Origin: Paraglaciecola sp. | GTDB taxonomy: Bacteria > Pseudomonadota > Gammaproteobacteria > Enterobacterales > Alteromonadaceae | DNA: 64,000 bases | Assembly: GCF_030730205.1 (NCBI RefSeq) | Contig: NZ_JANQVQ010000316.1 | Coordinates: forward strand, 1-64,000 | Reading direction: 5' to 3' | In this document: positions 1 to 64,000 of the stretch, piece by piece | How the letters are laid out: each line of letters begins with the position of its first letter | How positions within the stretch are numbered: the stretch's first letter is position 1 | Position numbers and translations under genes: made by a program | The notes under the pieces: model-generated | The model's input: only the letters and a program-made list of their open reading frames with translations | Database searches by the model: none | Told to the model about the DNA's origin: nothing

Positions 1-833
1 GCTGCGCGTAAGGAGAAAAAGACAGATACCGCATACATCGCTAACATTTTATCGGGGCCATCTGTATAACAAGCAAAGGTATCACTAAGGCTCGCAGCAT
101 CACACACTAAGTAACTTGGCATCCATACGTAAATCGCACTTTCGGCTGCAACATACAAAAATGCCCCCACTGAAAAACCCATTGCATAGGGGTTCTTAAG
201 TAGTTTTAAGCTACTCATAAAGTTTATGGGTTCTTTGTTTGAGGTTTGCTTTTTGTGAGTTGGATAGTCAGCTTTCCAAGCTAACAGAATAAGTAACGTG
301 CACATACCACCAGCAAGCACATACAGTAATTTCCAATCCACGCCCTCTCTAACCATCCAGGCTACAATCAAGGGCCCGATAATAGCGCCTATACCAAAAA
401 AAGCTTCAGCCCCATTCATTGTACCAGTATGCTCTTTAGTCGATGTCGATATATCACCTATCAACGCCAATGCTGCCGTTTTAAATACACCAACCGCAAT
501 ACCCGATAAGGTGATAAGGCCTAGAATGAAGCCAAAACTATTAGCTGCGAGGAAAAAATAACAAGAAAGAGCGAATAAACTTAAACCCAAGATTATGGTG
601 ATTTTTCTACCAAATTTATCCGCTAAGAAACCCAGAAAAAGTCCAGAAAATGCAATACCTATCATAAACAATGAATGTAACAAACTGGCTTCCGTGTTAC
701 TTACATCAAATTCACGTTTGACCTCTTTAATAATTTCACCAACAGAATCTGATGTCATGGCAAACATCATAAACATGAGGTAAGTAAGCCAACGAATAAG
801 CGTAGTACTGCTTCCTATTTGATCTTTTGTCAT
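1..833 (-). CDS. MFS sugar permease, partial (C-terminal part outside window)
   Basis: Reading from the ATG at 833 on the minus strand gives about 277 codons with no stop before the window edge. The protein begins MTKDQIGSSTTLIRWLTYLM and continues as a series of hydrophobic helices. The stretch FLGFLADKFGRK, about 70 residues in, fits the classic MFS loop 2-3 motif. The gene is divergent from amylosucrase, and a perfect LacI-type palindrome lies between them. From this context it probably brings sucrose, or a related disaccharide, across the inner membrane after the TonB-dependent receptor has moved it across the outer membrane. In Xanthomonas the comparable permease is SuxC; assignment to that protein is inference. 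The family call is firm, the substrate is not. Confidence 0.85.
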   Translation of the reverse strand, partial: MTKDQIGSSTTLIRWLTYLMFMMFAMTSDSVGEIIKEVKREFDVSNTEASLLHSLFMIGIAFSGLFLGFLADKFGRKITIILGLSLFALSCYFFLAANSFGFILGLITLSGIAVGVFKTAALALIGDISTSTKEHTGTMNGAEAFFGIGAIIGPLIVAWMVREGVDWKLLYVLAGGMCTLLILLAWKADYPTHKKQTSNKEPINFMSSLKLLKNPYAMGFSVGAFLYVAAESAIYVWMPSYLVCDAASLSDTFACYTDGPDKMLAMYAVSVFFSLRA

Positions 834-943
834 TGCCTATTACCCTTTAATCAATTCAATTCGGTTAACGTTTTTACGTAAAATATGTTATCAACAGCTA
901 ATCTTAAGCGAATATCTTTCTTTATGTCATACTAAAATAAACA

Positions 944-957
944 CTTAATCGATTAAG
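944..957. promoter_or_regulatory. LacI-family operator, perfect 14-bp palindrome
   Basis: CTTAATCGATTAAG is a perfect palindrome with a central CG, as in many LacI-family operators. It lies 110 bp before the MFS start and 146 bp before the amylosucrase start, so one repressor dimer could control both divergent genes. Two close variants lie between the repressor gene and the TonB-dependent receptor. The rest of 834-1103 is AT-rich and contains no gene I can support. Confidence 0.75.
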
Positions 958-1103
958 CATCAATGAATTAACATTAACAAATCAGAATTTATTTGTAAAT
1001 ACCTTGTAAAAATAACCTAGCAAAGTATTTACTTTATGCGGTAGAATCAATAATAATTAGCACACACGCTTTTAACTTAAACGTATCAGAAGATTAATTA
1101 ATT

Positions 1104-3026
1104 ATGAACTTATTACAAGAAAGTCAACGCTCATTGAATCGCATCCTAATCAGTCTCGATCGTTCTCAGTTGTCGAAAAGTGATATGGCCGTATTTGAAG
1201 CTAGGCTAAATGCAGAGTTTCCAAGGTTGTTTGAACTATTATTCCAACTTTATGGTCACCGTTACGATTTCTATTACTATTTACAGCAATTAGTCGATAC
1301 CTTGGCGCAAGGCTTTAGTCAGCGATCTAGAGCCCTAAAGAGCAAAGACAAAAAACGTTTGAATGATCCTAACTGGTATCAATCGGAAAACATGCTAGGT
1401 ATGGCATGTTATGTAGATTTATTCGCGGGTGACCTAACTAATCTGCAGGCTAAGATCCCCTACTTAAAGGAACTAGGCATTACTTATCTGCATCTAATGC
1501 CTCTTTATGACTCGCCCAAAGGCGATAGTGACGGTGGTTATGCCGTATCTGATTATCGGAAGGTAAATGAAAAATTAGGGGATATAGACGACCTTAAAAC
1601 GCTAGCCAAAGCATTAGAAAAATCTGGTATCAGTTTGGTACTGGATTTTGTATTTAACCATACATCTGATGAACACCGTTGGGCCATGGCAGCCAAAGAG
1701 GGTGACAGTGAGTACACCGATTTCTATCATATGTTTGATGATCGCACCCTGCCTGATCAGTACGAACACACACTTCGAGAAATATTTCCTCAAGTTAGAA
1801 GAGGAAACTTTACCTGGAATGAGCAGGCTAAAAAATGGGTGTGGACAACATTTAATAGCTTTCAGTGGGATTTAAATTACTCTAACCCCGCTGTATTTAA
1901 CGGTATTACAGACGAGATGCTATTTTTAGCGAACTTAGGTTGTGAAGCACTACGCCTTGATGCCCTAGCGTTTATTTGGAAAGAAATGGGCACGACTTGT
2001 GAAAATCAAGACAAAGCCCATACTTTGATTCAAGCATTTAATAGTTGCCTACAAATCAGTGCTCCAGCTGTCGTCTTTAAGTCAGAAGCCATTGTTCATC
2101 CTGACGAAGTGCTTAAATATATCGATAAACAAGAGTGCCAGTTATCCTATAATCCCTTATTAATGGCTTTAGTGTGGGAGAGTTTAGCAACGCGTAAAAC
2201 ACAATTGTTAACGCAATCTATGCGCAAGAGCTTTGCTATTTCAAACCAGTGTGCATGGGTCAACTATATTCGTTGCCATGACGATATTGGCTGGACGTTT
2301 GACGATGATGTTGCGCAACAACTTGGCATCAATGGTAACGACCACCGTTACTTTCTCAATCAGTTTTATACTGGTCGCTTTGAAGGTTCTTTTGCCAGCG
2401 GCGTTGCTTTTGGGGAAAACCCCAGCACAGGAGACTGTCGAGTATGCGGCTCGTTGGCATCCTTAGCAGGCTTAGAAAGCGCTATTGAGCATAATGACTC
2501 TCAAAATATCGACCACGCGATCAAACGTATCTTACTGGTTCATAGTATTATTTTGAGCATTGGTGGCGTACCTCTGCTGTATTCGGGTGATGAATTAGGG
2601 TTGTTGAACGATTACTCTTATCAACATGACGACAGTAAAAAGCACGATGACCGTTGGGTAAATAGGATTGCTGTAACCGATTCCGCCATTGATCAGGCAA
2701 ATATTCCACAATCAGCGCAATACAAAATATCGCAAGGTTTGAAAACATTAATTCAAATAAGGCAACAAAACAGTATCTTTGGACAAGCAGAGACTCAGAT
2801 ACTTGAAACAAATAACGGTCATATATTTGCTTTTGCCAGACACGACAACGAAGGTAAAACATTATTAGTATTGTGCAACTTCAGTGAATTTGAACAACAC
2901 GTAGACAGTAAAATTGTCGATCAACTCTACAGCTCACTGGGTCATGATTTAATCACCCAACAGTCTGTGTCATCTAATCAGGGGCAAATTGCACTTCAAG
3001 CTTATCAAGTGATGTGGTTGGCCTAA
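1104..3026 (+). CDS. Amylosucrase (GH13 subfamily 4)
   Basis: Amylosucrase splits sucrose, adds the glucose unit to an alpha-1,4-glucan and releases fructose. At 640 aa it is close to the well-studied Neisseria polysaccharea enzyme (636 aa), and the catalytic residues fall at the same numbers: nucleophile D286 in RLDALAFIW, acid/base E328 in FKSEAIVHP and transition-state D393 in RCHDDIGW. Residues 1 to about 90 form the helical N-terminal domain, the (beta/alpha)8 barrel follows, and the end is the beta-sandwich domain finishing QAYQVMWLA. There is no signal peptide, so it acts in the cytoplasm on imported sugar. Neighbours (MFS permease, LacI regulator, TonB-dependent receptor) support sucrose use. 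Release of glucose polymer instead of phosphorylated sugar would couple uptake to glycogen-like storage. Confidence 0.95.
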   Translation: MNLLQESQRSLNRILISLDRSQLSKSDMAVFEARLNAEFPRLFELLFQLYGHRYDFYYYLQQLVDTLAQGFSQRSRALKSKDKKRLNDPNWYQSENMLGMACYVDLFAGDLTNLQAKIPYLKELGITYLHLMPLYDSPKGDSDGGYAVSDYRKVNEKLGDIDDLKTLAKALEKSGISLVLDFVFNHTSDEHRWAMAAKEGDSEYTDFYHMFDDRTLPDQYEHTLREIFPQVRRGNFTWNEQAKKWVWTTFNSFQWDLNYSNPAVFNGITDEMLFLANLGCEALRLDALAFIWKEMGTTCENQDKAHTLIQAFNSCLQISAPAVVFKSEAIVHPDEVLKYIDKQECQLSYNPLLMALVWESLATRKTQLLTQSMRKSFAISNQCAWVNYIRCHDDIGWTFDDDVAQQLGINGNDHRYFLNQFYTGRFEGSFASGVAFGENPSTGDCRVCGSLASLAGLESAIEHNDSQNIDHAIKRILLVHSIILSIGGVPLLYSGDELGLLNDYSYQHDDSKKHDDRWVNRIAVTDSAIDQANIPQSAQYKISQGLKTLIQIRQQNSIFGQAETQILETNNGHIFAFARHDNEGKTLLVLCNFSEFEQHVDSKIVDQLYSSLGHDLITQQSVSSNQGQIALQAYQVMWLA

Positions 3027-3040
3027 AGTAATATTAAGAC

Positions 3041-3078
3041 AAGCTGCTGACGGTAAATGAATGTCAGCAGCTTTTTTA
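3041..3078 (+). terminator. Intrinsic terminator after amylosucrase
   Basis: AAGCTGCTGAC (3041-3051) pairs with GTCAGCAGCTT (3063-3073) around an 11-nt loop, giving an 11-bp stem followed by a run of T. It lies 14 nt after the amylosucrase stop. The T run reaches the stop codon of the convergent repressor gene at 3076-3078. The minus strand has no comparable U tract, so it works best for the amylosucrase transcript. Confidence 0.85.
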
Positions 3079-4113
3079 TTTACAAGTTTGACGGACGACC
3101 AAACGAGTTTCAAGAATGACTTTTTCCTTTGAATTTCCCTCAAGTAACATAGTGGCAGCTAATCTACCTTTTTCCAAATTTTGCTGACAGACAGTAGATA
3201 ACGGTGGCGTGCTGCGGGATGCCTCGGGTATGTCATCAAAGCCTGTTACTTGTACTTGCCCTGGCACGGCGATATTCAATTCATTCGCCACCCTTAAGGC
3301 TGCTAAAGCAATTACGTCGCTCATACACAGTAACACAGTGGGTAACGGTGAAGAGGTCAACGCCTCTCTGGCAGCTACTTCTGCTTTTTCAGGAGAATTG
3401 ATTGGTATATGCCATATTTTATCGACCGGTATACTGACTTTATTCGCTTCGGCGGCTCGCATATAACCCGCTAACCTTAATCGAGAAATCTCTTGGCTGG
3501 GCATGCTTAGATCCTCTTGACTTAGGCGACAGATTCGAGAGGAGTCAATCAGACGAAGGCCCAAAACCGCCACTTGGCTGTTGTCTTCTTTTTGCAGCGC
3601 ATGTTCAGCAATGTTATAGGCGCCCTGCTCGTTATCTATATTTACTGAGCCACTATCGGCAAATTCAAAATCTACCACAACCACTGGTTTACCGGTGCGT
3701 TTGATATGTTCAAATCCGTTGCCTTGCAAAGCGCCATAAAGAATAAAACCGTCGGGTAAGGACTCTGCACTACTTTGCTCTGCAGATGTCATACCGCTAG
3801 ACAACAGCAATAATTGCTTTTTGTTTTCAACTAAAACTTCTGCGATTCCTTGCATCAGTTGATTTGCCACAGGATCAGAGAAGCTATAGCTGATTGAGTC
3901 GGCCAACATAACACCAATAACGCCCGACTCTCCCCGTCGTAACGAGCGCGCAGCCAAATTAGGACCGTAGTAACCTAGTTCAGCGGACTCTCGTAAAATT
4001 CGCTCTCTTAACTTTTCTGACAACTGATCTGGTCTGTTATATGCGTTAGAAACCGTCGCTGTCGAAACACCTAACTGCGCTGCAACTTGTTTCAAATTGA
4101 GTTTCTTTTTAAT
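3076..4113 (-). CDS. LacI-family transcriptional repressor of the sucrose locus
   Basis: The N-terminus KQVAAQLGVSTATVSNAYNR is a textbook LacI helix-turn-helix with hinge, followed by a periplasmic-binding-protein-like effector domain (SGVIGVMLADS, then TGFDDIPEAS near the C-terminus). The best start is uncertain and unusual. A TTG at 4093-4095 would cut into the first helix and has no ribosome site. An in-frame ATT at 4111-4113 gives the natural N-terminus MKKKLNLKQVAAQL and sits 7 nt after AGGA (4121-4124). No in-frame ATG, GTG or TTG precedes it before the upstream stop. The gene is convergent with amylosucrase and divergent from the receptor gene. It probably binds the three CTTAANCGATTAAG palindromes and senses sucrose or a product; the effector is not visible in the sequence. 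Confidence 0.92.
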   Translation of the reverse strand: MKKKLNLKQVAAQLGVSTATVSNAYNRPDQLSEKLRERILRESAELGYYGPNLAARSLRRGESGVIGVMLADSISYSFSDPVANQLMQGIAEVLVENKKQLLLLSSGMTSAEQSSAESLPDGFILYGALQGNGFEHIKRTGKPVVVVDFEFADSGSVNIDNEQGAYNIAEHALQKEDNSQVAVLGLRLIDSSRICRLSQEDLSMPSQEISRLRLAGYMRAAEANKVSIPVDKIWHIPINSPEKAEVAAREALTSSPLPTVLLCMSDVIALAALRVANELNIAVPGQVQVTGFDDIPEASRSTPPLSTVCQQNLEKGRLAATMLLEGNSKEKVILETRLVVRQTCK

Positions 4114-4350
4114 AACTATTTCCTGACTTTTTTACTTTGTGCATCTTGCAATACTACCGGAATCTACTAGTGAAACCTAACAGTGATTTGTTCTAATTAT
4201 CGCGGCATGTCAACCTAATCAGCGCTAATTTACGCGATGAAATTTTGTAATAATCCCTCAGTGCTTTTTCTAATCAATGTTAACTAAACAACACTCTCAA
4301 GGCTTTGCGTCAGCAACATCTAAACAACAAATTACAAAACACCTAAATTG

Positions 4351-4364
4351 CTTAACCGATTAAT
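4351..4364. promoter_or_regulatory. LacI-family operator variant (CTTAACCGATTAAT)
   Basis: Twelve of 14 bases match the perfect palindrome at 944-957, and the central CG is kept. It lies about 240 bp after the repressor start and 285 bp before the receptor start, so it may serve repressor autoregulation or DNA looping. Confidence 0.55.
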
Positions 4365-4559
4365 AAAGATTAAAACAACAACTGACAGACACTAATTTAA
4401 CAATAAAAGTTCAAAAAATCGTAAAAAAAATAAGCTATATTTATCATGCACATAGAGTTTTATTGGTGTGAATAAGCAGGCTTTTTTAAAATTCATTGTT
4501 ATTTTATTGTTATAATTTATTTACAAGTCAGATTTTAAGCACTATCATTTGCGCAACAT

Positions 4560-4573
4560 CTTAAACGATTAAG
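4560..4573. promoter_or_regulatory. LacI-family operator (CTTAAACGATTAAG)
   Basis: Thirteen of 14 bases match the perfect palindrome at 944-957. It lies 75 bp before the receptor start codon at 4649, a usual place for a repressor site overlapping a promoter or its downstream edge. Confidence 0.7.
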
Positions 4574-4648
4574 CCGGTTTCTAGCTGTTTTGAATAGCGC
4601 TTAATTACTTTGGTTACACAAACACACTAAAACTAAATGAGGTTCACA

Positions 4649-7168
4649 ATGACTAATTCCGTTTTTAACAAGAACAAAATTAGTGCCGCGATCGCTATTG
4701 CAACTTTAAGTCTAAGCGTCCAAGCATTCGCACAGGAAACCCAAGCACCGGAGGCGCAAAAGGCCAAAGAGACTTATGAACAAATCGTAGTCACCGCTTC
4801 TCCTGCTGGCGCCACCATGCAAGAGGCGAGCGTTTCAGTTAGTGCCTTAGGCGAAGATGACATACTTAAACTTGCTCCGCGTTCTACCGCAGAAGTTTTT
4901 CGTGCTATCCCTGGTATACGCGCTGAATCGTCTGGCGGTGGTGGTAACGCGAACATTACTATTCGTGGTATTCCTCTAGCTACTGGTGGTTCTAAATTCC
5001 TGCAAATACATGAAGATGGCCTGCCAGTATTAGAATACGGTGATATCAACTTCGGTAATGCCGATAACTTTCTACGTTACGATTGGTCTGTAGCTACAGT
5101 AGAATCTGTTCGTGGTGGTTCTGCCTCGACGTTTGCAAGTAACTCTCCAGGTGGTGTAATCAACCTTATCAGTAACACCGGTGAATCAGGTGGTGGTGCT
5201 ATCGGAACATCTTTTGGTGTTGACTATGATGAGTTTCGCTTAGATTTTCGCTACGGCGGAGAGCTTGCTGATGACTTGTTTTACCATGTCGCTGGTTTTG
5301 CCCGCAACGGTGAAGGCCCTCGTGAGACGGGTTACAATGGTGACCAAGGTGGTCAAATCAAACTAAACATCACCAAGGTACTTGATAAAGGCCATCTTCG
5401 TTTTTACTTCAAAAACTTAGATGACAAAGTCTCAACTTACTTGCCGTCTCCTGTGCGTTTCAACGGCAATGGCGAATTTGGTCCAGTAGACAACTACGAT
5501 GCTAGCTCACAAGCGCTTAACTCAGCTTACAACACTAATATTTCCACTTTTGATAGCTACGGTAACGCGCAAAACCGTGATCTTCGTGATGGCATTGAAT
5601 CAAAAGTAACGTCTTTCGGAATGGAAGTTGACTTAGAAGTAGCGGACAACGTGTTCTTTTTAAATAAATTCCGTATGTCTGATATCTCTGGTGGCTTTAT
5701 TGCACCGTTCACAGACGGATTTCCTGTAGGCCCTCAAAGTGCTGATGGTTTTGCTGCCGCTTTATGTTCAGGCGCAACAGCTGGTGACGGCAGTGCACTA
5801 AACTGTGATTCAACGTCTGTTACGTTAGCAAATGGACCAAACGCCGGTGATGCATATAATGGCTTAGCATTTACTAACTTGTTGTTTGATACTCGCATTA
5901 ACGACTTAGGCAACATGATCAACGACATGAGCCTACGTAAAGAATTTGATAATGGCGTGTCTGTAACGGCGGGTTATTACTACTCAAATCAAAACATCGC
6001 TACAAGCTGGGCTAGCTGGCAGACTTTTATCCAAACCTTGGATGGCAGTAACTCTCAGATGCTTAACATCACCGATGGCGATGGCACACAACTCGTTGCT
6101 GATGGCTTATTATCAGCCAGCTTCTTGTCTTGGGATTGGGATTTAAACTACGTTACTAAAGCACCTTACATGAACATCGGCTTCGAATTGTCAGACAATA
6201 TCTTAGTAGATGCCTCTGTTCGTTACGACGAAGTGACTGCTTCTGGCGAACTTATTAGCTCATGTTGTGGTGGCAATACTGACTTTGACTTAAACGGCAA
6301 CGGTACCATCGAGCAAATCGAAGACGCTTCAGCAGTTAACAGTGGATTTATTGCTGGTGGTGTTATCAACTTAAATCGTGCTGGCGCAAGCTCACAAATT
6401 GTTGACTACACAGCAAGCAATGTTTCTTACTCGTTAGGTGGTTCTTACTTACTTGACGATACAAAAACAATTTTCGCCCGTTACAGTAAAGGTAGCCGAG
6501 CAATTGCCGACCGCTTATTACAAATTGCTGGTACATTAAATTCTGATGGCAGCTTGACTAGCACAACCTCAGGTTTTGATGAAACGACGCAATTAGAAAT
6601 AGGCTTTAAATACGGAACGCGTGACTTAATGTTAAACGCGACGTTATTTGACACTGTAACTGAAGATACGCAAGCAGAGCTTACTAGTGGCCTAACCTTC
6701 ATTCGTGAATATAAAGCGACAGGTCTTGAGTTCGAAGGCAGATGGAATGCAACAGATGACATCCGGGTTACTGGTAACTTGACTTGGACTGACGCTGAAA
6801 TCAGTAAAGATGCTTTCAACCCTGCCCTAGAAGGCAAAACACCACGTCGTCAAGCTGATTGGATCTACACCATCACCCCTGAATACGTGCAAGATGACTG
6901 GTCAGTTGGTGCTTCTATCCAAGGTTCTACTGAATTTTATGTTCAAGATTCAAATGAACTTAAACAGGATGGTTACAACTTAGTTAACCTGTTTGCGACC
7001 TATTGGATCAGTGACCGTTTCTCAGTTGCACTTAACGTAAACAACGCAACCGATGAATTTGTCATTACTGAATCTGAAGAAGCAACGGCAAACGCAGGCG
7101 ACATCATTCGTGCTCGCCCACTTAACGGACGTACTACCGTACTTTCAGTTAAATATATGTTTGATTAA
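4649..7168 (+). CDS. TonB-dependent outer-membrane receptor, probable sucrose uptake
   Basis: About 839 aa. The ATG at 4649 is preferred: GAGG at 4639-4642 stands 6 nt before it, while the ATG 12 nt upstream overlaps that ribosome site. A signal peptide ends near SVQAFAQ. A TonB-box-like EQIVVTAS follows, then a plug domain (NITIRGIPLA, DGLPVLEYGD, PGGVINLIS) and a 22-strand type barrel with alternating patterns up to the end TVLSVKYMFD. It would bring a sugar through the outer membrane using TonB-ExbBD energy. Its place beside amylosucrase and a LacI repressor, with shared operators, points to sucrose or a related oligosaccharide, as with SuxA in Xanthomonas. The substrate is inferred from context only. 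Confidence 0.92.
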   Translation: MTNSVFNKNKISAAIAIATLSLSVQAFAQETQAPEAQKAKETYEQIVVTASPAGATMQEASVSVSALGEDDILKLAPRSTAEVFRAIPGIRAESSGGGGNANITIRGIPLATGGSKFLQIHEDGLPVLEYGDINFGNADNFLRYDWSVATVESVRGGSASTFASNSPGGVINLISNTGESGGGAIGTSFGVDYDEFRLDFRYGGELADDLFYHVAGFARNGEGPRETGYNGDQGGQIKLNITKVLDKGHLRFYFKNLDDKVSTYLPSPVRFNGNGEFGPVDNYDASSQALNSAYNTNISTFDSYGNAQNRDLRDGIESKVTSFGMEVDLEVADNVFFLNKFRMSDISGGFIAPFTDGFPVGPQSADGFAAALCSGATAGDGSALNCDSTSVTLANGPNAGDAYNGLAFTNLLFDTRINDLGNMINDMSLRKEFDNGVSVTAGYYYSNQNIATSWASWQTFIQTLDGSNSQMLNITDGDGTQLVADGLLSASFLSWDWDLNYVTKAPYMNIGFELSDNILVDASVRYDEVTASGELISSCCGGNTDFDLNGNGTIEQIEDASAVNSGFIAGGVINLNRAGASSQIVDYTASNVSYSLGGSYLLDDTKTIFARYSKGSRAIADRLLQIAGTLNSDGSLTSTTSGFDETTQLEIGFKYGTRDLMLNATLFDTVTEDTQAELTSGLTFIREYKATGLEFEGRWNATDDIRVTGNLTWTDAEISKDAFNPALEGKTPRRQADWIYTITPEYVQDDWSVGASIQGSTEFYVQDSNELKQDGYNLVNLFATYWISDRFSVALNVNNATDEFVITESEEATANAGDIIRARPLNGRTTVLSVKYMFD

Positions 7169-7189
7169 TCTCGCTTAACAACGACATGT

Positions 7190-7217
7190 AAACGCCCGCT
7201 CACTGCGGGCGTTTTTG
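7190..7217 (+). terminator. Intrinsic terminator after receptor gene
   Basis: AAACGCCCGC (7190-7199) pairs with GCGGGCGTTT (7205-7214) around a TCACT loop, followed by T residues. The 10-bp GC-rich stem lies 22 nt after the receptor stop and closes the sugar locus. Confidence 0.9.
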
Positions 7218-7320
7218 TTTGTTGTGTTGTTCAAATTATAAACATCTATAAATGAAATAATCTTGTTACTAGGCCTAAATTATCCCATGCTAAAACGCAG
7301 TATAATAATAGGAGCATAGA

Positions 7321-7980
7321 ATGTTAACCCTGCATGGCTTTGATGTAAGTAACTACTTCAACATGATTAAATTAGCTTTGGCTTATAAAGATGTTGAATA
7401 CACGAAAAACACTGTCTATCCAAATCAATCGAGCGACTTTCTGAGGCTGAGTCCTATGGGCAAGGTACCTGCTTTAGAAACACATCAAGGCACCTTATGT
7501 GAAACGAATGTTATTCTCGAATATTTAGAAGAAACTTTTCCCCTTCCAGCACTTTACCCTGCTGAACCTTTTGCGAAATCAAAAGTAAAAGAGCTAGTTA
7601 AAATGTGCGAACTGTATCTCGAATTACCTGCTCGGCGTTGCCACCCAGAAGTGTTTTTTGGGCAGGTGGTGAGTGACGCCACTAAAAAAGAAGTAAAACG
7701 CGCACTATATAAAGGCATGGAAGGCTTAGCCAGAACAGCAAAATTTAGCCCTTATATTGCCGGAAGTGAGTTTAGCGCTGCTGATATCATGTTTTTATAC
7801 AGTGCAGACCTTGCTTCGGTGGTAGCTAAAAAGTGTTTTGATTTTGACTTGTTAGCGCTTGCGCCAGGCGCCCACGAATTGATGGCTTTGTTGACCGAAA
7901 ATCCACATGTCCAAAAAATTGCCGAAGAGCGCAAAGCAGGCAATATTGCCTTTAAAGAATATATTGCGAGCCTGAGTTAA
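7321..7980 (+). CDS. Glutathione S-transferase family protein
   Basis: 219 aa, the usual GST length. The N-terminal thioredoxin-like domain shows LHGFDVSNYFNMIKLAL, the cis-proline loop SPMGKVPAL and the glutathione-binding ETNVILEYLEE (about residues 60-71). The all-helical C-terminal domain holds FSAADIMFL, the usual N-capping box of GST helix 6. GGAG at 7311-7314 lies 6 nt before the ATG. Its own promoter is likely, because a terminator precedes it. It probably conjugates or reduces small molecules with glutathione in the cytoplasm; the class and substrate cannot be read from sequence. No link to the sugar locus is evident. Confidence 0.9.
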   Translation: MLTLHGFDVSNYFNMIKLALAYKDVEYTKNTVYPNQSSDFLRLSPMGKVPALETHQGTLCETNVILEYLEETFPLPALYPAEPFAKSKVKELVKMCELYLELPARRCHPEVFFGQVVSDATKKEVKRALYKGMEGLARTAKFSPYIAGSEFSAADIMFLYSADLASVVAKKCFDFDLLALAPGAHELMALLTENPHVQKIAEERKAGNIAFKEYIASLS

Positions 7981-8080
7981 TTACACAGAAATAAATTAAA
8001 TTTATCCGTATTTTTGGTCTATGTTTGAGTTTGTGCCGTAATAATATCGGCAAAGACGTCTCAAATTTAAAGGATATAAA

Positions 8081-8275
8081 ATGAGTTTGACCACTAATGC
8101 AGAGTTTAGCTGTCCCTATTGTATGGAAATCAATGATATAGAGGTTGATCCCGATAACGATCTCAACCAACAACAAATTGTAGATTGTCAAATTTGTTGT
8201 AGTCCCATCGAAATAACCGTGACCCTTGGGAGACATGATCAGTTTAATATTCTTGCTATGACTGACAGCGAGTAG
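8081..8275 (+). CDS. CPXCG-motif cysteine-rich small protein
   Basis: 64 aa with two cysteine clusters: CPYC at residues 11-14 and CQICC at 36-40, typical of the small CPXCG-motif family and consistent with a zinc-ribbon or rubredoxin-like metal knuckle. The G usually following the first cluster is M here. AAAGGA stands 7 nt before the ATG. It is acidic and has no signal peptide. Function is unknown in the family. An antisense reading frame covers the whole gene but shows no family features. Confidence 0.85.
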   Translation: MSLTTNAEFSCPYCMEINDIEVDPDNDLNQQQIVDCQICCSPIEITVTLGRHDQFNILAMTDSE

Positions 8276-8349
8276 CATGATAGTGCCACCCAGTGTTACT
8301 TTGATGCTCAATTCGCTTGCGTACCAATAAACAAGGCTATTTCTTTACT

Positions 8350-8706
8350 ATGATCGCAATGTATTACGCCCCGCCTGAACTTCAAACCCGGTTAACTCAA
8401 GTGAACGGCGAGCGTGAATTACTCAAACTCGTCACTAAAGAAATAGCCCTGTATGACTTTGCCACTAAAATAGACAGTTTTGAGTTGGACCTCGCTTTTG
8501 CTGCCGCAGGCGGCATATCTCCTTGGGTTATGGCTGACAACTTGCCTGAAGTGCTCAACCAACCTTTGCTTCGAACTGCAACTTTTGGTGATTTATTAGT
8601 TGAAACCGTACAGGGCTACGTCAACCTTGCAACGCCAGCAGGTTTTATTCCTGTAATTGATGTGGAATACAATCTTGGACTTTTACGGCAAAAACAATTC
8701 AATTAG
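8350..8706 (+). CDS. Hypothetical protein
   Basis: I do not recognise this family. From the ATG at 8350 it is 118 aa, mostly helical and soluble in character, starting MIAMYYAPPELQTRL. An in-frame TTG at 8317 would add 11 residues; neither start has a good ribosome site, and ATG 8359 is a third option. Residues about 50-60 (FAAAGGISPWVM) and the segment TPAGFIPVIDVEYNLG look like ordered structure. Codon use resembles its neighbours. It lies between the CPXCG gene and the MscS gene, all on the plus strand, but the spacing of about 60 to 75 bp does not force an operon. Confidence 0.6.
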   Translation: MIAMYYAPPELQTRLTQVNGERELLKLVTKEIALYDFATKIDSFELDLAFAAAGGISPWVMADNLPEVLNQPLLRTATFGDLLVETVQGYVNLATPAGFIPVIDVEYNLGLLRQKQFN

Positions 8707-8763
8707 TTGCTAGCCTGCGTTATGTATTAAACTAGCCTCAAGTAAATTTATCTGTAGTCCTTA

Positions 8764-9456
8764 ATGCAATTTGAAACCATATTAGTCGACTTCCTTAACT
8801 GGGTCGCATCTTACAGAACCAATCTGTTGGCAACATGCTTAGCGCTGGTTGGTTATGTCTTGGTCACTCGTATCACCCTGCCTCGCTTGACTAAATCAAC
8901 CGATGACAGCGGCTTTAAAAGTGAGCAAGTAGCAAAAGCCTATCACATGGTCAGACTAGTATGTGCCACTGTGACTATCGCGGTCGTTTTACTCATTTGG
9001 GGAATTGATTTTAGTGGCCTTTTAATATTTTCTACTTCGATCATAACCCTGTTAGGGGTCGCCCTCTTTGCTAGTTGGTCTATCTTAAGTAACGTAACAT
9101 CCTTTTTTATCCTGTTGTTTCATACCTCCTTTCGCCGTGGCAATTATATTCGTGTGATTGATGCAGATAACTATATAGAAGGCTATATTGCAGAGTTGGG
9201 TTTACTCAATACCAAACTCACCACCAGCACTAATGAGCATGTGGTCTATCCTAATAATTTATTATTAGCCCGTCCGGTTTTTGTTAACCCAGACAGAAAA
9301 CTTAATGCCTTAGGTAAAATTACCGATAGTTTAGTTATTCCTAAGGCAAGTGAACATCAACCCGCGGATGAAGGCCTGGCGACGAATAAACATGATATGT
9401 TGGAAATTGAACAAACAAACCACCGCAGCAGCCCAACGCAAAAACCGAGAGAATAA
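8764..9456 (+). CDS. Small MscS-type mechanosensitive channel
   Basis: 230 aa. Three hydrophobic segments occupy about residues 18-35, 58-78 and 82-115, and the last is the pore helix plus the start of the MscS beta domain (SWSILSNVTSFFILLFHTSF). A soluble part follows (GNYIRVIDADNYIEGYI, then HVVYPNNLLLARPV), matching the MscS middle domain. The usual C-terminal alpha/beta domain is largely missing, replaced by a polar tail after about residue 190. It is likely an inner-membrane osmotic safety channel or an MscS-like protein with a special role. The 3' end overlaps the next gene by up to 107 nt, in another frame. Confidence 0.82.
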   Translation: MQFETILVDFLNWVASYRTNLLATCLALVGYVLVTRITLPRLTKSTDDSGFKSEQVAKAYHMVRLVCATVTIAVVLLIWGIDFSGLLIFSTSIITLLGVALFASWSILSNVTSFFILLFHTSFRRGNYIRVIDADNYIEGYIAELGLLNTKLTTSTNEHVVYPNNLLLARPVFVNPDRKLNALGKITDSLVIPKASEHQPADEGLATNKHDMLEIEQTNHRSSPTQKPRE

Positions 9457-10450
9457 TGCGTTTACGCGCTTTTTTTTGACGCCTACTACAAGCTCATTTT
9501 GCTGTGTTCGGTGGATTGCAAAAATAAGCGCCATCCTATTCTTTACTGTCCATTATCAGGTGTTTGCTGAGCAAGTAAGTTTTAAAAAAGCCAAAGAAAA
9601 TCAAAAAACAATGTTTAGTTATCAATGGATTGATAGCTTTTCTCAAACACAAAACCTCACCTTTGATTTAGCGAACAAACAAAACGCCAAACAAGTTCAT
9701 AAACGATACGTGCCCGAATTAGCGCAACAATACGTCTTTATAGAGCTACATAAAGCTGCACGGTTAATCGACCCACGCGAGGCTCGCATTGAAATTCAAC
9801 GAAGCACTCAAGATATTAACGTTAAAGTCAGCAGTCGCTCACCTAAGCTTTTAACAAAATGGCAAGGATCCATGGCGAAAAGCCAGGAGAGAGCGTTTGA
9901 CAAGTATTTACATGACCATTACTACACCCGTTTTTACTCCCATCTTGGTCAAGAAGCGGTGAAAGCCGATCACTTACGATACATAAACGAAAATAAAGCC
10001 CCTTTATTACCGATTGCACAAGCGATATATGAAAAACTCCCGCCTAATAGTGAAAGTAGAATATATGTAAACTTACTTTTAAGCTGGGTTCAAAGCATTC
10101 CCTATAACGAATTAGAAGACAGAATGAGCTCAAATGGTGCAGGTTTTTTGCCGCCGCTTGCTCTTATTAGAGAAAATATTGGCGACTGCGATAGTAAGTC
10201 CGTTCTCACAGCAGGCTTGATTCGTTCTCTATTGCCAGAAATAAAATTAGTTATGGTGTATTTGCCACAACACGCTTTATTAGGTATCAGCCTTCCTCAC
10301 AGAAGCAACGAACAAACCTTCAATTTTGGTGGCTCTGACTACTTACTTATGGAGCCAACGGGTCCCGCTCTCATGCCCCTAGGCACTGTCGCTGCATCGA
10401 GTGAACGAGCGATCAATAGTAGGTTATTTAGTTACGAGCAAGTACCCTAA
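9350..10450 (+). CDS. Exported transglutaminase-like (papain-fold) protein
   Basis: Up to 366 aa from the GTG at 9350. The start is unsure: the first 35 codons overlap the MscS tail, and a hydrophobic stretch (WIAKISAILFFTVHYQVFAE) near residues 60-80 looks like the signal peptide, so translation may begin nearer 9470, where a TTG is available. The C-terminal part shows a transglutaminase-like triad: Cys280 in NIGDCDSKS, His308 in PQHALLG and Glu335 in MEPTGPA (GTG numbering). Such domains act as peptidases, transamidases or inactive binders in the periplasm. Overlap with the channel gene suggests co-expression and perhaps a shared envelope task. The substrate is unknown. Confidence 0.75.
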   Translation: MNINPRMKAWRRINMICWKLNKQTTAAAQRKNRENNAFTRFFLTPTTSSFCCVRWIAKISAILFFTVHYQVFAEQVSFKKAKENQKTMFSYQWIDSFSQTQNLTFDLANKQNAKQVHKRYVPELAQQYVFIELHKAARLIDPREARIEIQRSTQDINVKVSSRSPKLLTKWQGSMAKSQERAFDKYLHDHYYTRFYSHLGQEAVKADHLRYINENKAPLLPIAQAIYEKLPPNSESRIYVNLLLSWVQSIPYNELEDRMSSNGAGFLPPLALIRENIGDCDSKSVLTAGLIRSLLPEIKLVMVYLPQHALLGISLPHRSNEQTFNFGGSDYLLMEPTGPALMPLGTVAASSERAINSRLFSYEQVP

Positions 10451-10581
10451 CCTGCATTTAGCTTGTATTTTATCCCTGTCCCTTGCGCAAAATAACCAAG
10501 AACATAGCCATATAGTATGAATTTAAATACCTACGTACCGAGCTCTATACTGACGTTATTTCTTACAATTCGCTAATTTAA

Positions 10582-10595
10582 CTTAATCGACTAAG
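10582..10595. promoter_or_regulatory. Operator-like palindrome (CTTAATCGACTAAG)
   Basis: Thirteen of 14 bases match the perfect operator of the sucrose locus at 944-957. It stands 58 bp before the ATG of the PstS-like gene, a proper place for a repressor site. It may be chance, a site for a paralogous LacI-type regulator, or a true member of the same regulon. The remainder of 10451-10652 shows nothing else I can support. Confidence 0.4.
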
Positions 10596-10652
10596 ATTTA
10601 AAAACAACTCCTTAGCATGGATGCGAATTCACAAATCTTATAAGGTCGTGAC

Positions 10653-11084
10653 ATGTTAAAAAAACAAGCTTTAATTAAGGCTATACTCAGTTCAAGTGTT
10701 TTTCTGTCTGTTAGTTTTTCCGCTCTTTCTGAAACCGTTATTATCGTCAATCCCAATAATGACTCTGTAATAGACGCAAAAGTTGCACAACGCATTTTTT
10801 TGGGTAAAGAAGGTAAATTTTCAAATGGCAAAGAAGCCATTCCCGTCAACCAAATCGCAGATTCCCCTAGTCGTACAGATTTTGATACAACAGTATTAGG
10901 ACGAAGCTCTGCTCAAGTTTCAGCCTATTGGTCCAAGTTGGTATTTACTGGCAAAGGGATCCCTCCGAAAGAAGTGCAAAATGATGCAGAGGTCATCGCG
11001 TTGGTAGCTGACAACCAAGATGCCATTGGCTATGTGGACAGCGCTGCTGTAACCGGCAATGTTAAAGCAATTCCACTTAACTAA
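10653..11084 (+). CDS. PstS-like periplasmic substrate-binding protein (short)
   Basis: 143 aa, starting with a signal peptide (MLKKQALIKAILSSSVFLSV, cleavage near FSALSE). The mature part has the arrangement seen in short phosphate-binding-like proteins: VIIVNPNNDSVIDAKVAQRIFLGK, then FWSK-type YWSKLVFTGKGIPP, and DAIGYVDSAAV near the end. It is about half a normal PstS and has no permease neighbours, so it may be a single-domain binder or sensor and not a transporter component. AAGG lies 7 nt before the ATG. Only 17 nt separate it from the porin gene, so the two are almost surely one transcript. Confidence 0.85.
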   Translation: MLKKQALIKAILSSSVFLSVSFSALSETVIIVNPNNDSVIDAKVAQRIFLGKEGKFSNGKEAIPVNQIADSPSRTDFDTTVLGRSSAQVSAYWSKLVFTGKGIPPKEVQNDAEVIALVADNQDAIGYVDSAAVTGNVKAIPLN

Positions 11085-11101
11085 TCTCAGGAGCATCAAA
11101 A

Positions 11102-12223
11102 ATGAAAAAATTAATACTAATAGGTTCTCTTTCTTTACTTGCAACAAGCGTTCAAGCTGAACTTCGTATAAACGGTTTTGCCAACCTAATTGGTGGTATT
11201 ACTAGCTCTGATGACAGTATGTATGGTTATGATGATGATTTTTCTTTTACCTCAGAAAGCTTATTTGCCGTACAAGTGAGTGGCGACATCAACAGTAAGA
11301 TGACGGCCACAGGGCAAATAGTCGCTCGAGGAAAGAATGATTATGAACCTGATTTTGAATGGGCTTATATCACTTACCAAGCAACGGATAATTTATCTGT
11401 CTCTGCAGGGCGTATACGTCAGCCTTTGTTTCGTTATTCTACTTCTAGTGATGTAGGGTATTCCTATCACTGGGTAAATAGTCCAAGAGTGATTTATGAT
11501 GTACCTACTCAGAATATGGATGGTGTGCGCTTTGATTACAGCGGTTACTCTGGTGACTGGGAATATAACATGCAATTGGGTCTCGGCAGTTTTTCTGGCG
11601 ACTTTTTAGGTAACAAGCTTGCAGCCGATAACTTGCTGATAGCGAGCGCAGAATTATCCAGAGACTGGTTTAAAGTACGAGGGGTGTATGGCGTTACAAA
11701 AGTATCCACGACTGGGCCTGAACTAACGATGGCGCTAGATGTTATCCGAAGTCTAGGTTTACCGGAGTTCGCGAATGATTTAGCTTCTGACAAAGATACG
11801 GGTACATTTACAGGTGTCGGTATGGAAGTCGATAAATTTGATTGGTTTATTATGGCAGAATACACGATAACAGAAGCTAAAGAGACCTTTGTGCCAAAAA
11901 CGGTTAGTTATTATCTTTCAGCAGGAATGCGTGCTGGTAAATGGACGCCCTCGGTGACTTACGAGAAAAAGGATAGTGCTAATCAGCCTAAGTTTACCGA
12001 TAGGCTTATTGGGCTCCCTGCCGAACCATTGGCAATAGCAACTCAGATTGGTGTAGGGTTGCAACTTGGCTCAATGGAAGAATATAGTGTTACGTCAGTT
12101 GGTGTGCGTTATGACTTAGACACGAATGTGGCATTAAAAGCGGATGTGAGCAAACGTAGTGATGATTTGGATGATACTAGAGATGCAACGGCCGTTCGTT
12201 TTGCCATTAACTACATATTTTAG
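11102..12223 (+). CDS. Outer-membrane porin-like beta-barrel protein
   Basis: 373 aa with a signal peptide (MKKLILIGSLSLLATSVQA) and a mature protein of alternating hydrophobic and polar residues, typical of a 16-strand general porin. It ends in an aromatic residue (TAVRFAINYIF), the usual C-terminal signature for BAM-assisted insertion. AGGAG stands 8 nt before the ATG. It follows the PstS-like gene by 17 nt, which suggests the pair deals with the same solute, possibly an anion such as phosphate; that is inference. It shares features with porins in Alteromonas and Shewanella but I cannot name an ortholog. Confidence 0.85.
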   Translation: MKKLILIGSLSLLATSVQAELRINGFANLIGGITSSDDSMYGYDDDFSFTSESLFAVQVSGDINSKMTATGQIVARGKNDYEPDFEWAYITYQATDNLSVSAGRIRQPLFRYSTSSDVGYSYHWVNSPRVIYDVPTQNMDGVRFDYSGYSGDWEYNMQLGLGSFSGDFLGNKLAADNLLIASAELSRDWFKVRGVYGVTKVSTTGPELTMALDVIRSLGLPEFANDLASDKDTGTFTGVGMEVDKFDWFIMAEYTITEAKETFVPKTVSYYLSAGMRAGKWTPSVTYEKKDSANQPKFTDRLIGLPAEPLAIATQIGVGLQLGSMEEYSVTSVGVRYDLDTNVALKADVSKRSDDLDDTRDATAVRFAINYIF

Positions 12224-12235
12224 GTAGCCCTAATA

Positions 12236-12272
12236 AAAGGGTCTGATACGTGTTTAAAGTATCAGACCCTTT
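12236..12272. terminator. Bidirectional terminator between porin and phoH genes
   Basis: AAAGGGTCTGATAC (12236-12249) and GTATCAGACCCTTT (12259-12272) form a perfect 14-bp stem with a 9-nt loop. The A-rich left flank gives a U run on the minus strand and the right arm ends in T on the plus strand, so it could end both convergent transcripts. Confidence 0.85.
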
Positions 12273-12336
12273 GTAAATCTCACTTAATGCACCCCGACCT
12301 AGTAATAGTGATTCGTATATCCCATCCACTTAACAC

Positions 12337-13734
12337 TTACATTTGTTCTTCGGCAAACTCAGCTAAGCGGCTACGCACTACGCCATCTAGGTTAATGGTG
12401 GAGCTACCCGAAAAATTCTTAAATTTCTCGACTAAATACGTCAATCCAGATGTAACAGCGCTCAAGTAGTTACTGTCTATCTGAGCTAAATTACCAGAGC
12501 AAATAAGCTTGGTCCCTTCACCGCATCGGGTAATGATGGTTTTGAGTTGAGAGGCAGTTAAATTTTGCGACTCATCCAAAATCACGATGGCGTTTTGAAT
12601 GCTTCGCCCGCGCATAAAGTTGACTGACTTAAACTGAATATTGGCTTTTTCCATAATGTAACTCATGGAGCCTTTTACATTTTCATCATGTTTATGCAGC
12701 ACTTCTAAGCTGTCAGTGATAGCTGCAAGCCAAGGTGCCATTTTTTCTTCTTCGGTACCCGGTAAAAAACCAATAGATTCGGCAATTTCTGGTGTGCTAC
12801 GCGTGACAATAATCTTATCGTACATGTTTTTCTCTACCACCATCTCCAAGGCGGCAGCCAATGCCAGCAGGGTTTTACCGCTACCTGCAGGACCCGTTAG
12901 AATCACCAAATCGATATGCGGATCGAGCAAGGCATGTAAGCTCATCGCTTGGCCTATATTTTTCGGTGTAATGCCCCAAGCTCTGCGTCCCATCAAACGG
13001 TCAACTCCGAGGTCCAATACTTCAAGATGCTCGTCAGTCATCGACTCAACTATGCCTGCAAACTTACCTTCTTCATCAATTAAGAATTCATTGACATACG
13101 CTTCAGGTAATACTTTTCGCTCAATGGTATGGATGGTATCGCGCCCTTCGGTACGACTATCGACCGACTTGACTTGATTCCAGAATTGACCGGAGAAGGT
13201 ATGGTAGCCTTTTGACAGATACTTAATGTCACTAATCAGTTGGTCGGTACGGTAATCCTCAACTAAAGCCAAACCTGCACCTTTTGCTTTGAGTCGCATA
13301 TTGATGTCTTTGGTAACTAAGACCACTTGACGAGGTGCAAACTCCGCCTGTAAATGCAGGGCACTATTGATGATGCGATTGTCATTTTCATTACTGGTAA
13401 ACACGTGTTTGTCGATAGGCAGACCATGATCAACAAAGATTGAAAGGCTACCCGAAGGCGCCGTGTCGCCTGCTCCTAGGCCTTTCATTGACACGCCATC
13501 GACCATTTGCTCTGGCGTGGCATCGTGTAGCAAATCTTCCATCGCGCGAATTGATACGCGAGCATCTCGCGCAACGTCTTTTTTACTATCTTTAATATAA
13601 TCTAGCTCTTCGAGCACCGTCATGGGTACAACAACGTCATTTTCTTTAAAGGATAAAAAGGCGAGTGGTTCGTGAAGGAGTATATTGGTATCTAACACAT
13701 AAATTTTTGAATCTAGTGCTGCTTTTTTTGGCAT
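12337..13734 (-). CDS. PhoH-family ATPase with N-terminal PIN domain (PhoH2 type)
   Basis: 465 aa from the ATG at 13734, which has GGAG 6 nt upstream; a longer reading frame to 13827 lacks such a site. Residues about 10-150 are a PIN nuclease-like domain (KIYVLDTNILLHEP, the first acidic residue of the PIN site; VTKDINMRLKA). The second half is the PhoH ATPase, with Walker A GPAGSGKTLLAL and Walker B-like IVILDESQN. PIN-PhoH proteins are described as RNA helicase/ribonucleases. It probably acts on RNA in the cytoplasm. The gene stands alone, convergent with the porin gene and divergent from rapA. Confidence 0.92.
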   Translation of the reverse strand: MPKKAALDSKIYVLDTNILLHEPLAFLSFKENDVVVPMTVLEELDYIKDSKKDVARDARVSIRAMEDLLHDATPEQMVDGVSMKGLGAGDTAPSGSLSIFVDHGLPIDKHVFTSNENDNRIINSALHLQAEFAPRQVVLVTKDINMRLKAKGAGLALVEDYRTDQLISDIKYLSKGYHTFSGQFWNQVKSVDSRTEGRDTIHTIERKVLPEAYVNEFLIDEEGKFAGIVESMTDEHLEVLDLGVDRLMGRRAWGITPKNIGQAMSLHALLDPHIDLVILTGPAGSGKTLLALAAALEMVVEKNMYDKIIVTRSTPEIAESIGFLPGTEEEKMAPWLAAITDSLEVLHKHDENVKGSMSYIMEKANIQFKSVNFMRGRSIQNAIVILDESQNLTASQLKTIITRCGEGTKLICSGNLAQIDSNYLSAVTSGLTYLVEKFKNFSGSSTINLDGVVRSRLAEFAEEQM

Positions 13735-14134
13735 CCGTATCTCCACATCAATGAGGCCTGAATATCTGTGGTAGGCATGGTTGGCTGCAGATTTGATCGG
13801 ACAAAAGTCTAACCGTGAACCTCGCAAACCTCACTCACAGACTAGTCTACAGTCTGAACAATTTTTGATTTATTGCTCAGCTGTAAATCAACAATAAACC
13901 ACTTTTTCTCCATATTCATCAACTTTTCCACCCATCGTCCTATTAATTTTTAGGAAAAAATAACGGATCAGCACGTAAGTCGATTTTAATTTGATACAAT
14001 ATGACGCTGCACTCGGCGCAGTGCGTGACAAAATGGGCGTCGTGCATCTTGCTTAAGCAAATCTGCCATACTGCTGCCATAATCATATTCATAACAATAC
14101 AGAAAATTCATTTAGACAGGAAACCGTAATAACG
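13735..14134. other. Intergenic region between phoH and rapA
   Basis: About 400 bp holding the two divergent 5' regions. A good -10-like TACAAT (13995-14000) lies before rapA but I see no matching -35. No ORF, RNA gene or strong hairpin is evident. Confidence 0.5.
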
Positions 14135-16966
14135 ATGGCGAAACAACAACTATTTGCTTTGGGACAACGTTGGTTGAGCGACACTGAGTCAGATCTGGGG
14201 TTAGGCACGATCATTCTGCTCGACAATCGCACCCTTACGGTACTTTTCCCTGCAACGGGTGAAACAAGAGTATATGCAGCGCAGTCAGCCCCTCTTACTC
14301 GTATTCAATTTGAAGCGGGTGATACCGTTAAATGCCATGAAGGCTGGGAACTATTAGTTGAACGCATCACCGAGCAAGATGGCCAACTTACCTATTATGG
14401 AACTCGTCTCGATAACAAACACGCTGCTGCGCTGAAAGAAACATTTATCGACCATCATTTTCAATTAAGCCAGCCTGAGCAGCGTTTGTTTAATGGTCAA
14501 TTTGATCATCCAAAATGGTTTAACTTACGTGAGCAATGCTTACAACATCAATTTAATCATAGCGTATCGGACTTATTAGGCTTTGTTGGCGCTCGTGTGG
14601 ATTTAATTCCTCATCAGTTGCACATCGCTTCAGAAGTGGGGCGTAGACATGCCCCACGAGTCCTGCTTGCTGACGAAGTAGGGTTAGGTAAAACTATTGA
14701 AGCTGCCCTGATCATTCACCAACAATTACTCACAGCACGAGCACAACGAGTGTTAATAGTCGTGCCATCAAGTTTGGTGCATCAATGGTTGGTCGAGATG
14801 TTACGTCGGGTCAATTTAGCGTTTTCAGTGTTTGACGAAGAACGTTGCGAGGCGATGTCAGAAGATGCAAGTAACCCCTTCGATGCAGAGCAATTAGTCA
14901 TTTGCAGCTTGGATTTTTTAACCCATAACAGCCGCTATTATCAACAAGCCTTAGCGGCTCAATGGGATTTAATGGTAGTCGATGAGGCGCACCATCTTAA
15001 ATGGTCACAGGGGCAACCGTCACAAGAGTATCAAGTCATCGAAGAATTAGCTCAAGCCACTGCAGGTGTTTTGCTATTAACCGCGACGCCAGACCAGCTT
15101 GGACATGAAAGCCACTTCGCTCGTTTACGCCTGCTTGACCCTGCGCGTTTTCATGACTATCAACGTTTTGTTCATGAAGAACAGCAATATAGCCAGTTAG
15201 CGCAAGCCATCACGCCCTTACTAAGTGGTGAGAGTTTAAGCGCTAATGACATAGCGGCTATCAGCCAGTTTGCTGATAGCAGCATGCTTGAAAACATCAA
15301 TCAAGCGGATCGCCAGCAAAGAACCAAATTACTGCATACCCTGCTCGACCGCCATGGTACTGGGCGAATGTTGTTTAGAAATAGTCGCGCAGGAGTTGCT
15401 GGCTTTCCTGGCAGAAAACTTCTGTCTTATGGCTTAAGTCAGCCACTCGAATATCAAATGCTATTAGCGCTTGAACCCAATAATCTGCAGTTGCACCTCA
15501 CTCCAGAGCGTCACCCTAATGTAGTGAACAGTTGGGTGGATGTTGATCCGCGCGTTGTATGGTTTGCCGATAAACTCAAAGAATTAAAGGGCGAAAAAGT
15601 CCTGACAATCTGTGCGAATGCTGCCACTGCCATGCAGTTATCTGAGGCTTTGCGCATTAAAACGGGCATACGCTCAACGGTTTTTCATGAAGGCATGAGT
15701 ATTGTTGAACGAGACAAAGCGGCCGTTTATTTTTCTCAAAGTGAAGAAGGCGCACAGGTACTGATATGCAGTGAAATTGGTAGCGAAGGTCGTAACTTCC
15801 AGTTCGCTCATCATTTGGTCTTATTTGACCTGCCACGCGTTCCCGATTTATTAGAACAACGAATTGGACGCTTAGATCGAATAGGACAAAAGTTCGATGT
15901 GTGCATCCATGTGCCGTATTTTAAAGAAAGCGCTCAGCAAGTCTTACTTGATTGGTATCATCAAGGCTTAAATGCCTTTGAACAAACTTGTCCCAGCGGC
16001 ATGATAGTTTACGAAGAAACCCAAGAAGCCTTGTTGAATTGCTTGCAAAACCCTGAGGATGAAACGCAATGTCATCACTTGATTAATCAAACCGCCGAAC
16101 TGCATAGAACACTTAAGTTAAAAATGGAGCAAGGACGTGACAAATTACTAGAGCTTAATTCTTCTGGCCAGGGTCGTGTAGAACAGTTTTTGGCTCGCAT
16201 CTTAAATGCCGAAGAGTCTCCAACTCTTGAGTTATTTATGACAAAGTTGTTTGATGCAATTGGTGTATTACAAGAAGAAAAAGACGAAAGTTGCTATTTA
16301 CTTCGCCCGACGGAAACCATGTTAAGTCCACTTCCCGGTTTAGATGAGGAGGGAATGACCGTTACGTACGAGCGCACTACGGCTACTCGGATCGAAAACG
16401 CCCATTTTCTCAGCTGGGATCATCCCATGATCACTCATGCGATGGACATGTTAACTACCGAAGTCATTGGTAAAAGTTCTGTTGGCTTGTGCCAAGATAG
16501 ATCGCTACCCGCTGGTGCATATTGGCTTGAATGTTTGTTTGTCCTCTCGGCCAAGGCAGAAAAAACCATGCAGTTAGCGCGTTTTTTACCACCAACTCCC
16601 ATTAAAGTTTGTATTAATACCAAACTAGAAAACGAAGATAAGTCGTTTTTTAAAATTGAGTCTGTACGGCCTAAAATGGGTGTGCAACTGATTAATGCTC
16701 TCCGCACACAGGTTGTTAGTGCATTAGAAACGGCCCAAGTACAAGCAGAGCAATTGGCAGGAGAAATTAAGACTGAACGTCAACAGCAAATGCAAACCTT
16801 ACTTGGCGATGAATTAGCGCGCTTACAAAGTTTATGTGAAGTGAATCCAGCGATTAGGCCTGAAGAAATAAGCCATCTAGAAGAACAGATAGGCAGCCTG
16901 ACTCACTTAATTACAAGTGCTAAACTGAATTTAGAAGCCGTACGCTTGGTCGTCAATAACCCCTAA
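14135..16966 (+). CDS. rapA: RNA polymerase-associated ATPase RapA
   Basis: 943 aa (E. coli RapA 968 aa), a SWI2/SNF2-type ATPase that binds RNA polymerase and helps recycle it after transcription. The N-terminus LGQRWLSDTESDLGLGTI matches the RapA Tudor-like domain. Motif I is LADEVGLGKTIEA (about residues 178-190) and motif II is DEAHHLKWS (about 283-291). The second lobe carries CSEIGSEGRNFQFAHH and LLEQRIGRLDRIGQ. The end resembles the E. coli spacer and C-terminal domains. AGGAAA lies about 12 nt before the ATG. The stop overlaps the rluA start, the same gene order as in E. coli. Confidence 0.98.
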   Translation: MAKQQLFALGQRWLSDTESDLGLGTIILLDNRTLTVLFPATGETRVYAAQSAPLTRIQFEAGDTVKCHEGWELLVERITEQDGQLTYYGTRLDNKHAAALKETFIDHHFQLSQPEQRLFNGQFDHPKWFNLREQCLQHQFNHSVSDLLGFVGARVDLIPHQLHIASEVGRRHAPRVLLADEVGLGKTIEAALIIHQQLLTARAQRVLIVVPSSLVHQWLVEMLRRVNLAFSVFDEERCEAMSEDASNPFDAEQLVICSLDFLTHNSRYYQQALAAQWDLMVVDEAHHLKWSQGQPSQEYQVIEELAQATAGVLLLTATPDQLGHESHFARLRLLDPARFHDYQRFVHEEQQYSQLAQAITPLLSGESLSANDIAAISQFADSSMLENINQADRQQRTKLLHTLLDRHGTGRMLFRNSRAGVAGFPGRKLLSYGLSQPLEYQMLLALEPNNLQLHLTPERHPNVVNSWVDVDPRVVWFADKLKELKGEKVLTICANAATAMQLSEALRIKTGIRSTVFHEGMSIVERDKAAVYFSQSEEGAQVLICSEIGSEGRNFQFAHHLVLFDLPRVPDLLEQRIGRLDRIGQKFDVCIHVPYFKESAQQVLLDWYHQGLNAFEQTCPSGMIVYEETQEALLNCLQNPEDETQCHHLINQTAELHRTLKLKMEQGRDKLLELNSSGQGRVEQFLARILNAEESPTLELFMTKLFDAIGVLQEEKDESCYLLRPTETMLSPLPGLDEEGMTVTYERTTATRIENAHFLSWDHPMITHAMDMLTTEVIGKSSVGLCQDRSLPAGAYWLECLFVLSAKAEKTMQLARFLPPTPIKVCINTKLENEDKSFFKIESVRPKMGVQLINALRTQVVSALETAQVQAEQLAGEIKTERQQQMQTLLGDELARLQSLCEVNPAIRPEEISHLEEQIGSLTHLITSAKLNLEAVRLVVNNP

Positions 16967-17622
16967 TGGCGCTACTAAACTACCAACCACCACTGTCGCC
17001 CTATTTAAGGATAATTTATCAAGATGACGATATCGTGATACTTGATAAACCTTCAGGGCTGCTGAGTGTACCCGGTAAAGCGCCTGAACATGCTGATTCA
17101 CTGCAAGCTCGTGTGCAGCGTGTATTTCCAAGCGCAAGTATTGTTCATCGTTTAGACATGGCCACATCTGGCATTATGCTTATGGCCATGAATAAAGCTG
17201 CGCACCGGCACTTGTCTCGCCAATTTGAATTAAGACAAACAGAAAAAAGTTACGAAGCTATTGTGTACGGCTGGCCATCAGAAGAATCCGGGGAGGTGAA
17301 TCTTCCCCTCATCTGTGACTGGCCGAATCGCCCTAAGCAAATGGTGGATCATGAACGAGGCAAAAAAGCACTGACTCGTTGGCAAGTACTCAGTAAGGGC
17401 AAGGACACATCAAGGATTGAACTGTTTCCTATTACTGGGCGTTCCCACCAGCTTAGAGTGCACATGTTGAGTCTTGGTCACCCTATTATTGGCGATCGCT
17501 TGTACGCACACCCTACTGCTCTTTCGCTGGCCTCACGTCTTCACTTACATGCCAAATATCTAAGCTTTAATCACCCAAGCAATGGAATAAAACAACGCTT
17601 TTTCAGCCCAGTTCCATTTTAA
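16966..17622 (+). CDS. rluA: rRNA/tRNA pseudouridine synthase RluA
   Basis: 218 aa (E. coli RluA 219 aa). It makes pseudouridine at position 746 of 23S rRNA and 32 of some tRNAs in enterobacteria. The catalytic aspartate is D64 in HRLDMATSG, the same number as in E. coli. The compact fold lacks an S4 domain, as expected for RluA. PITGRSHQLRVHML is the conserved C-terminal motif. Its ATG shares one base with the rapA stop codon (TAATG), giving tight translational coupling. Confidence 0.96.
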   Translation: MALLNYQPPLSPYLRIIYQDDDIVILDKPSGLLSVPGKAPEHADSLQARVQRVFPSASIVHRLDMATSGIMLMAMNKAAHRHLSRQFELRQTEKSYEAIVYGWPSEESGEVNLPLICDWPNRPKQMVDHERGKKALTRWQVLSKGKDTSRIELFPITGRSHQLRVHMLSLGHPIIGDRLYAHPTALSLASRLHLHAKYLSFNHPSNGIKQRFFSPVPF

Positions 17623-17681
17623 GTTAAAGTCTGGTGCTATGGGGTACGATATAAGTGTAAGGTTAGTCAGGGCGAACACGT

Positions 17682-18527
17682 GTGGCATTTAATCAAACAG
17701 TAGTAATTCTCTTAGCTTGCTTGATGTGTGTGCCTGTGACAGCCGCAGTTAACCCATCCGTGTTAGCCACCCTAGACTTAGAAAGAGAATTTTTTAGCGA
17801 TCGATATATAAAGCTAAAAGTGGGCGATGAAGATGTTCTGGTGATGCTGCAAGAAAACACCAATGCTATTGCTAGAGGAGTCGCTATTTTAGTTACGCAG
17901 AGTCATACCACCTTAACGAGCAAACACGGCTTAAGCCCTTTGGTATCAGAACTAAATGAACTTGGTTGGGTAACTATGTTAGTGCCTAGCCCCCCCACGC
18001 AGTTTCTTACACCGCGAGAAAATATCGAGCCCGTGACAGACAGTCCGTCTTCCCTTCCTTCGATTAAAGATTCTGGCAAATACCTCTCTCAACAAACCTT
18101 GGATGAACATTTACAACGTTTATCGGTAACCATGCTAGCGGCAATTGAAAAAGCCAAAGAATATCCAGGGTTTATTCTGGTTATTGCTCAGGGGACTAGT
18201 GCAGCCAGTCTCATCCATCTATACGCAGAGCAAAGCCTCCCCTCACCCGACGCGATGGTCGTCATCGAGCCGTATTGGCCTGATAGACTAACCAATCAAA
18301 AACTCGCCATACAATTAGCGAGTACATCTATGCCGGTTTTAGATTTTTACAGTGATGGGGACAACGTCTGGAGTGCCTCTACCGTTCAAAAACGCAAAGT
18401 CGCAACCATTAGATCGCTAAAATTGCACTATCGACAGAGAAAAATCATTGGTCTTAACGCAATGGATAGCGCTGCACCTTATATTAGTAAAGAAATTTAC
18501 GGTTGGTTAAGTCACATGGGCTGGTGA
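17682..18527 (+). CDS. DUF3530-like exported alpha/beta hydrolase-fold protein
   Basis: 281 aa from a GTG start with weak ribosome signal. The N-terminus (LLACLMCVPVTAAVNP) is a signal peptide. The body has an alpha/beta hydrolase outline: GVAILVTQSHTTL after strand 3, a nucleophile-elbow-like region VIAQGTSAASLIH and late DFYSDGDNVW where an acid residue would sit. The elbow GTSAAS deviates from the usual G-x-S-x-G (A replaces the last glycine), so catalysis is doubtful. Proteins of this type are common in marine gammaproteobacteria with unknown function. It follows rluA by 59 bp but a functional link is not evident. Confidence 0.75.
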   Translation: MAFNQTVVILLACLMCVPVTAAVNPSVLATLDLEREFFSDRYIKLKVGDEDVLVMLQENTNAIARGVAILVTQSHTTLTSKHGLSPLVSELNELGWVTMLVPSPPTQFLTPRENIEPVTDSPSSLPSIKDSGKYLSQQTLDEHLQRLSVTMLAAIEKAKEYPGFILVIAQGTSAASLIHLYAEQSLPSPDAMVVIEPYWPDRLTNQKLAIQLASTSMPVLDFYSDGDNVWSASTVQKRKVATIRSLKLHYRQRKIIGLNAMDSAAPYISKEIYGWLSHMGW

Positions 18528-18597
18528 GCAATATTTATCAAAAAATGCTATTAAATTTCAAATACATAAAGTTTACACAATCTTTACACTGTCAAAC

Positions 18598-18628
18598 TTC
18601 GACAAACCTTTAGAATCTTAACTATAAT
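18598..18628 (+). promoter_or_regulatory. Possible sigma-70 promoter
   Basis: A perfect -10 element TATAAT (18623-18628) lies 40 nt before the GTG of the next gene. The only -35-like match, TTCGAC (18598-18603), is at 19 nt and weak. The -10 is notable; the whole promoter is a guess. Confidence 0.35.
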
Positions 18629-18667
18629 TACTCGCATCTAACTCAAAAGAGCTGAACTAAAAGACTC

Positions 18668-19000
18668 GTGCAAACCGTCCACAGCTTCATCAAAAATAAA
18701 TCTAAGCAATTGGCCTACTTTGTCAATGCGTATTTAGACTACAAAATTGTCTATGAAGAACTCGATTTATTCTTTTGGGATACCATGGAAGAATGGGCGC
18801 AAATTCAACAAGGTAAACACCTGCCATACGGTCAAAATGAAAACGTATTTTGGCACCTTATGCATCAAATTCACTATTGGCCGCAAGAAACCTTGCTCAC
18901 TGATTTGTTCTTACGAGATGAATTAATGACTTGCGTAGATGCCTTGTTAGGCCAGAAAAAATATCCCTTCCCCATGGATTGCATTGGAATAAGACCTTAA
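18668..19000 (+). CDS. Hypothetical protein, 110 aa
   Basis: I do not recognise a domain. Starts with GTG; the protein begins MQTVHSFIKNKSKQLAYFVN and is rich in aromatic and acidic residues (FFWDTMEEWAQIQQG, NVFWHLMHQIHYWP). It looks soluble and helical, without signal peptide or membrane segment. Tryptophan and histidine content is unusual for its size. It probably has its own promoter (TATAAT at 18623). It ends 4 bp before the stop of the convergent AmpG-like gene, and no terminator separates the two. Probably a lineage-restricted conserved protein. Confidence 0.7.
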   Translation: MQTVHSFIKNKSKQLAYFVNAYLDYKIVYEELDLFFWDTMEEWAQIQQGKHLPYGQNENVFWHLMHQIHYWPQETLLTDLFLRDELMTCVDALLGQKKYPFPMDCIGIRP

Positions 19001-19004
19001 CCCC

Positions 19005-20369
19005 TTAGCGATTGTGATATTCGCCACGCTCTAAACGTCCAATATGGTCACGGATGGTCCACAAGAAAATAAGACTCGGGACGACCATCACTGCGGTCAA
19101 AACAAAAAATGCACTCCAGTTGCCGTCCATCCAGTCTACTAAGAAACCACTGCTTGATGCCATAAACGTCCTGCCTAATACGCCAAGCGATGCCATCAAG
19201 GCATATTGCGAAGCGGAAAAAGCCTGATTACATAACAAAGAAATAAACGCAACCAAGGCCACCGAGCTCCAAGCAGCTGTGAATCCATCTACAAAGATCG
19301 TTGCCGCATACAGCGCTTTGTCAGGGCCAACTTGGGCCATTAAAGCAAACATTAGATTACTTGCAGCCATGGCAATACCACTGACCATTAAACCTCGATA
19401 TATCCCATAACGAATATTCACCATGCCACCGATCACCGAAAATACGATCGTGATCCACCAGGTTAATAGCTTTGAATAGCTACCAATATCACTATTAGAA
19501 AAGCCTAATTCTTTGTAGAAAACAATACTCATTCTGCCTAAAAATGCTTCACCTATTTTAAATAAAAAGATAAACATCAAAATTGAAAAAGCTAACTTAA
19601 AGGTATTCCGTTGAAAAAAATCACGGAAGGGTTCAACCAAGGTAACTAATAACCAATTAAGCATTTTTTGCCTAGTATCGAGTAACGCTCCGCTAGCAGC
19701 TTGCCATTCAGAATAAGCTTTAGCCGCAAGCTGCTGCCGATATTCTCGATCTGTCACCGGTTCTTCAGAAACCAATACCACCAAGGCTAAAAGCGCCATA
19801 ATTCCAGCTAAGACAAAATAAATTTCGGACCATTGCCAATTAGGTAAATCAGCAATAAAAAAAGGAATTGCCCCCAAGCCACCAAAGCCGGTCCACCAGC
19901 CTGCCGTAGCCATAGCGGAGGCGGCAGAAAGCGTGTCTTTTTCTTCTGGTTTAATGATGTCGATACGATAGGCATCAATCGAAATATCTTGAGTGGCTGA
20001 GAATAAGGCCAATGAAAAGCCAATCAGTCCAGCAAGCAGTAGCTGCTCTTTCACCGGAATGACGGCTAAGCCTATACATGCCAGAATAATAAGGATTTGA
20101 GTGCTTAGTATCCAGCCCCGTCGCTGTCCTAAAAACGGCGGTTTCACTCTATCTAACAATGGCGACCACATAAAATTAATCGAATAAGCAATAAACATGG
20201 AGCCAAATAAGCCAATAGAAGAGCGGCTTAAACCGGATTCTTGCAGCCAAGCCGATAAGGCCGAGCCAATCATAACCCAAGGAAAACCACTGGCTATACC
20301 AAATAAAAAGATGAAAAGGAGACGTTTATCTTTGTAGCACAATAAAGTGGATTTAAAGGTGTGGATCAC
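19005..20369 (-). CDS. ampG: AmpG-type MFS permease (muropeptide transporter family)
   Basis: 454 aa, 12 or more predicted membrane helices. The N-terminus LLFIFLFGIASGFPWVMIGSALSAWLQESGL and the following FMWSPLLDR match the AmpG family, which imports anhydromuropeptides from the periplasm for cell-wall recycling. TQDISIDAYRIDII is another AmpG hallmark. The start is GTG at 20369; no clear ribosome site is visible. A central hydrophilic stretch of about 30 residues (near 205-235) divides two six-helix halves. It lies after the GGDEF gene on the same strand, 94 bp apart. Substrate assignment rests on family resemblance; AmpG paralogs are common in marine gammaproteobacteria. Confidence 0.85.
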   Translation of the reverse strand: MIHTFKSTLLCYKDKRLLFIFLFGIASGFPWVMIGSALSAWLQESGLSRSSIGLFGSMFIAYSINFMWSPLLDRVKPPFLGQRRGWILSTQILIILACIGLAVIPVKEQLLLAGLIGFSLALFSATQDISIDAYRIDIIKPEEKDTLSAASAMATAGWWTGFGGLGAIPFFIADLPNWQWSEIYFVLAGIMALLALVVLVSEEPVTDREYRQQLAAKAYSEWQAASGALLDTRQKMLNWLLVTLVEPFRDFFQRNTFKLAFSILMFIFLFKIGEAFLGRMSIVFYKELGFSNSDIGSYSKLLTWWITIVFSVIGGMVNIRYGIYRGLMVSGIAMAASNLMFALMAQVGPDKALYAATIFVDGFTAAWSSVALVAFISLLCNQAFSASQYALMASLGVLGRTFMASSSGFLVDWMDGNWSAFFVLTAVMVVPSLIFLWTIRDHIGRLERGEYHNR

Positions 20370-20454
20370 AGGAAAAATCTATAAAAAATCATAAGGCTAT
20401 TGGATCACGTCCACTGATTATATTCAATCAATTATTCGATTACGCAAAAGTGAA

Positions 20455-20475
20455 GCTGGTGCTTTATTCACCAGC
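20455..20475 (-). terminator. Possible weak terminator after the GGDEF gene
   Basis: GCTGGTG (20455-20461) and CACCAGC (20469-20475) form a 7-bp stem around the stop codon region. On the minus strand it is followed by TTCAC then TTTT, so the U tract is interrupted. It may partly end the long minus-strand transcript before the AmpG gene. Confidence 0.4.
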
Positions 20476-21420
20476 AACGACTACCTTGTTTCTACCTGAA
20501 GCCTTAGCTCGATAAAGCGCTTGGTCAGCAGCTTCAAGCCATTGGGTATGACTCTTAAATTCACCATTAAAACCTGCAATACCAATACTAATAGTAAAGT
20601 TAATTTCATGTTCTTCATGGATAACTGTGTATTTTTCAACTAAGCGACGGATCCGTTCAGTCAAAAATTCTACATTCGCCACTGGCGTATCAGGTAACAA
20701 AATAGCAAACTCTTCACCGCCATAACGCCCACACACATCGGTTTCTCTTGTTGCTTTTTTAATGATGTGCGCTAATGAGCGAATGACATCGTCACCAGCA
20801 GGATGACCATAGGTATCGTTTACTCTCTTAAAGTGGTCGATATCGATCATCACTACACTAGAGGGATGGTCATTACGTTTTTCACGTTTAAACTCTAAAT
20901 CAAACTGTTCTTCCCAATACCGCCTATTGTACAAACCAGTTAAACCATCCACTCGGCTGATTTTTTCTAGTTCTTTGTTGAGTGTTTGAATACCTTGACG
21001 ATTTACCGCTTCATCCGTTACGTCATAAACCAGTATACAAATTTGCTCTACTTGACCACTGAGTGACGCGAGTGGAAAAATAGTGATATTTTGGTACATG
21101 TAGTCACTTTGTGAAGTAATGGGTCGAATGGTACCAAATTTAAACAAATAGGGACGTTGCTCCCAAATCACAAAAACCGGACAGCGTAATTTAAAAGCAG
21201 GCTCTGCTTTGCGCTTGAACCACTGTTCATCTATCTCAGGAAAAAACTCGAAAATACTTTTATCTAATATGAAGCCAGGCACAATATTACTGTGGTTTTC
21301 CATAAACTGGTTCCATACCTGCACTTCAAAATTTTTATTAAGTACAACAATACCGACTTCAATAGAACCTAGCAGGTCATGTTTCCAATGCATTTCTGCT
21401 AAGCTTGAATCAATGGCCAT
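20464..21420 (-). CDS. PAS-GGDEF diguanylate cyclase
   Basis: About 318 aa. The ATG at 21420 is preferred over the GTG at 21423, because AGGAG stands 5 nt before it. Residues about 10-140 are a PAS-like sensory domain (VGIVVLNKNFEVQVWNQFME); there are no membrane segments. A short linker leads to the GGDEF domain, with VDGLTGLYNRRYWEE and the active-site motif RYGGEEFAILLP, so it should make cyclic di-GMP. I see no clear RxxD inhibitory site five residues before the motif. It starts 15 bp after the REC-CheC gene and is probably co-translated with it, which suggests one signalling unit. Confidence 0.93.
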   Translation of the reverse strand: MAIDSSLAEMHWKHDLLGSIEVGIVVLNKNFEVQVWNQFMENHSNIVPGFILDKSIFEFFPEIDEQWFKRKAEPAFKLRCPVFVIWEQRPYLFKFGTIRPITSQSDYMYQNITIFPLASLSGQVEQICILVYDVTDEAVNRQGIQTLNKELEKISRVDGLTGLYNRRYWEEQFDLEFKREKRNDHPSSVVMIDIDHFKRVNDTYGHPAGDDVIRSLAHIIKKATRETDVCGRYGGEEFAILLPDTPVANVEFLTERIRRLVEKYTVIHEEHEINFTISIGIAGFNGEFKSHTQWLEAADQALYRAKASGRNKVVVAGE

Positions 21421-21435
21421 CACTGCTCCTCAGTA

Positions 21436-22446
21436 TTAAATTTTAACTAATTTATCTAGAATCAAATCAATCGAATGATTTGGAAATAGTAAGAGTAAAT
21501 CAAAGTTTATATCTTGGCTTTTTATTGAATAAGCAATTTCAATCGCCAATATCTTGTCTTGTTTTTTCATATTACTTTTGAGAATGTCGTCTAAATCACA
21601 GTGCCGCCCCAATATGATCGGGTGATTATGGCTGAAGGTGACATGCAGTTGCTCAGAAAGCGCATTAAGACATGCTCCAATCAAAATATTTGATACGTCC
21701 ATAAGCGCTTCGAGTTCTAACTTTTCGGTACTGGTGCCTTTATCATATTTGAGTAATTTCACCATATTGGCAAAATTAGATTCATTGAAAATAACTAGGG
21801 CTTCGCCATTGATACCTGAGCCGATAAACCCTTTAGAAACCGCTGATACCTGCTCATTACGCTGAATATCGGTAATGGCCATATGCAATTCATTATTAGT
21901 GATTAAGTTAACATTGGGGATGGGTAAGTTGATAAACTCGCCTAGCATCTTGGCCAAACTTTCACCCGCTTGCCCCATTGCGACATTGGCCATTTCTCTG
22001 TAAGCGTCTAAGCTTTCGTCGCGAGACTCCATCTGAAATTGAGGCACGCTCTCAGCGCGATGACTGGCAATCGCTTCACCCGAATAAAGACCATATTGGT
22101 TAAGAATTTCTATTAATTTGCCATTGTCGATAGGTTTGCGAATAAAATCGATCGCACCCATACCCATCATTCTTACTCGAGCCTCAGGTTGCACATCACC
22201 AGAAACAACAATAACTAGGGTTGGTAAATCCTCATCACGTATGGCTTGCATGGTTTCATAACCATCCATCACTGGCATGTTGAGGTCAAGAAACATTACA
22301 TCGGCTTTACCAGCACGGATGAATTCTAAGGCTTGCAAACCATTTTCAGCATGACTAATTTCAACATCCCAACCATCGGGAATTGATCTTTCCATTTGCC
22401 TGCGGGCAAAACCAGAATCATCACAAATGAGTACGGGTGTTGTCAT
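21436..22446 (-). CDS. Response regulator with CheC-like phosphatase domain
   Basis: 336 aa. Residues 1-120 form a receiver domain: acidic pocket D9-D10, phospho-acceptor D54 in MFLDLNMPVMDG, and lysine in DFIRKPID. Residues about 140-336 resemble CheC/CheX phosphatases, with two E-x-x-N style centres, EMANVAMGQAGESLA and ALMDVSNILIGACLN. CheC proteins dephosphorylate CheY-P, so this one may control its own receiver or a partner. No chemotaxis genes are near. The gene follows thyA by 25 bp and precedes the PAS-GGDEF gene by 15 bp. A role in feeding a phospho-signal to c-di-GMP production is inference. Confidence 0.92.
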   Translation of the reverse strand: MTTPVLICDDSGFARRQMERSIPDGWDVEISHAENGLQALEFIRAGKADVMFLDLNMPVMDGYETMQAIRDEDLPTLVIVVSGDVQPEARVRMMGMGAIDFIRKPIDNGKLIEILNQYGLYSGEAIASHRAESVPQFQMESRDESLDAYREMANVAMGQAGESLAKMLGEFINLPIPNVNLITNNELHMAITDIQRNEQVSAVSKGFIGSGINGEALVIFNESNFANMVKLLKYDKGTSTEKLELEALMDVSNILIGACLNALSEQLHVTFSHNHPIILGRHCDLDDILKSNMKKQDKILAIEIAYSIKSQDINFDLLLLFPNHSIDLILDKLVKI

Positions 22447-22471
22447 ATGACTGTATTACCTTTTACAAAAA

Positions 22472-23305
22472 TCAAATTGCGATTGGTGCTTTAATATGAG
22501 CATGCGATTGATAATTTAGTAGCTCAAAATCGTCAATCGTAAAATCAAAAATATTTTTTATACTAGGGTTAATCACCATATTGGGCAAGGGAAATGGCTC
22601 ACGGCTTAGTTGTAATGTCGCTTGCTCAAGGTGGTTAACATATAAGTGTGCATCACCGAATGTGTGAATAAAATCGCCTACCTGCAAATTACACACTTGA
22701 GCAATCATCATAGTCAGTAAGGCATAACTTGCAATATTAAATGGCACACCAAGGAACACGTCGCCAGAGCGTTGATACAACTGACAAGACAACTTGCCGT
22801 TGAGAACATAAAACTGAAACATTGTGTGACAGGGTGGTAGAGCCTGTCGTCCTTGCTGGGCATTTTCTTTTGGTGAAAATTGAGTATCAGGTAGAACGCT
22901 GGGATTCCACGCACTGACAATCAGGCGTCGAGAATCAGGATTATGCTTTATTTGCTCTATTAACTCACTAATTTGGTCGATAACTTGGCCGTCAACCCCT
23001 TCCCAACTGCGCCATTGCTTACCATAAACAGGGCCTAATTCACCTTCCTCAGTTGCCCATTCATCCCAAATTTTTACATTGTGCTGGCTTAAATAGGCAA
23101 TATTGGTTTCTCCTTTAAGAAACCATAACAACTCATGAATAATAGACCGTAAGTGACACTTTTTGGTCGTCACCAACGGAAAACCTCGACTCAAGTCAAA
23201 GCGCATTTGATAACCGAATACACTCAGGGTGCCGGTGCCGGTGCGATCTTCTTTTTTTGTGCCCGTATCAAGTACATGGCGCATTAGTTGTAAATATTGC
23301 TGCAT
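22472..23305 (-). CDS. thyA: Thymidylate synthase
   Basis: 277 aa, makes dTMP from dUMP with methylene-tetrahydrofolate. Catalytic Cys159 is in [11 protein letters not shown] (E. coli Cys146). The difference is explained by an insertion of about 13 residues just before it (around [15 protein letters not shown]). [20 protein letters not shown] is the conserved dUMP-binding stretch. The end IKAPIAI matches the catalytic C-terminal tail. It lies 26 bp after lgt, the same order as in E. coli (lgt-thyA). Confidence 0.98.
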
Positions 23306-23331
23306 ATCTGAGTCTCTACATTTTTAACGAA

Positions 23332-24168
23332 CTAAGATTTTACGTTCTTATTTATCTTTGTCTTTGGTAGGGCTTGCTCTGGAAGGGCATTGTATCGATA
23401 AGCCCACACAATTAGCGCAAGTCCGGTAATAATCATCGGCAATGACAAAATTTGCCCACGGGAAATAAAGTCATGATACAAACCCAGATGTTGGTCAGGC
23501 TCGCGGAAATACTCAATAAAGAAACGAAAGGCACCATATCCCAATAAAAACAGCCCACTTACAGCGCCCCTCGGGCGTGGTTTACTTGAGAATAACCATA
23601 GAATAATAAATAAAGCTACGCCTTCTAAAGCAAACTCATAAAGCTGAGATGGATGACGAGGTAAATTGCCTGCATTAGGAAAAATAACCGCCCATGGAAC
23701 GTCAGTGGTGCGCCCCCAAAGCTCAGCATTTAAGAAGTTCCCAACACGTCCAGCGCCCAGACCGATAGGCACTAACGGCGCGACAAAATCACCAACCGTT
23801 AATAAATGACTCTGCGTTTTGCGAGCAAATAACCACAGCGCACAAATCACACCAATCAAGCCCCCGTGGAAAGACATTCCGCCGGTCCAGATTTTAAATA
23901 AATATAGAGGATCTTCTAAAAAAGTAGGGAATTGATAAAAGAACACATAGCCGACACGACCGCCTAAGATGACGCCCAAAAATCCCCAAAATAACATGTC
24001 GCTGAGCTGATCTTTACTCCAGTTAGTGCGAGATAATCGTTTACTTGCCAGCCAAAATGCAGCAACAAAACCCACTAAATACATTAGCCCGTACCATCGT
24101 AAACTGATGGGTCCTAAGCTAACGATAACCGGATCAATATGGGGAAAAACAAAATAACTATCATTCAT
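23332..24168 (-). CDS. lgt: Prolipoprotein diacylglyceryl transferase
   Basis: 278 aa inner-membrane enzyme that moves a diacylglyceryl group from phosphatidylglycerol to the lipobox cysteine of prolipoproteins. Signature regions seen: [11 protein letters not shown] near the N-terminus, HGGLIGV, the Lgt signature [16 protein letters not shown], and RHPSQLYE. About seven membrane helices are expected. It provides lipidation for the lipoproteins in this window (36 kb kelch and 52 kb thioredoxin-like proteins). It lies 10 bp after the TauE-type gene and 26 bp before thyA. Confidence 0.97.
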
Positions 24169-24178
24169 TGGTTTTTAC

Positions 24179-24979
24179 TTATCCTAACAACATACGCAGG
24201 CTGACGAGTATCAGAAATCCTGCAAAAATTTTCTTTATAAGTTGCGTATCTAATTTTTGCCCTACCTTGGCACCCCAAGAGGCCGTAAACACCGATAGCA
24301 ACACAATCCCCAAACTCGCTGGCAAATAAACATAGCCAAATGACAATGGTGGCAAGTCTGTATGATGCCAACCCGCTTGCACAAAACTTAAGGAGCCAAA
24401 TACTGCGATAACTAAACCACAAAATGCAGCGCAGCCAATAGCGTGTTTAATATTAACGTTAAACCACACTAAGGACGGCACTAGAATGGCACCACCGCCT
24501 ATCCCCATTAAGGCCGACAAACTCCCCGTAGCCAAGCCAATGCCGCTTAAAATGCCTTTACTCACCTCTTGAGCAGAGGCTTTCCGTTTACCAAAAACCA
24601 TATAAATAACTATGGCAATCACCAAAACAGCAAATATCTTTTTCAACAACTCACCGGGGATCATACTGGCAAATTGAGCGCCAACGATAGCCCCTATGGC
24701 CATACTCACACCGCTGTAGCTGAGTATGTAACGGTCTAAATTACCCAATTTATAATGCGCGAACGACGCGGACAAACCGGTAAACATGATGGTTGAAAGT
24801 GAAGTCGCAATGGCCATTGGCATGGCAAATGAAATATCAAGCCCTAGTTTATTCATGAATAAATAAACGAGGGCAGGCACCATAATAAGACCACCGCCTA
24901 TGCCTAAAAGGCCAGCCAGAAATCCAACCCCCGCCCCCATCGCTAAACACCAGAAAAATATAGTGATTACTACGTCCAA
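24179..24979 (-). CDS. TauE/SafE-family sulfite/anion exporter-like protein
   Basis: 266 aa, about eight hydrophobic helices. Two repeated halves each begin with a glycine-rich segment: GFLAGLLGIGGGLIMVPALV (about residues 18-37) and ATGSLSALMGIGGGAILVPS (about 150-170). This duplication is typical of the TauE/SafE family, proposed to export sulfite, sulfoacetate or other organosulfur anions. The gene sits within the rppH-ptsP-lgt-thyA run, 32 bp after ptsP and 10 bp before lgt. In E. coli ptsP and lgt are direct neighbours. The substrate is unknown. Confidence 0.9.
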   Translation of the reverse strand: MDVVITIFFWCLAMGAGVGFLAGLLGIGGGLIMVPALVYLFMNKLGLDISFAMPMAIATSLSTIMFTGLSASFAHYKLGNLDRYILSYSGVSMAIGAIVGAQFASMIPGELLKKIFAVLVIAIVIYMVFGKRKASAQEVSKGILSGIGLATGSLSALMGIGGGAILVPSLVWFNVNIKHAIGCAAFCGLVIAVFGSLSFVQAGWHHTDLPPLSFGYVYLPASLGIVLLSVFTASWGAKVGQKLDTQLIKKIFAGFLILVSLRMLLG

Positions 24980-25011
24980 TTATTGACCTGCATACTTATA
25001 TTTTATCTGCA

Positions 25012-27300
25012 TTATATGCCAGCTCGTACGAGGCCGCCCAGACCAATTGTTTCTAAATAAAGATTCACTTCTTGACGCACTTCCTTGGGATTATCAAGGG
25101 TCAATACTCTGTGTAATAACAACTCAGATTGCTGCAAACTGACATTACGCACAACCCATTTAACTTTAAGTAAATTATGGTTGTTCATACTGAGTTTACG
25201 ATATCCCATGCCCAACAACAGTACGGCACCCGCAGGCTCGCCTGCAAGTTCGCCACACACCGTAACCGGTACGTTCAAAGCATTTGCTTGTTGCACAATA
25301 TGATATAGAGCAGTGAGCACTGCAGGGTGATAACTGTCATATAGATCGGCGACTCGTGCATTATTGCGGTCCACCGCCAATAAATACTGTGTTAAATCGT
25401 TACTTCCGACCGAGAAAAAGTCCACGTGTTTGGCCAATTGGGGTAGCTGATAAATCACTGCAGGGACTTCAAGCATCACGCCTATTTTGGGTTTTATAAT
25501 TTTCTCACCCAATTCGGCAGCTTCTTCCGACACTTCAAATAAAGCTTGGGCCAACAATCTTTTTGCCTCTTTCACTTCATTTACCGAAGTGATCATCGGC
25601 AACATAATGTTGAGGTTATCTAGACCAATACTTGCACGCAACATAGCCCGAATTTGCACTAAAAATATTTCGGGATGGTCAAGGGTTAAGCGAATACCAC
25701 GCCAACCTAAGAAAGGGTTTTCTTCACTAATTGGAAAATAGGGTAAGGGTTTATCTCCCCCCACGTCCAACGTTCGCATGGTAAAAGGTTTCGAAGGTTG
25801 GCTTTGTAATAACGTCCGGTAAAGTTTTACTTGTTCTTGTTCGGTGGGGAATCGTTCACGCATCATAAAAGGAATTTCAGTGCGGAATAAGCCTACGCCA
25901 TCTGAGTAGGGATTATCGTTTTTTTCTGCTTCAAGTGATAAGCCAGCGTTGACCAACAGACTCATTGAACAGTTATCCACGGTAATCGCCGGTAAACTAT
26001 CTTGTGAGTGAATTCGCTCTGTGAGCGCTGCCTCTTCTTGAATTAACAATCCAAACTCGTGACGAATGGTGGCACTGGGCGACACAATCACATCACCGGT
26101 ATAACCGTCTAATAGTATGTCCTTTTCATTGAGTAAGGAAAAAGGCACATTAGACAAGCCCATAACGGCCGGCACACCCATTGCTCTGGCCATGATAGCA
26201 GCATGAGAGTTGGTTGAGCCACGCATGGATATAATACCCACCAGTTTTTCGCTTGGAAACTCGGCCAGCATTGACGCCGTCACTTCCTCTGCAATCAAAA
26301 TGGCCTGCTCAGGGTATTGACGTTCAATGACCTTGCCGCTTGCGATGCCAAGAATATTCGCCAATACACGATTTCCCATGTCTTCAACATCCACTGCGCG
26401 CTCACGCATATAAGGATCAGACATGGTTTGAAACTGACTAATATAGGTTTCAACCACCATTTTTAACGAACTAGGGGCGTCCCAACCTGCATTGATTTTT
26501 TGCTCTACTTCACGGCCTAGGCTGTTGGCATCCAATAAATGATGATAGAGCTGGAAGATGGCCTGCACATCATCGGGCACTTCCCCTTGAATGCGCTGTG
26601 ACAGCACACTGACATCTTCTCGTGTTTGTTTTACCGCGTTGCGATACAGCAATATTTGCTTAGCTGCATCCATGTTGCGAGTGGGCACATGGTTGCGAAT
26701 ATTTACTAGTAGGTTACTGACATAGCCAATACCGACTGCTAAGCCCGAGGAACCAGGCACCCCTTTAAGCGATTTTTGCCAATCTTTAGGCACATTTTGC
26801 TCGAGTAGATGTACCGAGCCTCGCGCTTTTGCATTGGCAATTTGCACCGCGAGTTGGGTGGCTAGGGTAACCAGAAACGCTTCTTCGTCTTCACTAAAAC
26901 GTCGTTTCTTTTTCTGCTGCAAGGTAATAACCCCGAGCACCTTACGCTGATGAATAATGGGCGCGCCAAGAAAAGCATGAAAATGATCTTCTTGTACTTC
27001 AGCATAATATTTAAAACGAGGATGGGAAGGCGCATCTTTGAGGTTTATGGGCTCTTCACGTTGCCCAATAAAACCAATTAAACCTTCAGAAAAGCCAATG
27101 GTAACTTGACCAATAGCCTCTTTGGCTAGGCCTTGGGTCGCAACGAGTAAAAAATGTTGTTGGTCGTAATTTGCAAGATAAATACTACAAGAATCGACTT
27201 TAAGCGCTTCGATTAAACGATTTGCAAGACACGTCAACGCCTCATCTAAGTTAGGCGCTTGATTAACTTCCTGTACAATTCGCTTTAACGTTTTCAACAT
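25012..27300 (-). CDS. ptsP: Phosphoenolpyruvate phosphotransferase PtsP (EI-Ntr)
   Basis: 762 aa. Residues 1 to about 165 are a GAF domain. The enzyme I module follows: phospho-His366 in GSTNSHAAIMARAMG, then the PEP-binding barrel with FRTEIPFMMR, VGSNDLTQYLLAVDR and the conserved cysteine region VTVCGELAGEPAG. It starts the nitrogen PTS relay, passing phosphate to NPr and EIIA-Ntr, a regulatory system for nitrogen, potassium and envelope stress. The start is 6 bp after the rppH stop, the same order as in E. coli. Length matches enterobacterial PtsP (748 aa). Confidence 0.97.
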   Translation of the reverse strand: MLKTLKRIVQEVNQAPNLDEALTCLANRLIEALKVDSCSIYLANYDQQHFLLVATQGLAKEAIGQVTIGFSEGLIGFIGQREEPINLKDAPSHPRFKYYAEVQEDHFHAFLGAPIIHQRKVLGVITLQQKKKRRFSEDEEAFLVTLATQLAVQIANAKARGSVHLLEQNVPKDWQKSLKGVPGSSGLAVGIGYVSNLLVNIRNHVPTRNMDAAKQILLYRNAVKQTREDVSVLSQRIQGEVPDDVQAIFQLYHHLLDANSLGREVEQKINAGWDAPSSLKMVVETYISQFQTMSDPYMRERAVDVEDMGNRVLANILGIASGKVIERQYPEQAILIAEEVTASMLAEFPSEKLVGIISMRGSTNSHAAIMARAMGVPAVMGLSNVPFSLLNEKDILLDGYTGDVIVSPSATIRHEFGLLIQEEAALTERIHSQDSLPAITVDNCSMSLLVNAGLSLEAEKNDNPYSDGVGLFRTEIPFMMRERFPTEQEQVKLYRTLLQSQPSKPFTMRTLDVGGDKPLPYFPISEENPFLGWRGIRLTLDHPEIFLVQIRAMLRASIGLDNLNIMLPMITSVNEVKEAKRLLAQALFEVSEEAAELGEKIIKPKIGVMLEVPAVIYQLPQLAKHVDFFSVGSNDLTQYLLAVDRNNARVADLYDSYHPAVLTALYHIVQQANALNVPVTVCGELAGEPAGAVLLLGMGYRKLSMNNHNLLKVKWVVRNVSLQQSELLLHRVLTLDNPKEVRQEVNLYLETIGLGGLVRAGI

Positions 27301-27306
27301 AGTCTA

Positions 27307-27837
27307 TTATGCCTTGCGTCGACGCTTAGGTTTACTCGTTGGGGTTTGGCCAATACTCGCTGTCTCTGGCATTGCCGTTGGGGCAAACTCTTTCATCACA
27401 CGTCGATACACTTCCCGTTTAAACGACACCACGTTTCTGACGGGATACCAAAAACTCACCCAGCGCCAATTATCAAACTCAGGATGGCTTGAATGTAGTA
27501 GATCTACGTCTTCTTCTTTACAGGTCAATTGTAACAAAAACCACTTTTGTTTTTGCCCAATACAGACTGGATTACTCCCCTGTCTTACTAGTCGTTTCGG
27601 TAATTTGTATCGTAACCAATTCTTGGTTACCGCCAGGATTTTTACGTCTTCTGGTTTTAAGCCCACTTCTTCATGGAGTTCGCGATACATCGTTTGTTCG
27701 GCAGTTTCATTTTCATCGATTCCGCCTTGCGGAAACTGCCAAGAATGTTGTCCATAGCGCCTTGCCCAAAATACTTGTCCTAGTTCATTGCAAATTACTA
27801 TGCCAACATTGGCGCGGAATCCTTCGGCATCAATCAC
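27307..27837 (-). CDS. rppH: RNA pyrophosphohydrolase RppH
   Basis: 176 aa Nudix enzyme that removes pyrophosphate from mRNA 5' ends and so triggers RNase E decay. The start [17 protein letters not shown] is nearly that of E. coli RppH. The Nudix box runs [20 protein letters not shown] plus VGL (around residues 38-60). The C-terminal tail is basic (KPKRRRKA). It is the first gene of a packed minus-strand run. The start codon seems well placed, because upstream residues are not conserved. Confidence 0.97.
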
Positions 27838-27969
27838 TTAGACTCCCAAGAACTCTATTCTTTTAATGTCTGGCATTCTTCCATAAACTACTTGGCTTTC
27901 AAAGGAATAAAACGCGTCAAACAGACACTAGATGATTATTTCTGCAAACTTGTTAGCTAAGAGATATAA

Positions 27970-28620
27970 ATGAATATCAGCCATATCCGTCTCATCCCGC
28001 TATTTTATTGGCTATTGGCCCTATGCTACATAATTGCAGCGTCGTTTTATCATTATCCTTTGCAAGCCATACACAAAGCAGCACCTATCCTGTTTTTAGC
28101 CATCATGACAATAAAAGGACCCAAAAGAAGAATACGTCTGTGGTTAACACTGGCACTTATTGCTAGTGCTACTGGGGATATATTATTAGCGAGTGCCCTG
28201 CATAACCGTTTTATTTTTGGCTTAATGGCGTTCGCTATCGCTCACCTGTGCTACGCCATTGGTTTTATTCCATGGGCCAAAATTACTCAACGAAACCTGC
28301 TAAGGACGCTTCCTTTGATAGGGATATTGGTTATTATTCTGTATGTTGTGTTGCCCCAAACCGCACAACTCAAACTACCTGTCATAGTGTATATGCTTAT
28401 TATTAGTGCAATGGCATTATTGGCCATTTTTGCCCAAACCCACGGTTTATATTTGCTAAGCGGTGCTTATTTGTTTGTTATTTCAGACAGTTTGATCGCT
28501 CTAAATAAGTTTGTCATCGCCCTGCCAGCAGAACACTTGCTAGTTATGTCAACCTACTATGTGGCGCAATACTGCTTATTTACTGGCTGCATGAAACAAG
28601 AGAAAACTCATGTTATTTAG
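27970..28620 (+). CDS. YhhN-family membrane protein (lysoplasmalogenase-like)
   Basis: 216 aa with about eight hydrophobic helices and few charged loops. The TMEM86/YhhN family is known for lysoplasmalogenase activity in some animals and bacteria. Recognisable are the segment SATGDILLASALHNRFIFGLMAFAI split over positions 60-85 and FVISDSLIALNKF near 175-187; conserved aspartates in these (GDIL, SDSL) are thought to be catalytic in the family. It overlaps mutH by 11 nt, so the two are translated together. Whether this organism makes plasmalogens is not known from the window. Confidence 0.82.
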   Translation: MNISHIRLIPLFYWLLALCYIIAASFYHYPLQAIHKAAPILFLAIMTIKGPKRRIRLWLTLALIASATGDILLASALHNRFIFGLMAFAIAHLCYAIGFIPWAKITQRNLLRTLPLIGILVIILYVVLPQTAQLKLPVIVYMLIISAMALLAIFAQTHGLYLLSGAYLFVISDSLIALNKFVIALPAEHLLVMSTYYVAQYCLFTGCMKQEKTHVI

Positions 28621-29284
28621 TAGTTCACCACCTCGAGACCGTGAGGAGTTATTAGAACGTGCCCAACAGATAGCGGGACTAACCTTAGGCGAGTTGGCAA
28701 GTATGGTGAATGTCAAAGTGCCAAGTAATTTTAAAAGGGAAAAGGGCTGGACAGGTCAATTACTTGAACTCTATTTAGGCGCCAACGCGGGCTCTAAAAG
28801 CCAACAAGATTTTGCCTCCCTTGGGATTGAACTTAAAACCATCCCCATCGATTTACAAGGCAAACCCTTAGAAACCACCTACGTTTGTTATGCCCATTTA
28901 ACCCAAATAGCCGGTATAGAATGGCACAATTGCAACGTTAAAAATAAGCTTAGCCAAGTGCTGTGGGTGCCGATTGATGGCCGACGAGATGTCGCCCCTA
29001 AAGATCGCATGATCGCCACGCCTTTTTTGTGGACGGCTAATGCGCAACAAGAGCAACAGTTACGCCAAGACTGGGAAGAATTAATGGAGTATATCGCCCT
29101 GGGTAAAATCGAAAAAATTACCGCACGTCATGGGCAATATCTGCAACTGAGACCCAAGGCTGCAGATGGCAAAGCCTTAACCGATGCCATTGGTCCACAT
29201 GGCTCGGTGATCCAAACGCGACCTCGCGGGTTTTATTTACGTAAAGAATTTACTCACGCTATTTTATCTGCGGTGTTTAACTAG
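28610..29284 (+). CDS. mutH: DNA mismatch repair endonuclease MutH
   Basis: 224 aa (E. coli 229 aa). MutH nicks the unmethylated strand at hemimethylated GATC sites after activation by MutS-MutL. The active-site pattern D-x(n)-E-x-K is seen in QQDFASLGIELKTIP. The late segment FYLRKEFTHAILS matches the MutH C-terminus. Presence of mutH implies Dam methylation in this organism. It overlaps the YhhN gene by 11 nt and lies near rppH, as in E. coli, though with the extra YhhN gene between. Confidence 0.96.
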   Translation: MLFSSSPPRDREELLERAQQIAGLTLGELASMVNVKVPSNFKREKGWTGQLLELYLGANAGSKSQQDFASLGIELKTIPIDLQGKPLETTYVCYAHLTQIAGIEWHNCNVKNKLSQVLWVPIDGRRDVAPKDRMIATPFLWTANAQQEQQLRQDWEELMEYIALGKIEKITARHGQYLQLRPKAADGKALTDAIGPHGSVIQTRPRGFYLRKEFTHAILSAVFN

Positions 29285-29407
29285 GCTTTTCGATAATCTA
29301 TCAGAGCCTGATGTACTAGGACCTTACACGACGCTAGGCAAATCAACGCCTCCGAATGAGCTGTTAGCCCTTATATAAGGTCATGATGATAGTGAATATA
29401 ACAATTA

Positions 29408-29509
29408 ATGCACACAGTTAGACAATACCTTGAATTACTATATGGTTATGTCAACCAACAAGCATTGTCGGCTAAAAACTGGCACACAGTAGCCACTGCC
29501 TTTGGTTAG
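29408..29509 (+). CDS. Possible 33-aa small ORF upstream of aceK
   Basis: An ATG at 29408 opens MHTVRQYLELLYGYVNQQAL and continues to a TAG at 29507-29509, 36 bp before the aceK start. No ribosome site is visible. The composition is plausible for a small helical peptide. It could be a leader peptide, a remnant or chance. The rest of 29285-29545 shows no strong hairpin or RNA gene. Confidence 0.25.
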   Translation: MHTVRQYLELLYGYVNQQALSAKNWHTVATAFG

Positions 29510-29545
29510 TCAAATCGCCAAGTGCACAATAATAAGGTTAACGAC

Positions 29546-31300
29546 ATGCTTGAAGTCACCAACAAAACCGATTTAAACACCCTAACCGCCACGGTGGCGT
29601 ATCAAATACTCACTGGTTTTGATAAAAGTTTTCGTTGGTATTGTCGAATCACCGGCGGTGCTCAGCAACGGTTCGAGCAAGGCGAATGGCAGGCCACTCA
29701 GCAAGCAGTAAAAGAACGTATCACTATCTACGAACAAAGTTTGTCAGCTGCAGTGAGTGATATCTACCACCATGTCTTCCCCTTGCAACAAAACCATGCG
29801 TTTTGGCAAGGGCTCAAAAGTGCTTATTTGAAGCTGCTCGATGAACATCCTCAATTTGAATTAGCGGAAACCTTTTATAACTCTGTAATTGGGCGGATTT
29901 TCAAACATCAAGTTATCGATAATTCTGTGATGTTTATCTTGCCTAGCCGCTGTTTTTTAGCCGGTCATTATCGTGCAAAAGTGGTTAACAGTTTTGATAC
30001 CACCGGCACGGTTAGAAACCTGTTAGACGATATTTTTAAGACGTATCGATTTAACCTTGATTTTGCTCACAAAGAACATGATCTTGCTTTAGTAGAGCAA
30101 GTGATTCGACAACATTTAAGCCGCCAACAACTTGCCAGCATTCATACTATTGAGATGTTAAAGCCGGTATTTTATCGCAGTAAATCTGCTTATTTGGTGG
30201 GCCGAATCTGCATGCCTGAGCAAACGATCCCTTTTGTTATTGCCTTAATGTTAGACCAACAAAAGCAACTGCAAATTGACGCTATTTTGTTAGAGCCTGC
30301 AGATCTCAGTGTTATTTTTGGTTTTGCCCGCGCGTATTTTATGGCCGATACTCAACATCCTGCAGAAGTTGTCGCATTTTTGCATGAGCTTCTTCCTAAC
30401 AAAAAACACTTCGAATTATATATATCCCTTGGATTATACAAACACGGCAAAACCGTTTTTTATCGTAACTTTTTACAACACATGGAACACAGCGACGATC
30501 AGTTTACTTTTGCACCTGGCATACGAGGATTAGTGATGTCAGTGTTTCATCTGCCATCTTACGGGGTGGTATTTAAAATTATTAAAGACCACTTTCCCGA
30601 AAGCAAAAAAGTCACTCGTGAGCGGGTTAAGGAATGCTATCGACTGGTCAAAATGACAGATCGGGTGGGCCGCATGGCCGACACACACGAATATATGAAT
30701 TTTCGTTTACCCTTAAATCGGATGGATCCTGCCTTATTGCAAGAACTCCAAGAAGAATGCGCGGGTAGCATCGAAGTCACCTCAGAGGCTGTGATCATCA
30801 AACATTTGTATATAGAACGTAAGATGACCCCGCTGAATCTGTACTTAGAGCAAGAGACCGACCCCGATAAAATACGCCACGCCATTGATGAACTGGGTTT
30901 GTGCATTAAACAAATCGCCGCAGCCAACATCTTTGCTGGTGACATGCTACACAAAAATTTTGGAATTACCCGCCATGGCCGAGTAATATTTTATGATTAC
31001 GATGAGATTTGTTACATGCACGAAAGAGAGTTTCGATTATTGCCCCGCTCTGACGACCCATATGCACTCGACACCTTATCTGTAGGACCAACAGACGTCT
31101 TCCCCGAACAATTTGAACATTTTATTGTGGGTAAAAAACACCTTAAACTATTACTCAAAGAGTTACACGGGGATTTGATGACACAAGCGTTTTGGTTAGG
31201 CGCCCAAGAAAAGGCCAAAACCAGAGAAGTACAATATTTTTGGCCCTACTCAGAAGCAAAACGACTGATCAATCAAACCCTAACGCATTCAACTTTGTAG
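29546..31300 (+). CDS. aceK: Isocitrate dehydrogenase kinase/phosphatase AceK
   Basis: About 584 aa (E. coli 578 aa). It switches isocitrate dehydrogenase off and on by phosphorylation, sending carbon to the glyoxylate shunt. The ATG at 29546 has AAGG 8 nt upstream and is preferred over the GTG at 29522. AceK features seen: ILTGFDKSFRWYCRITGGAQ at the start, the ATP-binding region HLPSYGVVFKIIKDHFPESK, and FGITRHGRVIFYDYDEICYM with the DYDE metal site. It stands apart from aceBA, which are not in the window, so it has its own regulation. Confidence 0.97.
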   Translation: MLEVTNKTDLNTLTATVAYQILTGFDKSFRWYCRITGGAQQRFEQGEWQATQQAVKERITIYEQSLSAAVSDIYHHVFPLQQNHAFWQGLKSAYLKLLDEHPQFELAETFYNSVIGRIFKHQVIDNSVMFILPSRCFLAGHYRAKVVNSFDTTGTVRNLLDDIFKTYRFNLDFAHKEHDLALVEQVIRQHLSRQQLASIHTIEMLKPVFYRSKSAYLVGRICMPEQTIPFVIALMLDQQKQLQIDAILLEPADLSVIFGFARAYFMADTQHPAEVVAFLHELLPNKKHFELYISLGLYKHGKTVFYRNFLQHMEHSDDQFTFAPGIRGLVMSVFHLPSYGVVFKIIKDHFPESKKVTRERVKECYRLVKMTDRVGRMADTHEYMNFRLPLNRMDPALLQELQEECAGSIEVTSEAVIIKHLYIERKMTPLNLYLEQETDPDKIRHAIDELGLCIKQIAAANIFAGDMLHKNFGITRHGRVIFYDYDEICYMHEREFRLLPRSDDPYALDTLSVGPTDVFPEQFEHFIVGKKHLKLLLKELHGDLMTQAFWLGAQEKAKTREVQYFWPYSEAKRLINQTLTHSTL

Positions 31301-31309
31301 GAGCGGGAA

Positions 31310-31699
31310 TCAAATTAAAGCCAGTATCAACAGCCCTACAGAGCAGAAAAAACCGACGCTCCAACAGATGCTGCGAACAAGGTGATAGTTAAACCAGTAG
31401 CATAATAAATAGGCGATGCGCGCCACGACAAAGGCTACACACAAATATTGTGCGATGGGCCCAACTTGATTGAGTGCGATTAATGCCAACGCACCAGGCA
31501 TAAACATGATCAAGGCTTCAAAACAATTTTCATGGGCGGCTTTAGCCCGAGCACCAAAACCAAGCAAAGCATTTTGTTGACTACGAGGATGGCGGTTATC
31601 ATAGCCGCCTTGTTGCTTATTTTGCGCCAACGCTAAAGGGGCTTTAGCTAAAATAGGCATGATGGTCGCAATGAGCAAGCAAGTTAAGATGAGGGTCAT
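31310..31699 (-). CDS. MAPEG-family membrane protein
   Basis: 129 aa from the ATG at 31699, which has GGAGG 6 nt upstream; a longer frame to 31849 is not supported. Four hydrophobic helices and the segment NPRSQQ-type RHPRSQQNALLGFGARAKAAHENCFEA fit the MAPEG family of small membrane proteins related to glutathione and eicosanoid metabolism. The residues ARAKAAHENCFE are its bacterial hallmark. It is convergent with aceK, with only 9 bp between stops. Bacterial roles are poorly known. Confidence 0.85.
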   Translation of the reverse strand: MTLILTCLLIATIMPILAKAPLALAQNKQQGGYDNRHPRSQQNALLGFGARAKAAHENCFEALIMFMPGALALIALNQVGPIAQYLCVAFVVARIAYLLCYWFNYHLVRSICWSVGFFCSVGLLILALI

Positions 31700-31909
31700 A
31701 ATGGTCCTCCAGCATTCCGAAAATGGTAAAAACCCATGATGAATTAGCCCAAGCAGAATTGAAAGCAAATTTGTATTCACGCCATTTACCCAAGACCGTC
31801 GCTTTCCTGCATATTGATAAAACGTTATAGTCCCAAGTCTTTGAAACAAGCGCTATTATTCGTCGCAAACAGCGAGACTTAAGGTAAGAATGAAAGGAAT
31901 GAAAGTAAC

Positions 31910-33961
31910 ATGCTGAATTTGAAACGTTTGTATCAAATCACCTCAGACAATAGCTTATCTTTCTCGCAAAAAATGCAATCTTTACTGCAACTAGGCAGTA
32001 GCTATTATAAATTAGAGCTCGGTATCATTAGTGAAATAAGCGGTGAGCTCTACACTGTGTGTCATGCTGTTTCACCGGACAATGCCCTGCTTCTAGGTAC
32101 GACGTTTCCAGTATGCGATACCTATTGTATTCATACCCTTGCAACTAATGAGGCCCTGTCGTTTCATCACGCTGGCAAAAGTCGCATTGCCCAACATCCT
32201 TGCTATCAAAATTTTGGCTTAGAGAGTTATATAGGCGTCCCACTGCTAGTTGAAGGAGAACGTTTTGGCACCATTAATTTTTCTTCAAGCACCCCTCGCA
32301 CCTCCCCTTTTAGTGAAGAAGAGCATGATTTTATCGAACTATTAGCTCATTGGGCTGGTAATGAAATAGCCCGCCATGAAAAAATCACCCTATTGCAGGC
32401 TCAGCAGAAAAAGATGGCCCGTCAGCAACATATACTCGAACAAATGGGCCAACTGGCTGGCGTTGGCGCATGGGAAGTGGATTTAATTACTAACAAAGCG
32501 TATTGGTCACAAGTGACCAAACAAATTCATGAAGTACCCTCAGATTATGAACCGCAATTAAGCTCGGCAATCAATTTCTACAAAGAAGGAGAGAATCGTC
32601 AACGCCTCAGTAATTTAGTCAATAGGGCGATTGAAAAAGGCGGGCACTTTTCTGGCGAATTTGAAATTATCACACACAAGGGCAATACAAAATGGGTAGC
32701 GAGCAAAGGTAGGGCTGAATTAGAAAATGGCCAATGTGTGAGGCTTATTGGCGCATTTCAAGATATTACCGAGCAGGTTTATTATCGTGAACAACTCGAA
32801 AATCGGCATAAAGAATTAAGCTTAGCACTAGAAGCACGAGGCTTGTTTTTAGCCAATATGAGTCACGAAATTCGCACGCCTATCAATGGGGTGCTAGGCA
32901 TGTTACAGATATTACAAGACTCACCACTGACCGAAAAACAACAACATTTTTTGAATTTGGCCAAAGACAGCGGCTTGTCTTTACTTGGCATCGTTAACGA
33001 CATATTAGATTTTACAAAGGTCGACTCAGGTAAGCTAAATTTAGAAATTATTCCAATTAAGCTACATTCCTTACTCAATAGCTGCATTGATGTTTTTATG
33101 CCAAGAGCAGGGGATAAATCTATCAAGGTGAGCAAAGACTTTAACATTAGCGATGATATGATCATCCTCAGCGATCCAACTCGTTTGAGGCAGATATGTT
33201 CTAATTTAGTCTCTAATGCCATCAAGTTTACGCATCAAGGTGGTATTGATATCCATGTTCAACTAACGCCATTAAATACTGAAAAGGCCCGTTTAACGCT
33301 TACCGTTAAAGACAGCGGCATTGGCATAAGCGAAGCGCAACTCGCCACCTTATTTCAACCTTTTAATCAGGCAGATGTGTCAACGACTCGAAAATTTGGT
33401 GGCACTGGTCTGGGTTTGTCTATCACCAAAAACTTATGCCAATTAATGAATGGCGATGTGACCGTGCAAAGCGCTGTTGATGGTGGCAGTGTGTTTCAAG
33501 CATCGATTGAAGTCACCTTGCCACAAACAAATCAGATCAATAAGACTAAAGCTAGCCTTATCCACCAAACAAAAACGCTAAGCCAATTGAAAGTATTAGT
33601 GGTTGAAGATAACGAAATTAACCAAGTTGTGGTGGGTGAGATGTTGAAGCAACATAAAATCGAATTTGACATTGCTGCTGATGGCCTTGAAGCCTTAGCC
33701 ATTTTGCAGCATGAAGCAAAACAAAGCCGGTTTTATTCCTTAGTGTTGATGGATTGTCAAATGCCCAACATGGATGGCTATGAAGCCACAAAGCAAATTC
33801 GACAATTACCCGAACCTCTTGCCAGCTTGCCTATTGTAGCGCTTACCGCAAATGCCCTTACTGGTGAAAAAGAAAAATGCCTCGCCTGTGGAATGAGTGA
33901 TTATTTGAGCAAACCCATTGAGCAAGACATGCTCCATGCCCTGCTGCAAAAATTTGCGTAA
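31910..33961 (+). CDS. Soluble hybrid histidine kinase (GAF-PAS-HisKA-HATPase-REC)
   Basis: 683 aa with no clear membrane segment, so it senses inside the cell. Residues about 20-160 form a GAF domain, about 175-295 a PAS domain ending in GAFQDITEQV, then the HisKA domain with His319 in FLANMSHEIRTPING. The ATPase domain shows NLVSNAIKFT, DSGIGI and KFGGTGLGLSI. The C-terminal receiver has phospho-Asp615 in VLMDCQMPNMDGYE. No HPt domain or partner response regulator is adjacent, so the relay must go through a phosphotransfer protein elsewhere. The signal is unknown. Confidence 0.93.
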   Translation: MLNLKRLYQITSDNSLSFSQKMQSLLQLGSSYYKLELGIISEISGELYTVCHAVSPDNALLLGTTFPVCDTYCIHTLATNEALSFHHAGKSRIAQHPCYQNFGLESYIGVPLLVEGERFGTINFSSSTPRTSPFSEEEHDFIELLAHWAGNEIARHEKITLLQAQQKKMARQQHILEQMGQLAGVGAWEVDLITNKAYWSQVTKQIHEVPSDYEPQLSSAINFYKEGENRQRLSNLVNRAIEKGGHFSGEFEIITHKGNTKWVASKGRAELENGQCVRLIGAFQDITEQVYYREQLENRHKELSLALEARGLFLANMSHEIRTPINGVLGMLQILQDSPLTEKQQHFLNLAKDSGLSLLGIVNDILDFTKVDSGKLNLEIIPIKLHSLLNSCIDVFMPRAGDKSIKVSKDFNISDDMIILSDPTRLRQICSNLVSNAIKFTHQGGIDIHVQLTPLNTEKARLTLTVKDSGIGISEAQLATLFQPFNQADVSTTRKFGGTGLGLSITKNLCQLMNGDVTVQSAVDGGSVFQASIEVTLPQTNQINKTKASLIHQTKTLSQLKVLVVEDNEINQVVVGEMLKQHKIEFDIAADGLEALAILQHEAKQSRFYSLVLMDCQMPNMDGYEATKQIRQLPEPLASLPIVALTANALTGEKEKCLACGMSDYLSKPIEQDMLHALLQKFA

Positions 33962-34002
33962 CCTAAGAGCAAAAACACTGACTTGTTAAAGGTAGTCAAA
34001 CA

Positions 34003-34716
34003 ATGTCTTCATTATTAATGGTTATTTTAGTCACATCGTTGGCCGGCTTAGGCATGCCCTTGGGCGGACTGTTGGCCAAACTTGAACATTTTCAATCTGA
34101 TTGGCTAGCGCAAGAGTTTCGCCACGGTGTCATGGCATTTGGTGGCGGCGCTTTGCTATCAGCGGTTGGCTTAGTGTTAGTGCCTGAAAGCATCGAATAC
34201 GTATCTATGACACAGGCAACACTCTATTTTTTAGGGGGGAGCTTCGCTTTTATGGGCTTAGATATTTGGTTAAGAAAAACCAATACGCCTGCCAGCCAAT
34301 TGGCCGCGATGTTAGCTGACTTTATTCCAGAATCTATTGCGCTTGGTGCTGCCATCGCACTTGATAGCCCTAGCAGTTATCTGCTGGCAGGTTTAATCAC
34401 CCTACAAAACATTCCTGAAGGATTTAATGCCTACCGCGAGTTGCGCTCCTCACCTCAGTTTAGTCCAGCAAAGATTTTAATTGTGTTTACCTTACTCGCC
34501 TTATTAGGGCCTATTGCAGGCGTAAGTGGTTATGTGTGGTTAACCGATTACCACCATATTGTCTCAGCCATCATGTTATTTGCCTCTGGCGGCATTTTGT
34601 ATTCCATATTTCAAGACATTGCTCCCCAAGTAAAACTGGAAAAACATTGGTTTCCTCCCATGGGAGCGGTGTTTGGCTTTTTACTAGGCATGTTAGGGTA
34701 TATGTTGGTGCATTAG
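34003..34716 (+). CDS. ZIP-family metal transporter
   Basis: 237 aa, about eight hydrophobic helices. The core metal-binding helices 4 and 5 show DFIPESIALGAA (about residues 105-118) and LITLQNIPEGFNAYRE (about 130-145), close to the ZIP patterns HN-x-PEG / E-x-x-H but with some histidines replaced (DFIPES in place of H-x-x-PE). That may change metal preference. An unusual lack of a histidine-rich loop is also seen. It probably moves zinc, manganese or iron across the inner membrane. The stop overlaps the next gene by one base. Confidence 0.82.
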   Translation: MSSLLMVILVTSLAGLGMPLGGLLAKLEHFQSDWLAQEFRHGVMAFGGGALLSAVGLVLVPESIEYVSMTQATLYFLGGSFAFMGLDIWLRKTNTPASQLAAMLADFIPESIALGAAIALDSPSSYLLAGLITLQNIPEGFNAYRELRSSPQFSPAKILIVFTLLALLGPIAGVSGYVWLTDYHHIVSAIMLFASGGILYSIFQDIAPQVKLEKHWFPPMGAVFGFLLGMLGYMLVH

Positions 34717-35672
34717 TGGAAAGAAAAACATTGATCACATCCACCAGAAACTTAGCCCAGCTTTTCGCCACGTTAGAGGTCAAAGAGGCATCACCTCAAT
34801 ACAGTCTAGATTTAGCTTGGCCAAACTCACATAACATTAGCGTTTCTATCAAGCGAGATGACTTGCTACACCCTATTATTTCAGGCAATAAATGGCGAAA
34901 ACTGAAATATTCGCTAGCGCAAATATTGGGTAGCAAAACACTCCACATCGTCAGTTTTGGTGGTGGCTTTTCTAATCATCTGCATGCATTAGGCTTTTGT
35001 TGTCACCGGCTCAACATACGTTTTACTGCGATTGTGCGAGGCGACTACTCGGCTAATCCCAGCCCTATGTTGCACGATCTACAAATGTGGCAAACTGATA
35101 TTCAATATGTCAATAAAATTACCTATCAACAGCGCGAGTCCCCTGCCTATTTGACTCTGTTGCAGCAACAGTACCCAAATGCTTTGATCATTCCAGAGGG
35201 CGGTTCAAATAAATTGGCTTTGCAAGGTGTGGCTGAGATTATCAGCGAATTAGACCAACATTATGATTATATTATCGCGCCAGTTGCCAGTGGCGGTACA
35301 TTGGCAGGGCTAATCAAAGCCACCGCACACAGCGCAACTCATATTCTGGGTATTGCCGCGTTAAAAGGTCAAGGTTATTTGGAAGAACATGTGCAGGCTT
35401 TGTTACCACAAACCTATCAACATTGGGCCATATGCCATGACTATCATTTTGGTGGCTATGCTAAACGTTCTAACGAACTCGTGGATTTTTGCAACGATTT
35501 TTATCGCCAAACACGCATTGAAATTGAACCTATCTATAGTGGTAAGCTGATGTATGCGGTGAAAGACTTAATCAACAGAAATTATTTCAACAAAGGCAGT
35601 CGCTTGTTAATTTTGCATACTGGCGGATTGCAAGGTAGCCGCGCAATTGGGCAGCGTGCATCAATTTTGTGA
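34716..35672 (+). CDS. PLP-dependent enzyme, D-cysteine desulfhydrase/ACC deaminase family
   Basis: About 318 aa from the GTG at 34716, which overlaps the ZIP stop (TAGTG). A longer frame beginning at 34536 inside the ZIP gene is not credible. The PLP lysine is K59 in SGNKWRKLKYS, followed by FGGGFSNHLHALGF (phosphate/substrate loop) and later PEGGSNKLALQG and APVASGGTLAGLI. The family includes D-cysteine desulfhydrase and ACC deaminase, which release ammonia and a keto acid. The real substrate is unknown. A second member is at 47291-48265. Coupling with a metal transporter is odd. Confidence 0.85.
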   Translation: MERKTLITSTRNLAQLFATLEVKEASPQYSLDLAWPNSHNISVSIKRDDLLHPIISGNKWRKLKYSLAQILGSKTLHIVSFGGGFSNHLHALGFCCHRLNIRFTAIVRGDYSANPSPMLHDLQMWQTDIQYVNKITYQQRESPAYLTLLQQQYPNALIIPEGGSNKLALQGVAEIISELDQHYDYIIAPVASGGTLAGLIKATAHSATHILGIAALKGQGYLEEHVQALLPQTYQHWAICHDYHFGGYAKRSNELVDFCNDFYRQTRIEIEPIYSGKLMYAVKDLINRNYFNKGSRLLILHTGGLQGSRAIGQRASIL

Positions 35673-35740
35673 CTTGCTAAATTTGCCTTTGTCCTTGTAA
35701 GCTAACCACCTACTTCTTAAAACCGTTCAGGGAAGACATC

Positions 35741-36703
35741 ATGCTCAAACGTCAGCGATTTCACGCCATTATATTATTCGTCTTAACCTTAGTAATAACA
35801 GCCTGCGCGTCTCAAGCCCCATCACCAACAAACACTACATTGCGTTTACCTACGCCACTTTACGGCCATGCTGTTGCCAACAATGGTAAACATATATTTG
35901 TCCTTGGTGGGGCAAATAAAGAGGGGTTTTCAAGAGATATCGTGATTATTGAACCTGCTACACAAATTGTTACGCAATTAAAAGATAAACTGTTACCTAG
36001 GCGTTATCATTCAGCGGTGTGGGATGGTGCTGACTTAATTTATGTGCTTGGCGGCGTCTCTAATTGGAAAAATCGTAGCAGACTCCAACCTCTAGTCGAG
36101 GTGTATAACATTCGCACTCAAGAAGTGAAGATAATTGGTGAGATGCCCGTTCCACGGCGCTTTGGCAGTGCGGTTCTTCTTGATGGAAAAATAATAGTCA
36201 GCGGTGGCGGGGTCTGGTCTCGTCAAACGCGCAACAAACTTGTCCCTACCAATACGGTAGCCATTTACGATATTAACAATGATAGTTGGAAAAAAGGCGC
36301 AGACCTACCTGACAAAGAAAGTACTAGAGCTGTTGTACTAGGTGAACATATTTATACCGTTGGCGGTTTTAACGGTAAAACGCCCTCTAGTCATTTTTAC
36401 CGTTATGATTTAGCACTCGATAGTTGGACTGAACTTGCTGAGCTTCCTCAGCCTTTGAGCGCCCATTCAGCCGTCGCCAGCAAAAGTAAAATCTACACCT
36501 TTGGCGATTACACAAACTTAAATAGTGCTTACGTTTTTGATGCGACGTCCAGCACTTGGCAACTCGCTCCTTTTACCTTGGAGGCGAGTCGTCACAATGC
36601 AGCCACCATTTTGAATGGAAACATCTATGTGCTAGGGGGAACAATAGGTTCTAATGGACCTTTTTTAGATACAATCCAAATATTTCCTGTGAATGAAAAC
36701 TGA
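35741..36703 (+). CDS. Kelch-repeat lipoprotein
   Basis: 320 aa. The signal ends in a lipobox, VITAC with Cys22, so the protein should be lipidated by Lgt. The mature part is a beta-propeller of about six kelch repeats, seen as repeated RYHSAVW, RRFGSAVLLDGKIIVSGGG, GEHIYTVGGFNG, SAHSAVASKSKIYTFG and NGNIYVLGGTIG motifs. Kelch propellers bind proteins or sugars; some bacterial ones are mutarotases such as NanM. Its last base overlaps the pnuC start, so it is co-translated with nicotinamide riboside uptake genes. A periplasmic role in NAD precursor capture is only a guess. Confidence 0.88.
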   Translation: MLKRQRFHAIILFVLTLVITACASQAPSPTNTTLRLPTPLYGHAVANNGKHIFVLGGANKEGFSRDIVIIEPATQIVTQLKDKLLPRRYHSAVWDGADLIYVLGGVSNWKNRSRLQPLVEVYNIRTQEVKIIGEMPVPRRFGSAVLLDGKIIVSGGGVWSRQTRNKLVPTNTVAIYDINNDSWKKGADLPDKESTRAVVLGEHIYTVGGFNGKTPSSHFYRYDLALDSWTELAELPQPLSAHSAVASKSKIYTFGDYTNLNSAYVFDATSSTWQLAPFTLEASRHNAATILNGNIYVLGGTIGSNGPFLDTIQIFPVNEN

Positions 36704-37329
36704 TGAATTTTACTGAATGGTTTCAAGGTTTTGCCGGCGCCTCAGAACTTGAGTGGATAGCGACGGTTGCAGGCTTTTTGTGTGTTTATTTACTTATTCA
36801 ACGCAGTATATGGAGCTTTGCCTTTGGCCTTGTTCAAGTTTCAATTTACACGTGGATTTTTTACGATGTGAAACTGTATTCTGATATGGCACTGCAGCTG
36901 TTTTATATCGGCTTTCAGTTTTATGGCTGGTTTATCTGGCGTCGTTCACAACAAGAGCATGGAGAGGTTATCGTCAATCGCGGAAGTACCGTTGAATATA
37001 CATCGTGGATGGGTGCGGTAATTATTGGAACAATAATAGTGGGTTACTTCATGAACAATAATACCGATGCGAGTCTTCCCTACCCTGATGCTTTTACAAC
37101 ATGTGCAAGTTTGGCCGCACAGTGGTTGCTGTCACATAAAAAATTATTGAATTGGGCCTTTTGGATTGTTGTTGATATTGTTGCCATAGGCATATATTGG
37201 CAAAAGCAATTGTACCCAACCTCGCTGCTGTATTTGTGCTTTTTAGTCATGGCGATTATTGGGCAAATACAATGGTATACATCTTGGCGAAATACCACCA
37301 ATACCGTATCGAATGCAGCGCCAGCATAA
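36703..37329 (+). CDS. pnuC: Nicotinamide riboside transporter PnuC
   Basis: 208 aa, about seven hydrophobic helices. The features EWIATVAGFLCVYLLIQRSI and SDMALQLFYIGFQFYGWFIW (the conserved Q-x-x-Y/F-x-x-Y-G-W core) identify PnuC, which lets nicotinamide riboside enter by facilitated diffusion and is pulled by later phosphorylation. Late WAFWIVVDIVAIGIYWQKQL matches the final helices. It shares one base with the kelch gene before it and abuts the adenylyltransferase gene after it, so all are probably one operon. Confidence 0.93.
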   Translation: MNFTEWFQGFAGASELEWIATVAGFLCVYLLIQRSIWSFAFGLVQVSIYTWIFYDVKLYSDMALQLFYIGFQFYGWFIWRRSQQEHGEVIVNRGSTVEYTSWMGAVIIGTIIVGYFMNNNTDASLPYPDAFTTCASLAAQWLLSHKKLLNWAFWIVVDIVAIGIYWQKQLYPTSLLYLCFLVMAIIGQIQWYTSWRNTTNTVSNAAPA

Positions 37330-37833
37330 ATGACAGCAGGCTTTACCCTCGGCAAATTTGCCCCCTTACATAAGGGTCATCAGTTTCTCATCGAGTCAGC
37401 CCTAGCTAACGTTGATAGGTTAGTAGTGGTGATCTATGCCTGTGATGAATTACCGCAATGTGATGTAAGGACAAGAGCATCGTGGATTGCACGGCTTTAT
37501 CCGCAGGTGGATCTAGTTTTGGCTTCTAATGGCCCAAAAGAAACCGGATATACCCCCGAGATAATCGCCAGCCAAGAGCAATACTTATTGGGACTACTGG
37601 CGGAATACCGCTTCGATAGTTTTTTCAGTAGTGAACCTTATGGTGAGCACATTAGTAAAGCTTTTAGCTGTAGGAATGTCCAAGTCGATTGCAACAGATT
37701 ACAGGTCCCCATTAGCGCAAGCATGATCAGAGATAATCTGCCGAGGTATCAGGACTTTTTGTCACCACTGGTATTCAATGATTTAATGAACGCTAGAGCC
37801 ATCACACTTTTCAACCATAAAGTAGAGTCATGA
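37330..37833 (+). CDS. Nicotinamide-nucleotide adenylyltransferase (NadR-type, stand-alone)
   Basis: 167 aa. TAGFTLGKFAPLHKGHQFLI carries the HxGH nucleotidyltransferase motif and ISASMIRDN the ISxSxxR motif, both typical of the NadR adenylyltransferase domain. It makes NAD from NMN. In most gammaproteobacteria this domain is fused with a kinase domain in NadR; here the two are separate genes overlapping by 4 nt (ATGA). The N-terminal HTH of enterobacterial NadR is missing, so it is not a repressor. It starts directly at the pnuC stop. Confidence 0.92.
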   Translation: MTAGFTLGKFAPLHKGHQFLIESALANVDRLVVVIYACDELPQCDVRTRASWIARLYPQVDLVLASNGPKETGYTPEIIASQEQYLLGLLAEYRFDSFFSSEPYGEHISKAFSCRNVQVDCNRLQVPISASMIRDNLPRYQDFLSPLVFNDLMNARAITLFNHKVES

Positions 37834-38375
37834 TAAAAAAAATCGTTTTCCTCGGCGGACCATCCACCGGAAAAACCACCCTGTGTGAAGCGCTAGCCAA
37901 AAAGCTTCACACCCTCACCGTGGCAGAATATGGTCGAGAGTATTGGTTAGAACATCAGGTAGACCGACGCCTAAGTCCTGAGCAATTATTGCATATTGCG
38001 CAAACTCAAGTTCGCTGGGAAGACGAAGCGCTCGACAAGGCCAATGACGTGTTATTGTGTGATACCAATGCGTTTACGACTTGGCACTTTGCCCTGCATT
38101 ATCATGGCGACGCCTTGCCTGAACTTGAGCAACTTGCGCAAGCATCATGGCAGCGTTACGACCTCGTTGTGCTATGCGGTGATGAAATTCCCTACGACGA
38201 TACGTGGGAACGCTCTGGGGACGCTAACAGACATGAATTTCAAGCCTTTATCAAAGCCTATTTAATAGAAAAACACATCCCACATATTATCGTATCGGGC
38301 TCGGTAGAGCAGAGAATCAATGCAGTGATGACATCACTATGTCATAATCAAGCACTACAACAATCCCGTGGTTAA
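37830..38375 (+). CDS. Ribosylnicotinamide kinase (NadR kinase domain, stand-alone)
   Basis: 181 aa. Walker A GGPSTGKTT is at residues 9-17, followed by VAEYGREYWLEHQ, the NadR kinase signature, and LLCDTNAFTTWHFALHYHG with the Walker B-like DT. It phosphorylates nicotinamide riboside to NMN, trapping it in the cell, and the preceding enzyme makes NAD from it. Overlap of 4 nt with that gene gives equal expression. Both ends of the junction look like proper termini, so this is a natural split and not a frameshifted NadR. Confidence 0.92.
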   Translation: MIKKIVFLGGPSTGKTTLCEALAKKLHTLTVAEYGREYWLEHQVDRRLSPEQLLHIAQTQVRWEDEALDKANDVLLCDTNAFTTWHFALHYHGDALPELEQLAQASWQRYDLVVLCGDEIPYDDTWERSGDANRHEFQAFIKAYLIEKHIPHIIVSGSVEQRINAVMTSLCHNQALQQSRG

Positions 38376-38418
38376 ACTGGAAATAGCCAATAAAACCACC
38401 TATTTTATTGCAGCTATT

Positions 38419-38455
38419 GCATGCTACAAATTTACTGATAGCATGCGCGTTTTTT
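38419..38455 (+). terminator. Intrinsic terminator after the NAD salvage genes
   Basis: GCATGCTA (38419-38426) pairs with TAGCATGC (38439-38446) and is followed by GCG and six T. It ends the presumed kelch-pnuC-NMN adenylyltransferase-kinase operon before the polyamine genes. Confidence 0.8.
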
Positions 38456-38483
38456 ATATCTTAAAAACTAAAAGGATCATCTT

Positions 38484-39686
38484 ATGTCTCGTGTATTGAT
38501 CATTGGTGCTGGCGGCGTTGCTGCTGTAACTGTCAAAAAATGTGCGCGTTTACCTGAGTTTTTTGACGAAATTTACTTAGCAAGTCGCACCGTGTCAAAA
38601 TGCGAAGCGCTACAAAAAGAAATTGGCGCAGACCGCATCAAAGGGGTCTTTGCTGTTGACGCAGATCACGCCAGTGAAGTGGTTAAGGTAATTGAGCAAG
38701 TCAAACCTGACTTAGTGGTAAACTTAGCCTTACCTTACCAAGATTTAGCCATCATGGATGCCTGTTTAGAAACTGGCGTACATTATTTAGATACAGCCAA
38801 TTACGAACCTAAAGATGTGGCTAAATTTGAATATTCTTGGCAGTGGGCTTACCAAGAAAAGTTCGAAAAAGCTGGTTTAATGGCTTTATTGGGCAGCGGT
38901 TTTGATCCCGGTGTGACTAACGTTTATACCGCTTATGCAGCCAAACACTATTTTGATGAAATCCATTATTTAGATATCGTCGATTGTAACGGGGGTGATC
39001 ACGGCAAAGCTTTCGCCACTAACTTCAATCCTGAAATCAATATTCGTGAAATTACCCAACGTGGTCGTTTTTGGGAAAATGGTGAGTGGAAAGAAACCGA
39101 TCCACTGAGCGTACGTGAAGACCTGGATTATCAAAACATCGGTGTACGCGCTTCATATTTGATGTTTCATGAAGAATTAGAATCTATCGTTAAACACTTT
39201 CCAACGCTGAAACGTGCCCGTTTCTGGATGACTTTTGGCGAAGCTTATCTAACTCACTTACGTGTATTAGAAGGCATAGGCATGACCAGTATTGCGCCTA
39301 TCGATTTCCAAGGTCAGCAAATCGTACCTTTAGAGTTTTTGAAAGCGGTATTGCCTAACCCTGGCACCTTAGCCGAAGGCTACTCAGGCATGACCTGTAT
39401 CGGTACTTATATTACCGGTATCAAAGATGGCAAAGAAAAGACTATCTTTATTTATAACAACTGTGACCACGCTGCTTGTTATGAAGAAGTAGGCGCTCAA
39501 GCCGTATCTTACACTACAGGCGTACCTGCTATGATAGGCGCGGCTTTAATGTTAAATGGTACTTGGAAAAAAGCAGGTGTGTGGAACATGGAGCAATTCG
39601 ATCCTGATCCCTTTATGGAATTACTCAATGTACACGGCCTACCATGGCATGTCATTGAAGTAGAACAGAGCCCGTTTAAAAAGTAA
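38484..39686 (+). CDS. Carboxynorspermidine dehydrogenase (saccharopine dehydrogenase family)
   Basis: 400 aa. The Rossmann start VLIIGAGGVAAVTVKKCARL binds NAD(P)H; the body is of the saccharopine dehydrogenase family (DLVVNLALPYQDLAIMDACL, YLDTANYEP, LLGSGFDPGVTNVYTAYA). Together with the decarboxylase 95 bp downstream it identifies carboxy(nor)spermidine dehydrogenase, which joins aspartate semialdehyde with a diamine (putrescine or diaminopropane). This is the aspartate-based polyamine route of Vibrio and many others, in place of SpeE/SpeD. ThrA in this window makes the same aspartate semialdehyde. Which diamine is used is not visible. Confidence 0.92.
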   Translation: MSRVLIIGAGGVAAVTVKKCARLPEFFDEIYLASRTVSKCEALQKEIGADRIKGVFAVDADHASEVVKVIEQVKPDLVVNLALPYQDLAIMDACLETGVHYLDTANYEPKDVAKFEYSWQWAYQEKFEKAGLMALLGSGFDPGVTNVYTAYAAKHYFDEIHYLDIVDCNGGDHGKAFATNFNPEINIREITQRGRFWENGEWKETDPLSVREDLDYQNIGVRASYLMFHEELESIVKHFPTLKRARFWMTFGEAYLTHLRVLEGIGMTSIAPIDFQGQQIVPLEFLKAVLPNPGTLAEGYSGMTCIGTYITGIKDGKEKTIFIYNNCDHAACYEEVGAQAVSYTTGVPAMIGAALMLNGTWKKAGVWNMEQFDPDPFMELLNVHGLPWHVIEVEQSPFKK

Positions 39687-39713
39687 GTTAACGCTTTTTT
39701 GCAAAAGCAATTA

Positions 39714-39750
39714 GGGCAGCGTCATTCAGTGACCCTGCCCTTTGATTTTT
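39714..39750 (+). terminator. Intrinsic terminator between the two polyamine genes
   Basis: GGGCAGCGTCA (39714-39724) pairs with TGACCCTGCCC (39730-39740) with one C-C mismatch, then TTTGATTTTT follows. It may partly end transcription after the dehydrogenase, so the decarboxylase 32 bp further on may receive less message or its own promoter. Confidence 0.7.
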
Positions 39751-39781
39751 AATGAATTACACCATTAAAGTGGACATATAA

Positions 39782-40933
39782 ATGACTGTTGATGCCGCCG
39801 ACCCGATGTTAAACCCTGCGATCCCCTCGCCCTGCTATGTGTGTGAAGAAGCTAAACTCGAAGCCAATTTACAATTAATGCAACGAGTACAGGACGAAAG
39901 TGGTGTCGAAATCATTTTGGCACTTAAGGGCTTTTCCATGTGGTCTACCTTCGATTTAGTCAAACAATATCTACAAGGTTCAACTGCCAGTGCGGTGTGG
40001 GAAGCACGATTAGGTAAAGAAACCATAGGCAAACAAGTGCATGCTTTTTCGCCGGCCTTTAAACCTGCAGATATTGATCAGTTAGTAGACTTAGTTGACC
40101 ACATCTCATTTAATAGCCTTGGTCAGTGGCAGCGTTATAAACAACAAATTTTGGCCTCTGATGTATCGCCAGGTATTCGTTTAAACGCAGAGCACCGCGA
40201 AGCCGAAACCGAATTGTACGACCCCAGCGCGCCGGGTTCACGTTTTGGTATTCTTGCTAAAGATCTCGTTGGTGCAGATTTAACTGGTATAGAAGGTTTT
40301 CATATACACAACTTATGTGAATGTGACTCCTTTGCTACCGAACGGACTATTCTTGCAGTTGAAAAGAAATTCTCTCAGTACTTTGGCCAGTTAAAATGGA
40401 TCAACTTTGGTGGCGGTCATTTGATGACGAAGAAAGGCTACGATGTTGAACATCTTATCGGCGTATTAAAAGCTTTTAAGGCTCGTTATCCACACTTAAA
40501 CGTGATCTTAGAGCCTGGCTCAGCTGTGGCGTGGCAAACGGGTCCATTAGTGTGTGAAGTGATTGATATAGTCGAAAACCGCGACAAAATTGCCATTGTC
40601 GATATGTCAGCGACGGCACACATGCCTGATGTACTCGAAATGCCTTATCGTCCTGAAGTTCGTGGGGCGGGTAAAGCCGGAGAAAAAGCCCATACTTATC
40701 GCTTTGGCGGAAACTCTTGTTTAACCGGTGATGCAATCGACCTATACAGTTTCGACCATGAGCTGCAAATTGGTGAACGAATAATCTTTGAAGACATGAT
40801 CCATTACACCATGGTTAAAACAACCTTTTTTAACGGTGTTGAACATCCCTCTATTGGCATTTTACGCAAAAACGGTAGCTTTGAATTAGTGCGTAAATTC
40901 ACCTACGAGGACTTCAAAAATAAATTGTCCTAG
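39782..40933 (+). CDS. nspC: Carboxynorspermidine/carboxyspermidine decarboxylase
   Basis: 383 aa, fold type III PLP decarboxylase of the alanine racemase/ornithine decarboxylase group. PLP lysine K49 is in EIILALKGFSMW. Further landmarks are GFHIHNLCECDSF, INFGGGHLMTKKGYD and NVILEPGSAVAWQTG (phosphate-binding glycine loop and EPG), and GNSCLTGD near the active site. It removes CO2 from carboxynorspermidine or carboxyspermidine, finishing norspermidine or spermidine. NspC is the Vibrio name. In Vibrio norspermidine also affects biofilm growth. Confidence 0.95.
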   Translation: MTVDAADPMLNPAIPSPCYVCEEAKLEANLQLMQRVQDESGVEIILALKGFSMWSTFDLVKQYLQGSTASAVWEARLGKETIGKQVHAFSPAFKPADIDQLVDLVDHISFNSLGQWQRYKQQILASDVSPGIRLNAEHREAETELYDPSAPGSRFGILAKDLVGADLTGIEGFHIHNLCECDSFATERTILAVEKKFSQYFGQLKWINFGGGHLMTKKGYDVEHLIGVLKAFKARYPHLNVILEPGSAVAWQTGPLVCEVIDIVENRDKIAIVDMSATAHMPDVLEMPYRPEVRGAGKAGEKAHTYRFGGNSCLTGDAIDLYSFDHELQIGERIIFEDMIHYTMVKTTFFNGVEHPSIGILRKNGSFELVRKFTYEDFKNKLS

Positions 40934-40940
40934 CTTCGTT

Positions 40941-40987
40941 GGGTAAATTTTACTTATGACAGGAGAGTCACTCAGTAAGATTTACCC
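40941..40987 (+). other. Long imperfect hairpin after nspC
   Basis: GGGTAAATTTTACTTA (40941-40956) pairs with TCAGTAAGATTTACCC (40972-40987) with two mismatches, and inside lies TGAC-AGGAGA-GTCA (40957-40970), which extends the stem with a small bulge. No T run follows, so it is not a normal intrinsic terminator. It could be a factor-dependent end or a 3' stabiliser of the nspC mRNA. Confidence 0.6.
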
Positions 40988-41350
40988 GCGAATAAACTCA
41001 AAGCAATTTAAAGTGTTAAAAGCAGGTGTGTGGCCTGTTAAACGTTGACGTTTTGCGACGATTCTATGTAGCCAATTAGAGACAAAGTGTACTATTTTTA
41101 TGGCAGCGAGAATCTAAAAAAGCGTTATTTTTCAGTCTTATTGACATTGTCCCCTCTAACGCCCTATTGGACAGCCCCATTACGTTGCTGCTTAGCGACG
41201 CAGTGTTAAACCGTTAAAAAAGAAATATAAAAAGTGGTATAGCTTGTGCTTAGCAAAGCTAAAGATACCTGTGTTGGTTTTGTGCCTTAGAGGTAAAGAT
41301 CACCATCACTCACGCAGATTACTCACAATCATAATTTAGGAACCTTTATT
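40988..41350 (+). other. Intergenic region before opgG
   Basis: About 360 bp without a credible gene. It probably contains the opgG promoter; I could not identify matching -35 and -10 elements. AGGAA at 41338-41342 is the ribosome site of opgG, 8 nt before its TTG start. Confidence 0.45.
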
Positions 41351-42859
41351 TTGATCAGCAAATCCATTCAAACAGTGCTTCTTTGCGTCTTTGTTTTACT
41401 TACATCGACCCTGACTTTTGCGCAAGACGACAGACCCACTCATAAATTTAACCGCCAGTGGCTTGAAGAAAAAGCCAAAGAGCTTGCTGCTAAAGAATTT
41501 GTTGAGCCTAAATTAGCACCAGACAGCCCACTCAATAATTTAAATTATGATGACTATCGAAAAATCCAATTTCAACGTGGTGCAAGCGTGTGGAAAAATG
41601 AAGATCGTAATTTTCGTCTCAGCCCTATGCATCCAGGCTTCTTGTTCAAAACACCGGTTAAATTGAATTTAGTGGTGGGCGGCACATCTCGGCGCATTTT
41701 GTACACCAGTGATATTTTTAACTACGACAAAGAACAAAAAGCGGCCAAAGAAACGCAAGCTGAAGGGTATTCTGGTTTTAAATTGACCACGCCCATCAAT
41801 AAACCAGATGTATGGGATGAGTTTTTGGTGTACCAAGGCGGCACCTATTTTAGAGGCTTAGGTAAAGACAATTGGTATGGCTTATCAGCCCGAGGGTTGG
41901 CAGTAAACACGGCAAAGCCCACTGGTGAAGAATTTCCAGTATTTACCGAGTTTTGGATTGAACGGCCTAAAGAACAAGGTCAGTCTATCGTGATCCATGC
42001 TCTGTTAGAAAGCGCGTCACTCACTGGTGCATTTACCTTTAAAGCCACGCCTGGCGAAAATACCGAAATCGAAGTGAACAGTGCCTTGTATCCAAGAAAA
42101 CAAATTGATTCTTTTGGCATTGGCCCCTTAACTTCGATGTTTTTATACAATGGGGTTAACCGCACTCGTTTTGACGACACCAGACCAGCAGTGCATGATT
42201 CAGACGGCTTGTTCATGATCAATAGTCAAAATGAACGTATTTGGCGTCCATTAACTAATCCACGCAAATTACAAGTTTCAGCTTTTGGTGATAAAACACT
42301 GAAAGGGTTTGGTTTGTTCCAACGTCACCGCAAGTTTACAGATTTTGAGGATATGGAAGCCCATTATGAAGCGCGACCTTCTGCCTGGGTTGAGCCTATT
42401 GGCAATTGGGGTCCAGGCCACGTTGAATTAGTCGAAATTCCTACCAACTCAGAAATTCACGACAACATTGTCGCTTTTTGGCAACCCTCTGAACCGATGA
42501 AAGCAAATCGTGCTTATTCGTTTCAATACAAAATTTCTTGGGGCTCAGTTTTTGCTGTGGAAGATAAGGGGGGGCGCATCTTATCTACCGCTACCGGTAA
42601 AGCGCTAGGCAGTGAGACCGTCAGAGATTTTGTTATCGACTACAGCTCGTTGAATTTACCCGATGATGTGGTGGTAAGCGCCTCAGCCAGTACCGGCAAA
42701 ATAGTGGGTACAATTCAGAAATTTATGGATAAAACTGGTTTATACCGTGTGGTTGTTAAGTTTGAACCAGGCAGAGAAGATCTTTCAGAACTGCGCGTAT
42801 CATTATCATCAAAAGACAAAGCATGGGGTGAAACATGGCTTTACAGATGGAACCGATAA
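41351..42859 (+). CDS. opgG: Glucan biosynthesis protein OpgG (MdoG)
   Basis: 502 aa. Start is TTG at 41351 with AGGAA 8 nt before it. The signal peptide runs to about LTSTLTFAQ. The periplasmic mature part matches OpgG: FNRQWLEEKAKELAAKEF, DYRKIQFQRGASVW, FPVFTEFWIERP and late GGRILSTATG. OpgG works with OpgH to build or branch osmoregulated periplasmic glucans, which protect against low osmolarity. It overlaps opgH by 25 nt. The pair follows the usual opgGH arrangement. Confidence 0.95.
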   Translation: MISKSIQTVLLCVFVLLTSTLTFAQDDRPTHKFNRQWLEEKAKELAAKEFVEPKLAPDSPLNNLNYDDYRKIQFQRGASVWKNEDRNFRLSPMHPGFLFKTPVKLNLVVGGTSRRILYTSDIFNYDKEQKAAKETQAEGYSGFKLTTPINKPDVWDEFLVYQGGTYFRGLGKDNWYGLSARGLAVNTAKPTGEEFPVFTEFWIERPKEQGQSIVIHALLESASLTGAFTFKATPGENTEIEVNSALYPRKQIDSFGIGPLTSMFLYNGVNRTRFDDTRPAVHDSDGLFMINSQNERIWRPLTNPRKLQVSAFGDKTLKGFGLFQRHRKFTDFEDMEAHYEARPSAWVEPIGNWGPGHVELVEIPTNSEIHDNIVAFWQPSEPMKANRAYSFQYKISWGSVFAVEDKGGRILSTATGKALGSETVRDFVIDYSSLNLPDDVVVSASASTGKIVGTIQKFMDKTGLYRVVVKFEPGREDLSELRVSLSSKDKAWGETWLYRWNR

Positions 42860-44982
42860 CCGTGGATGAAGCCAACAAAGAACCCCAAGGAGCCATCCCG
42901 ACTGAATGCCCCTTGCATATGCCACCACAAGATTTTTCTCAGCATAAAAAGGTGAAATATGCAGCGCAGTCTTGGTCAACTTGGCTAGCGCGATTAATCA
43001 CCTTTGGTGGTGCAAGCGCTCTCACGATATTTGCTACGTATCAGATGATATTGATCGTGTCTCAAGTCGACGTAACCTTTTTGCAGTGGTTAATGGTTGG
43101 CTTTTTTGCTCTAACCTTCGTGTGGATTGCGCTGGCCGCTTGCGGTGCAATCGCAGGGTTTATTTGCCCTATCAAAGACTACAGTAAAATAGACAGTGAT
43201 CTGAGCGGCAAAAAAACGGCCTTGCTTATGCCTATTTACAATGAAGACGCCGCGCAAACTTGCGCAGCACTATTGAGTATGGGCAAAGCCTTAGCTGCAC
43301 AAGGTTTCGGTGAACAATTTGAAATTTTTATTATTTCTGATTCTAATAAACCTGATGTATGGCTTAAAGAGACCGCTGCAGTAAAAAAACTTCAACAAGC
43401 TCTCCAAGGCCAGATGCAGGTTTGGTATCGCCGCCGCTTTGACAACAAAGCTAAAAAAGCCGGTAACGTGCATGAGTTTGTGAGTCGCTGGGGCGGTCGT
43501 TATGATTATATGTTAGTGCTTGATGCCGATAGTTTATTGTGTGCAAACACTCTAGTTCAGTTAATGAAAGAGATGGCCGCAGATGAGCGTAGTGGCATTA
43601 TTCAAACGCTGCCTTGTTTGTATCGCGGCGATACACTATTTGCTCGCCTTCAGCAGTTTGCTGGCACAATTTATGGCCCTATCGTGGCTAACGGCATAAC
43701 AGCTTGGCAAGGCGATGACGGCAACTATTGGGGTCACAATGCCATTATCCGAGTCAGTGCATTTTCTCAAGCTGCAGGTTTACCAACTTTAGGTGGGCAA
43801 AAACCCTTCAGCGGCGACATTTTATCTCATGATTTTGTTGAAGCCGCGCTTATCCGCAGAGCGGGGTGGTCTGTGCGCATGTTGCCTTTACTGAAAGGCT
43901 CATGGGAAGAAAGTCCACCTAGTTTATCTGATGTGGCAATCCGCGATAGACGTTGGGCACAAGGTAATATTCAGCATTTGGCTGTTTTGTCGGCTAAAGG
44001 ATTACGCTGGCCAAATCGTTTTCATATGTTAACCGGGATTATGGGCTATATGGCCTCGCCTATTTGGTTTGCCTTAATCATGATTGGTATTGTGATGGCT
44101 ATTCAAATTCACTACATTAACGTCGAATATTTTTCCGATGAAATGAGCTTGTTTCCCCATTGGCCGGTCTTTGATTCTGAACGCATGGTGCAACTGTTTG
44201 TTTTTACTATGGGGATCTTATTAGTACCGAAAATTTTAGGTATTACCCGCGCGATATTTACTCCCTCTTTACGTCGCCCCTTAGGGGTCATCAGGCTGAT
44301 TCTGGGCGCCTGTGTTGAAATCATATTTTCAGTCTTGTATGCGCCTATTTTTATGCTGATCCACAGTAAGCACATTCTTGATATTTTCAGAGGTAGGGAT
44401 TCAGGTTGGTCGACCCAACAAAGGCAATATAACGGTCTACCGTGGGCTCAATTATTTGGCCAACATATTTGGCATACGCTCATTGGCTTGGTCATGACTG
44501 CAGTATTGTACTATTACTCGCCCCCCTTATTACTTTGGTTGGCACCAACGCTGGTAGGACTGGTATTTTCGATCCCACTTTCTGCCTTAAGTGGCAGTAA
44601 GTGGTTAGCCAAATTTTTGAGATTTTGTGGCTTGCTGTCTATCCCAGAAGAAGTTGATGTACCGGAAATAATGCATAAACGTGACGAATACGTGGACGAC
44701 TTTTCTAAAGTCACTCACGAGTTAAGTTTTGAGCAACTGTTACAACAACAACCATTGTGGGCGTCGCATTTTTCAATGACGCAAGTACCACCGGCACCAA
44801 AACGCGGATATCCGCCTATCGATAAAATTAGCGCTGAATATAAAATTGCTGATGCGCAATCTCAACTGGAAGCATTAAACTGGATGACGGACAAAGAGAA
44901 GCTGGCTTTATTATCCTATCACGACTCATTTACTTCCTTGCTAAAATTAAAATCGGTAAACGACATGAGTTCTGTCGCCTAA
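42835..44982 (+). CDS. opgH: Glucans biosynthesis glucosyltransferase OpgH (MdoH)
   Basis: 715 aa, shorter than the E. coli protein (847 aa). It is an inner-membrane family 2 glucosyltransferase using UDP-glucose to make the beta-glucan backbone. Two helices come first (about residues 50-110), then the catalytic domain: MPIYNEDAAQTCAALLS, MLVLDADSLLCANTL (DxD), DFVEAALIRRAGW and the QxxRW-like RDRRWAQGNIQH. About six further helices follow. The start at 42835 lies inside opgG in another frame; a second ATG at 42847 is possible. The tail after about residue 600 is soluble. Confidence 0.94.
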   Translation: MALQMEPITVDEANKEPQGAIPTECPLHMPPQDFSQHKKVKYAAQSWSTWLARLITFGGASALTIFATYQMILIVSQVDVTFLQWLMVGFFALTFVWIALAACGAIAGFICPIKDYSKIDSDLSGKKTALLMPIYNEDAAQTCAALLSMGKALAAQGFGEQFEIFIISDSNKPDVWLKETAAVKKLQQALQGQMQVWYRRRFDNKAKKAGNVHEFVSRWGGRYDYMLVLDADSLLCANTLVQLMKEMAADERSGIIQTLPCLYRGDTLFARLQQFAGTIYGPIVANGITAWQGDDGNYWGHNAIIRVSAFSQAAGLPTLGGQKPFSGDILSHDFVEAALIRRAGWSVRMLPLLKGSWEESPPSLSDVAIRDRRWAQGNIQHLAVLSAKGLRWPNRFHMLTGIMGYMASPIWFALIMIGIVMAIQIHYINVEYFSDEMSLFPHWPVFDSERMVQLFVFTMGILLVPKILGITRAIFTPSLRRPLGVIRLILGACVEIIFSVLYAPIFMLIHSKHILDIFRGRDSGWSTQQRQYNGLPWAQLFGQHIWHTLIGLVMTAVLYYYSPPLLLWLAPTLVGLVFSIPLSALSGSKWLAKFLRFCGLLSIPEEVDVPEIMHKRDEYVDDFSKVTHELSFEQLLQQQPLWASHFSMTQVPPAPKRGYPPIDKISAEYKIADAQSQLEALNWMTDKEKLALLSYHDSFTSLLKLKSVNDMSSVA

Positions 44983-45006
44983 CACCGACTGTTCATTTCA
45001 TCATAG

Positions 45007-45483
45007 TTAATCTTTTTCTTTGTGTGGCTTAAATATAAGCCACACAAGGTATGACACCACAAGCACATTTAGGCTAAATGCGCCGAGCGTGAAAAGGTTA
45101 ACATGCAGGTACATTTCTCGAATTTCAAACGGAATGTAAATTCCACCACTAACTAAAGCAAACCACTCAGTCCACCGCTTTTGATGCCATAAACCATACG
45201 CTTCTATAAACCGGATAAGGGTATACAACAGTACACCAGCAGCAATCAGACGAATATTACTGGACGTAACCTGACTGGAAGCTTCAATCAAAATATGTGG
45301 ATAGTGACTTGCGGGATTCAGGTGGAGGTGGCGCACTAAGCTTTCTGCAATACTTTGCACGTTTTCACCCGCTAAGGTGTGTAAGCCAATAGCAACCATA
45401 AAAGCTAAGCAGCCCTTCGTTCCTTCCAGAATCGCGATGCTGCGCAAGACACCTACAGAATCTTTCACCCAGCTTACCTTCAA
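45007..45483 (-). CDS. DUF2127-family small membrane protein
   Basis: 158 aa with four hydrophobic segments. Family features: RSIAILEGTKGCLAFMVAIG at the start, then IRLIAAGVLLYTLIRFIEAYGLWHQKRWTEWFALVSG and IPFEIREMYLHVN. DUF2127 proteins are common in bacteria without known function. It lies 3 bp after the EthD gene, so the two are co-transcribed, and is convergent with opgH. A perfect inverted repeat overlaps its 3' end. Confidence 0.88.
   Translation of the reverse strand: MKVSWVKDSVGVLRSIAILEGTKGCLAFMVAIGLHTLAGENVQSIAESLVRHLHLNPASHYPHILIEASSQVTSSNIRLIAAGVLLYTLIRFIEAYGLWHQKRWTEWFALVSGGIYIPFEIREMYLHVNLFTLGAFSLNVLVVSYLVWLIFKPHKEKD
45020..45047. repeat. Perfect inverted repeat in the 3' end of the DUF2127 gene
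   Basis: TTGTGTGGCTT (45020-45030) and AAGCCACACAA (45037-45047) surround AAATAT. The 11-bp stem lies between the convergent opgH and DUF2127 genes, in coding sequence. A T-rich stretch precedes it on the plus strand, but no U run follows on either transcript, so it is not a standard terminator; it may still slow or end transcripts. Confidence 0.55.
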
Positions 45484-45486
45484 TAA

Positions 45487-45804
45487 TTACTGATCACTTG
45501 CAATAAGTACAACTGGTTGACCACCTGTGGAAATTTTAACCGCATCAGCAGCCACTGATTGCATCTCTGCACTCATCATTGTTTGTTGTAAGGCCTCCAT
45601 CGAATCAAATGGTAAGCTAAACATTTGATAATACGCCGCATTTCCCAAAGGAGTAGCATGGAATTTACTCACGGTATACGGCGGTTTATCTTTAGGTATC
45701 TTGGTCTTTTCATGAAATAAGGCAAGATGTTGCTGATAGTCTTGGTCAAATTTTTCTGCGTCGGTGGGATGAGGGTAAAGTACACGTAAACTAGCCTTGG
45801 TCAT
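45487..45804 (-). CDS. EthD-family small protein
   Basis: 105 aa, a dimeric alpha/beta ferredoxin-like fold. The pattern LRVLYPHPTDAEKFDQDYQQ followed by HLALFHEK, YYQMFSLPFDSMEALQQTMM and the end QPVVLIASDQ is typical of the EthD domain. First described beside ether-degradation genes in Rhodococcus, this family is now found widely with unclear function; relatives take part in small-molecule oxidation. It lies directly before the DUF2127 gene on the same strand. Confidence 0.87.
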   Translation of the reverse strand: MTKASLRVLYPHPTDAEKFDQDYQQHLALFHEKTKIPKDKPPYTVSKFHATPLGNAAYYQMFSLPFDSMEALQQTMMSAEMQSVAADAVKISTGGQPVVLIASDQ

Positions 45805-45924
45805 AATGACTCCTGTGGATTATTGGGTGAATGCGTTTACTCAATGTATCACTGAGTATTCTAAACATGATTATGCCTCAATGACGTAGTAATATGGTGT
45901 AAAGATGTCAAAGTAAGCGAAAAG

Positions 45925-47259
45925 ATGAACACTGATCTGATTAAACAATATTTTGAGCACAGCTTGTTATTAGTGCAACAAACCCTCAGCACGCCATTTA
46001 CTTACTTACAAATTGCTATCGTCTTATTGGTTTACCTTTTGGCCTTTTTGTTAGCAAAAAAAATCCGCAATCACATTGGTGTCACAAATCATCAACCGCC
46101 AGAGACCGCCCACCCTTTACATAAACTGGCCTTTCGTTTAGGCGGCATTATTTATCCTTTGTTATCCATCATCATGTTACGGGTATCCACTGAAATTAGC
46201 GGCCACACTGCGCACACCGCGTGGGTCATTAATACCGCTTATTTTATTGCGGTCATCCTGTTTTTCCACTTTTGCATTCAGGCCTTTGTTACCCATCGAT
46301 TTGCCGCAAATTTATTTAGATGGGTAGGTTTACCAACGCTGATCTTGCACTTATTAGGCTATTTACCAATTTTTATTGCTGAGCTTGAAGATGTCTCGCT
46401 AAATGTGGGCAACGTAAGTGTTTCAGCTTATGGGGTCTTACGTGTGCTAATTTTTGGCACCTTACTTTTTTGGTTGGGCCGAGCATCAAGTAGCCTGGGT
46501 AAGGACATTATTCGCAAACAAGAACATCTTGATGTTCCGACTCGAGAGGTGTTTTCTAAACTTTTTGAGGTCGCCCTATTTTGTGTCGTATTTTTGCTTT
46601 TACTCAACGTAATGGGCATAAACCTGACCACATTGGCAGTATTTGGCGGCGCGGTGGGCGTGGGCCTTGGCCTCGGCTTGCAATCGATTGCCTCAAACTT
46701 CATTTCAGGGATCATCATCTTATTAGACCGGTCATTGACGGTAGGTGATTATGTGCAATTGGATGATAACACCAAGGGGTTTGTCAGAGAGTTTCGTATG
46801 CGCTACGCCGTATTAGAGACCTACGATGGTAAAGATATCGTGGTACCCAATGAAATGTTTATCTCGTCTCAATTTATTAATTGGACTCACAAAGATCCCA
46901 AACAGCGCTATCGAGTTGACTTCTCAGTACCCTATGCAACCGACGTGCGAGCGATGGTGGAAATAATCAAAGTCGTCGTTGCGGAGCACCCACAAGTGAT
47001 TAGCGGTGAGGACGTGCCTTTTGAAGAACGTCCAGACTGTGAAATTGACAGTTTCGGCGATTCTGGCATCAATATGTTTGTAGAATTTTGGATGCAAGGT
47101 GTCGATGACGGCAAAAACCGGGTGGGGGGAGATTTAATGCTCAGTATTTTGGAAACCCTCAAAGCCCATGATATACATATGCCATTCCCGCAACGTGAGG
47201 TGACAATTCTAAATGCCGAGCAAATGGCTAAACCCATATCCAATAATAATCCGCTATAG
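45925..47259 (+). CDS. MscS-family mechanosensitive channel
   Basis: 444 aa. Four or more helices in the first half (first about residues 23-45), then the pore helix region LAVFGGAVGVGLGLGLQSIA and the MscS beta domain SNFISGIIILLDRSLTVGDY (about residues 238-275). The soluble C-terminal domain is complete (VDFSVPYATD, FWMQGVDDG). It is larger than E. coli MscS and has extra N-terminal helices. It releases solutes during osmotic downshock from the inner membrane. Proximity to opgGH is interesting, as both deal with low osmolarity, but other genes lie between. Confidence 0.92.
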   Translation: MNTDLIKQYFEHSLLLVQQTLSTPFTYLQIAIVLLVYLLAFLLAKKIRNHIGVTNHQPPETAHPLHKLAFRLGGIIYPLLSIIMLRVSTEISGHTAHTAWVINTAYFIAVILFFHFCIQAFVTHRFAANLFRWVGLPTLILHLLGYLPIFIAELEDVSLNVGNVSVSAYGVLRVLIFGTLLFWLGRASSSLGKDIIRKQEHLDVPTREVFSKLFEVALFCVVFLLLLNVMGINLTTLAVFGGAVGVGLGLGLQSIASNFISGIIILLDRSLTVGDYVQLDDNTKGFVREFRMRYAVLETYDGKDIVVPNEMFISSQFINWTHKDPKQRYRVDFSVPYATDVRAMVEIIKVVVAEHPQVISGEDVPFEERPDCEIDSFGDSGINMFVEFWMQGVDDGKNRVGGDLMLSILETLKAHDIHMPFPQREVTILNAEQMAKPISNNNPL

Positions 47260-47290
47260 AGTAGCGTACTAATGCTAAATGAGAGCGCTT

Positions 47291-48265
47291 ATGCAACGGT
47301 TTAATCGACAAGCACTAGGTTTTTTCCCCACGCCTTTTCATGCTCTACCCAATTTTAGCGCTGCGTTAGGCGCAGTTGACATTTACATTAAGCGTGACGA
47401 TTTGACTGGACTTGCCATGGGCGGCAATAAAACCCGTAAGCTAGAATATTTATTAGCAGAGGCAGTCAGCCAAGGCTGCGACTGCATTATTACCGCTGGC
47501 GCAATACAGTCCAATCATTGTCGTCAAACAGCGGCCGCAGCAGCCTTACTTTCATTACCCTGTCATTTATTGTTAGGTGGCCACAAACCTTCCAAGGTAA
47601 ATGGCAACTTATTGCTGGATTATTTGCTAGGCAGTACCATTCATTGGCAAGGTGAAAACCGAAAAGGAGAAGGCATCCCTGACCTCGTTGCACGCCTAAA
47701 ACAGCAAGGCTTAACACCTTATGTGGTGCCTTATGGTGGCTCAAATAAAGTAGGCGCCCTGGGTTATGTTAACGCCATGCAAGAATTACAACAGCAGTTG
47801 GCAAACACCTCTATTAGCCACATCGTATTTGCCTCATCTTCTGGTGCAACCCACGCTGGCATGATGGTTGGCAAGAGCCTAGTGCAACAAGATTACCAAA
47901 TCGTGGGAATTAATATAGACAAAGACGAAAATGCCAACAAACCTTTCAAACAAGTTATTGTCGATATTGCGAATGAAACGGCACAGCAGCTCGATTTAAC
48001 CGAGCGATTTGACTTGCATGACCTCGACCTACGCGATGATTATATCGGTCAAGGTTATGGCGTGGTAGGCAGCGCAGAACAAGAAGCCATTAGTCTACTA
48101 GCCCAAAGTGAGGGGATTTTACTTGATCCCGTATATACTGGCCGCGCTATGGCGGGTCTAATCCATCTTGTTCGGAGTGGCCAGATACCCGCATCAGCTA
48201 AGGTCCTCTTTTGGCATACTGGCGGTAACCCCGCCCTTTTTGCTTATGCTGACGCATTAACCTAG
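47291..48265 (+). CDS. D-cysteine desulfhydrase-like PLP enzyme
   Basis: About 324 aa from the ATG at 47291; an ATG at 47279 would add four residues. It keeps the D-cysteine desulfhydrase pattern: KRDDLTGLAMGGNKTRKLEY with PLP lysine K47, AGAIQSNHCRQTAAAA, VVPYGGSNKVGALGYVNA and HTGGNPALFAY. It converts D-cysteine to pyruvate, sulfide and ammonia, or acts on related D-amino acids or ACC. The gene starts 31 bp after the MscS gene. Another member of the family, at 34716-35672, has a different motif set (SGNKWRKLK), so they likely differ in substrate. Confidence 0.9.
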   Translation: MQRFNRQALGFFPTPFHALPNFSAALGAVDIYIKRDDLTGLAMGGNKTRKLEYLLAEAVSQGCDCIITAGAIQSNHCRQTAAAAALLSLPCHLLLGGHKPSKVNGNLLLDYLLGSTIHWQGENRKGEGIPDLVARLKQQGLTPYVVPYGGSNKVGALGYVNAMQELQQQLANTSISHIVFASSSGATHAGMMVGKSLVQQDYQIVGINIDKDENANKPFKQVIVDIANETAQQLDLTERFDLHDLDLRDDYIGQGYGVVGSAEQEAISLLAQSEGILLDPVYTGRAMAGLIHLVRSGQIPASAKVLFWHTGGNPALFAYADALT

Positions 48266-48354
48266 GCGCGGCTTGTGCAATCTTCTCCTCTACACAGCGC
48301 TAAGAAATTTTGTGTTAGGCTAGGGCCATCTTATTGCGAAGTTGAAAGATAAAC

Positions 48355-49545
48355 ATGCGTTTGTATTGCCTCCCCTTACTCATCATATCAATGGTCACGG
48401 TGTTGTCGTCAACTCATACCTTTGCCGCTTCCAAGCAAACCATATCGATTGTTATCGGACATGAAAACACCGCCCTACTCGACATATTGAACACCTTTAC
48501 CCAACAAACAGGATACGAGATCAACACCCGTATTTTTGACAACGCGGACCTAAAGGCACAGTTATTAAAGCATGCAAATACAGATTTACCTGATGTAGCC
48601 TTGATTCCAGGTGATTTTCTTGGTCTTCCTTATTTGCAACTAAGTGAAATTAAACCGAGTGTATTAAACAAAAATATTGGCGAGCGATTCAAAAAAAGCG
48701 CTATGGTAGATGGAAAGTATCTTGGTATCCCCATTATCGCAGGCAATCACCTCGTACTGTATTATAACAAAAGTATGGTCACATCCCCGGCCACTCATTG
48801 GCCCGAATTACGTTCGCAGCAGCAAGCCATAAAGCAAGGTAATAGCATTATAGCGTGGAGCTTTAACGAAATGTATTGGTTGATCCCCACTATTACTGCC
48901 ATGCAAACACTGCCCTTAATTGGGGAACAGATTCAGCTCAACACCCCCGAAATGCAGAGGGCTATTCAATTTTATTGGAACTTGGCTGTTACAGGTGTCG
49001 TTGATGAACAATGTGACTATCAATGTGGTATCGACAAATTTGAGCGAGAGCAAAATGCCTATTTAATTTCCGGATTTTGGTCCTTTCGACAACTTAGCAC
49101 GCGTCTTGGCAGTAAGTTGGGGATTGCACCGTTGCCAGCCATTAACGGCCAGCCTATGCGATCTTACTTCACCTCACATGTATTGGCTTTTCTAAACCAT
49201 TCGTTAACAGGTAATAAGCGCGAAGCCCTATTGGCATTAGCAAATTTTATGCAAACAGAGCAAGTGCAACAAGCGTTGTGGCATCAGCTCAATGCTCTAC
49301 CGGTCAATTCCTTGGTATTGAACAAGATTGAAATGCAAGCCAGTAGCAATGTTCAAATTGTTATTGATTTGCTTAACCAATCAGAGCCAATGCCCAATAA
49401 TTTTAAGATGGCCGTAGTATGGGAAGCGATATCCATCGGATTTAAACGGTATGCTGCGGGTGTTGTTGATGCCAAACAAGCAACAGAGCTTATGCAGCAT
49501 CTAGCCGAAGAGTCGACTCAAACGACGGCGAGTGATGCACGATGA
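48355..49545 (+). CDS. Extracellular solute-binding protein (family 1-like), sensor partner
   Basis: 396 aa. A signal peptide ends near SSTHTFAASKQ. The mature part has the order of sugar-type binding proteins: ISIVIGHENTALLDILNTFT at the start, DLPDVALIPGDFLGLPY, ADGKY-like MVDGKYLGIPIIAGNHLVLY, then NSLVLNKIE late. No lipobox. No ABC permease or ATPase is near; instead its last 4 nt overlap a membrane histidine kinase. It is likely the periplasmic ligand-binder of that kinase, as with other solute-binding proteins that feed sensor kinases. The ligand may be a sugar, polyol or organic acid; unknown. Confidence 0.88.
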   Translation: MRLYCLPLLIISMVTVLSSTHTFAASKQTISIVIGHENTALLDILNTFTQQTGYEINTRIFDNADLKAQLLKHANTDLPDVALIPGDFLGLPYLQLSEIKPSVLNKNIGERFKKSAMVDGKYLGIPIIAGNHLVLYYNKSMVTSPATHWPELRSQQQAIKQGNSIIAWSFNEMYWLIPTITAMQTLPLIGEQIQLNTPEMQRAIQFYWNLAVTGVVDEQCDYQCGIDKFEREQNAYLISGFWSFRQLSTRLGSKLGIAPLPAINGQPMRSYFTSHVLAFLNHSLTGNKREALLALANFMQTEQVQQALWHQLNALPVNSLVLNKIEMQASSNVQIVIDLLNQSEPMPNNFKMAVVWEAISIGFKRYAAGVVDAKQATELMQHLAEESTQTTASDAR

Positions 49546-51770
49546 AACAGATTCCCTTCATCCAATTGTTATTTAGGCAAGTTGGCTTGTTTATTCTGAT
49601 CCCTATTATTTTGGTGATCTCTTACTCTTTAATAATGGCTTACCGAGCTGAAACCACCTTGATGAAAAATGCGATTCAGTCAAGGGGGTATGCCGTCGCT
49701 TCAGATATCAACGGAAAGTTAACCCGCTATCAATACGCAACTATCGAGCTAAGCCAGAATAAAGGGCTCGCTGAAGTAGCAAAAAATATTTTGTATTCGC
49801 AGTTTGTTGATAAAAGCTTACAACAATTTGTACAGCACTATGATGGTATAGAAAGTGCCTTCATTATGGATGAAAAAGGCTTTGTTGTATCAGGTTATCC
49901 CCTAGTAACACTGCGCGCTAAATCCCCCGAACTTCAGCAAATTGTGCAACGGAAATTGGCGAATACACACCATGCCTCTAACCTTCCTGAACTGCATTAT
50001 TTTGATGTTGCAATGCTCAATCTGCAACAGACTTCCACCAGCCTTGATACTGGGCATCTTGTATTTATCACCCGTTTACAAAGAGAGACCGAATCCATTA
50101 TTAACCCGATGGAAACCAACTCAATGCTATTTGTGGTGCTATCACAAGAACAGTTGTTACAGGTATCTTCGACAAAAAGTACGGATTTATCATCACAAGA
50201 ATACAACGTACTGAGTAGTCGAGAACAGACTCTCTCAACCATTGATGTTGAAACAAAAACCTATGCCAACAATCCGTTTTTACTCGAGCTACCTATTTGG
50301 ATAAACGATCGGCCAATGCCACTTAGTGTCATTAATTATCACCAAACGTCCAATTACTTCTTAGCCGTTTATCAGAATATCGCCGTCACATTGTTAGCGC
50401 TATTGATTATCTTTGTTGTGACTTATTATTTTTTACGGGTTTGGATGCAAAAACTTAATACGCCTATTCGAGAAATGGTGCAACTTAGCCATCAAATCGC
50501 AAAAGGGAATTACAAGCTTCCTGCCGAACAGAATCCTTTTATAGAGTTTCACCAGATTCACGACGCATTAAAAAAAATGGCGCTGCAGATCAGTAATCAA
50601 ATATTTGATTTGCAAGAAGCGCGGCTCAAAGCCGAAAGTTCAGACAAATTAAAATCGCAGTTTTTGGCCAACATGAGTCACGAAATACGCACACCTATGA
50701 ACGGGGTCCTTGGCGTTTTGCAATTATTAGAGCAGCAAATAACTGATCCTCGACAAGCTAAAATGCTGGATACGGCAATTACGTCAGGTGGCAATTTAAT
50801 GCGTATCCTCAACGATATTCTTGATTTATCAAAAATTGAAGCCGAGCAACTGGAAATCGAACACGTAGCATTCAATCCAAAACTATTAATAGAAGATGTG
50901 TGTGATTTAAGCCGCGCAAACTGTCAAGAAAAAGGCCTCGTGTTTAATGTGCGTATTGACGAACAACTTAATATGCTGTGGTCGAGCGACAGCCTTAGAA
51001 TAAGCCAAATCTTGTATAATTTGCTCTCTAACGCCGTTAAATTTACTGCCAAAGGATGCATTTCATTTGAGGCACACTATTGTCTTAAAGAAGGCCGTCA
51101 TCTTCTGCAATGCAGTATCAGCGATCAAGGTATTGGCATTAGCCCATCGCAACTTAAATTGTTGTTTACCCCGTTTAAACAGGCTGATGCTTCAACCACC
51201 AGAGAGTTTGGCGGAACAGGCTTAGGGCTCGTTATTTGTAAAAAACTTGTGGAGCTTATGCACGGCGAATTTTCGGTGGTCAGTGAGCCTGGTGTTGGTT
51301 CATGTTTTACCTTTAATGTTGAGCTTCAACAGGTGGTCGTCACACACCCTGAACCAAGCGTTCAAATAAAAGATGAAAGGCCTCCTAACTTGCAAGACAA
51401 ACGCATTTTGATCGCTGAAGACAATATGATTAACCAAGAAATAATCAAACTAATGCTAGAAGACACCCAAGCAAAGATTTGTTTGGTTAATAATGGAGAA
51501 GAAGCCCTAGAAGCTTACCAAACCTTCCTGCCCGACCTCATTTTGATGGATGTACAAATGCCAATAATGGACGGCGTCACGGCAATACAACAACTAAGAG
51601 CACAAGGAATGGACCAGCCCATCGTGATGCTAACCGCAAATGTGAGTCAACGCGATGTGAGTCACTATCTTTCGATAGGCGCCGATCAAGTACTGGGTAA
51701 GCCCACTCAATTAGAAGAACTGTACACGGTACTGAGGCATTTCTTAACGCGCACCGAAATAGTAAAATAA
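49542..51770 (+). CDS. Membrane-bound hybrid histidine kinase (sensor, HAMP-like, HisKA, HATPase, REC)
   Basis: 742 aa. A first membrane helix lies at about residues 10-28, a periplasmic domain of roughly 250 residues follows, and a second helix (LLALLIIFVVTYYFLRVW) is at about 284-304. HAMP-like linker, then HisKA with His380 in FLANMSHEIRTPMNG, ATPase with NLLSNAVKFT, DQGIGI and EFGGTGLGLVI, and a receiver with phospho-Asp670 in LILMDVQMPIMDG. It overlaps the solute-binding gene by 4 nt (ATGA). No HPt module is inside, so an outside phosphotransfer protein and regulator must exist. Function probably depends on the binding protein. Confidence 0.93.
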   Translation: MKQIPFIQLLFRQVGLFILIPIILVISYSLIMAYRAETTLMKNAIQSRGYAVASDINGKLTRYQYATIELSQNKGLAEVAKNILYSQFVDKSLQQFVQHYDGIESAFIMDEKGFVVSGYPLVTLRAKSPELQQIVQRKLANTHHASNLPELHYFDVAMLNLQQTSTSLDTGHLVFITRLQRETESIINPMETNSMLFVVLSQEQLLQVSSTKSTDLSSQEYNVLSSREQTLSTIDVETKTYANNPFLLELPIWINDRPMPLSVINYHQTSNYFLAVYQNIAVTLLALLIIFVVTYYFLRVWMQKLNTPIREMVQLSHQIAKGNYKLPAEQNPFIEFHQIHDALKKMALQISNQIFDLQEARLKAESSDKLKSQFLANMSHEIRTPMNGVLGVLQLLEQQITDPRQAKMLDTAITSGGNLMRILNDILDLSKIEAEQLEIEHVAFNPKLLIEDVCDLSRANCQEKGLVFNVRIDEQLNMLWSSDSLRISQILYNLLSNAVKFTAKGCISFEAHYCLKEGRHLLQCSISDQGIGISPSQLKLLFTPFKQADASTTREFGGTGLGLVICKKLVELMHGEFSVVSEPGVGSCFTFNVELQQVVVTHPEPSVQIKDERPPNLQDKRILIAEDNMINQEIIKLMLEDTQAKICLVNNGEEALEAYQTFLPDLILMDVQMPIMDGVTAIQQLRAQGMDQPIVMLTANVSQRDVSHYLSIGADQVLGKPTQLEELYTVLRHFLTRTEIVK

Positions 51771-51891
51771 GCAAGTCGCGTGACGTCTATCGTCTATGTA
51801 TCAGAAGCTTAGGTTCAATGCATGAATGTTAGCTTTGCTGGAGCGTAGATTTCCTTTTAAATATATAACGCTCGTGTCCCGAATCAAGCCC

Positions 51892-52371
51892 TTACTTAGC
51901 GAGGATGGCGGCTAAGTCCTGAGCAATATTGTTATCTGGTTTCTCAATAATACGGCCTAATTCTTTGTCCCCATCAAATAGGATAATGGTGGGAGTGAAG
52001 CGTAAATCCAAACGTCGATACAGACCGCTGGGCTCCTGTTTATTTTGATTAACGCCTATAAGCTGCAGATTGTCTTGGCTTAGCCCGACAAGATCAAACA
52101 ATTTAAGTAAGCGAGGTACTTCTCGCTCGCTGTCATGACACCAAGTACCAAACAACACCACTACTTTTAAGCCGTTTAACTTCGCCGCTGCTGATAGCTC
52201 TGCAGCAGTGGGTTGGTAAGCGTGGTATTCAGCCTCAAAAGCGGGATAGGCAGACAATAATTCGGCAGAACTTAGTTCACCCACTACTATTTTTTCTTGA
52301 GCGACCTGGCCGTTCGTTGATTGGCAGCCCCAGATCAATACGAGCAATAGGCATAAAAATACCACACGCAT
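51892..52371 (-). CDS. Thioredoxin-like lipoprotein
   Basis: About 159 aa from the ATG at 52371, which has AGGAA 6 nt upstream; seven more codons upstream are not supported. The lipobox LIWGC gives Cys16. The thioredoxin fold shows VVVLFGTWCHDSEREVPRLL: one cysteine only at the active-site position (WCHDS), so it cannot make the usual disulfide. The cis-proline region is LRFTPTIILFDGDKELGRI. It may act as a peroxidase-like or thiol-binding protein, or use a monothiol mechanism, in the periplasm. Convergent with the sensor kinase gene. Confidence 0.82.
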   Translation of the reverse strand: MRVVFLCLLLVLIWGCQSTNGQVAQEKIVVGELSSAELLSAYPAFEAEYHAYQPTAAELSAAAKLNGLKVVVLFGTWCHDSEREVPRLLKLFDLVGLSQDNLQLIGVNQNKQEPSGLYRRLDLRFTPTIILFDGDKELGRIIEKPDNNIAQDLAAILAK

Positions 52372-52423
52372 TAGGTATTCCTCTCTTAACAAGCGCTAAA
52401 ATGCAGTAATGCCAGCATGAGTG

Positions 52424-53290
52424 CTAGTGATTTAGCGCAATGACCTCTTCTTGTTTTGGAAGGTTCAATAAAAATTCAATGAACTCGGCCAAACCAACAT
52501 GATTAACTTCTTTCAAAAAAGCAATTTGGAGTGAGCAATTAAACTCACCGCAATCGTCTAACTTAGTCAAAAGACCCTTGAGCACATACTCTTCAGCAAT
52601 GGTAACTGGTAATAAGGCCATGCCCCCTTGAGTTAACAATAAATCCAAGGCGATTCGAATGGAACTGGTATTAAATTTCGCCTCTTTGGCTTTAGGAAAA
52701 AGCTTTTCAACCTCTTCACGAGCCTTACCGTGCCAATCTAGACTAATATAACGTTTGGCCATAGACTCAAGGTCCTCTTCACCAAACTGCTTAACATAAA
52801 GAGCAAGCGGCACGTTTAATAAGGGTAACGTTTCGATCTGCTCAGACTTGAGGGGCTCACTTACCACGGCTAAATCAATAGTGCGGTTATGCAATTGGCG
52901 CAACAATAAATCATTGGTCATGATTTCAGCTCGCACGGTCAATGCCGGAAAGTATTCACTGATGCAGGTTAAGGCGTTGCTTAGGTACAACTCCCACGCA
53001 TTAGGTGTGCCGGCTAATGCAATGTGTTGTACATTAAAATTATTGATAGCTTTAACAGCATCATTTAAGGTCGCGGCTAAATTTTCAGCAAAAGGCACTA
53101 ACTTTTGGCCTGCTACCGTCAGTTGGATACTATTACGATTGCGAATAAATAGAGGACTGTTGAAGTACTCTTCTAACTGCTTAATTCGAGCACTGACCGC
53201 GGAAGGAGTAAGATAAAGATTTTCTGCTGTCTTACCAAAATGGCGTGTTTTCACCACTTCAAGAAAGGTAACAAGGAAACGCACGTCCAT
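52424..53290 (-). CDS. LysR-family regulator (HdfR-like)
   Basis: About 288 aa from the ATG at 53290 (MDVRFLVTFLEVVKTRHFGK), chosen because it aligns with the usual LysR start; upstream in-frame TTG and ATG codons at 53350 and 53326 would add a non-conserved tail. The winged HTH (ENLYLTPSAVSARIKQLEEY) closely resembles E. coli HdfR, a regulator of flagellar genes, with RNRNSIQLTVAG. The effector domain follows. It lies on the same strand as the small periplasmic gene before it. A 12-bp inverted repeat upstream may be its operator. The targets are unknown. Confidence 0.87.
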   Translation of the reverse strand: MDVRFLVTFLEVVKTRHFGKTAENLYLTPSAVSARIKQLEEYFNSPLFIRNRNSIQLTVAGQKLVPFAENLAATLNDAVKAINNFNVQHIALAGTPNAWELYLSNALTCISEYFPALTVRAEIMTNDLLLRQLHNRTIDLAVVSEPLKSEQIETLPLLNVPLALYVKQFGEEDLESMAKRYISLDWHGKAREEVEKLFPKAKEAKFNTSSIRIALDLLLTQGGMALLPVTIAEEYVLKGLLTKLDDCGEFNCSLQIAFLKEVNHVGLAEFIEFLLNLPKQEEVIALNH

Positions 53291-53346
53291 AGATAAAGCT
53301 TGTTGCTGAGTTGATAAGTAATTCATACCTTGAATAGGCCTGAAAT

Positions 53347-53391
53347 ACAATACTTAACATGCTGAATTACTCTGCTCACGTTAAGTATTGT
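53347..53391. promoter_or_regulatory. Inverted repeat upstream of the LysR gene
   Basis: ACAATACTTAAC (53347-53358) and GTTAAGTATTGT (53380-53391) form a perfect 12-bp inverted repeat separated by 21 nt. It lies 57 bp before the LysR start at 53290. This fits an autoregulatory site, or a hairpin between the two genes; there is no U run. Confidence 0.5.
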
Positions 53392-53411
53392 TCAGTATTT
53401 TAGAATCAGTC

Positions 53412-53633
53412 TTACAACTTCTTCACTGGAGCATAACCTTCTGACTCCAGTTCTTCGTTAACGCAGCTGAGTAGATAAGCAGCTAGTTTATCTGCCGCAA
53501 TACCATCGTCTTCTGCCATTTCTGTACAGAACTGCTTTAACTCTTTCAACAATGCTTCGTCGGCCGCTGGTTTTTCGTCGGCATACAAAGAAAAACTTAA
53601 TAACCCTACAAACAATAATGCAACAGTTTTCAT
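53412..53633 (-). CDS. Small exported protein, 73 aa
   Basis: From the ATG at 53633, which has GGAG 6 nt upstream. A longer frame to 53702 runs into a terminator hairpin and lacks a start signal. The signal peptide (MKTVALLFVGLLSFSLYA) gives a mature protein of about 55 acidic residues, with two cysteines (KQFCTEMAED and LLSCVNEELE) that could form one disulfide. I do not recognise a named family. It lies on the same strand as the LysR gene and after the 55-aa gene. A periplasmic role is likely. Confidence 0.75.
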   Translation of the reverse strand: MKTVALLFVGLLSFSLYADEKPAADEALLKELKQFCTEMAEDDGIAADKLAAYLLSCVNEELESEGYAPVKKL

Positions 53634-53690
53634 GCTTTCTCCGCAATAAAAAAACACCAAATAAGCCAAAAATTTTGGCCATTTACACAA

Positions 53691-53725
53691 AAGGCGCATC
53701 AAACAGTTACCTGTTGATGCGCCTT
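53691..53725 (-). terminator. Strong hairpin terminator after the 55-aa gene
   Basis: The two arms, 53691-53706 and 53711-53725, pair over 15 bp with a single bulged A and a 4-nt loop. On the minus strand it is followed by TTTTGTG, so it ends transcription from the 55-aa gene before the small exported gene. Confidence 0.85.
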
Positions 53726-53788
53726 ATAACCGAGCACTCAAAACTCACCAAAACAATCAAATAGAAAAAACGGTGAAACGTTTAATTG

Positions 53789-53956
53789 CTACTCGGCTGT
53801 GAGGTGTTTATTTTTTGACTCAATATTCTTTTGTCTTTTTTCCCGCTGTTTTTTCTCAAGCTCTGCTCGAACTTTAGCGGATTTTTTATCTTTTGCTGAA
53901 GCATCAAAATCATCTTCATCAAATTCGTCTAAACTAACGCGATTATCTTTGCCCAT
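53789..53956 (-). CDS. PA3496-like small basic/acidic protein, 55 aa
   Basis: An ATG at 53956 opens MGKDNRVSLDEFDEDDFDAS and the frame ends with TAG at 53789-53791. The protein has an acidic first half and a lysine/glutamate-rich helical second half (VRAELEKKQREKRQKN). The DDFD stretch and layout resemble the PA3496 family of small gammaproteobacterial proteins, named for envelope integrity. No clear ribosome site is visible, but a terminator follows it closely. Function unknown here. Confidence 0.6.
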   Translation of the reverse strand: MGKDNRVSLDEFDEDDFDASAKDKKSAKVRAELEKKQREKRQKNIESKNKHLTAE

Positions 53957-54152
53957 AACATTTATCAAAGGTTGCTAACACCACTTGATTCTAAAACACT
54001 GTGCGTAAAAGCAAAGTGAAATAAATTGAACGTCATGATGAAAAAATTTTGTTCAACTACCTGCATATTGCTACGCTTAATAAGAGTAGTATTCGCGCAA
54101 ATTTCTGTTGTTCTATTTGCAGCCTCTAATCTGCTTCTAAAAAAGGTAAAAC

Positions 54153-55610
54153 ATGTTTAAAACCTTAGTTGTTGTCGACCATCCACTCAACTTACCTGAT
54201 AGCGAATTAACCATTGTTAATTTTGAGCAATATCTGGCTGAATATCCAAAAGCCGGCGAGCCTAAAATTCGTATTATTAACTTGTGCGATACGGAAAAAT
54301 ACTTAAGCCAAGGCTATTACTGCTCCTTACTGGCCGAAGCTCGCCAACATAAAGTATTACCCAGCGTAAATACCATTAATGACTTGTCGTTAATGCCGCC
54401 TAAAGATCAAGAATGGGTCGAAATTCCCTTAAGCAAAAGTCAAATACCTGCGGTGATCAGTGCTGACGAAAAAGAATTCTTGGTATTTTTTGGCTGGACA
54501 AAAAACGAATCGCTACGCAAGTTAGCTAAATTCGCTTTTGAAAAGTTTCCGGCGCCTATTTTAAAGCTGTCTGTTGCTCGCGATGCGCATCAAACTCAAC
54601 TTATTTGTAGTGCGATTGGCGTGAATGAAATTGCCCCTGAACTTTGGGACCAATTTACTGCCAGCTTAGAACATTTCACTTTAAAAGTGTGGCGTAACCC
54701 TCCAGGTCGGAAGCGCGCTCGCTGGGATATGGGCATATTAGTCAACCCTGATGAAAAAACACCGCCAAGCGATGCCAAGGCAATTCAGTTGTTTATAAAA
54801 GCAGCCAATAAAGTGGGGATTAATGCCGAAGTATTTACTGCCGCACAAAGTGCTCAGTTATACCAATATGACGCGTTATTTATTCGTGAGACAACCTCGA
54901 TCAAGCACCATACCTATGAATTAGCCCGCAAAGGTGAAAAAGAGGGCATGGTGGTGATGGACGATCCTACGTCTATCTTACGTTGCTGCAATAAGGTGTT
55001 TTTGCACGATGCTTTTAGCTACCACAATATTTCTGCACCTAAAACGCACTTTGTGTCTAAATCTGACCCTGCGACCATTGACCGCTTAGAGACGGAGTTT
55101 AGTTACCCTATCGTGCTTAAGTTGCCAGAGAGTTCGTTTTCGCTAGGTGTTTTTAAAGCGAAGGACAGAAGCGAATTAACCAGCAAGTTAGATATGATGC
55201 TTAAGCAATCGGCTTTAGTGCTAATTCAAGAGTACTTGTATACCGAATACGATTGGCGCATTGGTGTACTAAACGGTCGTGCGATCTATGCTTGTCGTTA
55301 TTTTATGGCGCGTAACCACTGGCAAATTTATAACCATGGCTCTAAGCGCAACAATGCCGGTAACTTTGAAACGATCCCAACCTTTGAAGTCCCTCGAGCA
55401 GTATTAGCCACTGCGATTAAGTCTTGTGAGATTGTTGGCAATGGCTTGTATGGTGTTGACTTAAAACAAGTTAATGACAAAGTTTACGTTATCGAAGTCA
55501 ATGACAACCCTAACCTAGACAGTAAAATTGAAGACAAGTACTTAGGTGACGAGCTATATCGTGTCATCATGCAAGAGTTTGCAGATCGCCTTGAATACCG
55601 AGGCCGCTAG
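54153..55610 (+). CDS. RimK-like ATP-grasp ligase with RLAN domain
   Basis: 485 aa. The first half (about residues 1-190) matches the RimK-like ATP-grasp N-terminal (RLAN) domain, starting MFKTLVVVDHPLNLPDSELT and including SQGYYCSLLAEARQHKVLPS. The second half is a RimK-type ATP-grasp: PIVLKLPESSFSLGVFKAKD (ATP-binding lysines), LIQEYLYTEYDWRIGVLNG and VYVIEVNDNPNLDSKIEDKY (metal-binding E-x-N). Such enzymes join an amino acid to a carboxyl group of a peptide or small molecule with ATP. The next gene starts 2 bp after this stop. Its substrate is unknown. Confidence 0.9.
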   Translation: MFKTLVVVDHPLNLPDSELTIVNFEQYLAEYPKAGEPKIRIINLCDTEKYLSQGYYCSLLAEARQHKVLPSVNTINDLSLMPPKDQEWVEIPLSKSQIPAVISADEKEFLVFFGWTKNESLRKLAKFAFEKFPAPILKLSVARDAHQTQLICSAIGVNEIAPELWDQFTASLEHFTLKVWRNPPGRKRARWDMGILVNPDEKTPPSDAKAIQLFIKAANKVGINAEVFTAAQSAQLYQYDALFIRETTSIKHHTYELARKGEKEGMVVMDDPTSILRCCNKVFLHDAFSYHNISAPKTHFVSKSDPATIDRLETEFSYPIVLKLPESSFSLGVFKAKDRSELTSKLDMMLKQSALVLIQEYLYTEYDWRIGVLNGRAIYACRYFMARNHWQIYNHGSKRNNAGNFETIPTFEVPRAVLATAIKSCEIVGNGLYGVDLKQVNDKVYVIEVNDNPNLDSKIEDKYLGDELYRVIMQEFADRLEYRGR

Positions 55611-55611
55611 A

Positions 55612-56757
55612 TTGCAAGCACTCAACCAACATTTGGCTGAGGTGGTAACACCTACCCAAACGATAGAAGTCCGAGATGCAAAATACTCGGACTTGGCTCA
55701 ATTAATGGCATTGGAAAATCGTTGTTTTGCCGGCGACCGTCTTAGTAAACGCAGTTTTCAACATTGGCTGAAGGCACCTAACTGTGTGTTTCAAGTGATC
55801 TTGATTAAGCAAGTTGTGGTGGCATATGGCCTGATCATTATGCGTAAAGGAACGCATTTGGCGCGTCTGTATTCCATTGCGGTTGATAGCGAGATTCGAG
55901 GACTAGGCATCGGTAAAAGGCTGTTGCTTACCCTGGAACAACAAACCTTAGAAGCCGGTAAATTGTTTATTCGTTTAGAAGTGGCAAAAAATAACGAAAC
56001 CGCGATTAATTTGTACAAGGGGCTCGGCTACAAAATTTTTGGTAGTTATGAAGCCTATTATGAAGACAATACTGATGCCTTGCGCATGCAAAAAAACGTA
56101 CGCCAGAAGCAATCGTTGCAACAACTAACATCGTATCCTTGGTATCAACAAACCACAGAGTTTACTTGTGGTCCGTCTTCACTAATGATGGCCATGGCTA
56201 AAATTGATGAGAAAGTTAACTTAAATCAAGCGCTTGAACTGGATATTTGGCGAGAAGCTACCACCATTTACATGACCTCAGGCCACGGTGGTTGCCATCC
56301 TTATGGCCTGGCCTTAGCGGCAAACAAAAGAGGCTTTGAAGTACTAGTTTACGTCAATCTCACCGGTCCCTTATTTATTGGGGGAGTACGCAGTCAACAC
56401 AAAAAAGACATCATGCAAGCCGTCGAACACCAGTTCCGTAGTCAAGTAGAAGAGGCCAATATTGAGGTTCGTTTTACAGATGTCAGCCCCGAAGATCTTG
56501 AATTTCATATTCGACAAGGGGCCAGTGTCATTAGTTTAATTAGCACCTATCAATTGGACGACAAAAAAGCGCCACATTGGGTATGTGTCACAGAAATTGA
56601 TGAAGACTATTTGTATGTTCATGATCCTGACCCTGATGATCACGACGTTGAGTCTTTAGATTGTCAACATATTCCCATTGCGAAACAAGATTTCTATAGC
56701 ATGTCTTGTTTTGGAAAAGAGCGTTTACGTACCGCGGTGATTATTCACAAACGTTAA
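55612..56757 (+). CDS. GNAT acetyltransferase fused to C39-like cysteine peptidase
   Basis: About 381 aa from the TTG at 55612, which has GAGG 8 nt upstream; a longer frame beginning inside the ligase gene is less likely. Residues about 15-155 are a GNAT N-acyltransferase domain (VDSEIRGLGIGKRLLLTLEQ is the acyl-CoA loop). Residues about 165-381 are a C39-like papain-fold domain with Cys186 in EFTCGPSSLMMA, His322 in APHWVCVTEI and Asp338 in VHDPDPDD, so a full catalytic triad. Together with the ATP-grasp ligase 2 bp before, this looks like a peptide or amino-acid modification system. Substrate unknown. Confidence 0.9.
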   Translation: MQALNQHLAEVVTPTQTIEVRDAKYSDLAQLMALENRCFAGDRLSKRSFQHWLKAPNCVFQVILIKQVVVAYGLIIMRKGTHLARLYSIAVDSEIRGLGIGKRLLLTLEQQTLEAGKLFIRLEVAKNNETAINLYKGLGYKIFGSYEAYYEDNTDALRMQKNVRQKQSLQQLTSYPWYQQTTEFTCGPSSLMMAMAKIDEKVNLNQALELDIWREATTIYMTSGHGGCHPYGLALAANKRGFEVLVYVNLTGPLFIGGVRSQHKKDIMQAVEHQFRSQVEEANIEVRFTDVSPEDLEFHIRQGASVISLISTYQLDDKKAPHWVCVTEIDEDYLYVHDPDPDDHDVESLDCQHIPIAKQDFYSMSCFGKERLRTAVIIHKR

Positions 56758-56781
56758 GCAGAACTTTAAAATCTGTAGCCG

Positions 56782-57441
56782 TTATACTTGCCAATTAATG
56801 GCTGATTTACCTTGTTCAAGCAGCAGTTGATTGGTCTGTGAGAAGTGTTTGCAGCCAAAAAAACCGCGATACGCTGACAAGGGTGAAGGATGCGGGGCAT
56901 GCAGTACATGATGTTTGTTCGCATCTATCGCTGCCCCTTTTTTCTGAGCATGACTGCCCCACAATAAAAATACCGTACCACAAGTGTGCTCATTGAGTAG
57001 CTCAATCACTTTATCGGTAAACCTTTCCCAACCAATTTTACTGTGTGAATGCGCCTTACCCTGCTCTACTGTTAGGACCGTATTTAATAACAGCACTCCT
57101 TGTTCTGCCCAAGACTGCAAATAACCATGAGATGGTAAAGCAAAACCTGTTACGTCGTTGAGCAATTCTTTATAGATATTCGCTAAGGAAGGAGGTGGCT
57201 TAACGCCAGGTAAAACTGAAAAACTTAAACCATGTGCTTGTTTGGGACCGTGATAAGGATCTTGTCCTAGTATAACGACTTTGACCTTGTTAATTTCAGT
57301 GACTTTAAATGCGTTAAATACATCAGCTTGCGCTGGAAAAATGCACTTTCCAGCTGCTCGTTGCGCAGCGACATAGGTGATTATATGCTGAAAATAAGCG
57401 TGCTGCTTTTCTGCTGCTAATAACGCTTCCCATGTCGCCAT
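56782..57441 (-). CDS. ung: Uracil-DNA glycosylase
   Basis: 219 aa (E. coli 229 aa). Family 1 enzyme that removes uracil from DNA. The catalytic aspartate is in [20 protein letters not shown]; the leucine loop [19 protein letters not shown] holds the catalytic histidine. It starts 5 bp after thrC on the same strand, so it may be read from the threonine operon transcript, an uncommon partnership. Confidence 0.97.
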
Positions 57442-57446
57442 GTAAC

Positions 57447-58730
57447 TTAGCCTAAAAGTGCAAAGAGATGTGCTTTTAAAGCCTCGTAGTCGTTCGCTAA
57501 ATCAACAGAGAAGCTCTCTTTGCCAGCACACTCCGCTAAAGGTTGCGGTAAACTAATAGGCTGTCCTAATACATTTTCAACTGTCTCACGGAATTTAGCA
57601 GGGTGAGCCGTTCCTAAGAAAATGCCCGTTTGACCCGGCTCCAAATGACGCACCAAGGCTTTATAGGCAATCGCTGCATGAGGCTCACTCACATAACCCA
57701 GTTGCGCTAATTGACGCATAGCCACTTGAGTATATTCTTCGTCAACCGTATCACCACTAAGCACAGATTTATCTAAATAACCTTGTTCAATAATCGCTTC
57801 AATGCGAGGCCAGTTATTTGGCTGACTTACGTCCATGGCATTTGACAACGTGGCGACGGTAGCCTTAGGATCCCATTCGCCGGTTTTTAGATACCGAGGC
57901 ACGGTATCGTTGAGGTTAGTTGCTGCCACAAAGTGACTGATAGGCAATCCCATTACCTTAGCAATCATCCCAGCGGTTAAATTACCAAAGTTTCCACTCG
58001 GTACGGAAACCACCACATCTTCGCGCTGTTCGGCGCTTAGTTGCGATAAGGCCTCAAAGTAATAGCAAACCTGAGCCACTAAACGGCTTATATTAATGGA
58101 GTTCGCCGAGTTAAGGTGTAAACCAACTCGCACATCTGCATCATCAAACGCGGTTTTAACTAATTGCTGACATGCATCAAAATCGGCATCAATTGCCACC
58201 GTGTGAATATTGTCGCCCAGTGTGGTAAACAGTTTTTCTTGCAGCTGACTGATTTTGCCTTTGGGGTACAAAATCACCACATCAATATTTTCGATACCGT
58301 GGAAGGCATGAGCCACTGCAGCACCAGTATCACCAGAGGTGGCTGTTAAAATCGTGATTTTTTCGCCTTTGGCAATTTCAGTTAAACACTGTGCCATAAA
58401 ACGACCACCAAAATCTTTAAATGCCAGTGTTGGACCGTGATATAACTCTAAACTGTAAATATTGTCAGTGACCTTGACTAATGGCGCAGGAAAAACAAAT
58501 GCCCGTTCCACAATACCTTGAATGGTTTCTTTAGGTAATTCGTCACCAATAAGTGTGCTCAGAATTTCTACACTGCGCTCAACAAAAGGCTTCGCCAACA
58601 ACGTTTCAATATCATCAAATGTAGGCAATTTTTTAGGGAAAAATAAACCCTGATTTTTGCCTAAACCTTTTTTTACTGCTTCTGCAAAACTAGCTGTATC
58701 TGCAGCATCTTTTAAATTTTCGAGTTCCAA
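57447..58730 (-). CDS. thrC: Threonine synthase
   Basis: 427 aa (E. coli 428 aa). It converts O-phospho-homoserine to threonine with PLP. The PLP lysine is K105 in [13 protein letters not shown]; the phosphate-binding glycine loop is [15 protein letters not shown]. It is the third gene of the thr operon, 36 bp after thrB. Confidence 0.97.
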
Positions 58731-58766
58731 AATTTAATTACCTTATCTTTTTTTAAAAGCAGGGAG

Positions 58767-59756
58767 TCAATAAACGACTGCACCTTGCTGGTCTAACTGG
58801 CAGATATGACTAAAGCCAGTGTCATTTTGAATATAATTATCCGCCAACCATTGGTTGATAATTGTAGCTTTTTCTAATGAATCGCACACAGCAAAAACCG
58901 AAGGGCCTGAACCTGATATACCAAAAGCCAGAGCACCCTGCTGCTTTGCAAATTCACGGGATTCATCAAAATGGGGTAATAACGACTTTCTATAGGGCTC
59001 TGCTATGACATCCGTCATCATCGCTGCCGCTAAGTTTTCATCTTGGCGATATAAAGCATCAACAAATACCGCCAGCTGTCGGCCAAATTGTATGGTTATG
59101 GCCATGGGCACTTCTTTAGGTAAAATAGCTCGTGCAGCTGCCGTTGACACCGTAATACCTGAATAACATGACACCCAATACCAATTTTTAAAAGACGGCA
59201 AAGGCAAGGCGACCTGATCTTTGTACTCAGACATCAGGGTTAAGCCACCTAAAAAGCAAGGGGCAACGTTATCATAGTGCACACTGCCGCTAATCTGCCC
59301 TTCTAACTCCCCCATCATCAGCAATAAATCACTTTTATTGAACGGGGTCGTACCTAATACATCAGTAAAAAACTGATTTAAACCATGAAACGCAGCAACA
59401 ATTGAGCTGGCGCTCGAGCCTAAACCACTGCCGATCGGCAAGTGTTTATACAATGTCATTGCCACTTTAGGCAACGCGTCAACATCAACACCTTTATTGA
59501 CCAAACACTGTAAATAATGGTGATAACATTGGGTCACGATATTACTGGCAGGGTCAGCGGGAAGCTTATCGGCAAAGCGTCCCTCGACGGTTAATTCAAA
59601 TTGCTCAGCTGATTCTATTTTGACTTCATCACCTAATAAGCTTCCATCAATCGGCTTCAATGCGGCGCCTAATAAATCAAAACCTAAACTGACATTACCA
59701 ATTGAGGCAGGCGCATAGGCTGTCAGAGATGTGTGTTGTATTATTGAATTACTCAT
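58767..59756 (-). CDS. thrB: Homoserine kinase
   Basis: About 329 aa from the ATG at 59756, which shares one base with the thrA stop (TAATG); a GTG six codons upstream is the alternative. GHMP kinase features: AYAPASIGNVSLGFDLLG at the start, the ATP loop PIGSGLGSSASSIVAA, and GISGSGPSVFA near the end. It phosphorylates homoserine. Length is a little above E. coli (310 aa). Coupled translation with thrA. Confidence 0.97.
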   Translation of the reverse strand: MSNSIIQHTSLTAYAPASIGNVSLGFDLLGAALKPIDGSLLGDEVKIESAEQFELTVEGRFADKLPADPASNIVTQCYHHYLQCLVNKGVDVDALPKVAMTLYKHLPIGSGLGSSASSIVAAFHGLNQFFTDVLGTTPFNKSDLLLMMGELEGQISGSVHYDNVAPCFLGGLTLMSEYKDQVALPLPSFKNWYWVSCYSGITVSTAAARAILPKEVPMAITIQFGRQLAVFVDALYRQDENLAAAMMTDVIAEPYRKSLLPHFDESREFAKQQGALAFGISGSGPSVFAVCDSLEKATIINQWLADNYIQNDTGFSHICQLDQQGAVVY

Positions 59757-62218
59757 TAGATATTTTGCTTCCACGGCATAGTACGTAATACATCAGCAAA
59801 TACGCCAGCAGCGGTAACCGCAGCACCAGCGCCGTACCCTCTTATCACAAAGGGAATAGGTTGGTAATAATGACTATGAATAGCCAAGGCATTTTCCCCT
59901 TCTTTTATCATATACAGGGGGTGACTCGCATCAACGGCCTCGATAGAAACAACACAATTTCCCTTACTAATTGAGCCGACATAACGCAGTACTTTACCCT
60001 GTTGTTTAGCATGCTGTACTTTTTCGTTGAAGTAGCTGTCTATGTCAGGAAGGCGAGCCATAAACTCGTCTACAGAGCCGCTTGCATCAAAGAAGTTGGG
60101 TAATACCGGTTCAATTTTAATGTCGCTAAGCTCTAATTTCAGGTCTGCTTCACGCGCCATAATAAGTAACTTACGAGCCACGTCAGTGCCACTTAAATCA
60201 TCACGAGGATCAGGCTCAGTGAAGCCATTTTTCTTTGCTATTTCAGTTGCTTGCGAAAGACTTAAGCCTTCCTCGAGCTTGCCAAACACAAAAGATAATG
60301 AACCAGATAAAATGCCTTCAAAACGAATCAATTCGTCACCGGCGTAAATCAACTTTTGCAAATTATCAATAACCGGTAAACCCGCACCTACGGTGGTTTC
60401 ATATAAGAACTGACGATTCGTTTGTTGCGCAGTGTCCCTTAATAATTGATAAAACTCGGTGCTGGCGGTATTGGCTTTTTTGTTTGGTGTAACGACGTGA
60501 AAACCATCTAACATCATTTGAGGATATTGATTAGCGATCAACTCGCTGCTAGTGCAATCTACAATAACCGGATTAACCAAGCTGTTGTCTTCTACAAACT
60601 TTTGCAACGTTGATAAGGTAAAGGTGTGCGCACTTTGGCTTAATTCACTCGCCCAAGCACCTGTTAAATCTATGCCACCCTCTTGCAGTAACAATTTTCT
60701 GCTGTTTGCAATACCATATACTTTTACGCTAATTTTGCGGTCTAACAATGCTGGTTGTTGTTTGGCTATTTGCCCAAGTAACTCTTTACCTACGGTGCCA
60801 CAACCTACTAAAAACACGTCAATAGTGTGTAAATTTGAGAAAAAGTTTTGATGTACAATTTTTACCGCTTTTTTGGCTTTATCCATTTCAATTACCGTCG
60901 AAATAGAGCGTTCTGAAGAACCTTGCGCGATGGCAACATTGTTAACTCTCGCCTGTGCTAATGAACTAAAAAACTTAGCGGCTAAGCCTTTGGTGTGACG
61001 CATACCATCACCCACTAATGTCACAATTGCCAATTTCTGCCTTACTTCGATCGGGTCAAGTAAGTGATTCGAAAGTTCAAGGGCAAAAGAATCTTCCAAC
61101 AAGGCTAAAGCACGATTAGCGTCCTTGTCATGGATACAGAAACTAATACTGTATTCAGAAGAGGATTGCGTAATTAAACTAATTGAAATATTCGCGTTTG
61201 ACATCACCTCAAACACTCGACTGGCCATACCCACCATGCCTTTCATGCCAGGACCGGCAACATTAAACATCGCCATATTGTCTAAATGTGAAATGCCTTT
61301 AACACTTGTCCACACTGTACTGGCTTCATTGCTGATTAACGTGCCGGGGGCGCTAGGATTGAGGGTATTACGAATTAAACAAGGAATATGGTGCTGAGCA
61401 ATGGGACCGATGGTTTTTGGGTGCAATACTTTAGCGCCGAAATAAGAGAGTTCCATGGCCTCCTGATAAGTCAACTTATCAAGTAATACCGCCCCTTCGA
61501 CTTGATTAGGATCAGCGTTATAAACGCCATCTACATCAGTCCAAATTTCGCAGCATTGTGCGTCAATGCAAGCAGCAAGTATGGCTGCAGAGTAATCTGA
61601 ACCGTTACGTCCTAAGGTTACTTTTTCGCCTTCTACATTAACTGCTACAAAACCTGGCATAATAAGTACAATATCACCAGAGCTATCTACATCAGTAAAA
61701 CGCGCCTTACTGGCAGCCACATCAGCGATGCTATCTAAGTAGTCACCTTCAGCGATAATGTAATCAACCGGGTCAATAATCTGATTTTGTTGTCCTAACG
61801 CGGTGAGTATCTCACTAAAAATATGCACACTAACATATTCGCCAATACTCAAAATTTTAGCTACAACCGATTCAGGGGCGCAATTTAACAGGGCAAAGCC
61901 TTCTAAATTTTGATTAAGCTCTTGTAATATTTGCTGAACATAGTCGGATAACTTAGCTTGATTAATATTGGGAATGCGCTCTTGAAGTTCATCTAAGATG
62001 CCGAACAACACCATATTCAATTTGGCGAATAGCTCACCATAATCTTTACCAAGGGCTGCTTCGTCGCATAACAATGACAGGGCATTGGTCACACCTTTAG
62101 GAGCAGATAAAACAACCGCAGCGCCACTTTCTTTGTGGCAGGCCATACTAATGTCTTTCACCATTAAGTATTTTTCAGCATCAGCTAAAGATGACCCACC
62201 AAACTTCAACACCTTCAT
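59756..62218 (-). CDS. thrA: Bifunctional aspartokinase/homoserine dehydrogenase I
   Basis: 820 aa, exactly the length of E. coli ThrA. Residues 1 to about 300 are the kinase (MKVLKFGGSSLADAEKYL; LGRNGSDYSAAILAA), about 310-460 hold the ACT regulatory domains, and about 465-820 the dehydrogenase (VFLVGCGTVGKELLGQI, later PRDDLSGTDVARKLLI). It does the first and third steps from aspartate to threonine; aspartate semialdehyde made between them is also used by the polyamine pathway in this window. It is preceded by a leader peptide and attenuator. Confidence 0.98.
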   Translation of the reverse strand: MKVLKFGGSSLADAEKYLMVKDISMACHKESGAAVVLSAPKGVTNALSLLCDEAALGKDYGELFAKLNMVLFGILDELQERIPNINQAKLSDYVQQILQELNQNLEGFALLNCAPESVVAKILSIGEYVSVHIFSEILTALGQQNQIIDPVDYIIAEGDYLDSIADVAASKARFTDVDSSGDIVLIMPGFVAVNVEGEKVTLGRNGSDYSAAILAACIDAQCCEIWTDVDGVYNADPNQVEGAVLLDKLTYQEAMELSYFGAKVLHPKTIGPIAQHHIPCLIRNTLNPSAPGTLISNEASTVWTSVKGISHLDNMAMFNVAGPGMKGMVGMASRVFEVMSNANISISLITQSSSEYSISFCIHDKDANRALALLEDSFALELSNHLLDPIEVRQKLAIVTLVGDGMRHTKGLAAKFFSSLAQARVNNVAIAQGSSERSISTVIEMDKAKKAVKIVHQNFFSNLHTIDVFLVGCGTVGKELLGQIAKQQPALLDRKISVKVYGIANSRKLLLQEGGIDLTGAWASELSQSAHTFTLSTLQKFVEDNSLVNPVIVDCTSSELIANQYPQMMLDGFHVVTPNKKANTASTEFYQLLRDTAQQTNRQFLYETTVGAGLPVIDNLQKLIYAGDELIRFEGILSGSLSFVFGKLEEGLSLSQATEIAKKNGFTEPDPRDDLSGTDVARKLLIMAREADLKLELSDIKIEPVLPNFFDASGSVDEFMARLPDIDSYFNEKVQHAKQQGKVLRYVGSISKGNCVVSIEAVDASHPLYMIKEGENALAIHSHYYQPIPFVIRGYGAGAAVTAAGVFADVLRTMPWKQNI

Positions 62219-62289
62219 TTATTTGCTCCTTGACTTATTTAACCAATACCTAGCGATAGGCACTTTTCATTTTTACGACATCCAATAAC

Positions 62290-62321
62290 AAAAAAGCCCG
62301 CTTTAGGTCGCGGGCTTTTTT
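62290..62321 (-). terminator. thr operon attenuator
   Basis: AAAAAAGCCCGC (62290-62301) and GCGGGCTTTTTT (62310-62321) form a 12-bp stem with an 8-nt loop; the minus-strand transcript ends in a run of U. It lies between the leader peptide and thrA, so it works as the transcription attenuator. The leader region ACCACCCTCTCAGAGGTGGT (62349-62368) forms the earlier hairpin, a likely pause structure. Confidence 0.9.
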
Positions 62322-62337
62322 GTTTAATGCTTGTGCA

Positions 62338-62409
62338 CTAGCCAGCGACCACCTCTGAGAGGGTGGTAATAATCATCATGCCGGTGGTGCGTACTATTTT
62401 TATTTTCAT
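62338..62409 (-). CDS. thrL: thr operon leader peptide
   Basis: 23 codons on the minus strand starting at 62409: MKIKIVRTTGMMIITTLSEV then VAG and TAG. Four threonine and four isoleucine codons are present, arranged as IVRTTGMMIITT. As in E. coli ThrL, scarcity of charged Thr-tRNA or Ile-tRNA would stall the ribosome and let transcription pass the attenuator. The codon run is less dense than in E. coli (which has eight Thr and four Ile). No strong ribosome site is visible. The peptide ends 119 nt before the thrA start. Confidence 0.85.
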   Translation of the reverse strand: MKIKIVRTTGMMIITTLSEVVAG

Positions 62410-62424
62410 GTGCGCAATTTGCCG

Positions 62425-62438
62425 TATAGACGTCTATA
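62425..62438. promoter_or_regulatory. Perfect 14-bp palindrome before thrL
   Basis: TATAGACGTCTATA is a perfect palindrome 15 nt before the thrL start. A TTGACA (-35-like) on the minus strand, 62444-62439, lies directly beside it, but no good -10 follows. It may be a repressor or activator site, or chance. The remainder of 62219-62549 holds the leader, attenuator and presumably the promoter. Confidence 0.4.
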
Positions 62439-62549
62439 TGTCAACTGGCAAACCAAGTTGTTTGGTTATTAATTATGCTTGTTTTGATCTCAGCGACGCA
62501 TGCATGTCTGATTAGCGGCATAAACGCTGCACTGAAATCCCCCTTTTGC

Positions 62550-63608
62550 TCAAGCTTCACTGAGCCATTGCATCATATCCAGTTGCAACAAAATCATCGA
62601 TTTCCCTAAGGCAAAAGCACGCAATGCTTGTTTGGCCTCTGCTTGCTGTATACTTTCTGGCTTACAGGCGCTTACAGCCTGTTGTCTTTTGCTCAGTTCA
62701 TCCTGAAAAGTGCACAAATGATGCAAACAATGCTGCAGCACGGCGTTATGATTAGCATGATTTAGCCGTTTAACAATGACCGTTAACAGTACCAATAACT
62801 CGCTTAGCTCAACACTACGGCCTAACAAATTGTGATCCTGACTCAAATCCATTTTTTGCCATTGCTTTAATACTTTGGCTAGTTGGCCAGGTAACAAGGC
62901 AGGAACAATCTGGTTAAGTTCTTCCGCATTGCTCAGAGTCTGTTGCGTTTTCAAAAATGCAGGGGCCTGTGCTGAGGCCATGTCTATCAAACGATAACCT
63001 CGGGCAGCTTTACTTTGCAAACCTATTGCTAAAGGCATTAATTCAGCCAGTTGCCTCGCTAAACTGAATAGACGTTCTACTTTACCTTTTTTAAGTTCTA
63101 GCTCTATCTCACTGATGGGATCGCTTAAACCCGAAGCTTGCACGACCCCCCTATCCCATACTAGTTCAACTTGAGTCTCATCAGGCCAAGTCAATAAAAA
63201 CTGTTCGCGGGTAAATTGCGTAGAAAATTGACAGACTAAGGTTTGTTGGATGTGCTCAAGATGAAAGCCAGTTGGCCAAATATCAGCTGGAAACAAATGT
63301 AAATCGGGACAACTCGGCTCTTCTGTTTCGAATAGCCCCAAAGACACATTGTATTCAGGACGATGTTGCAAACCAGCCACACCCTTACCTGCCGTTTTTA
63401 AGGTTTGTTCATATTCATGTTGTAAACCACGAATACGCAAACCCATATCATTTTTCCTAAAATCGCGATTTGGCGTGTCAAAATAACTATTACTTAACTC
63501 GATTTCTTGGTGCTCAACCTTAATTTTACTTTGTCCTTGCAACCATTTGGCGATAATGGGCCCTGCCTCGGCTTGAGTATTTAGCTTTAACTCTATTTCA
63601 ACTTCCAT
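62550..63608 (-). CDS. CYTH-domain inorganic triphosphatase (YgiF-like)
   Basis: 352 aa. The N-terminal CYTH domain begins with the tunnel motif E4-x-E6-x-K8 (VEIELKLN) and continues YFDTPNRDFRKNDMGLRIRG, the signature of triphosphate tunnel enzymes. Residues about 200-352 form a helical CHAD-like domain, rich in H and L but shorter than usual. E. coli YgiF, with the same layout (433 aa), cleaves inorganic triphosphate. The divergent neighbour is a YgiM-type SH3 protein, the same pair as in E. coli, which supports this. Confidence 0.9.
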   Translation of the reverse strand: MEVEIELKLNTQAEAGPIIAKWLQGQSKIKVEHQEIELSNSYFDTPNRDFRKNDMGLRIRGLQHEYEQTLKTAGKGVAGLQHRPEYNVSLGLFETEEPSCPDLHLFPADIWPTGFHLEHIQQTLVCQFSTQFTREQFLLTWPDETQVELVWDRGVVQASGLSDPISEIELELKKGKVERLFSLARQLAELMPLAIGLQSKAARGYRLIDMASAQAPAFLKTQQTLSNAEELNQIVPALLPGQLAKVLKQWQKMDLSQDHNLLGRSVELSELLVLLTVIVKRLNHANHNAVLQHCLHHLCTFQDELSKRQQAVSACKPESIQQAEAKQALRAFALGKSMILLQLDMMQWLSEA

Positions 63609-63786
63609 AAGGCGTATTTAATCTCCAATATTGATTAATGCTTTGCTTGATAAAGCGTCTTTAAGGGTAAACTGTGCACAAAATACGCTGATTAGAGCAT
63701 TTAACGTCAGTATTTTAATGTAAGCTTGCCTTTCACTAAGTCAGGCAATACCATTTGTTCATATTATAAAGGTAAGTTTTAAGATT

Positions 63787-64000
63787 ATGCGTCAGCAGCT
63801 AGTGTTATTTTTTATTATGTTAAGTGTGTCATTTTTTGGCAATTTCGTTAGTGCCCAAGAGCCCAATGATAGCGAAGGTGAAGTTCGATATATTTCGGAT
63901 GACTTATTTACCTTCTTACACGCTGGCCCTGGTCGTAATTATCGCATTTTAGGCTCAGTCGTTGCTGGCAGTCGCGTAATTATGCTCCAGCAAGACAGAG
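63787..64000 (+). CDS. SH3-domain exported protein (YgiM-like), partial
   Basis: The ATG at 63787 opens a signal peptide (QQLVLFFIMLSVSFFGNFVS, cleavage near SAQ) followed by the start of a bacterial SH3 domain (VRYISDDLFTFLHAGPGRNY, then RILGSVVAGSRVIMLQQ). The window ends after 71 codons. This fits the YgiM/TIGR04211 family, in which an exported SH3 domain is followed by a coiled coil and one C-terminal membrane anchor. It is divergent from the CYTH gene, as in E. coli. Function in the family is unclear, probably cell-envelope related. Confidence 0.85.
   Translation, partial: MRQQLVLFFIMLSVSFFGNFVSAQEPNDSEGEVRYISDDLFTFLHAGPGRNYRILGSVVAGSRVIMLQQDR

Follow-up and report, generated by a model that had tools for sequence, protein, structure and literature searches.

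In Pseudomonadota, the constant partner of RLAN-type ATP-grasp ligases is a GNAT acetyltransferase and not a peptidase, so that ligase and GNAT together form the core of these loci. One such locus was analyzed in a 64,000-nucleotide stretch of Paraglaciecola sp. DNA (the window), where the ligase gene is directly followed by a gene encoding a GNAT fused to a C39-like papain-superfamily domain. The best explanation, tentative and somewhat short of an even chance, is that the two core enzymes make an N-acylated small peptide, which the fused peptidase would turn over in this lineage. The RLAN ligase family is widespread, being present in 72 of 398 genomes, and, as the initial annotation had stated, no product assignment for the ligase-GNAT pair was found in the open-licence PMC literature. 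The constancy of the acetyltransferase directs the search to a small acetylated peptide, or to a protein that gains both a residue and an acetyl group, and lineages with and without the C39 domain offer ready-made comparisons.

The gene pair and its domains

54153..55610, + strand: RLAN/RimK-type ATP-grasp ligase gene, 485 aa (open reading frame and Pfam matches; model pLDDT 86.4)
54222..54632, + strand: RLAN domain, aa 24-160 (Pfam), an extra N-terminal domain preceding a complete RimK-like enzyme
54723..55595, + strand: complete RimK/LysX-type ligase module, aa 191-481 (fold match to LysX and conserved residues)
55612..56757, + strand: GNAT + C39-like fusion gene, 381 aa, TTG start, 1 bp past the ligase stop (modeled as a 388-aa version, pLDDT 91.7)
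55654..56094, + strand: GNAT domain of N-alpha-acetyltransferase (RimI/Ard1) type (family profile bounds, fold matches)
56125..56754, + strand: DUF3335/C39-like papain-superfamily domain (Pfam, profile searches)
56167..56169, + strand: predicted catalytic Cys186 codon (Cys in 35 of 35 aligned domains)
56575..56577, + strand: predicted catalytic His322 codon (His in 35 of 35)
56623..56625, + strand: Asp338 codon (Asp in 30 of 35, Glu in the other 5)

The three enzyme families proposed initially, ATP-grasp ligase, GNAT and C39-like, are borne out by Pfam matches above the cut-offs, and the profile scores of both proteins are not explained by chance. The ligase scores 121.3 bits against RLAN (PF14401; cut-off 25) and 49.8 bits against RimK (cut-off 21). 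Its RLAN signature, N43 and G54-Y55-Y56-x-S58-L59-x-A61-x-x-R64, is invariant in 44 aligned rows, and a sequence search of the PDB with a profile of 16 rows returned no solved relative at E up to 1. The ligase module conserves K281, K323, D436, E448 and N450, and its predicted structure is closest to LysX (3vpd_A; Z 27.9, rmsd 2.3, 266 aligned residues), ArgX (Z 27.1) and RimK (7qys_D; Z 27.0, rmsd 2.9, 271 aligned). The protein models as a LysX/ArgX/RimK-like enzyme with an additional N-terminal domain.

The reading frame of the fusion gene is open from 55546, and translation likely starts at 55612, giving 381 aa, because this TTG codon is GTG in both close relatives, an upstream GAGG is common to all three sequences, and one of the two relatives has TCG in place of the alternative TTG at 55591. 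Since the ligase stop ends at 55610, the two genes are separated by 1 bp; they are a tight pair as initially described, with that gap in place of the 2-bp spacing given. Compared with the two relatives, nonsynonymous differences are low (0.045-0.119 per site) and synonymous sites are saturated (pS 0.76-0.85), which shows all three domains to be under constraint.

The fusion protein scores 59.4 bits against Acetyltransf_1 (cut-off 20.7). In the model, its GNAT part matches Ard1 (4pv6_E; Z 22.8, rmsd 1.9, 151 aligned) and RimI (2cnm_A; Z 22.7, rmsd 2.0, 147 aligned), and the twelve fold entries with the highest Z comprise Ard1, RimI, an archaeal Nat, NatA, NatC and a Coxiella acetyltransferase that has no named substrate, so the domain models as an N-alpha-acetyltransferase of the Ard1/RimI type. 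The C-terminal part matches DUF3335 (PF11814, 'Peptidase_C39 like') over the whole profile with 293.3 bits (cut-off 25). It remains below the cut-off of the ABC-exporter Peptidase C39 family (PF03412; 19.9 against 22 bits), and a Pfam scan of the fusion protein found no ABC transporter domain. The Cys186-His322-Asp338 triad named in the initial annotation is correct when counted from 55612 and is conserved in the 35-domain alignment apart from five domains with Glu for Asp (alignment numbered 7 higher than the 381-aa protein, as it was translated from 55591), so one outcome which that annotation took to speak against it, a non-conserved triad, did not occur. A Gln lies six residues N-terminal of Cys186 in all 35 domains, and the predicted catalytic set agrees with the papain-like Gln-Cys-His-Asp/Asn arrangement.

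Partners of the ligase across genomes

The survey covered 398 evenly drawn Pseudomonadota genomes (397 when the window's genome is left out), and DUF3335 was found in 58 of the 398. With the window's genome left out, 56 of 57 DUF3335 genomes also carry RLAN (Fisher p 6e-53 over 397 genomes, uncorrected for descent) and just one does not. The two genes lie at most 5 kb apart in 54 of the 56, in four gene orders (28, 5, 18 and 3 genomes), and are unlinked in the other two. Conservation of the pair across many families is thus supported within this survey. DUF3335 is also carried by Methanosarcina acetivorans, one of 14 control genomes, and a contig scan with a single protein yielded only three loci.

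Ligase loci were fetched for 43 of the 74 survey places besides the window's. In 42 of these 43, the ligase has a same-family GNAT at most 2 kb away, and 19 of the 42 are without a C39 domain. With the family profile, partner GNATs reach 138-211 bits, and two unrelated GNATs within the loci reach 37 and 40. Where RLAN occurs in genomes without DUF3335 (15 genomes) or as a second copy (three cases), the GNAT is stand-alone in 18 of 18. Of the 48 mapped ligases with an adjacent GNAT, 20 have no C39 domain beside them; a fixed three-part system was consequently rejected, and the dedicated pathway first envisaged, in which a product is ligated, acylated and trimmed, keeps its ligase-GNAT core and loses its obligatory peptidase step, as it fits only part of the family.

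Some loci depart from this arrangement, and they are counted against a small-peptide product. Two ligases on plasmid records have no family GNAT within the fetched stretch, and in another locus the GNAT is 1.5 kb distant from the ligase. The same holds for L108, which has no GNAT beside it, its GNAT-C39 gene sitting on a separate contig (L107). L110, the other ligase whose genome carries the DUF3335 gene at a different place, is accompanied by a stand-alone GNAT and so fits the constant partnership. In one case, on the other hand, GNAT, RLAN and RimK domains form a single 659-aa chain. On a quick ligase tree with long rows, the C39 label takes 9 changes, at least 7 of them forced by well-supported branches, and on the corresponding GNAT tree it takes 4, at least 2 of them forced. 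Part of the variation in C39 presence is therefore probably due to an exchange between two types of GNAT and not to the domain having been lost several times.

A conserved third neighbor was looked for and rejected, the largest single-linkage cluster outside the core covering 10 of 43 loci. A comparison of 2450 short ORFs (25-130 aa) around 51 ligases turned up no candidate carrier or precursor shared by over three loci; precursors that are shorter, highly variable or distant would be missed by it. The Legionella adelaidensis record combines RLAN with GCS2 and an N-formylglutamate amidohydrolase, an arrangement absent from the other fetched loci. Scans of regulatory signals gave 3 promoter-like sites against 7.7 in shuffled sequences and 3 terminator-like sites against 3.6, and Rfam had no match across the window. 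Anti-phage defence was rejected, as PADLOC returned no match to either protein at E up to 0.001, and phage origin is disfavored, as the C39 domain used as query had no match in phage records.

Candidate products and competing explanations

In the proposed scheme, the RLAN ligase would use ATP to activate a carboxylate as an acyl phosphate and then join it to an amine, as its LysX/ArgX/RimK fold and the conserved residues of its site suggest. The GNAT would acetylate the amino acid or peptide at its free alpha-amino group, either ahead of ligation or following it, a step to which its fold, the constant partnership and the one shared chain point. Where present, the C39-like domain may hydrolyze or transfer the same peptide in the cytoplasm, given its intact catalytic set and its DUF3335 relatives beside oligopeptide transporters. 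Counted for a small peptide are the RLAN-DUF3335 linkage, the constant GNAT, the 659-aa chain with the domain order of the NAGGN synthetase Ngg, the folds, and the lack of a recurrent carrier or precursor ORF near the ligases. The link between C39 and peptides draws on two DUF3335 genes without RLAN located in or beside Dpp/Opp-type transporter clusters, on a DUF2817 gene no more than 2 kb from the core in five loci, and on one genome in which a GNAT-C39 gene begins about 4 kb after ngg. Counted against it is that the C39 part has no counterpart among the fold matches listed for the full-length model, lists which were filled by GNATs. A bolder proposal, possible but leaning towards doubtful, is that about 18% of the sampled Pseudomonadota species (72/398) make an undescribed N-acetylated non-ribosomal peptide through a ligase-acetyltransferase pair independent of Ngg, with RLAN providing a second substrate site and the fused C39 domain acting as a dedicated recycling peptidase.

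Alternatively, the pair could modify proteins: the ligase would extend a protein terminus by amino acids, and that protein or a partner of it would be the substrate of the GNAT (and peptidase), as is the case for RimK, RimI and RimB. The substrates of RimK, LysX, ArgX, RimI and Ard1, the nearest folds, are proteins, which favors this explanation; for RimI and Ard1, the nearest folds of the GNAT, it is also counted against a small peptide. Likewise, true RimK is found more often alongside RLAN (52 of 71 RLAN genomes against 95 of 326 others), and this may indicate that the substrate is a protein or poly-glutamate. PMC11957791 and PMC12239564 describe RimK/RimB as an established precedent for a ligase with a trimming peptidase. 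However, the genome's own RimK and RimI lie elsewhere, 19 of 71 RLAN genomes are without RimK above the cut-off, no target gene was seen traveling with the pair among the neighbors and short ORFs of the fetched loci, and the single GNAT-ligase chain fits a shared small substrate better. Conservation extends to no additional biosynthetic gene, so a target protein encoded at another place in the genome would give the same picture. Modification of a protein is, on balance, unlikely, though it is the most serious competitor of the small acylated peptide.

It is quite improbable that the C39-like domain is an acyltransferase or transpeptidase that transfers the amino acid, once ligated, to a different acceptor. 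Such transfers are carried out by the papain-like BtrH in the making of butirosin and, with glutathione, by phytochelatin synthase; weak matches to BtrH_N (3 of 32 family members), phytochelatin synthase (3 of 32) and solved BtrH-like proteins (E 0.065) agree with this. Matches to peptidase families are wider, however (Peptidase_C39_2 in 31 of 32 members and Peptidase_C39 in 25 of 32, at E up to 0.1), and the absence of the domain beside 20 of 48 GNAT-flanked ligases implies that it is unneeded for product formation there. That the GNAT-C39 protein is simply a peptide scavenger, its position next to the ligase reflecting shared regulation and not a shared substrate, is very improbable: RLAN-less DUF3335 genes beside peptide transporters and the two unlinked genomes favor it, but linkage in the remaining 54 in four different orders, the GNAT-ligase fusion and the rarity of RLAN-less DUF3335 (1/57) speak against it. 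Finally, a RiPP pathway, in which C39 would cleave off a leader, the ATP-grasp enzyme would cross-link or extend the peptide and the GNAT would acetylate it, can be largely set aside even though all three activity types occur in microviridin-type clusters, as no 25-130 aa ORF recurs beside the pair (shorter, very variable or distant precursors would escape) and the nearest ligase folds are LysX, ArgX and RimK.

Comparison with known systems

RimK acts on S6, RimI on S18, and RimB trims S6. A role in S6 glutamylation, the other outcome that the initial annotation had held against itself, did not emerge: the genome has a separate true RimK, whose 468.6 bits exceed the S6-ligase cut-off of 331, and the window ligase scores 38.8 against that model (NF007764). 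Similarly, a separate RimI scores 107.4 bits, and the window GNAT reaches 74.2 against 86.4 (TIGR01575). With these two dedicated enzymes encoded elsewhere in the genome, S6/S18 modification by the window pair is unlikely. The pair shares with RimK/RimB the ligase-module fold and the pairing of ligase and peptidase; in contrast, its ligase has an added RLAN domain and its peptidase is of papain type and GNAT-fused, whereas RimB is a retropepsin. LysX and ArgX, of the LysW amino-group carrier pathways, are the nearest ligase folds, but the window ligase is below the LysX equivalog cut-off (71.4 against 275.6 bits) and its loci have no recurrent carrier-sized ORF. Unlike RimI and Ard1, the window GNAT is partnered by a ligase and carries a C39-like domain.

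RLAN-GNAT-papain neighborhoods were reportedly first described by Iyer and others in 2009. In regard to DUF3335, no difference was found between the window domain and the family, and no function assignment for it was found in the open-licence PMC literature. PMC10318531 describes DUF3335 as a papain-superfamily domain often fused to GNAT; with this fusion in print and the domain families already catalogued in Pfam, calling the locus an undescribed system was an overstatement.

The closest functional parallel is the NAGGN osmoprotectant system (Ngg, TIGR03103; AsnO; M42 peptidase, TIGR03106), which likewise combines GNAT and ATP-grasp activities and whose synthetase is accompanied by a peptidase. 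According to PMC8070244, Ngg acetylates a glutamine and links this residue to another glutamine. Ngg is a GNAT-ligase fusion with the domain order of the 659-aa chain, while the window ligase is of the RLAN plus RimK/LysX type. The window GNAT part scores 23 against 569 bits for TIGR03103 and the ligase is unlisted; the genome has no NAGGN synthetase at E 1e-100, and the ten neighboring proteins scanned gave no AsnO-type (Asn_synthase) match. NAGGN synthetase occurs in 9 of 71 RLAN genomes and 27 of 326 others, no more than expected, which is counted against the small-peptide product. By analogy, the window pair would work like the NAGGN osmolyte system, yet it is not a member of it.

The gene pair and its conservation

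The two genes follow each other closely in the window:

54153-55610, forward strand: ORF of 485 aa for an RLAN/RimK-type ligase (Pfam RLAN, 121.3 bits; RimK ATP-grasp, 49.8 bits)
From TTG 55612, after the ligase: gene for a GNAT and DUF3335 fusion (Pfam GNAT domain, 59.4 bits; DUF3335, 293.3 bits)

By score the proteins belong to the RLAN and DUF3335 families, DUF3335 being the C39-like part (C39 domain) of the fusion. TTG 55612 is the most likely start of the fusion gene, since both close relatives have GTG at that position, and it lies 1 bp after the ligase stop, which corrects the 2-bp spacing of the initial annotation. The genome lies near Paraglaciecola: the fusion protein shares 90% identity with its relative from Paraglaciecola hydrolytica and 82% with that from a Paraglaciecola MAG. 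The 5' neighbours (a LysR regulator, a thioredoxin-like protein and a short protein with no Pfam match) and the 3' neighbours (uracil-DNA glycosylase and threonine-pathway genes) suggest no functional link to the pair. Two short ORFs, 53412-53702 and 53789-53968 (-), neither with a Pfam match, are kept in three Paraglaciecola-type loci. At 48355-51770, a solute-binding protein gene and a hybrid histidine kinase gene overlap by 4 bases and may encode a sensor paired with a binding protein of its own.

Both the ligase and the fusion sequences are under strong constraint. The ligase sites K281, K323, D436 and E448 are present in 51/51 aligned ligases and N450 in 50/51, while the GNAT sites E42, L129 and E130 are found in 52/52 aligned GNATs and D34, R92, Y94, S95, N135 and Y157 in 51/52 (numbering from 55591). 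Gln, Cys and His of the C39 catalytic set occur in all 35 aligned domains and the third triad position holds Asp in 30 of them and Glu in the other 5, so the proposed catalytic triad is indeed conserved.

Partners of the ligase across genomes

In a survey of 398 Pseudomonadota genomes, the window's own included, DUF3335 was found in 58 and RLAN in 72. Linkage was counted on the 397 genomes other than the window's, in which DUF3335 occurs in 57, RLAN in 71 and both in 56 (Fisher p 6e-53, kinship ignored); only G066 has DUF3335 without RLAN. The genes lie within 5 kb of each other in 54 of these 56 genomes, G065 and G247 being the unlinked cases, and the expected conservation of the pair is thus borne out. 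Gene order varies among the 54: DUF3335 first on the same strand in 28, divergent in 18, ligase first, as in the window, in 5, and convergent in 3.

Besides the window's, the survey holds 74 ligase places, of which 43 were fetched and their three domains mapped by profiles. A GNAT of the same family lies within 2 kb of 42 of the 43 ligases, fused to C39 in 23 and stand-alone in 19. The stand-alone GNATs comprise those of 15 RLAN genomes without DUF3335, three second RLAN copies and one locus (L110) whose GNAT-C39 is far off; the exception among the 43 is L108, with its GNAT-C39 on another contig (L107). When the window, close relatives, plasmid records and G059 are added, 51 mapped ligases include 28 with C39, 20 with GNAT only and three with no GNAT near, namely L108 and the records L112 (Pseudomonas aeruginosa plasmid) and L113 (Legionella adelaidensis). 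Two loci of one genus sharing nine flanking gene clusters differ in having GNAT alone (L104) or GNAT-C39 (L074), and in L089 a single 659-aa chain carries GNAT, RLAN and RimK. Because the GNAT is nearly constant, C39 is present only in part, L104 and L074 differ and a single chain exists, the core consists of ligase and GNAT, with the peptidase optional. Of the three-activity pathway first proposed, the ligase and the GNAT therefore stand as core and the C39 peptidase does not, 20 of the 51 ligases having GNAT only.

The C39 label requires 9 changes on the ligase tree (at least 7 forced), where gene arrangement requires 3, and 4 changes on the GNAT tree (at least 2 forced). The fewer changes on the GNAT tree suggest that two GNAT types have been swapped for each other beside the ligase. 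What is new here is the evidence for the GNAT as constant partner, for an optional peptidase and for accessory peptidase genes in some lineages.

Folds, relatives and clues to small peptides

From about residue 191 onward, the predicted ligase structure (pLDDT 86.4) matches LysX (Z 27.9, rmsd 2.3, 266 aligned), ArgX (Z 27.1, rmsd 2.6, 267 aligned) and RimK (Z 27.0, rmsd 2.9, 271 aligned) over their full length; D-Ala ligases come next (Z at most 24.7). As LysX, ArgX and RimK are matched entirely, the model shows the RLAN domain as an extra part on an already complete enzyme. A sequence profile of the domain found no solved relative, and the fold list was filled by ligases. In the fusion model (pLDDT 91.7) the best folds for the GNAT part are Ard1 (Z 22.8, rmsd 1.9, 151 aligned) and RimI (Z 22.7, rmsd 2.0, 147 aligned), both of which transfer acetyl groups to the N-terminal amino group of proteins. 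GNAT matches took up this fold list and the C39 part was placed by sequence: at E up to 0.1, its members match Peptidase_C39_2 (31/32), Peptidase_C39 (25/32) and Guanylate_cyc_2 (21/32), and the domain matches a solved PCAT peptidase (E 0.0034). DUF3335 has been placed near Guanylate_cyc_2 among papain-like families and described as often GNAT-fused (PMC10318531).

Gene neighbourhoods give clues that DUF3335 proteins may handle small peptides. Copies without RLAN lie in or adjoin oligopeptide-transporter clusters (L114, L120), and another away from RLAN (L121) adjoins an amidohydrolase and a Ribonuc_L-PSP (RidA-type) protein. The N-terminal part of the L120 and L121 proteins is unrecognised by Pfam. 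Five loci from two families (L086, L087, L109, L122, L124) have a DUF2817 gene no more than 2 kb from the core; one of three members scanned weakly matches murein tripeptide amidase MpaA (23.5 bits, cut-off 157). In L109 (G065, 1598-10809), the GNAT-C39 gene, unlinked from the RLAN ligase, starts about 4 kb downstream of the NAGGN synthetase gene ngg, past its M42 peptidase, and is followed on the same strand by DUF2817 and DUF155 genes. A sodium/calcium exchanger gene about 1.1 kb or less from the core (L074, L086, L102, L104) and a DUF155 gene about 1.4 kb or less from it (L073, L086, L109) may be there by chance.

Proposed working and known systems

A RimK/LysX-type ligase would form amide bonds at the expense of ATP, a GNAT of the N-alpha-acetyltransferase type would cap an alpha-amino group, and the C39 domain, where present, might recycle or trim the peptide. 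Most simply, ligase and GNAT have a common substrate, since the pair is kept up through four gene orders and, in one case, is joined into a single chain. No recurrent precursor ORF of 25-130 aa was found beside the pair, nor any match to defence models.

Alternatively, the pair could modify proteins. This reading is kept alive by true RimK being commoner in RLAN genomes (52/71, counted by hand at E 1e-98 or better) than in others (95/326), uncorrected for shared descent, which could point to a glutamate-rich or ribosomal substrate; the total over the cut-off is 148 with the window's genome. In RLAN-holding genera of family f55, RimK occurs in 12/13 RLAN genomes and in 2 of at least 21 others, several genomes being incomplete. 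RLAN and RimK there come and go jointly within genera, at unequal genome completeness. As identities for the two proteins, RimK, RimI, LysX and NAGGN synthetase were rejected, each cut-off being missed; by score the ligase is thus distinct from the S6-glutamylation enzyme.

In the Legionella adelaidensis 'plasmid 27' record (L113, 1-3232), a GCS2-family ligase and an N-formylglutamate amidohydrolase accompany the RLAN ligase, with no GNAT annotated in the stretch, an arrangement that would suit a small product containing glutamate. In P. aeruginosa plasmid pZYPA1927 (L112), the block that contains the RLAN ligase gene also includes ggt, pagP and genes for a glutamate/aspartate transporter and an Orn/Lys/Arg decarboxylase-like protein; the same ligase gene is presumably PA1345 in PAO1. 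A Cpx study lists a site before PA1345 (PMC12802237).

The families are ordinary and widespread, and the product is now easier to test. The combination of ATP-grasp ligase and GNAT with predicted peptide ligation, the RLAN case included, is known from comparative genomics. A related R2K-GNAT case has been described likewise (PMC4431377). For a peptidase opposing a ligase, RimK/RimB is a characterised precedent, RimB-RimK hybrids included (PMC11957791), with genetic support from RloA/RloC (PMC12239564). NAGGN synthetase shows no association with RLAN (9/71 RLAN genomes against 27/326 others). NAGGN synthesis is the known system whose working resembles that proposed for the ligase-GNAT pair: Ngg acetylates one glutamine and couples it to a second, and the operon includes a peptidase gene (PMC8070244).
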